A stretch of DNA of 64,000 nucleotides from Antennarius striatus. Its lineage: Eukaryota; Chordata; Actinopteri; Lophiiformes; Antennariidae. Below the pieces are notes generated by a model. It was given only the letters and a program-made list of their open reading frames with translations, ran no database searches and had not been told where the DNA came from. The DNA lies in contig NC_090783.1 in NCBI RefSeq assembly GCF_040054535.1, forward strand, positions 7,212,001-7,276,000, in the 5' to 3' direction. Shown here piece by piece: positions 1 to 64,000 of this stretch (position 1 is its first letter; every line of letters starts with the position of its first letter). The position numbers were made by a program, and so were the translations under genes.

Positions 1-505
1 AGACAGACCAACAATAACAATAGTCAACACATGTCACAACACAAGAAGTAGGGTGAAGCATAAGCATATTTAAACCTACCCCTTCTTAACTACAGTAGTT
101 AATTAACAATGAATTATCTCAATCATTCATAGTTAGACAAAAAATATTTACAAAAACATACAAAAAAAGAAATAAACAAACATACATATTTTTTAAAAAT
201 GTAGCCTCAAGAGGGCACAAGCCAGTGTCTTGTTGTGCAGGTCCCAAGCCTGGATAAATACCCATATTTATAAAAAAGGTAAATACTGAAAATAAGCGTA
301 GTGCATATAAAAAATACAAACATGATTTATAAAAGCACCGGATTGTTAAAGCCCTTCCTTCCTCCTCTACCTTTGAAAACCGTGTGTTCTTACCACTTTT
401 TAACCTTGGTCATACTTGGACATTGCAAGAGCTCCACACCCAATGTTTTTCAAGAGCCCCACTCCAGAAACAGAAACAGAAAAATGTCTTTGCCTTCAAC
501 ATTAG
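1..505 (+). other. 3' part of intron 4 of the left-edge transporter copy
   Basis: No coding exon is visible before the acceptor AG at 504-505. By comparison with the complete copies this is the end of intron 4, so exons 1-4 of this gene lie left of the window. The stretch is AT-rich and I see no recognisable element in it. Confidence 0.7.
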
Positions 506-2882
506 GTGGCTGCCAGAGTCGGCAAGGTGGCTCATAGCCAATGGAAAGCACGAGCAAGCTCATACGTACTTGAAGAGATGCGCCAAGATGAACCAAGCAG
601 AGAATTTCATGGAAACAATTAAAACGGAGGTCAGTATTCAAAATGTTTTAGAATTCAATAGAACAAACAGATATCAGTTAGTTTGAAATCGTGCAAATTA
701 ATCATTTCTGATGTGCTGTTATGATTAGTAATCCTGTTCATTACTAATTGTACTCTACATTTTGAAGACATTATCTGCCATTGTTATGACTGAGAAAAGA
801 CATCAGACCTATTCCTGTCTTGATCTGATGAGAACACCCAAAATGAGGAGACTGGCCATCTACACTGGTTTAATGTGGTGTGTATTCACTTAACAGTTGT
901 ATCAATTACAGGTCTCAGGTTACACATCTTATTTTTTATTATTGTGGCCAGTGAGTTCTAGATTTTGTAGAATACAATTGAATAGTTGACTACAATTTTG
1001 AACTGAGTTTCCATTTTCTCCTCCCCCAGGTTATGCGTGGTGACCTCATATTTTGCAATCAGTTTCCACATCACAGGCTTCTGGTTGGATATATATTTTA
1101 CACAGTTTGCTTATTCTTTGATAGAGATCCCATCAAAAACAGTACTTTATTTCATACTGGATAAGATAGGCAGAAGATCAACAGTGGTGGGAACTCAGCT
1201 GATGGTTGCAATCTGTCTTGGAGTCAACATTTTACTACCTAAAGGTAAACACTTCCAGACCTTTAGCTAAGATTTAGGATATTTTGTTGGTTTAAAATGT
1301 CCCATACTTGTAATAACAAGACATTACAGTATTAATACATGGTAGCAAACAACACAAGGAATTCAAATCATACAACATATTTCAAAAAGAGTCAGGGCCC
1401 TACAGAATGTAAATAGAATGTAATGACTATGCATCAAATAATGATAATGAAAAGTGTCATTTAAAAATAAATAAATTAGAATTTCAACTTTTTTGTTGGC
1501 AAGAGGCTTTAAAAAAGTTGGAACAGTGGCATCAAAAGCCACCAGTGAAAAATTTATTATTTTAGCTTGTGAAAAAAATTGTAACATGATTGGTTATTAA
1601 AATTAGAGCATCACAGTAATGGCATCGGAAACCTGCACATTTATATAGGTTCCTTTAATGTTGCATGATAGTTTATAGAGTTTGTTTCTAAAAAACAGGC
1701 TACTTCATTACAAAATCTTTATTTCTTGGCCTATCATCCACCCATCCATCCATCTATCCATTGATCTATCCATCTTCGCTTTTCTGCCTTGCTGGTCATG
1801 GGTCTGCGGGAGCCTACCCCAGCTAGCTACTGGCAAGAGGTGGGGTATACCCTGGATGCATCGCCAGTGCATAACGGGGCCACATGAAAAACAAACAACC
1901 GCTTACACACACCCACACCTAAATTGGAGTGACTAATTCACCTAAGCTGCATGTTTTTGGAGGTCGAAGGAAGGGGACAACCTGAAGAGAAGTCATGCAA
2001 ACATGGGGAGAACATACACAGAAAGGTATTGAACCCAAAACCTGAAAACACCATTGTTCTGCCTCTTGGCCCGTCATAAAACATAAAATACAACAAAGGA
2101 AATCTCAAACAGAGCAGCTGAAGTCTTATGTAAGGCAAAAATGGGAAATACTTCCTAAATCTTCCTAAATGCTTACAGAGTGCTGCTGAAGATATGATCC
2201 AACACTGAGGTAAACCTGACCCTGACCCAACAAATTTGTGTCATTTTTCTGTTTTAATAATTTGCGCTGTTACATAATGGAGTTTCAGTGATTCACGAGT
2301 CATTTCATACTGTTTTAACTTAAAGTTGACGTAGTGGTCTAAGTTTTTCTGGAAATGGATTTGCAACAAAAAGAGCTGCTGTATTAAGAAACAACTGATT
2401 CTGCTTTTGTCCTGTTTCCAGATAAGTCTTTGGTCATAACAGTGATAGCTGTTATTGGGAAAGGCTTTTCTTCAGCAAGCTTTGCAACTGTGATGCTCTA
2501 CACAGCGGAGGTCTATCCCACTGTAGTAAGGTGAGTCACAATTTCCGTTTCATTTAAAACAGCACAATCATCAGATGGTTTTTTTTATATCTTACAGTAA
2601 TGTAAGCATCGTAGAACACAGAAAATCTAGCATCCTCTATGTCTATGTGTACATCTTTTGTCTGGATTTAGGCAGATTGGTACGGGTTACAACAACGGCC
2701 TGGGTCGATTGGCCATCGCTGTGGTCCCGTTCATTCTCTTGCTGGAAGAGGTGTGGAAGGAGCTACCCCAGGTTGTGCTGTGCTGTGCGGCTCTACTGGG
2801 GACAATATTCACCAGAATGCTGCCAGAAACCTCCAACAAGTGCATGCCAGAGACCATAGATGATATAGAACAGCAGAGATAG
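506..2882 (+). CDS. slc22a7: SLC22A7/OAT2-like organic anion transporter, 5'-truncated by window edge (exons 5-9)
   Basis: This is the C-terminal half of an SLC22 major-facilitator anion transporter. Exons are 506-629, 768-877, 1030-1244, 2422-2530 and 2672-2882; lengths and phases match the complete copies, so the join is open to the TAG at 2880-2882. Exon 5 carries WLPESARW, exon 7 the TM7-TM8 region ending in DKIGRRSTVVGT, exon 8 the TM10 region with a variant AEVYPTVVR (other copies mostly AELYP), and exon 9 TM11-12 and the LPETSNKCMPETIDDIEQQR tail. The TM8 lysine (IPSK) and TM11 arginine (GRLA) expected for OATs are present. Intron 7 (1245-2421) is expanded by a SINE at 1735-2043. A poly(A) signal AATAAA is at 3202-3207. 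The exon 6 donor is GTGTGT. Family assignment is firm; the choice of SLC22A7 over another OAT rests on the C-terminal pattern and remembered human OAT2 sequence. Confidence 0.9.
1735..2043 (-). repeat. tRNA-like SINE fragment, reverse orientation
   Basis: The text reads like the reverse complement of the better-preserved SINE at 13060-13420: it has the tail with CCATCCATCC, then GGGAGCCTACCCCAGCTAG, the CAGTGCA block, and GCATGTTTTTGGAGGT followed by GGGGAGAACAT. It is diverged and sits in intron 7 of the left-edge gene. Confidence 0.7.
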
Positions 2883-3470
2883 CGTTTACCTTTTTTGTCA
2901 GTTCATGACCTTTCATAACCATCTCATGTCTTCACCTAAGGTTTCTTATGTATGGATTTTATGAACCACCCATCTAAGATTGTTTTAAACTTGTTTGTGT
3001 AATGTATAATAACTTCAAGCTTTTGAACTGTCATGAAGGCTTGCCAATAATGGAACCTCTCACTACCATGATAGGTACTGTAGCTGGCTATTACGCACAA
3101 CAAAATATATCCAAACAACCAACATGTACTGTATTATACAAGCTTCAAATGCACTAATGTGTACTTGAAACCGAAGAATTGTTAATGTACAAGATGTTAT
3201 TAATAAATCTTTACAGATGTAACTTATACAATTTTTTTGAAATTAATGTACATAAAGAAAATACTCCACTTTTGTACCACAATCAATTAAATGAAAGTCA
3301 ACCACATCTAGTTTACAGTTTTTTTTGACAGTCCTGTTGAAATGTTCAATAGCCAGGTCTCATATTTACTACTGTTATTTCATTAGACATTTAGCGTGTG
3401 TGTGGGTGTACGTGCGTGAGCGTACATGTGCGTGTGTGTGTGTGTACGTGCGTGAACGTGTGTGTGCATG

Positions 3471-3504
<34 letters not shown>

Positions 3505-4600
3505 CTATGATATATTAACAGCCCATCTTTATACGTACCATTTTATCTATTTACTATATATTCTGCGTAGAATCTATTACGTATACTGTCCAGGTTGAGG
3601 TCCATGTTTTTGATATACTGTACCTTCAAACAAAAAAATTGGTAAGAATAACTTTGTTTGCACAATAACATTTCGTTTTGCTTTAAGTTTCTTACTGATA
3701 TTCTTTTGAAATAACACGTAGAAGTATTACGGACAAACAGCTGCCAAAGTCCATTTTGACCAACCAATGTTTGTTGTCATGTCAATGAAGTCCATGCGTG
3801 GGAAAACAGTGGCTGTGCTTTGACCCTTGATAGCTTTATGGAAAGTAGGTCAAACGTGCCATGTTTGAGATTTATTGGTGTCAATATTGATTCAATATTA
3901 AACCCAGTATGATAGAGGGTACCCTGTATGGTCTTCTAATGCCCATGGTTGAGTCATGATTCATTGTCAAAAGCTGCAGTAAAAACCTCTGTTAACTCCC
4001 TCTAGTGGATGACTGTAGTATTTCCTTCCCCATTTGTCTGTGGAAAATCTTTCATTCTCAGGCCGTTGAAGTCCAAAAAACTTTCAGCCTACACCCACAA
4101 AAATCTTTGTAGAAGTGTTGTATTGAATTTTTATATATTCGTTACAGTTTATAAGGAGTTGAGACAGTTTGTGATTGTTGTCCATGAGATTTTTTTATCA
4201 AGATTTTATATTAATAAAAATCAAATGGGAATGGACTCAAAATGTTTCTTTTGTTTAAGTAAAGTTTACTACAACATACCAATAGATACACGTTTACCGA
4301 CACATTCAATTAATTTAGGCGTGACCTATCAAAGACACTAAGATTATGCTTCTACATGTCGCACCTGAAAAACAAAAAAGTTTATATAAATAAATGAATA
4401 AATACACATTTGAGCAATACACATTCGTTTGTCAAGTAAGTAAAGACCAACACAATAAGACTGAAGAAGACTGAGGTTCTCAGTCGTTTCGGTTACGGTA
4501 GATCTCTGAATAAAGTTAACGTCACTTTAAAATGTATGAAGATGTTCTGTCTCTTGCCCAAGAGGATTCTTCAGTTCTGAACGGCTGGTGAGGGTTCTTC
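2883..4600. other. 3' UTR and spacer, no gene seen
   Basis: The first 320 bases are the 3' UTR of the left-edge gene up to AATAAA at 3202-3207. A GT-rich microsatellite follows. Open frames in 3325-4341 are short, AT-rich or repeat-derived, and none matches a family I recognise. Confidence 0.5.
3394..3502. repeat. (GT)n-rich microsatellite
   Basis: Imperfect GT dinucleotide repeat broken by GTACGTGCGTGA steps, ending in a pure (TG) run. Confidence 0.95.
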
Positions 4601-4602
4601 TT

Positions 4603-4660
4603 CTTTTACTTTTGGCTTTTCCCTTCAGGGGTCGCCACAGCAAATCAATTGCAAACTGTT
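4603..4660 (-). mobile_element. RTE-type LINE 3' terminal fragment
   Basis: CTTTTCCCTTCAGGGGTCGC matches the 3' terminus of the larger RTE-like element at 49636-49690 (CTTTTCCCTTCAGGGGTCAC). Only the very end is present. A weaker piece with CTCCTTTCAGGGG lies at about 17670. Confidence 0.55.
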
Positions 4661-5251
4661 TTATTCAGAATGAGAGTCCTTTAGACCCATAGATTTCACC
4701 TAAGGCTCCAAGACTATGATCTGAGTCAAATAGATTGTGAAAATAACTATTGGTGTAGTTTAAGATTAGTTACCACACAGAGCAGATCAGTGTGTGCCAG
4801 TGTTCCTACAAAGTATTTGAACATCAATTTACAGTTGTACACAGTGTCTGTGAATGACATTTTAACTGACAGGAGTTGAATAGATCTGATATGATTGCCA
4901 ATCTGTGAATTCTTTACATATTAACAACATATTACACATTAATTTATCACTGAGGTCTGGCGCTTCTGGTTCACCAAGACCTACTGTTTCCTCCTGTATG
5001 GCGATCCCCCCAAAGAGTGCCCCCTTGTGGTTTACCAGGAAGAGTGTTAGTTGACAGACCTTTCATTATTTTCTCCATCTACTCTGTGGTTTGCTAGTCC
5101 TGCTCACCTCCAGTCTGCGGGGCTAGAGAGCCTGTTTGCTTTCTTTATTGATAAAGAAACATACAGGTCAACTTTCAGTGTCCAGACAGAGAGGCTGCAC
5201 TGGTTTGGAGTAGCAAAGCTACATGAACTTACTTCCTTAATAAGGCATTTA

Positions 5252-5490
5252 GGGTGGCAGTGGCTCAGTGATTCAGTGATTCAAAGATTGGCAGTGCAAT
5301 TCCCACTCCTGCTTAGTCATTTGTTGTTGTATCTTTGGGCAAGACACTTCACCATCGTTGCCTCCAGCGAGGGACTCGTTGGTGTGTGTATGCGTGTGAT
5401 GGTCAGAGAGGCCGTATGCGCAGATTGCCTGCCACACTTTCATCAGCTTGCCCCAGGGCAGCTGTGGCTGTGGATGTAGTTTACCATCAA
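5252..5490 (+). repeat. Teleost interspersed repeat (tRNA-SINE related)
   Basis: Begins GGGTGGCAGTGGCTCAGTG, followed by TTGGGCAAGACACTTCACC and CCCCAGGGCAGCTGTGGCTG. I recognise this block order as a common teleost short interspersed repeat. The 142-residue open frame across it is not a gene. Confidence 0.55.
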
Positions 5491-5636
5491 AAAGTATGAA
5501 TCAAGAGTAAAAAAATAATGGATCCACTGTAAAAGCGTCTTTGAGTGTCCAGAAAAGTGAAATAGAAATCTAATCCATTATCATTATAAGCAGAGATATA
5601 GTAATTACTATTATTATTATTTTTGGTTGTGACTGT

Positions 5637-6166
5637 TTCTCACCTTCAGCACCTTCAGCAGCAGACTGCTGTCACACAGCGCCTCCATAGAGAGGCTGAG
5701 GTCCTCCTTCATGCCCCGTGCCATCAGGGGGTACAATGACTCTCTCAGGAGGAGCGGGGGGGAGGTGGCGAGGTCAGCACGGGGTTGAATGGATTTAATT
5801 TAATTTTAATTTAATTTTATACTGTTTATATGTATATATATATTCATTTATTTTTTACACTGTTTTATATTTTAATTCAATTTTATACTGTTTATATTTT
5901 ATTTTATACTGCTTATATTTTAATACTGTAATATTTTTTAAAATTTTATACTGTTTATATTTTAATTTTATACTGTTTATATTTTAGTTATAGTTTAGTA
6001 TATAAGTCCTGTTACTGCTGCATGTGTCTGTCTGTTAGTGTAGTGTATGTCTTGTGGTATGTCCTGTGATGTCAGTGTTTCTTTTTCTCCTGGTGTTTAT
6101 CCAGTATTATTTGTTATGTAATGCCTGAGCAGTGGATATATACAATTTCCTCCAGGATTAATAAAG
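5637..6166 (+). mobile_element. Rex1/L2-like LINE 3' end (truncated)
   Basis: Translated from about 5640, the tail resembles the C-terminal end of an L2/Rex-type reverse transcriptase (RSSFMPRAIRGYNDSLRR). It is followed by an AT-rich 3' UTR ending in CCTCCAGGATTAATAAAG, which runs straight into the TATC microsatellite. The element is 5'-truncated, as usual for LINE copies. Confidence 0.65.
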
Positions 6167-8040
<1,874 letters not shown>

Positions 8041-8290
8041 GTTGCTTTGATTGGTTGCCACATAAAGTTCTGCGCAGGTTTCGACATAAAAGTTGCTGAA
8101 TATGCAACGTCATAGTCATTCCAAACCAATGACAAGCAGATTAGAGCAGATCGTTGCGTCATCGTGATACGGTTTGGGAAAATTGACGTCCTGGTCTTGT
8201 CGATCTGTGCTGCTTTTTTGTTTTGTTTCTTGATTTCTTTTCTTTCTTTCTTTTTTTTTGTTTTTTTTGTTTTTATATTGTCAGGTCACA
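8041..8290 (+). promoter_or_regulatory. Putative promoter and 5' UTR of copy A
   Basis: An inverted CCAAT box (ATTGG) lies at 8050-8054, followed by a half CRE-like TTGACGTCC near 8182 and a T-rich leader immediately before the ATG. The CCAAT spacing (about 240 bp) is longer than in the other copies, and the proximal sequence does not obviously align with theirs. Confidence 0.4.
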
Positions 8291-8779
8291 ATGAGATTCG
8301 AGAGCGTTCTAGCAGCAATAAAAGGATTTGGAAGATTTCAGAAGATGATCCTCGCAATGTGCTTTTTTGGCCGCTTCTCCATTCCCTGTCACTTCATGCT
8401 CAACAACTTCATCGCGGACGTTCCTTCTCACCACTGTGACTTCAGCTCTTTGGACGATGGAGGTGTTTTTAGGAATTTATCCATGGAGGAGAAGCTTGTT
8501 GTTAGTATTCCTGTCCAGGAGGATGGGACTCCGAGCTCCTGTCGAATGTTTGCAGAACCTCAGTATCACCTGCTGCAGAACTCCTCCAACTCTCCTGACG
8601 CACGGACGGTGCCATGTCAGACTGGATGGGTGTACGACAACACCACCCTCAGGTCTACTGTGACCTCACAGGTGACTGACGTTCTCTTTAAGAACAAAGT
8701 GCACATGTTCACAATATCAAATCAAACTGTAATATAATGAATAGGTTATTATTGTATTATTATTAGTATTAGTATTACA

Positions 8780-8833
<54 letters not shown>

Positions 8834-11800
8834 ACATTACAACATATTGATTATAGTGCACTGGCAAGTAACACAATAAACCAGTTGTCAGTAACAATCT
8901 GTGAACACAGTGACCAGGTTAATTGCACGTATAACTGTCAAAAGGTTTGAATGGTGATAAGGTGCAGCGTTGTGATGATCTTTATGATCTGAAGTTTAAA
9001 TTAAACACCAACAATGTGTTAAATTAACACTATATTAACAGTTTAGTTGTCTGTGAGCGTTGTTCTCAAGGTGTTCTTAGAAAAACCCAAAAGTTTGTTC
9101 ACACAGAACCACAATCATCCACGAGTCCAACTTGCATCAAATCACAGTACAGTCAACCATTTACAGATCACACAGTGACTCATTTCAAATTATCTCGCAC
9201 ATTGTCTCACAGTCCGAAATTGCTGAACAACTCTGCACATTGCTTGGGGTTTCCAGCCCTCTTATCCCTTCTGCTGGGGTGCATCCTGTTGGTATGAACA
9301 CAAGATGCAGAAAACATCAGCTTGAGATAACCTTTAAGTGTTTCAAGTTACTAGACACTGCAGTTTGCCATCCAGTGTCTCAGTGAAAAAAGAGTAAAAA
9401 TACAACTCTACTGAAATTTGAATTAAATTACTATTTAGGACAAATAAATTGAAAAGATCGTTGGGTGTCTCTTGTCAACCACATTCTACGTTTTTATACA
9501 CATTACACTTATTATATATGAATGACTGTGGGTTTTTTTTTTTAAAGTGGGACTTGGTGTGTGAAAGAAGAGGGAAAAATAAAGCAACTGCCACCATCTT
9601 CTTTATCGGAGCGATGATTGGAACCGTTATTTCTGGAAGCCTGAGTGACAGGTGGGTGTATTTGCTGATCAATTGCTGATATTTTGCTTACAACTTTGAT
9701 TACCTGGCGCTTCAAATGATTATTAAAATCTAACTTAAATCCCTCATAGGTTTGGCCGACGGATCATAATCCTGTTGTCCTACCTGTCAGTGATGTTCTT
9801 TGGTTTTGCCAGTGCTCTCTCTACTTCCTATGTGATGTTTATGGTGCTGCGATTCTTCACTGGGTTATGTATATCTGGCATCCTCATCATTGCAGCAACC
9901 CTCAGTAATTATTTACTTTAATATCAGTCAAAAACTCAACTTTTTGTTCACCTGAGAAGGGACTAAATGCAGGCCTACAGACATTAAAACATCTCACGTA
10001 TTTTCAGGATTGTAATTTTTGTAAAGTAAAGAGGTGTTTCCTGTTTGCAGCTGTGGAGTGGGTGGACATTGAACACAGGAAACTGGTGGGAGTGATCGAC
10101 AGCTTGGCCTGGACATTTGGTAGTGCAGTGTTTGCAGGAATTGCTTACCTGGTGACTGACTGGCGGTGGCTGACTGTCAGTGTCACCTCACCTCTGATCT
10201 TGATCTTGATCACCTCGTGGTAAGACTGAAAAAATGCTCTTTTAGACCATCATAATGGAGTAAACCCTAACAGGGATGTGTCCTGATTTGAGTTGATGCT
10301 TTACCAGATTATCAATGGGAAAATATTGTTTGCACGCAAAAATAGTGTGTAGTAGGCAGTAGTGAACCAAGAGTTATTTTGTGGTATAAAATCAAATGCA
10401 GAAGAGTAACTACAAAATTAAGAGAAGCGTAAAATCATTCACAGCAGATGAATAAAAACTACTGGAATGAACTACAAATTAAAAAGAATGCTCCCTTTAA
10501 GATATGTGGTTTTAATGTAAATATGCACTGGTATATTAACGATTAATACATTGTACAAAAAATGTTTTTGCCGTCAACATTAGGTGGCTGCCAGAGTCAG
10601 CAAGGTGGCTCATAGCCAATGGAAAGCACGAGCAAGCTCATATGTACTTGAAGAGATGCGCCAAGATGAACCAAGCAGAGAATTTCATTGACTCAATTAA
10701 AACGGAGGTTAGCATTCATTATGTTTCTTAACTCAATAGAGAAAGAGAGAAATCAATGGGTTTGTGTTACACTGTTATGATTAATAATCCTGTTCATTTC
10801 TAATACTGCTCTGAATTTTGAAGACATTATCAGACATTGTTGTGACTGAGAAAAAAGATCGGACCTATTCCTTGCTTGATCTGATAAGAACACCCAAAAT
10901 AAGGAGACTGGCCCTCGGCACTGGTTTCCTATGGTCTGTATTCACCAAACAGATGTATGAGTGACTCTAGGTCTTAGATTACACATGTCTTATTTTAATT
11001 ATTATGGAGAGTGAATCTTAAGACATACAGATGAAAACTTCTGACTTAACAGATTTCAATTGATTTTCCATTTTCTCTTCCCCCAGGTTTTGTGTGTCAA
11101 CTACATATTTTTTCATCAGTTTCCACATTACAGGCTTCTGGTTGGATATATATTTCACCCAGTTTGCTTATTCTTTGATTGAAATCCCAACAAAAATAGC
11201 ACTTTATTTTCTACTGGATAAGATAGGCAGAAGACCAACAGTGGTGGGAACTCAGCTGATTGTTGCAATCTGCCTTGGAATCAACATTGTATTACCTAAA
11301 GGTAAACACTGACATTTTTTGTTGGTTTAAAATGTCACAGTGTTGCAATAACAAGAGACTGCAGTGTTAACACATGGGAGCAAACAGCACAAGAAATGAA
11401 AGCACTATAAATAACTGCAAAAACGGTCACTACTTCTGTCCTGTTTCCAGACATGTCTCTGGTCATAACGGTGATAGCAGTTATTGGAAAAGGATTTTCT
11501 TCAGCAGGGTTTGCCACACTTGTACTCTACACTGCAGAGCTCTATCCCACTGTAGTAAGGTAAGCAGTCATGCTTTCCTTTTCCTTTAAAAGAAAAGATT
11601 GAACAGTGGGTTTTTTTGCTACCTTACGTTAATAAGAATAAGATATTATCCACAGCTAGCCTCCCGTGTTGCTGTTATCTATTATCAGTTATCTTTATTT
11701 AGGCAGATTGGTCTGGGCTACAACTCCTTCTATGGTCGAATTGGAACAGCTCTGGCTCCTTTTATTCTCTTACTGGATGAGGTATGGACGGAGCTACCCC

Positions 11801-11913
11801 AGACTGTGCTGTGCTGTATAGCCTTACTGGGGGTAATAATCACAAGAATACTTCCAGAAACACGCGACAAGTGCATGCTGGAGACCATAGACGACATTGA
11901 GCAACAGCGGTAG
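8291..11913 (+). CDS. slc22a7: SLC22A7/OAT2-like organic anion transporter, copy A
   Basis: Predicted 525-residue, 12-TM solute carrier; the family moves organic anions and related metabolites across plasma membranes of kidney and liver cells. Coding exons: 8291-8671, 9548-9651, 9750-9904, 10051-10219, 10584-10707, 10824-10933, 11087-11301, 11451-11559, 11703-11913; all join in frame. The ATG at 8291 starts MRFES, aligned with the MGFEE start of OAT2; the in-frame upstream ATG at 8258 gives a T-rich leader and is unlikely. Residues 36-127 form the large extracellular loop, with Cys49, Cys84, Cys109 and sequons N62, N97, N117. The MFS motif GSLSDRFGRR is at 157-166, PESARW at 273-278, the TM8 lysine in IPTK at 384, and the TM11 arginine at 468. 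Unlike copies B-E the tail keeps a final Arg (DIEQQR). The exon 6 donor is GTCTGT. Intron 1 holds an (ATT)n run. Confidence 0.93.
8779..8832. repeat. (ATT)n microsatellite in intron 1 of copy A
   Basis: Pure trinucleotide run. Confidence 0.95.
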
Positions 11914-13059
11914 TGGTCCCAACTATTTTTAGTCCCTGACCTTTCAAAACCATGTCATGACTTCTTCTAAGGTTTCTCATGTGTTTTACTTAGTGAGGTA
12001 CCCAACGAAGATTGGTTCAACTTCATATTTATTTTTCCACAAAATTGTTAAAAACATGTATTGACAGTGTGTGTTTTTTTCTTCAAAACATTTATTAACT
12101 TTTAAGATTTTTCCATGCAAGTTGTTGTAAGGTCCCTTTCTGCCTAGTTGGGAGCTACTGTTTTTAATTGAACTGTATTTAATTGTGTATTGCTGTAATA
12201 ATGTGCACATCTGCCAAAGGCCTGCAAACCAAAGAAACTCTGTCACTATAAACAACTACTGAATACTGAAGACTCAAACACACTGGTATTATTTTAGGTA
12301 GCATATTGGATATTGCCTAATGCTACTGTGATAGTTAGGTAACTGATAAAAAAAATCCAAAGAACCTAAATGTACTGTTTTGCACGCTGAAAATATACTA
12401 TTTCGTTCGTAAGTATGTGTAGTAATATGAAGCCTTTTATCAAATTGTGGTTGTGACCCAAAATCAGTGCACCAGGAGAGTCCACATGTTCACATTCACA
12501 GTTTTTATATAAACAGAATCTCACACCAGGTAGTCAAGAGATGAGGCAGGGAAAGTACAAACAGGCAAATTTTAGGAAACAAGAGCTTGAATAGGGTGGA
12601 GCCTGATTGGAAATGGGATGTATTGGGTTGCAGCAACACAGGTGACAGGAATGAGTGGACTGAGTGGGAGTGAATTCAGGATACCGAGGACAGGAGGGGA
12701 AATTGGAACTGAGATCATGACGTCAAATGTATTTACATATTCAACCAAGAATACCAGCTAATTGTATAAAAACGTATCAGTTCCATACTTATTACTCTGA
12801 TCCATGCTGGAAAGAAGGTGGATGCAAAATCTAGCAAACTCAAAATCACTTGCTGTACATCTAATCCACAATGTTAGTTTCTTTTTTGAGATTTAGGAAG
12901 AAAACACTGCTATGGCTGTTTTATCTCAGCATATTGTAATGTAGTATTTCTAACTGTGATCTTCTCTGAAAGTGAGGTGGAGGCCAAATCTGGAAAACTC
13001 TAACAATTTTTTCAGAATATTTAATCCTCTGTGTTAGTTTCTTTAGGATGAAAACATTA
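11914..13059. other. 3' flank and spacer after copy A
   Basis: Contains the 3' UTR of copy A, alignable in pieces with other copies (CTTTCA..ACCAT..CATG). The rest is AT-rich with no recognisable gene or element. Confidence 0.5.
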
Positions 13060-13420
13060 TAAATAAGGCGGCACGGTGGCGCAGTGGGTAGCGCTGTCGC
13101 CTCACAACACGGTGGGTCTGGGTTCAAGTCCCGCTCTGTGCGGAGTTTGCATGCTCTCCCCGTGTCTGCGTGGGTTCTCTTCGGGTTCTCCGGCTTCCTC
13201 CCACCTCCAAAAGCATGCGCTTCAGGTTGATTGGCCGGTCCTAGATTGCCCGTAGGAGTAAGTATGTGTGTGCGTGGTTGCATGTCTTTGTGTGTGGCTC
13301 CGCGGTGCACTGGCATCTTGCCTGGAGTGTCCCCAGCCTTACGCCCAATGCCAGCTGAGATAGGCTGCAGCTCCCCGTGACCCGCTACAGCGGATTCAGC
13401 GGCAGAAAGTGAATGAATGA
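13060..13420 (+). mobile_element. tRNA-derived SINE, near full length, with 12-bp target duplication
   Basis: Starts AAGGCGGCACGG with a box A-like GTGGCGCAGTGGGTAGC and a box B-like GGTTCAAGTCC spaced as in a tRNA promoter. It runs through TTTGCATGCTCTCCCC and ends in (GAAT)n. Flanks ATGAAAACATTA at 13048-13059 and 13421-13432 are a perfect 12-bp target-site duplication, which fixes the ends. Confidence 0.85.
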
Positions 13421-13499
13421 ATGAAAACATTACCATAAAGTTTTTTTCACTTCCTTTCTCTTATCATATGAAATGTTAGACTTTAAAATAATTAAAATT

Positions 13500-13741
13500 T
13501 TAATGTAATTTAATACACTGTTATAATCCCCAAAGGGAAATTAAGAACGCACACTCCAGTTTTTGTTAGTCAATCAAATCACACGCATGCATATTAGTAT
13601 GTACAGGCCACTGTAATACACACAACCACACACAAGGGGGCCGTGGGCATGCAGGGGAGGTAGCTCCTTCTTGGTGCGCCTCAAATGAGTAATTTGTAAG
13701 GGGGATGGCACCTTACTCAGGAGTGCCCCGGCAGTGCTCCA
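13500..13741 (-). repeat. Teleost interspersed repeat 3' portion, reverse orientation
   Basis: The reverse complement reads GCACTGCCGGGGCACTCC...AAGGTGCC ... AATTTCCCTTTGGGGATTA, the familiar 3' half of a common teleost retroposon that ends in a LINE-like tail. It directly abuts the inverted repeat at 13742. Confidence 0.5.
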
Positions 13742-14226
13742 GGAGTGTATCTGTAAATTCATTGTTTGGTAAATTTTGAGACAGTTATGCCTCAACCATT
13801 GCTCGGAACATTAAATAAATGTTTTAAAGAGTATTATGGAAATGAGACTAATTGTTTTCTCTCACCTCATGTAACTCTGATCACTTCTGAAAATGGAGGT
13901 CACATTAATATTTTCAAGCATGTAGCCTTTATAATTAGAAGTTTAAAGAAATATTTTCCTATTTTTAAAGTCAATAAAAAGCCTAACTCTAATGATTCTA
14001 TCTACACGAGAATAAAGCCAGAACTCTGAGAATGGACTCATAATTGTGAATTAAATCCCAGAATTCTGATTTTATTCTCGGAACTCATGGCTTGTCATTA
14101 GTGACACAATTTAAGGCCAGTCTCATTTCCATAATACTCTTTAAAGCATTTATTTAATGTTCTGAGCAATGGTTGAGGCATAACTGTCTCAAAATTTACC
14201 AAACAATGAATTTACAGATACACTCC
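13742..14226. repeat. Long inverted repeat (108-bp arms) around a 269-bp core
   Basis: 13742-13849 is repeated in reverse complement at 14119-14226 with only two mismatches by eye. The core also holds short inverted pieces (GAGAATAAAGCCAGAACTCT / TTCTGATTTTATTCTC). This could be a fold-back element or an inverted duplication of a repeat end. Confidence 0.85.
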
Positions 14227-17040
14227 CAGTAAACTAATACAAACATTTAACCCACAGTAAATGTTCTTTCACATGTTAACGCTAATATGAGAGATCATAA
14301 CTCCTCTTGAGGTTCCGGAATCACAACGTGACTCTCTGCAGGTGCATCAAGATGTGAAATACTACATATTCCCCACCTCTGCAACATTCACGTATTTACC
14401 TATTTCAATTAATAAATAAGGTTTTCTAATGACATCCAAGTTGCACCAAAAGCCACACAGCAGTTCTTTCTATCATATTACTTAAGTTATAAATATTCCC
14501 TTCATCACAATGTAAATGCAGCAACACTGTAGTTATGCATTTTGGGGCTCCATCAAAGGGAAGTAACAGGACAGGAATTCTTTAAGGGGCAGTCAGATTT
14601 CAGCTGGGCCAGTGCCCATCCAGTTCCACCTGTGGATCAGCCTATGTACCATATACTGTCTAATCTTGTCTGTTCACCTGCATGAAGACTTCAGCAGAGG
14701 ACTCGTGGATGGTGATGTGGTAATGTCTCCTGGAAAGCTCCAACGTCAGAGGCTGCAGTGGTCCATTTTCCTGGCAGATTCTATCAAACAATGTCAGCAA
14801 ACATCAGTGAACAGTAGTTAATAAAAATGATCACTTCTGGTTATGTGACCGGGTCAGTCACGATGGGGTGAGTGCATCTTTAAAATGTGTTACATACGTG
14901 TACTTTTAAGGTAGAGCATCATATGATTGTAATAGGTTATTACATCATAACATGTTTTTATTTGTATGATGTGATCATTTTCATGCAGTCATTTATTTTT
15001 TAACTACAGTCCCTAAAGGGCACAGAGACTGAAAAACACCAGCCTGCAATCACAGAATGAGCGACACGTGTGCACATTGGAGTAAGACTGAAACTTCAAG
15101 GCACAAGTAGGTTAGGTTAAGTTAGTGAACCTACCCAGCCACATAAAGACCAGCAGAGGTTGATATTATGTTAGTCTCTGGTGATGATGGTGATTTCAAT
15201 CATTTTCATTTCCAGGGTGATGTCAGTCATTGTTGTAGTCTGCAGCTGATCCAAAATGGAGTAGCCAGAGTAATGAACAGAAAAGATTGCTCTACAATTG
15301 TTCCACCAACTGTAGACTATTGTCTATTTATGATATGAGTATGATTATACTCCACTTTATTCCATGTCCACTGATTCGTCTCTCCCTGATGGTGACCTAG
15401 ATCTGACTGCATTGGAACTTGATCTGAATCTGGATGGCTCACTCATCGCAGGCGATCCTACAGCAGCTGCTTTTTCTCTGTGAAGAAAATCACAGCCAAA
15501 GGTCAAACCCCAGGCATACATTCCAAACCTCTATACAAAATTGCTCAATAGTCCATCTGATTTTGAATGGTTTACTTTTGTAGAATTGTTAAATTGTTAA
15601 AAGAGCTGTGTCACAAAGACACCAAATTATTCAACCACCTATATCCAACGGCGAGAAAGCCAGTCTATTCAAATTACAGTTGATAAAACTTATTGATCTT
15701 ATTTAAGACATAAGGCTTCCACTTAAGGCAAAACACTCTTTCCCAAACTTAAAAGCATTTGTTATAATTTTTTGGCACCACATCTTTCTGTCAACAGTTT
15801 ATTGACACTTACTCTTAGAGAGACGTTCCTGTTCTTGTACACAAACAAGGACTGCAATCACATGCCAACTGATATGGATTAATGAAGGTGAAAACATTGT
15901 GTTGCTGCATCCAACTCTGTCACTGTTTGTTATGATTCCAGATAAGAATTGTTTGATGGTTGGGACCTGATTGATTTTGAATGATCAAAAGGGGTTAAAT
16001 ATAGTGACAATTTTCCTGACTGTGTTAGATGTGAAAATACTGATCTGTAACTTTCCTGAAGTTTTTGGCAATTTTCAAGGTGGTGAGATGATAAAGTATT
16101 CCTGAGAATGTTTGCAAAGTACACCAGAGAGAAACCAGTGAACAGACAACTCACTGTGCCTTGTTTTGAACTGTTCAAATTAAATCTAATGTTGATTCCA
16201 TTTTGGGAGATTATACATTTTTTTCATACCACTCAGTCAAGCAGACCTCACAAAGATAATGGATAGCCCCGGATGAGTAATATTTTATGCTTTAATTAGA
16301 GACCACTAAATACATTTCTGCCAATGCCTCAAAATCTGAACAATCAGAAAAAAAGTATTTGACCGTCTCATAACAAAAAATTCTGGAACATTTTTTACAC
16401 TCTAACAAATTGCATTAGCAGATGAGCTATATATAGGGTACATCAAAAGACTATAGTGACATCTCTGTGATGTTGCTTCACTTGGATCTGCATCATGCAA
16501 ACTATGTGAAACCATAGACTTACTTTCAGGAATAATGTGTTTAATCGGTAGTTAATATAACAATAGTTCATAACAATAATAATAACAGTAATAATAATAT
16601 GACTTTCAATGATCACAGCTCTGGTTTGAGATCTGATTCCTTAGCTTTCACATACTTGAATCATTAAAATTTCATAAGCTCAGCTGCATATTGGTGGCAT
16701 GCCATGCCTCTACCCTTCCCCCTGTAAACACTCCACTAACAAATGTAACTGTGTACAGCAGCTTGACTGATTCATTGATATAAGCTGCAGATGACATGAA
16801 ATACAACACAGTTGTGGTGCAATGAAATTAATACTCAATACATATACATGTAGTGTGAATCTTGTTTTACAAAGGCATAGACAAAAGTTATATTGGTTTT
16901 TCACTGAAGTAAATCATTAACTATATTATCATCCTCAATAGGTCAAAGGTGTGTTCTATTGCTTTGATAATGATGCAATTCCTACTATGGCATAGACAAA
17001 ACTCAATCTGCATATAGAGAAGCTTGCTGGGAAGTAAGTT
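14227..17040. other. Spacer upstream of copy B, no gene seen
   Basis: No transporter exon or clear element. 16090-16180 resembles 7530-7630 upstream of copy A. Open frames here are short and unconvincing. Confidence 0.5.
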
Positions 17041-17218
17041 CTGTACATTAGGATTTTGTTGTTGTTCTGAGCCAATCAAAGGAGGAGAAGAGCAGTTCTT
17101 GACGTCAACATAGTAGGATTGATAAATTTATCAGGTTGGCAAAGACTGAAGAAAGGACTGTTGTTGTTTTTGAAACTTTTCAGAGGAAGGCTTCTCAGTG
17201 TTGTATTGTCAGTCCACA
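17041..17218 (+). promoter_or_regulatory. Putative promoter of copy B
   Basis: A CCAAT box at 17072-17076 (GAGCCAATCAAAG) is followed by TTGACGTCAAC (CRE-like) at about 17099 and ATAGTAGGATTGATAAAT. The same order CCAATCA..AG, then A(G/C)AGTAGGAT, is seen upstream of copy E (57305 on) and of the relic (40129 on), so it is a conserved proximal region. Confidence 0.5.
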
Positions 17219-20200
17219 ATGACGTTTGAGAGTATTCTACAAGGAATTAATGGATTTGGAAGATATCAGAAGATGATCGTTGTCATGTGCTTCATTGGCC
17301 GCTTCTCCATTCCCTGTCACTTTATGCTCAACAACTTCATCGCGGACGTTCCTTCTCACCACTGTGACTTCAGTTCTTTGGATGATGGAGGTGTTTTTAG
17401 GAATTTATCCATGGCGGAGAAGCTTGTTGTTAGTATTCCTGTCCAGGAGGATGGGACTCCGAGCTCCTGTCGAATGTTTTCAGAACCTCAGTATCACCTG
17501 CTGCAGAACTCCTCCAACTCTACTGACGCACGGACGGTGCCATGTCAGACTGGATGGGTGTACGACAACACCACCCTCAGGTCTACTGTGACTTCACAGG
17601 TGACTGACGTTCAAACCGAAGTCTACAATAGCAATCGTTTTTGTTGGTTTGGCTAGGGTTGTAGCTTCTCCTTTCAGGGGCCGTAAGCAAAATCTGTTTT
17701 TGAGTTCTATCTTTTCTCTAATCTTGTTCTATTTTCATTTTATGTTTATAAACGTTAAGGAGGCCTAGTGATAATTTGCTATTTAATGTTGAATTTTGTA
17801 TTGAATATAGTGTAGTGACAAGTAACACAATAAATCAGTAGAACATACACACTATATACTGTCAAAATAGATCAATCAATTATTCCATCATATTGTATTT
17901 GTGTAATCCAAATTCATAAACGATAATTTACCTCTGAGGTTTTTATAATCTGTACAGAATAACACCCTCTACGTTAAGACCCTCGAACCAGTTGAGGAAA
18001 GACTCAATAAAGTGAAGAGGGGGTTCATGTTTTCTATTTATTGGCATTATCGTTATATTCTCATGTTTGTGCCAGAACCATGATCGTAGGTCTTATGTTT
18101 TAATAAACGGAATTACATGTGGCAACACTGGATTATGGATTTCATCTGTGGGCATCACAGTAATGATCCTACTTACATGTATACGGCCATTTTTTGTCAG
18201 TTACAGAAATCACGACAACTTAGTCAGCATAAATATTTGAAGTCACATCACAACTTAATGGACACAATTCTGCTTTGGCTGTATCACATGGACGACTTGA
18301 ATTTGGAGTCAGGATTGAGTAGACTCTGTTGGATTGATTTTGTGGACCTCTTAGATTTCAGAGTGTCATTTGGATGGATGTTGCTGAAAAATGTAGATTG
18401 ATTTCCCTCTTCAGTCACAACTGAGTCACTGTTGACTGCTGGTCCACTGGAAACCTGCTTGATGACAGACGTACATCACAACCATACCAAGCGGTAGGCC
18501 ATATATTTATTCCTTTAGTGTATTTGTTGAGAGCTAAACACAGTTTGGAAGCACTGTCACCATTTGGTTTGGCTTGCATTGTGTGTAATGAGAACTGGTG
18601 AAAGGTTTCAGCTGGTTTGACTGCTTGTTCCATGGTTAACACCAGGCTACATTGATGTGAATAATCACAATGTTGTGAGATTGAGTCGTGGAGACACTGT
18701 AAATGTGGTTTAACAAATGCTGCTAATGATGAAAGAATTTCTGAAAAAATTTCAGATAACTTGTGTGTCCTGATGTGTTCATCTGAAGGCTTACATTTGG
18801 TAACTTCATTGTGTGTAGTGTGTAAATAAAAACGGTAAATAAGGGAATATTTATGTACATCTTTGACTGTCTTAAATATCGTTGTTGACTGTGGGCCCTC
18901 CGATATGTTCACTTTATCACATTATCAGGTTTAGACACCCCTGACTTATGCATTGTATGTCTATCCATGCACTTAGCAGGAGCATGTACAATTCAAGCAA
19001 ACAAAATCTTCAATTTATTAACCTTAATGATTTCTTTGGTTGAGTCTTGTCAAAAAAAACCCCAGCATATCCTTTTCTTTGTGCGGTTTTAGACAATGAG
19101 GATGATTAACGGTAATCACACATTGACATCACTGATCACTAGTGTTTTATTAAACCTGTAGCAGTAAAGTGATTGTTAAATGCAGAAAAAACAACTGAAA
19201 ACTGCTAAGTACATGTCATCAAGCTTGGTAAATTTAAAGCTTCTCTTTTTCCTAGTGGGACTTAGTATGTGACAGAAGGGCCAAAAATAAGGCAACTGCT
19301 ACCATCTTCTTTATTGGAACAATGATTGGAGCCATTACTTTTGGAAGTCTGAGTGACAGGTGGGCCTGTTTGAAGCTAATTTATTATATTCAGCCTCTAA
19401 ATTTGATTACCTGGCGCCTCAAATGAGCATTAACTTATAACTTGAATCCCTCATAGGTTTGGCCGAAGGAGCATGATGCTGCTCTCCTACGTGTCTACAA
19501 TGCTCTTTGGTTTTGCCAGCGCTCTCTCTACTTCCTATATGATGTTTGTGGTGCTGAGATTCTTCACTGGGTTTTGCATCATTGGAAACCTCATCATTGC
19601 AGGAGTTCTAAGTAGATTTATACTCTCATTTTTATTAAAAACTTAACATTCATCTGACAAGGGACCAAGTGAAGGCCTACAGACAATAAAATATCTAAAG
19701 TATTTTCCGAATTGTGATTTTTGTATAGTGAAGAGGTGTTACTGTTTGCAGCTGTGGAGTGGGTGGACATTGAACACAGGAAACTGGTGGGAGTGATCGA
19801 CAGCCTGGCCTGGACTTTTGGTAGCACAGTGTTTGCAGGAATTGCTTACCTGGTGACTGACTGGCGGTGGCTGACTGTCAGTGTCACCTCACCTCTGATC
19901 CTGGTCATCATCACCTGGTGGTAAGACTGAAAAAATGTTCTATTATTTAATCTGATGCTTCCTACAGTAAACTCTGAGAGAGATGTGTCCTGATTTTAGT
20001 TGGTGTTTATTAATTGTGTAGGTTGTGGAGATTATGATGGGGACAAAATAATTTGAAAACTAATATTTTCAAAACACAAATTTGATTAGACATGTTACAA
20101 CTATTACTTGTTGATCTCACTACAGTTAAATGGTTGTACAAGTTCAAATGCTCATAGGCAAATATAACATGAAGAACAACTTAATTTAAAGAAGTTTAAT

Positions 20201-21768
20201 GGAATCGACCACACAGAGATGGCAATTGTAAGTTTTTTATGACGACACTGTCATTTTTTAAAAAGTATTTTTATTTTTAACATTTTTCATCCAAGGCCAG
20301 ATAAGACTGGATACCAGGTAAATTCAAATACGCTATTTTAAAAAAAACAAAAACAAATGTGCCATATAATTCCAAACCATGTAATGCTTCCTTCAACATT
20401 AGGTGGCTGCCAGAGTCAGCAAGGTGGCTCATAGCCAATGGAAAGCACGAGCAAGCTCATATGTACTTGAAGAGATGTGCCAAGATGAACCAAGCAGAGG
20501 ATTTCATTGACTCAATTAAAACGGAGGTTAGCATTCATTATGTTTCACAATTTAATAGAACAAAACAGGAGTCAGTGGGTTTAAAATCTTCCAGATTAAT
20601 CTTTTCTGATGTGCTGTTGTTAGTAATCCTGTTCATTATTGATTGTTTTCTGAATTTTGAAGACATTATCAGACATTGTTGTGACTGAGAAAAAAGATCG
20701 GACCTATTCCTTGCTTGATCTGATAAGAACACCCAAAATGAGGAAACTGACCCTGGGCACTGGTTTACTATGGTCTGTATTCACTGAAAACATTATTTCA
20801 ATAATTTTCAATTCTAGATTAAATGCGACTTACTTCTAATGTTGTGGCCAGTGAATTTTAAAGGTAAACAGGGGAATAGTTCTGACCTGACAGAATGTTA
20901 ACTTCAACTTCAGTTTCCCTTCCCCCCCCCTCCAGGTTTTGTGTGTCAACGACATGTTTTGCCATCATCTTTCACATCACAGGCTTCTGGTTGGATATAT
21001 ATTTCACCCAGTTTGCTTATTCTTTGATAGAGATCCCAACAAAAATATCACTTTACTTCTTACTGGATAAGATAGGTAGACGATCCACAGTGGTGGGAAC
21101 TCAGCTGATTGTCGCAATTTGTCTTGGAATGAACCTTTTCCTACCTAAAGGTAAACACTGAACGACCTTTAGCTAATATTTATAATGCGTTTTTGATTTA
21201 AAATGTTGTGATAACAACAGACGACAGTGTTAATACATGGTAGCAAACAGCACAAATAATTCAAGTATTAGTATTATTGAACTCTGTAACACACATTACT
21301 GCTGCTACATCTGTCCTGTTTCCAGACATGTCTCTGGTCATAACAGTAATAGCTGTTATTGGAAAAGGATTTTCTTCAGCAGGGTTTGCAGCTATGATTC
21401 TCTACACTGCAGAGCTCTATCCCACTGTAGTAAGGTTAGTAGTTCTGCTTTCCCTTTCATTTAAAAAAAATAAATTCTGCCTTACATCAATTAAAATATC
21501 CTTAAAATGATGTTAGTCTCCTCTGGTGCTTAGTTTGATATTTTTTGTTGTTGTTTTTAGGCAGGTTGGTACTGGTTACAACAACTTCCTGGGTCGGTTT
21601 GGAACAGCTGTGGCTCCTTTCATTCTCTTACTGGATGACATGTGGGCCGACCTACCTCAAGCCATGCTGTGCTTTTTGGCTTTGCTAGGGGTAATAATTG
21701 CCAGAATGCTGCCAGAAACCTCCAACAAGTGCATGCCAGAGAAGATAGATGATATAGAGCAGCAGTGA
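17219..21768 (+). CDS. slc22a7: SLC22A7/OAT2-like organic anion transporter, copy B
   Basis: Predicted 524 residues from nine exons: 17219-17599, 19256-19359, 19457-19611, 19752-19920, 20403-20526, 20663-20772, 20936-21150, 21326-21434, 21561-21768. All phases join and the frame ends at TGA after DIEQQ. The start MTFESILQG is used; an upstream in-frame ATG at 17198 would add seven residues (MLYCQST) and is not conserved. The extracellular loop has sequons N62, N97, N117 plus a fourth at N100 (NST) absent from A, C and D. The MFS motif GSLSDRFGRR is at 157-166, PESARW at 273-278, TM8 lysine 384 and TM11 arginine 468 are kept. Exon 2 begins WDLVCDRRAKN where the others have ERRGKN, making it the most diverged copy there. 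Intron 1 (about 1.66 kb) holds a repeat of the GGTGTC family on the minus strand. The exon 6 donor is GTCTGT. Confidence 0.93.
18400..18945 (-). repeat. Interspersed repeat with GGGGTGTCtaaac end, reverse orientation
   Basis: Its reverse complement aligns with 24235-24440: GGGGTGTC.AAA, GATAATGTGA..AA.GTGAAC, then AAATGTAAGCCTTCA.ATGAACACAT. It carries a 165-residue open frame on the minus strand (18415-18912) with no domain I recognise. The family is unidentified and may be a non-autonomous DNA transposon. Confidence 0.6.
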
Positions 21769-22479
21769 CAGCAGTCTCCATCATTTATGATTCATGACCT
21801 TTCATAGTATTGCCACATGCTATTTGTAATGTATGTATTTTACCTAGTCATTACCTATTGAATTCAAGTAAAAAAATTTCCCACAAAAAATTATTGATTT
21901 CATTTTTTTGATTTGCAATTCTCTGTGGAGCTCTTTCCACCTACTTGGGAACAACTGATGAGAGTCGGTCTTTTTTTAAAATTTGTAATAATGCGTGCAT
22001 AGGCAGACAATCTATAAAACAAATACATTTCTTCATTGAAATTGATTACTGAACACTCAAGCACATTAGAGGTACAGGTAGTCCTGAAGATACGAATATT
22101 TGACTTACAAACCTCTGTACTACTGTAGAGTAGTTCTTCTTTCAGTTGCCACCTCCACCAGGCAGGTTCAACACTCAACTCCCCCTCGTGTTCTCGGCCT
22201 GTCTCCGAGCATCTCAGGCTGTCAAGCTTTGTACCCCCTTGGATTCTCGGCTTCTTTATTTTTAGAGCTTTTTTCTTTTTCTTTTTAAGCAACAATAAAA
22301 CGTGTTTTCCATAGAACATCCCCTGACATAGCGCTGTAGACCACTTTCTTTTTTTATTGCAGGGCAAGGTCTTTTCTGAAACAGCTTCTATTACAACTTT
22401 CCACATTCAATTAACACAACTATTTTTCTGACACATTTCCACCTTTAATTAAAGATGTTCATCTTCATTTGAAGTCAGG

Positions 22480-22890
22480 CTGTCATCCTTTCCATTGTGC
22501 ATACCTGTTTAAGTCTCTACATCCACTGAGCTACTGTTGGTGGTTCTGCATCCTTCCAGTTCATAATTATCACCTTCTTAGCAATCAATGAAAGAATCAG
22601 CAATATGTACTGTAATCCTAATCCCTGCTGTACATTTCCCCAGGGATAATTCCCAACAACAACCCAGGATCTTGTCTTTAAGCGACCCCCAAGATATTCT
22701 CCATTTCTTCTCCAATAGTTCTCCAGGACCCCTGGATTACTGGGCAATCCCAAAACACGTGTTTGATCCTCTGTCATTCCACAATTCCACCAGGAAAAGA
22801 AGTTAACAAGAAGTACTTGACTTCTAGAAATGTTAAAAGGGGCATCTAATTTTTGGTTTTCAATCAGATTTTTTTCCATAATTGACTATT
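22480..22890 (-). mobile_element. L1/Tx1-clade LINE ORF2 C-terminal fragment (tentative)
   Basis: The minus-strand frame contains GVLENYWRRNGEYLG followed by LIAKKVIIMNWKDAEPPTV. This resembles the end of fish L1-clade ORF2, where an AKK-I-NWK-PP-T block follows the reverse transcriptase. The stretch is frameshifted and short. Confidence 0.45.
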
Positions 22891-23034
22891 TTTCTCGTAT
22901 GACTACTTGATAATAAATCTTCCCATTCCTTATCATCAATTATGGTATTTGATTCTAATTCTCAATTTTTCTTTAATGCCCCAAGTATTTTGGGAGAGTT
23001 CATCAAAGTCTTTTCTTCTCTTCCTTCTCGAGGA

Positions 23035-23640
23035 TAGATAAGATAGTAATCCTTTATTGTCCCACTGTGGGGAAATTTGTGCGATTGTGGCAGCGGGGGT
23101 GTGTGTGTGTGTCATACATAAATACTTAAATAATATACATACATATTAACATATGGAACATATGAAATATACATATTCACATGTGGTAAACATATTAACA
23201 TATGTCATATTATCAAAAAAATTACAGATTATATTTGCACTGCAAACCTACACACTACAAACTACAGAACTGCAGATTACATTGGTCATCCAGATTTTGA
23301 ATGTTGTGTTCCTTGAGTGGTCTGCTGGGAGGATTTCTGGTTATACAGTCTGACGGCCATGGGCAGGAAGGACCTGCGATAGCGTTCCTTTACGCATCTC
23401 GGGTGAAGCTTCCTATCGCTGAAGGTGCTCTCCAGTGATCTTACTGTGCCCTGCAGAGGGTGGGAGTGGTTCCTCATCATTGACGACAGCTTGGCTGTCA
23501 TCCTCCTCTCCATCACCACCTCCACTGAGTCCAGGGAGCATCCCAGGACAGAACCCGCCTTCTTAATCAGCCTGTCCAGTCTCTTCCTGTCAGCCGCAGT
23601 GATGCTGCTCCCCTAGCAGACCATCCAGATTAAATAATAA
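23035..23640 (-). mobile_element. Rex1/L2-like LINE 3' end
   Basis: Minus strand: the end of a LINE open frame (ADRKRLDRLIKKAGSVLG, RYRRSFLPMAVRLYN), then a 3' UTR and a terminus with TTTCCCCACAGTGGGACAAT. The same terminus occurs at 34480-34535. The element is 5'-truncated. Confidence 0.75.
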
Positions 23641-24234
23641 GTAGCAAAGTGTTACTGTGCATAAACTAACTAAAAACAGTAGATATTGGAACTATATGCT
23701 CATATTTTAATATGATATTATGTTTTAATTCTATTTATTGTACAGTAACATGATGTTAATGAGGACTGTGATTGTAATGTCGCCCTGAGCTGCTGCACAT
23801 GTAGATGGCTGTAGAGAAGTTTGTGAGTTTCAACTCTACTGCACTTATAGTTAATACCCATTGTATTACAATATTATGTGCTTTGAATATTGGTGGCGGG
23901 CAGATGTTAAGTCAACTGAAATGACGTAACCATTTTTTTGAAAACTGACGTATAATAAAGAGAATGACTCAACTCCAAATGACCTTTACCTGTATTTAAT
24001 TTCATTGTGTTGCTTTTTATGGCCTGTTATTGTTTCTGGTCAGTCTTAGGGGATAGCACTTCAGTATTTAGAGTAGTAATGGCATTTAAATGACCTCAAA
24101 TGGTGATGATAAATTGAAAGATTTAATAAATAATGACTTACGAACAATTCAGCTTACGAACAACCTTTTGGAATGATTTGTGTTCATAGGTTGAGGACCA
24201 CCTGTACATCTATTTATATTGGTCTCTACCTAAC

Positions 24235-24850
24235 ATAGGGGTGTCCAAATGTTTTGTAAGAAGGGGCAGATATGATAATGTGAACGTGTCCGGTGGCCAA
24301 CAATCCCTGATGAAAACATTTAAAACAATCAGACATTCGCTTACATATACTGTTATTAAATATATTCATTCATATGCAACAAACAATGACAAAACCAAAT
24401 GTAAGCCTTCATATGAACACATGAAGAAACAAGTTACGTGAAATTCTAGTAGAGACAAACAAACTCTATAAAATACAACTATGTCTGATAACACAACAGG
24501 TTAACCACTGACACAAATGTGAAGAATGAAACTGGGCTCTGGATCTCAGTAGATATGGAGGTCTGGTCAGAGAGTAATGGTAGACAGGCCTACATTATCA
24601 CATCGGTGGGAGTCACTATTGATCTCAAACAGTTCTTGACGTCTTAACAGAGAAAATCTGCTTACACAAATACAGTTACATGGAGCTAAACAAGCTTAAC
24701 ATTTTCCTCTCAAATGCCCCCTTATCCAGCTGCCAGTAAAAAGACATGAGAGAGCTGCAGGTGTCCAAACTTTTTCCACTGAGGACCACATTCAGAAAAA
24801 TATCCTAACGGCTGGTCCACCATTAGAGTCAACTTGAACAAAAGCAGCCA
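24235..24850 (+). repeat. Interspersed repeat with GGGGTGTCcaaa end, second copy
   Basis: Starts AGGGGTGTCCAAATG and aligns with the reverse complement of 18400-18945. A further GGTGTCCAAAC motif with TTTTTCCACTGAGGACCACA follows at 24758-24800, so two members or two halves may be adjacent. Confidence 0.55.
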
Positions 24851-25490
24851 AATGTAGGTTAATTACTCCTGACAATTCAATATTATTACATATAAAAGAA
24901 GCCAGCCCACGTCACAACTTTCCATTAATGAATTTTTGTTTATTTTGTTTCAAAAAGGGTTTATTTCTCAAAATAGCCGTCTCTGATTGGTTCTCAGGCA
25001 GAACGGAGACAAAGAGACGCAGGAAGAAGCAGAACATGAGAATCACGTGAATCAAAGCATCGACACCACGTGTTGACTAGAAGCCTCTGCAGTAATCCAA
25101 CCTTCAAATATCCCCAGGAAATATTTTATCATGGGATTTGGGGGGAGGGAGAGGTAGCTCTGCACAAGACGAGACAGAATGCTCTATTGGAGACCCTGCA
25201 GACCTAATGCATCAGCCATTGCTAGTCATTTTGGGTTTCTTATAATAAATACCCTTTTGAAATAGTGGTAGTCTTCTCACCCCTGACTTTAAGGAGGATG
25301 TGTTAGAGCTTGCTTACGTTGTCCTGGCGTTCTGACAGTAGTCCCTAGATGGCAGTGGCGACATTTTAAAACCATTTTTAGGTAAATTATTATTTTGATA
25401 TGGATCAAATTCATTACTACCACAAAAACATTTAACTGTAAACAAATATATTAAGTATAATGATTCCAGACACAAAAATTTGCACTTTCA
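24851..25490. other. Spacer, no gene seen
   Basis: Mixed-composition DNA without a recognisable element or exon. Confidence 0.45.
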
Positions 25491-25499
25491 AGAAATACA

Positions 25500-26239
25500 T
25501 TTTCCCAAATTATCTGAGTTTAATGCTTGGACATAAAAGGACAATGTAGTGACAAAGCAACTACATTATAAACAGCATGACGTGACGTCATTGCCCAAAT
25601 CGTGACGTGAGCATTATGTTTATATTGAAGTGTCCAATAGAAATATGAGAAGAAGAGAGTTTGGAGGAACCATCTCAAAACATAATTCCGTCTTCATTGT
25701 AATTTGATCCTATTCTGGTCAAGGATGATGGAAGCAAACCTCCTTTCAGATGTTGGTAGACCCAAACATCATGTAGCCACGGAGGTCTGTTGGACGGAAA
25801 CTATTTTTTGTAATTCTCTGTGTGTAAAATATCAGGAAGATTAAAATGATCTCACTGACAGAAACATGTCCACATGTCATTCCTCTCTTTCAGTGGATCA
25901 AACACATTCACGGTGGCCTCTTGAATGCTGTCATACTTTCATTCAAATCCTGCAGCGCAATGACACTGAAAAACTAGTGTATTTCATCTGTCGGTGATGT
26001 TAAATATTAACTTCTTGTCGATGAGGATATTAGGAATCCTACCATGGCAAAAACAATAACCCGCATTACAACACTGTACTGTAATATGTTTATTTTGCAT
26101 GTCGCGTAAAAAACGTGCCAACGTCAAGAGAACCAATCACAGTCCGATCGGAGAATTTGCGTCCCGGTCTCAGTCAGGACTGGAAGGAAGAGAGGCATTC
26201 TGTTTTCAAAGGCAGACGTGCACGTATCCGTAGTCCACA
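25500..26239 (+). promoter_or_regulatory. Putative promoter region of copy C, duplicated upstream of copy D
   Basis: From AGTTTAATGCTTG at about 25520 to the ATG this aligns with 42742-43550 upstream of copy D. It holds a perfect CRE, TGACGTCA, at 25583-25590 (mutated to TGATGTCA in D), and a CCAAT box at 26133-26137 about 107 bp before the ATG in the shared block AACGTGCCAACGTCA.GAGAACCAATCA. The leader GAGGCATTC..GTTTCAAAGGC is also shared. Confidence 0.55.
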
Positions 26240-37169
<10,930 letters not shown>

Positions 37170-37390
37170 TAGTGGTCCCAACATTTCATGGCTGTTTCAC
37201 TGGTTTTGGTTTTGTCTGCATGGATTTCACCTGGTGATTTACATGTCTAAAACTGTTTCAAGTTCACGTTTATTCTATTTCTATTTTACAGTCCTTTGTA
37301 AAATCTTTTCCTGGTATATGAGAACTACTGTTTTCACATTGAGTCATATTCTGTTGTAATAATATGCCAAAAGGTTGCCAGTCAATAGAT

Positions 37391-38499
37391 CACATAAACT
37401 TCATTCATTAATTTTCTATACCCGCTTCCGCTGTCGCGGCACGTGGGGTGCTAGAGCCTATCACAGCTGACTGGGGGCCAGTGACATGCAGTGAGGTTCA
37501 TGGCTGGTGAGGCACTGATTTCATCATAATTAGATTTACAAACACATGAACCTACAGTCTAGCTTATTCACAATTTAAGAAGCAACAGTGAGTGGGTTAT
37601 TTTTCAAGTCTCATACCTGAATTATTTACGTACAAACAAACACACACTCAACACAAACGCACATTTGATTAAAAAAAAGACGTTATGTTGTTACCTACAT
37701 GTTTGTTTACAAGTTACGTTTACTTATAAATGAAGTCCATGCGCTGCTCCTTCTGAACAAAAGCAGCGGAAAAAAATTGAGTTGAGATATGTAAATCCTC
37801 CATTTTTGTAGTAAGGCAAGGCAAGGGGAAAACAGATGCATAGCTGTAGTTTGCTGTCACTTCTTCTACAGCCTAGGAAGAGGAATCCTTGGCCGAATCC
37901 CTTCGATCACCAGCTCCCCATACCATGAGGCGCGACAACTGCGGGCCTCACCTACTGCCTTTTTACAGCGGTTTCAGGACTGCTCAACTCAAGAAAGACG
38001 TTACACACATGCAGTTGTTGACAAAAAAACACTATACATTATATATATTATCTAAATAATGGAAATTTACTTCATAGAGCAAATGTGTTTGAACATTTTA
38101 ATAGCGACACATAGAGAGTTAGCATTACTCACTGTATAGCATGCCAGCACTGCTAGCTGAGTCATTGTACAATCCATGGTGAGGCACGGCTGGTTGGTGC
38201 CTCACCGCAGGTCTCTGCTCTGTATTTCAGCGGTAAATGAAAATTCAGCGATTTTGAGTGAAAATAACTTAAAATTGGTGATGTTAAATAGAAAATAACT
38301 TTATAATACGCATCACTGGATAAATATATCCATTTAATTTATTTCTTCCATTTTTAATTTTTTTTTCTTTCACGATGGCAGGTGAGGCCGTGCCTCTCAC
38401 CTGCCTCCCCTGACCGCACGTCACTGCTGGGGGTGTGAGGCATGGTACATTCCAGGTGCGATGTCAGTGCACTGCGGAGCCACATACAACCACATAAAC
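37391..38499 (-). mobile_element. SINE in 3' flank of copy C, split by a MITE
   Basis: The repeat (37400-38490) is in reverse orientation relative to 13060-13420. CACATAAAC is duplicated at 37391-37399 and 38491-38499. Copy D has the empty site (GACCACATAAACGTC, 48829-48843), proving insertion after the two copies separated. The body is interrupted by the element at 37479-38426. Confidence 0.8.
37479..38426. mobile_element. hAT-like MITE nested in the SINE
   Basis: Left end CAGTGACATGCAGTGAGG; right end, reversed, CAGTGACGTGCGGTCAGG. The target duplication is CTGGGGGC/CTGGGGGT (37471-37478 and 38427-38434, 7 of 8 identical). The 8-bp target duplication and CAGTG start fit hAT. It is 948 bp with no transposase frame. 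Confidence 0.8.
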
Positions 38500-38689
38500 A
38501 TTTTAAATGTATGTAAATGATTATTGTTTCTCAATTACTCAAGCACCCTGGAGATATTTTGGATTGTACATTAGTCACTGTCTGACACTGCCAAATCCAA
38601 AGAACTGATATGTGCTGAATTGTATTGTACTGTACTGTATTGTTTGGCCCTTTCTGATTTCTTATTTTTTGCATGTTTACGTAAGTATT

Positions 38690-39790
38690 TCAGATGATCA
38701 AAGAAATTTAAAAAGTCAAAGACAAAACAAGCAAACACAAAATGCAGTTTTTAAATGAAAGATTTTATTATTAAGGGAAAAGAAAAATCCTTCGGTTCTT
38801 CACACCTGAATTAAACACACACAGAGGCCTGATTACTGTCATACCAGTTCCTAGTCAAGAAGTCACTTCAATAGGACCTGCATGACAGTGAAATAGACCA
38901 AAAGAGCCTCAAAAGTCAAACATCATGCCGATATCCAAATTTCAGGAACAAATAAGAAACAAAGTAGCTGAGATCTGTTAGCCAGGAAAAGGTTATAAAG
39001 CCAATGAGAAAGACATTGAGCAAAAACCACCTGCACGGCAAAGTTCCAAGATGAAAACTACTGCTGAACAAAAACAACATTAAGGCTCATCTCAATTTTG
39101 CCAGAAAACATCTTCATGATCCCCAAGACTTTTGAGAAAATCCTCTGTGGTCTGACGAGACAAAAGTTAAACTCTTTTGAAGGTGTGTGTGCCTCATACC
39201 ACTTACATAATTTCAGAAAAAAACAGGTCAACAGTCCAATATGGTTTTGATAGCGTGATGGTCGGGGGTTGTTTTGCTGCTTCATGACCCGGAAGACTTG
39301 CTGGGATAAATGGAATCATGATATCTGCTGTCTATACCAGAAAATCCTAAAGGAGAATGTCTAGCCATCTGTTACTGACCTCAAGCTGAAATTAATTTGG
39401 GTTCTGCAGCAGGATGATGATCCAAAACACACCAGCAAGTCCACCTCTGAAGGGATTAAGTAAAACAAAATGAAGTGTTTGGAGTGGCCTAGTCAAAATC
39501 CTGACTCGAATCCTATTGAGATGCTGTGGTATGACCTTAAAAAGGAAGTCCATGTTAGAAAACCACCAATGTGGCTGAATTATGATTCTGCACAGCTGAG
39601 TGGGCCAAAATTATTTTACAGTGTAGTGCAAGACTCATTGCAAATTATTGCAAACGCTTTATTGCAGTTTACTGATTTATGCATAGTTAAATGCAGGAAT
39701 GATGTTCATTAACACCACTTTGATTTGTTTGATTTGGCCACAACAGTGAATCTGTTGTGATTTTTTTAAATTTGTTAAATCTGTGTGTTG
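38690..39790 (+). mobile_element. Tc1-like transposon remnant
   Basis: Degraded transposase on the plus strand. Recognisable pieces are GKVPR-like CACGGCAAAGTTCCAAG (39035), a VMVGGCFAAS segment (about 39260), the QQDDDPKHTSKST motif (about 39415) and [20 protein letters not shown] (about 39480), which includes the third catalytic acidic region. Stops and frameshifts abound. Confidence 0.8.
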
Positions 39791-39904
39791 TCTGTGTGAG
39801 ATTTTGTTTGTGCTAATAGAAACTGAACAGAGAACAGTCATTATATCCATGGGGTTTATGCTTGCAGCAGCTGTATTTTCAGTCCTGTTGGAGATCCATT
39901 ACTG

Positions 39905-40401
39905 TACTGCAATAAAGTTCACATAGTAATTCACAGTGGAAAAGTCAAAGGTTAATTCACTGTCAGTACAATATTAACTTATATGTCATCTAGAAAAGAG
40001 ACAAGTTGTTTCATCTGCTCTCGCCAATTTATGATCCTACTATGGTGAAGCCATGAATCGCCCTGTATAACAAAAATCTGCCTTCAAAAGGTGGGTGTAC
40101 AGTAAATCTGTGACAGTGTCATGGTTTTTCTGAGTCAATCAGAGTTAAGAGCAAGACGGATCATAGCATCAACACAACAGAATGAGTAGATTATGGTTTT
40201 TATGTCAGATTATACTGGTTACAGCAACTTCCTGGTCAATTTGGTAACAGTTGTATCTCCTTTCATTCTCTTACTGGATGAGGGGTAGGCCAACCTACCT
40301 CAAGCTGTGCTGTGCTCGGTAGCTGTGGTGGGGGTAAACGTCACCAGTATGCTGCCAGAAACAAGTGCATGCCAGAGAACACAGATATAGAGCAGCAGTG
40401 A
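39905..40401 (+). pseudogene. Collapsed slc22a7-like copy: upstream region fused to last exon
   Basis: 39905-40203 aligns with the promoter region of copy E (57080-57385): GTCAGTACAATATTAACTT, CCTA.TATGGTGAAG, GTACAGTAAAT, a CAATCAGAG block, and GATCATAGCA.CAACACA. At about 40204-40212 it changes abruptly to exon 9 sequence (ACTGGTTACAGCAACTTCCT... to TGA at 40399-40401). Exons 1-8 are gone. The exon 9 part has an in-frame TAG (GAGGGGTAG, about 40280) and small deletions, for example in the LPETSNK codons. Its 3' UTR most resembles that of copy B. The junction could be a deletion using a short CAG microhomology. Confidence 0.88.
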
Positions 40402-40473
40402 CAGTCAACTCAATCATTTTTGATTCATGACCTTTCGTGGTATTGTCACAGATTTGTAAAATATGTATTTTAC

Positions 40474-40595
40474 CCACCATGGTGCACTGGTGTACTCAGA
40501 GTATACTCTGCTTCACAGCCTGAGTCCGCTGGGATAGGCTCCAGCAACCCTGCAACCTGCGACAGCAGAAGAAGCAGGTATTGACGATGTATCTT
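40474..40595 (+). mobile_element. 5'-truncated SINE in the 3' flank of the relic
   Basis: Contains GGTGCACTGGTGTACTC, then GCTGGGATAGGCTCCAGCA and CCTGCGACAGCAGAAGAAG, the 3' part of the SINE. TGTATTTTAC is duplicated at 40464-40473 and 40596-40605; copy B retains the uninterrupted site near 21831-21845. Confidence 0.7.
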
Positions 40596-41029
40596 TGTAT
40601 TTTACTATTTACCTATCAAGTTCAGATTTTCACCAGAAAGTCTTGATTCCAAGTTTTTGACTGTGATGCCCTTTCCACCTGTTTGGGAACAACTGTTTGG
40701 CGCAATACTGTACTTTTGTAATAGGCCGACAGCCTGTAAACCATTATGTTTTTCTTTATTGTAACCAATTCACTGAACACTCAGGCACATTAGAATTATA
40801 TTCAATTAATTGAACAATGCACAGTACAATAGTATTGGGAGCTGCTTCTCAAGTGCAACACAAAAAATGCCTCAAAAAACTTTTGTATCGTACTTGTATG
40901 AAAATATAATACAATACAATAAGCCATTTCTAAAGCTTTGGGATTCCAGCAAACCACAGTGAGAGCCATTACCCACAACTGCTGAAACATAGAACAGTTG
41001 TAAACCTTCCCAGGAGTTGCTAGCCAAAC

Positions 41030-41417
41030 AACATTACCCCAAGATCACAGCAATTACTCATCCACAGTTACAAAAGACCCCACAACAACATCCAAAGAAC
41101 TGCAGGTCTCATTGGCCACTTTCAAGGTCAGTGTTCATGACTCCACCATGAGAAGGACATTTAGCAAAAACCGCCTGCACGGCAAAGTTCCAAAATAAAA
41201 ACCACTGCTGAACAAAAACAAAATTAAGGCTCATCTCAATTTTGCCAGAAAACATCTTCATGATCCCCAAGACTTTTGAGAAAATCCTTAACAAAAGTTC
41301 AATTCTTTTGAAGGTGTGTGCACCTCATACCACTTACATAATTTCAGAAAAAAACATGCCAACAGTCCAATATGGTTTTGATAGTGTGATGGTCTGAGGT
41401 TGTTTTGCTGCTTCACG
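41030..41417 (+). mobile_element. Tc1-like transposon fragment
   Basis: Shares long stretches with 39020-39290 (AGCAAAAACC.CCTGCACGGC, TCTCAATTTTGCCAGAAAAC, CAGTCCAATATGGTTTTGAT), so it is another copy of that Tc1 family. It stops abruptly at GCTTCACGACCTG, where Penelope-like sequence begins. Confidence 0.75.
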
Positions 41418-41815
41418 ACCTGTGGATATCCTGACTGGACCTTTGTGAAAGCTCACACAAGATCCAGAAAGGAGAACAACCCAGTGAGGATGGAAGAGAG
41501 CAAGCACAATGGTATAGTGATCCCATATGTGTCTGGAGTGTCGGAAAAGCTGAGGAGGATCTTTAACAAACACAAGGTTCATGTGTATTTATGCCGGGCA
41601 ACACCCTCCGACAAAGACTGGTCCACCCAAAAGACCCCACACCACACAGTCAGAAGAGCAATCTGGTGCATGCAGTTAAATGCAACGAGGAATGCTCAGA
41701 TGTCTACATAGGGGAAACCAAACAACCACTACACACACACATGGCTCAACACAAAAGAGCCAACTCAGCAGGGCAGGACTCAGCAGTCTTCCTTCCTTCC
41801 TTCCTTGATTAAACC
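41418..41815 (+). mobile_element. Penelope-like retroelement GIY-YIG endonuclease fragment
   Basis: Two overlapping frames read VIPYVSGVSEKLRRIF and then VHAVKCNEECSDVYIGETKQ, PLHTHMAQHKRANSAGQDSA. The C..EC.D-YIGET-Q-L--R--QH pattern is that of the GIY-YIG domain at the C-terminus of fish Penelope-like elements. A frameshift near 41595 separates the halves; the reverse transcriptase is not present. Confidence 0.8.
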
Positions 41816-41911
41816 TGCCTTACTAGTTTTGTGAAATTGTCATATTGCAAATAGTGCTCTACCTATGAACCCAATTTCTGAGTCATTATTTGTTAAATTT
41901 CAATAACTGCA

Positions 41912-42600
41912 GGCAACATAGTAGTGCAGTGGATAGCACTGTTGCTCTCCAAGTTCAAGTTCTTTTCAGGTGAAGTTTGTATGTTCTCCTTGTGTCTGCG
42001 TGGGTTTTGTGAGAAATTGTTTGCATTAAAGTTTTGAGTCATTGTGCCTTTTGGGGGTTTGGCATGATTTTACAATGGCTTGAGACTAAAGAGTTGTTAA
42101 TGCAGTAAGGGACATATCACTGACCCTAGAAAAGATTAATCACATGAGGTGATAATCCTTCCTGGAAGACATGAGGTCTTAGTAGCCACGGGGTAAAGAT
42201 CTGTGTGCTGTAAAATGTAAATATGTTGTTGGGTTGGGCTTCAAACAGGTATAAAAGATCAAATAACTGTAACAATTTTGAAAGCATTACTCTCAAAGTG
42301 CTCTGCTCTTCATACTGGTATGTATTAAAGAGAAATGACAGATCACACAGTGTCGGTAACTTGTAATTCTTTAGAGAGTTAGCAACTCTCATTTAGCAGG
42401 AAGAATTTCCCTGACAGTTCTCTCCAGGTTCTCTGGTTTCCTCCTATCTCAGAAAACATGTAGTTTAGGTGAACTGGTCATGTCAAAATTGCCCATGGGT
42501 GTGAGTGTCTGTGAATGGTGGTTGGTCTTCCATGTGGCTCCCCTGTGCACCTGGAATGTCCTGTAGTCTGCTGGAACAAGCTCCAACAACCCCTGCATTA
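41912..42600 (+). mobile_element. Diverged SINE split by a solo LTR
   Basis: 41912-42007 (AGTAGTGCAGTGGATAGCAC, TTTGTATGTTCTCCTTGTGT) and 42417-42600 (GGTTTCCTCCTATCTCAGAA, GTGGCTCCCCTGTGCAC) are the two parts of one SINE in plus orientation. Confidence 0.7.
42008..42416. mobile_element. Solo LTR inside the SINE
   Basis: The 409-bp insert begins TGTGAGAAATTG and ends TTTCCCTGACA (TG...CA). It contains GGTATAAAAG (TATA box) near 42250. The SINE resumes with GTTCTCTCC after leaving at GCGTGGGTTT, so a 4-5 bp target duplication is likely but imperfect. Orientation is probably plus, from the TATA box. Confidence 0.6.
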
Positions 42601-42719
42601 TTTTTCATTGAAAAAGCCCAAATGTCACACTGATACGACCGTTACAGTCTTGAACTACAATCAAAGTCCACTGATTACAGAAACAAAGCTTTTCACATCC
42701 ACTTACTGAAAGACTAACA

Positions 42720-43550
42720 TTTCCCTCAGATTTAAATCCCAGTTTAATGCTTGAATATAAAAGGATAATTTAGTGACAAAGCAACCACATTCGAACAGCA
42801 TGACATGATGTCATTACCCCAATCTCAACATGAGCATGATGTTCAAATTGAAGTATCCAGTGTAAACATGAGAACATAACAGGTTTCTTCGAAATTCCAT
42901 GAATTTGAAAGAAACCTGTCTCAAAATAAAATTCCATATTCATATGGAGTATTGTAATTTGGTACTATTCTGGACATGGATAATGGGAAGCAGACTTGTT
43001 AGATGTTGGTAGGAGGTTTGACCAACAATGTCTTGAAAGAGGGTTTCATGAACACCAACTCCAAACATCATGTGGCCACTGAGATGAAGATAGTTTATCT
43101 GTTGGACGTTAACTATGTTTTGTTCTTTTCTGTGTGTAAAATATCTGACAGATTAGAATGATTTCTCTGACAAAAGCAGATGTTCACGCGTCATTCCTCT
43201 CTGTCAATGGATCAAACACATTCACTAAGGCCTCTAGAATGCTGTCATACTTTTATTCATATCCTGCAACGTTGTTGAATGTCAGTGAAAAAAAATCATT
43301 TAACGTTACAGTGAAATAAAATATTAACTTCATGTAAATGAAGAAATTACAAATCCTACTATGGCAAAACAGTAACCCGCATTACATGACGCTAATTTGA
43401 TCATGTTGCTGTCGCGTAAAAACGTGCCAACGTCATGAGAACCAATCAGAGTCGGGTCGGGGAATTTGCTGTCCAGGTCTCAGTCAGGACTGGAAAGAAG
43501 AGAGGCATTCCGGTTTCAAAGGCAGACGTGCATCTAATCCGTAGTCCACA
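42720..43550 (+). promoter_or_regulatory. Putative promoter region of copy D
   Basis: Aligns with 25500-26239 upstream of copy C. The CCAAT box is at 43442-43446, about 109 bp from the ATG, within AACGTGCCAACGTCATGAGA. The CRE of copy C is degraded here. Confidence 0.55.
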
Positions 43551-48608
<5,058 letters not shown>

Positions 48609-49635
48609 TATGGGACCCAACTGTTTCACAAGTTTCCCCTGCATGGATTTCACCTAGTAATTTACATGTCTGAGATTAGTTTGCGTTTTATGACAAAGGT
48701 CTCTTTTGTCAGGATTTACAATCCTTTGCAAAAATATTTTCCTGAATAGTTGGGGCCTACTGTTTTTAGGTGAGTCACGTTCAGTTGTGTTCTGTTGTAG
48801 TAATATGCCAAAAGGCTGACAACCTGATGACCACATAAACGTCTTGAATGTATTTAAGTGATTTTTGTTTCTCAAACACCCAAGCACCCTGAAGGTATTT
48901 TGGGTTGTATATCGGTCATTGCCTGACACTATCATGGCAGGTAGCTGGCCACCAAGTACAACAGTTACGTTCCTTAATTAAAGAAATAAAACGGCAGAAA
49001 GAATTTATTTGTGACTTGTAGTCAGCTGCAGTAAAGTTACCTCTGAGTGTGAGGGTAAGAGATCATGCTTCTGCTGAGGTGGCAGAGTTTAAAAAACAGG
49101 AAACTTAGGTCATATCAGTGAAATACCTCACTATATTTAGACAATTAAACAGAACTGTAAACCTAGACAAATTTACAAAGTGTTGAAATATTTTATGTGC
49201 ACATTTCCCTCAATGAGTTTGCAGTTGCAGATTTGCAAAAGAGGGGGTTGCGTCACAATATATTGCAAAATATTGATAGATAACTATAGAATGTATAATC
49301 TATATATCTGGGACCATGTGGATTTCCAACAGATGTTCTCCAGTATTTACGGTGATTGGGATGTAGTTCAGTGGATTATTTATCAGAAATATCAACCTCC
49401 TGCCAGTTTTTCCCCGTGCATCTCTTCCAAGTTAGGGCCTTTGCAGATGCAATAACATTGTTAGTTATCTTAGTTATCTATTTAATGCTGGATTGTGAGC
49501 ACTAATTCAACCATGGAGGCCACAGCATGAGAGAATTCGACAAACAGGTATGGCCTTGGACTGTCGAAGCAAGAAACTGTCTTATTGAACATTTGTCACG
49601 TAGGGTCTGCTGGACCTGGGCTTGTCATGAACTTC
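48609..49635. other. 3' flank and spacer after copy D
   Basis: The first 350 bases align with the 3' flank of copy C (TTTCACAAGTTT..., GTAATATGCCAAAAGG, CAAGCACCCTG.AG.TATTTTGG). No gene was found in the rest. Confidence 0.5.
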
Positions 49636-51348
49636 ATATTCTTCTTATTCTTCTCCTTTTCCCTTCAGGGGTCACCACAGCGAATCAGTTTCCTCCATCT
49701 AACCCTGTTTTCGGCATCCTCTTCTCTCACACCAACTGCCATCATGTCCTCTTTCACTACATCCATAAGCCTCGTCTTTGGTCTTCTTCTAAGCCTCCTG
49801 CCTGGCAGTTCAAAACTCAGCATCCTTCTACCAATTTATATTCACTAGATCTCCTCTGGACATGTCCAAACCATCTCAGTCTGGTCTCTCTGACTTTATC
49901 TGCAAAACCTCTAAAATGTGCTGTCCCTCTGATGTACTCATTCATGATCCTATCCATCCTGGTCACTCTGAGTGACCAGGATGGATAGGATCAGGAACAT
50001 CGCTGGTCTCACCACAGTTTTGTACACCTTTCCTTTCATTTTAGCTGAAAATCTTCTATCACACATCACACCTGACACTTTCGTCCACCTGTTCCATCCT
50101 GCCTGTACACGCTTCTTCACCTCTTTTCCAGACTCTCCATTGCTCTGGACTGTTGACCCTAAGTACTTAAAATCCTCCACCTTCTTGATATCTTCTCCCT
50201 GTAACCTCACTCTTCCACTTGGGTCCCTGTCATTCACACACATTTACTCTGTCTTACTGAGGCTAACCTTCATTCCTCTCCTTTCCAGGACAAACCTCCA
50301 CCTCTCTAGCTTCTCCTCCACCTGTTCTCTATTCTCACTACAGATCACATTGTCATCTGCAAACATCATAGTCCATGGAGATTCCTGTCTAACATCATCT
50401 GTCAGCCTGTCCATCACCATAGCGAACAAGAAGGGGTTAAGGGCTGATCCCTGATGCAGTCCCACCTCCACCTTGAACTCCTCTGTCACACCAACAGCTC
50501 ACTTCACCACTATCTTGCAGTCCTCATATATTTCCTGCACCACTCTAACATACTTCTCTGCCACTCTAGACTTCCTCATACAATACCGAAGTTCCTCTCT
50601 GGGCACCCTGTCATAAGCTTTCTCCAGATCTACAAAAACACAATGCAGCTCCCTCTGGCCTTCTCTGTACTTCTCTATCAACATCCTCATAGCAAATACT
50701 GCATCTGTCGTACTCTTTTTCGGCATGAAACCATACTGCTGCTCACAAATGCTCACTGCTTCCACTACTCTTTCCCATAACTTCAATGTATGGCTCATCA
50801 GCTTTATTCCTCTGTAGTTGCCACAACTGTGCACATCTCCCTTGTTCTTAAAAATGGGCACCAGCACACTTCTCCATTCCTCAGGTATCTTCTCACTATC
50901 TAAGATCCTGTTGAACAACCCAGTCAGGAACTCTACTACTACCTCCCCTAGACACTTCCAAACCTCTACAGGTATATCATCAGGACCAACTGCCTTTCCA
51001 CTTGTCATCCTCTTCAATTCCCTCCTCACTTCATCCTGACTAATCTTTGCTACTTCCTGGTCCACAACAGTCACCTCTTCTAGTCTTTGTTTGCTCTCAT
51101 TTTCCACGTTCATCAACTCTTCAAAGTACTCTTTCCATCTTCCCATCACACTAATGGCACCTGTCAATAGAATTCCATCCATATCCTTAATCACCCTAAC
51201 CTGCTGCACGTAATTTCCATCTCTGTCTCTCTGTCTTGCCAACCTGTATATATCAGTCTCTTCCCTCCTTACTGTCCAACGTAGCATCATAAGTCATCAT
51301 AAGCCCCTTGTTTGGCCTTTGCTACCTCTACCTTCACCTTTACCTTTA
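49636..51348 (-). mobile_element. RTE-like LINE, 3' part with reverse transcriptase
   Basis: Minus strand: the long frame 50499-51290 carries RT motifs GPDDIPVEVWK, LVPIFKNKGD, NYRGIKLMS, YGFMPKKSTTDAV and FVDLEKAYDRVP; the next frame (50244-50489) has the catalytic MFADD. The C-terminal connector and 3' end follow (LQGEDIKKVEDFKYLGS; terminus near 49640). A deletion near 49945-49993 is marked by a palindrome. The 5' half continues at 54252-55385 beyond an inserted LINE. Confidence 0.88.
49945..49993. repeat. Perfect 23-bp palindrome with 3-nt loop inside the RTE-like LINE
   Basis: 49945-49967 pairs exactly with 49971-49993 around CTG; the sequence includes ATCCTATCCATCCTGG and its reverse complement. 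Confidence 0.97.
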
Positions 51349-54251
51349 AAATGGACATGCTACGCCTCCAGCTGCGGGTCTGGGAGGAGATGAGGAGCCG
51401 CTGTGTGGTCGGCCTGACGGAGATCTGGCTCAACAACAGCTTTCTAGATCTATGGATTACAGCTGTTCCGAGCGGACCGGGACCATCGATCAGGGAAAAC
51501 ACGTGGGGGAGGACTGTGTACATACGTGAACAGGGGTTGGTGCACAAATAGTGAACTGGTCAAGAGCTACTGCTCCGAGGCGATAGAACACGTGACTGTT
51601 AAATGCCGGCCGCACTATCTTCCTCGTGAGTTCATGGTGGTGTTCGTCACCATTGTTTACATCCCGCCGGGTGCTAATGCTAATGCTAACGAAGTGTTAC
51701 GTGAGCTGCACGACACCATCAGCTCACTGCAGACCAGGCACCCGGAGGCGTTTTACGTGGTAGCAGGAGACTTCAACCACGTTAAACTGACTGACACACT
51801 GCCCAGTTTTTACCAGCACGTCACCATCCCCACACGTGGGGACAACACGCTGGACTGTGTATACACCAACCTACACGGCGCATACAGGTCCCTCCCCCGA
51901 CCACACCTCGGCCTATCAGACCACATCTCCATCCTGATGGCCCCAGCATATCGTCCCTGGGTGAAATCCCTCAAACCCACGAGGAGAACTGTCACTGTGT
52001 GGTCCCAGGATGCAGCCCCAGTGCTCCAGGACTGTTTCCAGCACACAGACTGGCAGATGTTCAGGGAGGCAGCCACACAGGGGGGAGAGGTGAACCTGGA
52101 GGAATTCACTTCCTCTGTCCTCGGGTTCATCTCCAAGTGTGCGGACGATGTCACTAACACCACAACGATCACCGTTTACCCGAACCAGAACTCCTGGCTG
52201 AATGCAGAGATGAGAGCTCTGCTGAAGGCCAGGGATGCTGCTTTCAGGGTGGGGGAGACAGGGGCACTAAGGGCAGCGAGGAGGGCTCTGGATAAGGGAA
52301 TAAAGGAGGCCAAATCCACTTATGTTCAAAAGATCCAGGGTCACCTGACCTCAGGGGACCCACGGAGCATGTGGAAGGGCATCAAGTGCATCACTAACTT
52401 TAACACCAGGAATGCACAGGGCCCGACAGACCCCTCCCTAGCAGATGCCCTCAACAAATTTCATGCCCGCTTTGAGGACCCCAACACCCCCCCAAGCACC
52501 AAACTAACACACACCCCCACGACACGCCCCTCAGTGTGACCACAGAGGATGTGAGGAGGACCTTGCAAAAGATCAATCCTCGCAAGGCTGCAGGCCCCGA
52601 CGGCGTCCCAGGGAGAGTACTGAAGGACTATTCCCACCAGCTAGCAGAGGTGTTAACAGACATCTTTAACACCTCACTGCAGCTAGCAATGGTCCCCAGC
52701 TGCCTGAAGTCCGCCGCCATCGTCCCGGTCCCCAAAGGCCACTCAGTGAAGGAGCTGAATGACTATCGGCCGGTGGCCCTCACCCCGGTAGTCATGAAGT
52801 GTTTTGAGAAGCTAGTCATGGCACACATAAAGGACTCGGTAGACGTTACGGTGGACCCCCACCAATATGTCTACAGGAGGAACCGCTCCACCGACGACGC
52901 CATCTCCTCTGTGGTTCACACATCCCCCACCCACCTGGAGAGCAAGGACTCCTACATCCGCCTGCTCTTCCTGGATTTTACCTCCGCGTTCAACACCTGG
53001 GACTGTCTGCCACCACAGGGAACTGGGTCCTGTACTTCCTGGCAGACAGATCACAGACTGTCAGGATTAACAACACAGTCTCCTCCCCCATCGCCCTCAG
53101 CACCGGGTCCCCACAGGGTTGCGTGCTCAGCCCCCTCCTGTTCACCCTACTGACGTATGACTGCTCAGCAAAACACCCGAGCTGTCATATCGTAAAGTTC
53201 GCAGACGACACAGTAGTGGTGGGACCCATCCACAACAATGATGAGTCCAAATACAGAGAGGAGGTGGAGCACCTGGTGCACTGGTGCAGACACAACAACC
53301 TCTGCATCAATGTGGGGAAGACCAAGGAGATGGTGGTGGACTTCAGGAAGAAAAGTCACTCCCCTCCCCCCCTGCACATCGGAGGAGCAGCTGTGGAGGT
53401 GGTCTCCAGCTACAGGTACTTGGGGGTTCAACTCACTGAGGACCTCACCTGGAGCTGTAACACCTCCTACTTGCTCAGGAAGGCCCACCAGCGACTCTAC
53501 TTCCTCAGGAAGCTGGGGTGTGCTGGACTGGGGAGCCCTGTCCTGAAGGCTTTCTACGGGGGAGCGGTGGAGAGCATCCTCACCACCAGCATCACTGTGT
53601 GGCACGGCAGCTGCTCTCCAGAAGACAGGAAAGCTCTGCAGAGGGTGGTGAAGGCTGCACAAAGGACTGTAGGGGGTGGCCTACCTACCACCACAGAAAT
53701 CTACATGAGTAGGTGTAGAAGGAGGGCCACCCACATCATGAGAGACCCCACCCACCCAGCAAACTGTCTCTTCCAACCCCTCCCCTCAGGCAGGAGACTA
53801 CGGAGCATCCGGAGCAGGACCACCAGGCTGAGGAACAGCTTCTTTCCAGAGGCTGTTAGACAGCTGAACTCCTGCGGTGCTCTGTAGTCACCCTCACGAC
53901 GCCCCATATGTCACCACAGACACACGGGGATCTGGTGCAATATGATGCTTCATCAGGTGCAATAGATGGAGCACCAACATACTTAAGCTGCTACACTGTA
54001 AATAGATTTTGCTGTTCAGACACTTTCAATTTACACTTTACACTTTATACCGTATATCTACCATTCTTAACTTTTCTCTGTTCTCTTATTTATCTTACAT
54101 TTTTAACTTATCTTTACTTAACTTATCCTATTTATCTTATTCTATCTTATTTATCGACCGGGCTTACTGGGACCTTCAGAGACATATTTCGTATTGTCAT
54201 ATGTAAACGTGTGTCAGCATGACAAATAAAGACTCTGATTCTCTGATTCTC
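51349..54251 (+). mobile_element. Rex1/L2-like LINE, nearly complete, inserted in the RTE-like element
   Basis: Plus strand: endonuclease segment from 51357 (GLTEIWLNNSFLDL) continuing in 51526-52539 (GDFNHVKL, HLGLSDHISIL), then RT in 52536-53153 (INPRKAAGPDGVPGRVLK, LNDYRPVALTPVVMKCFEKL, LFLDFTSAFNT) and 53123-53887 (FADDTVVVG, GVQLTEDLTW). Frames shift at about 51530 and within 52990-53130 around the PQGC.LSP motif, so it is inactive. The 3' end is ACAAATAAAGACTCTGATTC with a short CTGATTCT repeat, typical of L2-like elements. Confidence 0.9.
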
Positions 54252-55385
54252 TTCTACCTGTCTCCCTGATCACATTAGCTGTAGTTGTCCAGTCATCTGG
54301 ATGCACCTCCTGACCACCCAGAGCCTGTCTTAACTCTTTCCTAAAAGTCATGCAACACTCTTCCTTTTTCAGCTTCCACTATTTCGTCCTCTGCTCTGTC
54401 TTTGCCCTCTTCATCTTCCTCACCACCTCGCTACACTCTCGCCTACCACTACTTTGCAATCACTGATCTCCTTCAGATTACACCGTCTACACAAGATGTA
54501 GTCTACCTGTGTGCTCCTACCTCCATTCTTATAGGTCACCTTATGTTGCTGCATCTTCTGGAAGAAAGTATTCACTATAGCTGTTTCCATCCTTTTTGCA
54601 AAGTCGACCACCATCTGTCCATCTGCATTCCTCTCCTGGATACCAAACCTACCCATCACCTCCTCATCACCTCTGTTTCCTGCACCAACATGTCCATTGA
54701 AGTCTGCACCAATGACATGACAACTCTCTCACTTCTAGGTATGCTCTGCATCACTTCATCAAAGTCCAGCCAGAATCTTTCCCTCTCCTCCAGCTCACAT
54801 CCTACCTGTGGAGCATACCCACTAACAACATTGCACATCACACCTTCGATTTCTAGCTTCAGACTCATCACTCTATCTGACAGTCTTTTTACCTCCAGGA
54901 TATTCCTAACAAACTCTTCCTTCGAGATGAGTCCTCCTCCAATTCTGTTCTGATCTACACCATGATAGAACAACTTGAACCCTGCTCCTACACTTCTAGC
55001 CTTGCTACCTTTTCACCTGGTCTCCTGGACACACGGTATGTCTACCTTTCTCCTCTGCATTGTGTCAACCAACTCTCTGCCTTTTCTTGTCATAGTTCCA
55101 ACATTCAATGTCCCTCCTCTCAGTCTTATACTCTTGGCGTTCCTCTTCTCTCTCGTCCTACGAACACACTTTCCTCCTGACCTTCTTCAACCAACAGTAG
55201 TCCAATTTCCACCAGCACCCTGTAGGTGAATAGCACTGACGGTAGTTGTTGTTAACTCGGTATGGAAGTCATATTCGATTCACATATTGGTTTGGCAAAA
55301 GTTTTACGTCGGATGCCCTTTCTGACACAACCCTCTATTTATCTGGGCTTGGGACCGGCACAATAGGACACTGGCTTGTGCCCTC
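54252..55385 (-). mobile_element. RTE-like LINE, 5' part with endonuclease
   Basis: Minus-strand frames 54656-54973 (QNRIGGGLISKEEFVRNIL, VVSGYAPQVGCELEERERF) and 54420-54659 (GRFGIQERNADGQMVVDFA, STQVDYILCRR) are the endonuclease of the RTE-like element whose RT half lies at 49636-51348. Upstream the 5' region includes CTGGGCTTGGGACCGGCACA. Confidence 0.85.
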
Positions 55386-55414
55386 TTGCAGCTACATTTC
55401 CCACAACTACATAC

Positions 55415-55464
55415 ACTGTATATACTGTATGTGTGTGTGTATATGTATGTGTGTGTATATACAG

Positions 55465-55503
<39 letters not shown>

Positions 55504-55625
55504 CAAGTATAGTTTATATATACTGTAGTATATATATTGTATATATATATCTACGCATATATATACTGAATATATATTCATATATATATACAGTATATTT
55601 GTGTATATATACTGTAGTATATTGT
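55415..55625. repeat. (TA)n/(TG)n microsatellite cluster
   Basis: Repeated TATATA runs with TACTGTA and TGTGTG steps; spurious YIYIYI open frames on both strands. Confidence 0.93.
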
Positions 55626-55634
55626 AAAAAAAAA

Positions 55635-56310
55635 AGTCCCTCTCACCCTTGTGGGGTGGTATCTGTGTGTCATCCTCAAGCTCGGGTCCTCTACCATAGG
55701 CCTGGGAGTCTGAGGGTTCTGCGCAGTATCTTAGCTGTTCCTAGGACTGCGCTCTTCTGGACTGAGGCTTCAGATGTTGTTCCAGGAATCTGCTGGAGCC
55801 ACTCTTCTATTTTGGGGGTCACTGCCCCAATTGCTCCTACTACCACGGGGACCACATTAACCTTGACCTTCCACATCTGTTCCAGCTGTTCTTTCAACCC
55901 TTGATACTTCTCAATCTTTTTGTGTTCCTTCTTCCTGATGTTGGCGTCAGCTGGAATCGCCACATCTATCACCACTGCTCTCTTCTGCTCTTTGTCCATC
56001 ACCACAATGTCCGGTTTGTTAGCCAGCGGCTGTTTGTGGGTCTGGAAGCTGAAGTCCCACAGGATCTTAGCCTTGTCGTTCTCAACCACCTTCGGTGGTA
56101 TGTCCCATTGGGATTTGGGTACTTCTAGTCCATACTGGGTACAGATGTTCCTGTAAACTATCACAGCTACTTGGTTGTGCCTTTCCATGTATGCTGAGCT
56201 GGCGAGCATCTTACACCCTGCTACCACATGCTGGACTGACTCTGGGGCTTCTTTACACAGCCTGCACCTTGGGTCAGATCTGCTGTGGTAGATATTGATA
56301 GATATCGCGC
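55635..56310 (-). mobile_element. R4-clade (Rex6/Dong-like) LINE C-terminus with restriction-like endonuclease
   Basis: Minus-strand frame 55691-56227, extended upstream by a zinc-knuckle-like C..C....H....C (CRLCKEAPESVQHVVAGC). It includes NKPDIVVMDKEQKRAVVIDV, which fits the PD-(D/E)xK core of restriction-like endonuclease LINEs, and ends GTAKILRRTLRLPGLW. The reverse transcriptase is missing (5' truncation). Confidence 0.75.
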
Positions 56311-57060
56311 CTGAACTTCCGAGTAGATGCCAGAAGGTGACAGCGTGAGGTTTTCAAGGTAGCGTATTCAAATATATAGGTGGGGATATAAACGTTGGTG
56401 CAATACAAGTGAAGTTGAAGACATAAAAGCCTATGAGATATTTAAGGTGCTATTGAGATATTAAAAAGATTGGTCTGACAGACCAAATAGTTCATTTGTA
56501 ATCCATTTCTTTCAATATATGTCCCACATGATGACGACCACCTATGGATTTGTACTTTTATATACCATTTCCTAACTGAATTCAGGATTTCTGGATTACG
56601 CACAATCACTGTGGTCATGTAAAAGCTATAGTCTCTAGAACTTGAGCAATAATAAAAATGTATCCAGCCTACGTATAAGCACAATGCTGTTACTATCCTG
56701 ACATGGTAACCAAATAAATAAGCACAACAATTGTTACGCCATGGCACCCAAGGCAGAGTACATGTTTCTATGGTACTATTGTGTCATGATGTGACTTAAT
56801 TTGGATTTGCTTCCTGCAAAATGAGGTAATACCATCTCATTCATGAACCATGGAGTATTGGAACTGTGTCTTGATAACCACCAGTTTATGAGTAACCAAT
56901 AATTTGATATCCAGTAATGTCAGGATTGGATTGAAAGCCGATTCACCTTTACATATTTCAATGACTGAAGAAGCATAATCTCAGTGTCATACTGTTGGCA
57001 GTGACATGTCTCTACCTTTTCTATTCTTGCACTAAACCCTTTTGAAACTTCAATGATATA
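56311..57060. other. Spacer upstream of copy E, no gene seen
   Basis: No recognised element or exon. Confidence 0.45.
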
Positions 57061-57079
57061 TTTATTATGCAATAAAGTG

Positions 57080-57442
57080 ACTGTACAACCCATTTATGAC
57101 TCAGTCCACGCATGGTTTCACTGTGGTTGAGACAAAGGTTAAAGTCAGTACAATATTAACTTGTGTGTTATCCTGAAAACAAGGTGGTTGTTTCTTTTCT
57201 CTCATTGCCAAGATAAAAAATCCTATTATGGTGAAGTCATAACTTGCTTTTTATAACAAGAAAAGTGGATGTACAGTAAATGTGTCACCGCCTCATCATC
57301 TGAACCAATCAGAGGTAGAGCAGGGCAGATCATAGCAGCAACACAGTAGGATAGGTAAATTCAGGTTTTATGTGCCAGTCAAGTTTGCAAAGAGTGATGA
57401 CAGATTTTCTGGCAGACATTTTACATGTATTGGTAGCCCACA
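57080..57442 (+). promoter_or_regulatory. Putative promoter region of copy E
   Basis: A CCAAT box lies at 57305-57309, about 138 bp from the ATG. The region aligns with 39905-40203 of the relic and, near the CCAAT box, with copy B. Shared words include GATCATAGCA.CAACACA and GTACAGTAAAT. Confidence 0.5.
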
Positions 57443-60400
57443 ATGAGGTTCGAGAGCATTCTAGCAGGAATTAATGGATTTGGAAGATTTCAGAAGATGA
57501 TCCTCGCAATGTGCTTCATTGGCCGCTTCTCCATTCCCTGTCACTTCATGCTCAACAACTTCATCGCGGACGTTCCTTCTCACCACTGTGACTTCAGCTC
57601 TTTGGACGATGGAGGTGTTTTTAGGAATTTATCCACGGCAGAGAAGCTTGTTGTTAGTATTCCTGTCCAGGAGGATGGGACTCCGAGCTCCTGTCGAATG
57701 TTTGCAGAACCTCAGTATCACCTGCTGCAGAACTCCTCCAACTTTACTGACGCACGGACGGTGCCATGTCAGACTGGATGGGTGTACGACAACACCACCC
57801 TCAGGTCTACTGTGACCTCACAGGTGACTGACATTTATTTAAATTGTACAACAAACAAACTAAAGTGTAAATGTCCATCTTTTTTTGTTGTTCTTTCGAG
57901 AAACGGTGGAACCATAACCAGTATTTGATTTTCTATTGTCAGTTTTGGATCATTCATACACTAAATCTAACAGATGCGTTGTTGTAATTAGCTAAATGTT
58001 AATTTGGTTTTCAGTTTGGCTTGTTTTTATCCTTTCATTGTTTCAAACAAGTGGGACTTAGTGTGTGAAAGAAGAGGGAAAAATAAAGCAACTGCTACCA
58101 TCTTCTTTATCGGAACGATGTTTGGAGCCATTACTTTTGGAAGTCTGAGTGACAGGTGAGTCTTTTTACTGCTTGGTTGCAAATATTCCTCTTCAATCTA
58201 TGATTACATCAAAGGAAATGTGAAATGTAATTTGAATCCCTCATAGGTTTGGCCGAAGGCGCATGATCCTTTTGTGCTACGTGTCTACAATACTCGTCAG
58301 TTTTGCGAGTGCTGTCTCTGCTTCCTATGTGATGTTTGTGGTGCTGAGATTCTTCACTGGGTTTTGTATCACGGGCATCTTTATCATTGCCGGAGCTCTC
58401 AGTAATTATACATTTTGATTTAGGTTGTAAACTTAAAATTTTGTTCACCTGAGAAGGAACCAAAAGTAGGTCTACATAAAATAAAATATTTCAAATCTAC
58501 AAAGTTTCCTCAAAATTGTGATCTTTGTAGTGAAGACATGTTTCTTGTTTGCAGCTGTGGAGTGGGTGGACATTGAACACAGGAAAGTGGTGGGAGTGAT
58601 TGACAGCTTACCCTGGTCAATTGGTAGCACTTTATTTGCAGGAATTGCTTACCTGGTGACTGACTGGCGGTGGCTAACTGTCAGTGTCACCTCACCTCTG
58701 ATTGTGGTCATCATCACCTGGTGGTAAGGCTGAAAAGCAACTCTTTTAGTCCAACTGATGCCTCCAACAGTAAACCCTTGCAGGGATCTGTCCCTGAGTT
58801 GCTGCTTAGCGCACAAGTGAATATAAAACATAGAGCAGCACATAGTCATAGAGAAAAACAGATTTGGCAAATCACACATTCATTTTCCTGACCATCCGCT
58901 TTCGCGGGTCGTGGGGAGCTGGAGCCTGTCCCAGCTGGAATAGGGCGTGAGACGTGGCACACTCTGAGCACGAAGCCAGTGCACCGCGGAGCTACACAGA
59001 GACAGACAGCCATGCATACACACACTCACTCCCATGGGCAATTTGGAAAGGCTAATTAACCTGAAGTACATGTTTTTGGAGGTGGGAGGAAGCCGGGGAA
59101 CACGGAAAGAACCCAAGCAGACACAGGAGAACAGGCAAACTTTGCACAGAGTGGGACCGTGACGCACAAATCACACAGTACTCCTGAAAATGTCTTTGAC
59201 TTTTGTGAACTTTTTTCATTTACATTTTGATAAGACTAGACGACAAGGAAATGTAAATATGCTTGATACCTTTAATCTTCATTTTCTGAACCTTTAATAA
59301 CTTGTAAAAAAATGTCTTCAACATTAGGTGGCTGCCAGAGTCGGCAAGGTGGCTCATAGCCAATGGAAAGCACGAGCAAGGTCTTATATACTTGAAGAGA
59401 TGCGCCAAGATGAACCAAGCAGAGAATTTCATTGACACAATTAAAAAAGAGGTTTGCATTCAAGATGTTTCATAGTTCAATACAACAAAAGAGATGTCAG
59501 TGAGTTTGAAATTTTCCAGATTACAGTTTTCTGTTTCATTGTTATGATTACTAATTCTGTTAATTTGTAATACTGCTCTGAATTTTGAAGACTTTATCAG
59601 ACATTGTTGTGACTGAGAAAAAAGATCGGACCTATTCTTTTTTTGATCTGATAAGAACACCCAAAATGAGGAGACTGGCCCTCAGCACTGGTTTATTGTG
59701 GTCTGTATTCCTTATATCATCATTCAAAGGATTTTAGATTTTGTTTTAGGAAGATACAGATGAAAAGTTTTGTTAATTTTATCTGATTTTACATCTTCTC
59801 TTTCCATAGGATTTCTGTTTCAGCTTCATATTTTGCCATCAGCTTCCACATCACAGGCTTCTGGTTGGACATCTACTTCACCCAGTTTGCTTATTCTTTA
59901 ATAGAGATCCCATCAAAAATATCACTTTACTTCTTACTGGATAAGATAGGTAGACGATCCACAGTGGTGGGAACTCAGCTGATTGTCGCAATTTGTCTTG
60001 GAATAAACATTTTACTACCTAAAGGTACACACTGACAGACCTTTAGCTAACATTTATGATATTTTTTTTAATATAAAATGTCACAGTGTTGAAATAACAA
60101 GATTATTGTATAAACACATCAGAGCAAACAAAGAATTTGATTACTGTAGGATCATTAATGAACTCAGTAACTGCAATAAACATTAATGCTGCTACTTTTG
60201 TCCTTTTTCCAGAGTTGTCTCTGGTCATAACAGTGATAGCCATCATTGGAAAAGGCTTTTCTGCAGCAGGGTTTGCAGCTCTTACACTTTACAGTTCAGA
60301 GCTCTATCCCACTGTATTAAGGTATGTAGGAATACAGTAACAACACAATCACCAATTTTTTATTATCCACACCAACGATGCTAAGACCAATATCTTTTGT

Positions 60401-60618
60401 CTTTATTTAGGCAGACTGGTACTGGTTACAACAACTTCCTGGGTCGAATTGGAACAGCTGTAGCTCCTTTCATTCTCTTACTGGATGAGGTATGGAAAGA
60501 CCTACCTCAAGCCGTGCTGTGTTCTGTGACTCTGCTGGGGGTTATAATTGCCAGAATGCTGCCAGAAACCTCCAACAAGTGCATGCCGGAGACCATAGAT
60601 GATATAGAGCAGCATTGA
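57443..60618 (+). CDS. slc22a7: SLC22A7/OAT2-like organic anion transporter, copy E
   Basis: Predicted 524 residues from the most compact copy: exons 57443-57823, 58052-58155, 58247-58401, 58555-58723, 59328-59451, 59591-59700, 59810-60024, 60213-60321, 60411-60618, all in frame to TGA after DIEQH. The start MRFESILAG is conserved. Loop sequons are N62, N97, N117 and an extra N100 (NFT). GSLSDRFGRR is at 157-166, PESARW at 273-278, Lys384 (IPSKISLYF) and Arg468 (GRIG) are kept. Variant residues include SLPWSIGS in TM5 (other copies LAWTFGS, LSWTFGS or LSWSVGS) and KKEV-type exon 5 end (IKKE for IKTE). Exon 7 starts WISVSAS where others have WFCVS or WLCVV. Intron 4 carries a SINE with an 11-bp target duplication. 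A poly(A) signal AATAAA is at 60849-60854. The exon 6 donor is GTCTGT. Confidence 0.93.
58879..59166 (-). mobile_element. SINE in intron 4 of copy E with 11-bp target duplication
   Basis: Reverse orientation of the 13060-13420 family (GGGGAGCTGGAGCCTGTCCC, CAGTGCACCGCGGAGC, ACATGTTTTTGGAGGTGGG). CAAATCACACA is duplicated at 58868-58878 and 59167-59177. Confidence 0.85.
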
Positions 60619-61269
60619 GACGGTCCTAACATTTTTCTCTGCATGACCCTTTATAACCATTTCATAGCTTTGTCACAGGTTTCTTTTAAATGCTTGTAGT
60701 TCACACAATGATCTACCTAAGATATTTTCACATTCATGTTTTTATCCTAAAGAAAATGTGTTTTTTTTAAAAAGAAAGTGCTATGTTGTACTTATCGATT
60801 CTAAATTTCAATCATGCAGTCCATTGTTTAGGCTTTTTCTTAGTCTAAAATAAAACAGAATAGATTTTTTATTGGGATTCGGCAGTCAACTGCAGAAAAC
60901 TGAACCACATCTAAAACACATTCTCCTTATTTTCCAGTTAGAAACTTCAATAGCCAGGGCTGATATTTCCTGATGATGCTTTAGTGGACATAACACTTTG
61001 TTAAATAATTTAAGTTGGCAGGAAAAGAAAAACAAAAAGCATGCAATATATAAAAGTCAAGTGACAACTTTAAAATAGGATTAGGTTTGGAGGTTAGGTT
61101 TAGGTGTTAAGGTTAATGATGCCCCCTACAGTTTAACCTTATAGGGATGTGTCTTTATTTGAGTTGCTTCTTGTGACTTAACTGCCTTGTACAGGTTTAT
61201 CTTAGGAAATTAGAATATCATAAACACGTTAATTTTTTTCCCCATAATTTAACTGAAACAGTTAGATTT
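60619..61269. other. 3' UTR and spacer after copy E
   Basis: 3' UTR up to about 60854, then AT-rich spacer without recognised features. Confidence 0.5.
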
Positions 61270-62000
61270 TTATACATTTAAGATTTAATCACACATGGAT
61301 GTAAATACTGCAAGACCTCTAATGCTTTTGTCTTACAGCTCGTGAAAATAAAAATAAAAAATTTCGGAAAATCATTCAAAAAACCTTCTGAAAAAATTAT
61401 TTGTGCACCCAATTCTTGGTCATACCCCTTCTGAATTACTACATTGATGTGGTGTGACATGGAGGCGATCTGTTTGCAGTTTTGCTGAGGCATTATGGAA
61501 GCCCAGGCTACTTTGACAGTGGCCTTTAGCTCATCTGCACTGCAAGATCTGGTGTGTCTCATCGTCCTCCCAACAATAATCTACAGATTCTCTCTAGGGT
61601 TAAAGTTAACTGAGTTGAGCAGTCAGTCCTGCACAGTAACACTGTCCAGCTAACAGTTCCAAGTAGTTCTGGCACTGTCAGCTATTGCTATGTCCAACTG
61701 GAATGGGAAATCAGCATCTCTGTGATGTATGTCAGCAGATGGAGGCATGAGGAGCTTCAAAATCTCCTGTTAGATGGCTGCTTTGACTATGGTTTCAATA
61801 ACACAGTGGACTAACACTAGCATATAATATGTCATCCAAAACCGTCCCTGACTATATGGACGCTTCATTTCTGTACTCAAAGCCGCTTGGCTTCTGTCCT
61901 TCCACTCTTCCTCCAGACTTTGTCTTGACTTCCCATTAAAAACTGAAATTGTGACATTAATGTAGCAGTAAGATCCAAACATTACACTCTAGGTAAGTCC
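61270..62000 (-). mobile_element. Tc1-like transposase C-terminal remnant
   Basis: Minus-strand frame 61278-61562 reads SADELKATVKVAWASIMPQQ followed by NCKQIASMSHHINVVIQ, the usual C-terminus of a Tc1-type transposase. Upstream pieces include EILKLLMPPSAD (about 61760) but the catalytic motif is eroded. Confidence 0.65.
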
Positions 62001-62419
62001 ATACAGCATTTATTATACAGTCACATGGATCAATGAAATGCTACAAACTCACAGGCGAGGCTTGAGGTTAGAAACAGAAGTCTCGTCTTTCGGGAAGGGG
62101 AGAGAATGGGTAGCAGTGAACAGTCAGGGTCGGAACTGGGAAAGAAATTGAATACTGCTCTGTTACACAGTCATGAGCTCACCAAAGCAGCACATTTGAC
62201 GCTGTTGGGACAGGGCAGGACCACAAGCTTTATCATAGGAGGCTGCAGTCTTTTTTCATGGTCATTCCCAACTGTAATGGTTATTAGCTCGTAGAGAGGG
62301 GATTCAATTAACCACATCTGTAAAACAAGAGTTTTCACACAACTCAGGCTTCAAACTTAAAGATAACAAACTGCAAATATTTTTTTAAGAATCAACGACA
62401 TGTGAGACACAATCGTGAA

Positions 62420-63125
62420 GTGTAACCAAATTTATTCAACATTTCATATTGTGTTTACAGATAAAAAAGTGAAAAGTAGGATGTGAAAAACTATTGGCCC
62501 CCTGTTCTCTCAGCTCAGCCAACCGACTCTAGAAGTTCTGTGATGACTTCTGAATGATTCAATGTTGACCTAAATGACTAACAATGACAAACAGAGTGCA
62601 CCTATGTGTCATTTGGTCTCAGTTTAAATGCACCTGCTCTGTGATGGTCTCAGAAGTCTGTGAAAGGAACGCTGGATACAAAAAGATTTCACAATATTTA
62701 AACGTCTCCCGGAGCACTGTGGGAACAATAATATTAAAATGGAGAGAGCATAAAACCACTGCAACCCTACCAAGACCTGGCCGTCCCTCTAAACTCAGCC
62801 AAAACAGACAGCAAACTAAGCAGAGAAGCAAACAAGAGGCCCATGATCACGCTGGATGACTTGCAGACATACACAGCTGAGGTGGGACAATCTGTCCATA
62901 AGACAACTATTAGTCGTACTCTGTATTAATCTGGCCTTTATGGAAGAGTGGCAAGAAGAAAGCCATTTCTGAAAGAAAACCATAAAAAGGCCCGTTTCGA
63001 GTTTGCAAGAAGCCACATGGGAGACAGATAACATGAGGAACAAGGTGCTCTGGTCAGATAGATGAGACAAAAAATTTAATTTTTGGGCTGAATGTGAAAC
63101 GTTAAATTTGGCGTAAGAGTAGCGC
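62420..63125 (+). mobile_element. Tc1-like transposon remnant, N-terminal half
   Basis: Plus strand: CERNAGYKKISQYLNVSRST with VGTIILKW (helix-turn-helix), LPRPGRPSKLS (AT-hook-like linker), TTISRTLY, GLYGRVARRKPFL and KARFEFARSHMGD follow in order with stops between them. A different Tc1 family from 38690-39790. Truncated at the right by LINE sequence. Confidence 0.8.
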
Positions 63126-63204
63126 TGCATATCACCCTGAAAACACCATTCCCACTAACGGACACCTTACAGACAGACCCCAGTACCTCCATATGGGGCA
63201 CTGT

Positions 63205-63306
63205 TTGTCTTCTATGGTGACCAGCAGCACGGGGGCGCCACAGGGGACCGCGTTCTCCCCCATTCTCTTCACCCTCTACACATCGGACTTCAAGCACAAC
63301 TCGTAT
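63205..63306 (+). mobile_element. L2-like LINE reverse transcriptase scrap
   Basis: Translates as TSSTGAPQGTAFSPILFTLY, the conserved PQG..SP..F.L block of L2-type reverse transcriptases. Confidence 0.65.
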
Positions 63307-63313
63307 ATATGCC

Positions 63314-64000
63314 CAGGGCTCGATTTAACTTTTTGTCTTGGTACCATTGGTGCTCCCAAATTTAGAAGTTAGTAGCACCAGCAAAGACTTGAGGAGCACC
63401 TACCCAAAGCAAGGCAGTGACAGACCGATAGAGACGGCTCCGTCCATCCCAGTTCCACGCGCCTCTCTCCCTCATCCAGGAGAGCAGCCGCAGCTGCGCT
63501 CTCATTGTTTCCTGGCAAGACCGCAGGAGCGCAGTCCTGCTCAGACTGTTCCGCGCACATTCTCTGGCAGGTCCACACTCACGTGTCTGCATCAAACAAA
63601 CTGTCGCAGTAGTGCACACAGAACAGTTTGAGAGACGCTCACCTGAGGATGCTGCGTTGGTCCGCCTCTGGGTCAGGGGCCAAACTGAGGCACTACCTGG
63701 GTGTGGCTTAAACAGCGCATTTTGGTGCGCTGTCAGGCCAGCCTGGTACCTGGACTGAACCATTTTGGTTATTATTGCATTGTTTTGTATTTTAAAACAT
63801 CACTAAAAGTGATGTTTTAAAATCACTAAAAGTGATGTTTTAAAATCGTCATTAAAAGTGATTTTAAAAGTGATGTTTTAAAATCATGGTGGAGTTTGTT
63901 GCCCCAAACTCCACCATGCCTTTAGTGAACATTTGTTTGCATTTTTCTGTCATTTTGCCCTTAGCTCGGATTTCAGGGGTTAATTTTGCACAAAAGATCT
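63314..64000. mobile_element. Probable hAT-like element end and repeats, running off the window
   Basis: CAGGGCTCGATTTAACTTTT and GTGCTCCCAAATTTAGAAGT resemble the terminus of a widespread fish hAT-type element as I remember it. The right end is not in the window. The 133-residue minus-strand frame at 63362-63763 matches nothing I recognise. Confidence 0.4.
63791..63918. repeat. AAGTGATGTTTTAAAAT tandem repeats followed by a hairpin
   Basis: Self-complementary units (AACATCACTAAAAGTGATGTT) repeat to 63884. Then 63885-63898 and 63905-63918 form perfect 14-bp inverted arms around TTGCCC. Confidence 0.85.

Follow-up and report, generated by a model that had tools for sequence, protein, structure and literature searches.

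Ectopic gene conversion in tandem gene families collapses divergence locally between paralogues and leaves sharp edges around the collapsed segment. Because introns diverge faster, such conversion is expected mainly in coding sequence (PMC1274310). Repeated conversion that homogenises the first exon or 5′ part of a gene while the rest diverges has been described for the chimaeric BEX/WEX/GASP genes of mammals, in which mainly the 5′ UTR and upstream DNA, and in some genes coding sequence, are homogenised (PMC1274310). Among fish, the RH2 opsin arrays of cichlids and medaka likewise consist of tandem paralogues with patchy conversion and divergence elsewhere; in a cichlid RH2 pair, introns 1 and 4 are similar, and the coding sequences are believed to be maintained as distinct (PMC3514295). 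A fish SLC22 cluster of Oat2 type is known from zebrafish chromosome 17, where oat2b–e (slc22a7b) lie together (PMC4982206). The main text of that paper uses the terms "gene conversion", "exon" and "intron" zero times each and does not treat conversion, and among the matches listed in the literature searched we recognised no paper describing conversion in an SLC22 array. In the window considered here, by which we mean the whole stretch of 64,000 nucleotides that was analysed, an SLC22 array shows a local collapse of both synonymous and total divergence in exon 1, with sharp edges and with branch lengths that do not match those found elsewhere in the gene. The explanation is very probably ectopic (interlocus) gene conversion, repeated in codons ~27/31–127 of exon 1 while the copies diverge elsewhere.

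The window holds five intact SLC22 genes (copies A–E) of nine exons each, arranged head to tail in a tandem cluster (see the table). The exons of copy A were modelled by hand and the models carried to the other copies by alignment, with the ends of exon 4 in copy C and exon 9 in copy E placed by hand. In all five, the reading frame stays open until a stop codon late in exon 9. No exon is longer than exon 1, at 381 bp; the remaining exons measure 104–215 bp, exon 7 having 215 bp and exon 9 having 211 bp. The exon 1 copies are spaced ~9–17 kb apart and have distinct flanks, and the count of N in the window is 0. For a sixth copy, Z, of which exons 5–9 are seen, exon 1 had no match within the 64-kb window; it presumably lies upstream of window base 1, and copy Z, being without exon 1 in the window, was left out of every tract test. 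Copy C has an intron 7 of 6.8 kb, and in this intron and in the D–E spacer (30100–36700 and 49500–55000) the list of open reading frames shows, by eye, endonuclease- and reverse-transcriptase-like frames of retroelement type. Between copies C and D lies a degenerate exon-9-like fragment (40213–40401), which follows E-promoter-like DNA (73% identity to the DNA upstream of E) in what appears to be the relic of a further copy (39930–40402).

Genes, upstream regions and exon 1 segments of the array, in window positions
Feature	Positions	Strand	Description
Copy A gene	8291..11913	+	ATG to stop, nine exons, 525 aa
Copy B gene	17219..21768	+	ATG to stop, nine exons, 524 aa
Copy C gene	26240..37169	+	ATG to stop, nine exons, 524 aa
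Copy D gene	43551..48608	+	ATG to stop, nine exons, 524 aa
Copy E gene	57443..60618	+	ATG to stop, nine exons, 524 aa
Copy Z (sixth)	506..2882	+	Exons 5–9 only
Copy A upstream 500 bp	7791..8290	+	CpG-rich, o/e 0.86, 97th percentile of window
Copy B upstream 500 bp	16719..17218	+	CpG-depleted, o/e 0.06, 1st percentile
Copy C upstream 500 bp	25740..26239	+	CpG-rich, o/e 0.83, 96th percentile
Copy D upstream 500 bp	43051..43550	+	CpG-rich, o/e 0.82, 96th percentile
Copy E upstream 500 bp	56943..57442	+	CpG-depleted, o/e 0.12, 4th percentile
Copy A codons 1–30 (N-terminus, inner TM1)	8291..8380	+	Not homogenised
Copy A tract, codons 31–127	8381..8671	+	Identical to C and D
Copy B tract	17309..17599	+	7 differences
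Copy C tract	26330..26620	+	Identical to A and D
Copy D tract	43641..43931	+	Identical to A and C
Copy E tract	57533..57823	+	5 differences

Full-length homology together with major facilitator models places the array in SLC22, as judged on copy A, the only copy searched in full. Copy A matches the SLC22A6 (OAT1) chain 9m9v_A over residues 1–524 (E=2.1e-102), a PDB entry that we take to be human OAT1, and it matches the Pfam models MFS_1 and Sugar_tr, both above cut-off. The large extracellular domain between TM1 and TM2 is present with its cysteines and sequons and aligns to that of OAT1; Cys 33, 49, 84 and 109 occur in all five copies, and there are three N-glycosylation sequons in A, C and D and four in B and E. 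Residue 468 is Arg in A–E and aligns with Arg466 in TM11 of OAT1, an arginine whose equivalent is described as present in all OATs (PMC10643130), which places the copies in the OAT subgroup. Residue 35 is Phe in A–E and aligns with OAT1 Asn35, the position at which OAT2 carries Phe (PMC10643130), so that this single residue is of Oat2 type. Zebrafish primer pairs taken from PMC4982206 gave a weak test of subfamily: among 15 pairs, those for Oat2c and Oat2d outscored all 100 shuffles on the five copies, those for Oat3 and Oat2b were marginal (equalled by 2/100 and 6/100 shuffles, respectively), and the other 11, including Oat2a and Oat2e, were reached by at least 25/100 shuffles. Because of the OAT1 match, Arg468, Phe35 and the primer results, the predicted identity of the cluster is likely teleost Oat2 (slc22a7b-like). 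At the position of OAT1 Lys382, a residue that engages α-ketoglutarate (PMC10643130), copy C carries Tyr (exon 7, 29765–29979) and A, B, D and E carry Lys.

The identity of copies A, C and D over the tract, first claimed in a sequence-only reading of this DNA, was confirmed at 291/291 bases; a recount returned the same five differences in E and seven in B, and the coordinates were right. That reading was also correct in reporting greater divergence of the first 90 bp and of the introns that follow, with 29/90 sites variable among the five copies in codons 1–30 and pairwise intron identity of 41%–87% where aligned (the 6.8-kb intron 7 of C left out). In the tract, 10/291 sites are variable, compared with 312/1185 in exons 2–9 (Fisher, 4e-22) and with the count in codons 1–30 (Fisher, 1e-12), and 291-nt coding windows starting past exon 1 hold a minimum of 52 variable sites. 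The per-segment comparison of synonymous divergence that had been proposed as a check gives tract values far below, and not equal to, those of exons 2–9: tract dS is 0 for A–C, A–D and C–D and 0.02–0.08 for the seven pairs that involve B or E, compared with 0.22–0.36 in exons 2–9 and 0.18–0.78 in codons 1–30. For the identical trio, dS in exons 2–9 is 0.36 (A–C), 0.36 (A–D) and 0.31 (C–D). At equal divergence the tract would be expected to carry 19.3, 18.9 and 16.9 synonymous differences in these pairs, and the probabilities of finding none are 1.3e-10, 2.2e-10 and 3.6e-9. Four-fold sites show the same collapse, 1/42 being variable in the tract versus 46/114 in exons 2–9 (Fisher, 8e-7). Outside the tract no copy is farther from C and D than A is (dS 0.36), yet A is identical to both within it. 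Tract dS and exons 2–9 dS have a rank correlation of −0.51 (P=0.13; 10 non-independent pairs), to which we give no weight as evidence. Third-position GC content is 0.56–0.60 in the tract versus 0.48–0.51 in exons 2–9, but exons 3, 4 and 5 are similarly high in some copies, and as a mark of conversion this content is suggestive only.

The 3′ edge of the tract is exactly the splice donor of exon 1 (8671/8672, CAG/GT). The first four bases of intron 1 (gtga) are common to A–E, after which the intron start splits into gtgactgac in A, B and E and gtgaataac in C and D. Intron 1 is 189–1656 bp long and aligns poorly in most pairs. On the other side, the block starts at CDS 90 in D and at about CDS 80 in the other four copies. 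Abrupt boundaries on both sides had been described. The edges are indeed sharp, and the 5′ edge falls within TM1, because OAT1 Asn35, a gate residue that lies in TM1 (PMC10643130), aligns with residue 35. For the same reason the description of the tract as confined to the extracellular loop holds only in part: the loop is included, but so is the outer end of TM1 with the Asn35-aligned residue.

Gene conversion requires a minimum length and identity of homology, and we propose that here it acts on one island of surviving homology in an otherwise diverged array. Exon 1 alone would be long enough, being the longest exon, to offer both the length and the identity needed for pairing, and conversion would then maintain both. 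Exon length as the sole cause is insufficient, as exons 7 and 9 are long yet not homogenised. The tract would end where homology between the copies ends: on the 3′ side because, past about +12, intron 1 has in most pairs diverged too far or been interrupted, and on the 5′ side because 8/10 pairs are already 13–22% different over the first 90 coding bases (8% in A–E and 11% in B–E). This present divergence is the sole account of why codons 1–27 are spared. Because the five copies had already diverged, at least four conversions would be needed, the most recent probably among A, C and D. Exon 1 would then represent the last array-wide island of concerted evolution, the rest of the array having mostly left such homogenisation behind. 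Selection that favours a shared loop may contribute to this process but would not be required.

A tract that was simply slow would be expected to share out its changes among the branches just as the rest of the gene does. In partitioned IQ-TREE analyses, unlinked branch lengths fit better than proportional ones (2ΔlnL 23.3, 6 df, P=7e-4; AIC 8078.5 versus 8089.8), whereas BIC favours the proportional model (8179.8 versus 8200.4). A uniformly slow segment is rejected by the likelihood ratio and AIC, though BIC disagrees. By parsimony, read by eye from the alignment, 10/10 tract changes are assigned to B, to E or to their common branch, and these three branches make up 35% of the tree length under the proportional model (0.35^10 = 3e-5), a figure tied to the choice of tree because the topology is unstable. 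The proportional model makes B and E sisters, exons 2–9 place E beside C+D (support 86), and B+E receives a support of only 55 from third positions alone; on the exons 2–9 tree, the states that B and E have in common at CDS 197 and 304 become discordant.

A GENECONV-style run-length permutation was applied to the five copies, a test whose power falls where all copies are alike. It finds an A–C run at CDS 80–402 (global P 2e-4), which is the only tract run that is globally significant. For A–D the values are 0.03 pairwise and 0.19 global, and for C–D the longest run lies outside the tract and is not significant. Restricted to silent sites, the test gives global significance for none of the pairs, the smallest value being 0.09. 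The test that the sequence-only reading had called for is thus strong for A–C and weak for A–D, but it returns nothing for C–D and nothing globally from silent sites. Runs were also seen outside the tract: between A and B in exon 4 (CDS 716–789, global 0.03; A 10051–10219, B 19752–19920), between B and E in exon 7 (CDS 1148–1238, global 0.02; B 20936–21150, E 59810–60024) and, marginally, between B and C in exons 2–3 (CDS 448–510, global 0.05). These runs suggest short pairwise conversion elsewhere in the array. For exon 1 itself, the repeated conversion that had been proposed is supported by the local collapse of dS, the likelihood-ratio test against proportional slowing and the identity of A, C and D.

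What places the conversion in exon 1 could be the promoter. The copies with CpG-rich promoters are exactly the trio with identical tracts, A, C and D. In fish with truncated PRDM9, meiotic breaks would concentrate at CpG-island promoters and the nearest homologous sequence, exon 1, would be converted; A, C and D would keep converting, and B and E, having lost their CpGs, would have begun drifting. This version is compatible with ectopic conversion as set out above, for which it would supply the cause of the tract's location, and we hold it tentatively, as a possibility that may well turn out to be wrong. In its favour, beyond the coincidence of the CpG split with the identical trio, E has CA/TG at 10/26 ungapped columns in which A, C and D have CpG, versus 48/294 elsewhere (Fisher, 0.009), and B has CA/TG at 7/22 such columns versus 44/298 elsewhere (Fisher, 0.04), an excess that fits CpG decay. 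Recombination is reported to be enriched 3-fold at CpG-island transcription start sites in sea bass, which has a truncated PRDM9 (PMC11703093), and crossovers in swordtails are reported to increase near CpG islands and H3K4me3 peaks (PMC5519329).

Several observations weigh against this promoter version. A 3:2 split among five copies matches by chance 1 time in 10, and the match was noticed post hoc. The DNA upstream of C and D is homologous (84%), so their promoters are not independent, and apart from C–D the promoter alignments are poor (44–62% identity); when the relic is added to the alignment, B has CA/TG at only 5/27 columns. Codons 1–27, which lie nearer the promoter, are not converted, and the B–E tracts (dS 0.08) are still closer than the B–E exons 2–9 (0.22). 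In salmonids, which have full-length PRDM9, recombination is described as not concentrated at CpG-island promoters (PMC11703093), a pattern that would tell against the promoter version if PRDM9 of the present species were full-length. It is doubtful, though conceivable, that promoter CpG state decides which tandem copies remain in concerted evolution, with CpG loss as the event of escape. Purely as a hypothesis, CpG-island hotspots, as in truncated-PRDM9 fish, might drive conversion of the adjacent first exon only. If this were true, the 5′ exons of fish tandem arrays would be systematically younger than the remaining gene, and the recombination landscape of fish (PRDM9 loss, CpG-island hotspots) would be tied to the escape of duplicates from homogenisation. 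The promoter link is testable on existing genomes.

Conversion could instead be widespread in the array but retained only in the loop, with conversions in substrate-site exons purged and converted loops neutral or even favoured through shared trafficking, glycosylation or oligomerisation. The short runs in exons 4 and 7 described above suggest that conversion is possible there. When 16 OAT1 positions, among them cavity positions, were mapped onto the copies, 5/16 varied (S203, I226, Y353, K382 and F442), all of them outside the tract; the other 11/16 are invariant across copies, which counts against this reading. The 16 positions had been chosen in part from PMC10643130. The tract itself holds TM1 residues, including the OAT1 N35 gate position, and the number of sequons in the loop differs between A/C/D and B/E. 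Adjacent introns and synonymous sites have diverged too, an outcome that selection on the protein need not produce. We regard retention by selection as unlikely.

Much less probable still is that purifying selection on the loop, strong for protein and codons alike, has kept the copies identical without conversion. Such selection would have a rationale, as the extracellular N-glycosylation sites of OAT1 are reported to be essential for correct localisation (PMC10643130), and the preference of BIC for proportional branch lengths points the same way. However, proportional slowing is rejected by the likelihood-ratio test, and within the same protein neither codons 1–30 nor exon 2 is slow. The loop has average identity to OAT1 (36/97 in the tract versus 127/397 in exons 2–9), and by this alignment the loop is without special long-term conservation. 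No RNA structure was found in the copy A tract (z=0.28), and Rfam gave 0 matches at the gathering threshold in the 64-kb window. Among the tract changes, 5/10 are nonsynonymous, one of which, the Pro→Thr change at CDS 304, accounts for the fourth N-glycosylation sequon in B and E: codon 102 is Thr in B (17522–17524) and E (57746–57748), so that a sequon begins at their residue 100 (NST, NFT), whereas A, C and D carry NSP. The average OAT1 identity, the nonsynonymous half of the changes and the lack of RNA structure speak against the very strong codon and protein selection that the sequence-only reading had offered as its other option, and its suggestion that a glycosylated loop is held common is weakened by a sequon that B and E share and A, C and D lack.

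A possible further point in favour of purifying selection is an open +1 frame of 93 codons that spans the copy A tract (8382–8660; P 0.032 versus synonymous resampling). This frame was one of five other frames tested. Similar open frames appear at the tract positions of B–E in the list of open reading frames. The open frame is probably due to chance.

An assembly artefact, in which a repeat was collapsed or falsely polished, is just as improbable as purifying selection. The exon 1 copies lie many kilobases apart, each in its own flanks; differences private to B and to E persist; codons 1–30 are distinct among the copies; and the tract stops precisely at a splice donor, in a window without N. 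Least probable of all is conversion by a cDNA reverse-transcribed from mRNA, which would explain the edge exactly at the donor but should, with a spliced donor molecule, extend identity into exon 2, where the copies differ per 104 sites by 9 (A–C), 11 (A–D) and 6 (C–D) and first differ at base 22 (A–C) or base 9 (A–D and C–D), an objection that only a cDNA ending near the exon junction would evade.

Overall, ectopic conversion is a process already known, and it is its sharp confinement to one exon that is unusual and instructive. The array is a natural case in which concerted evolution is largely over and persists in a single exon, where its edges can be placed to within a few bases. In clusters of this kind, trees or expression probes based on exon 1 would misjudge both the age and the identity of the copies. 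Compared with the usual conversion in tandem families, one exon here is homogenised across the array and eight are not, and in the five-copy comparison the 3′ edge lies at, or no more than 4 bases from, the splice donor. Like the BEX/WEX/GASP genes, this array is homogenised towards its 5′ end, but here the upstream DNA has diverged and it is the coding end of exon 1 that is homogenised. Unlike in the cichlid RH2 pair, in the present array the coding segment is alike and the introns differ.
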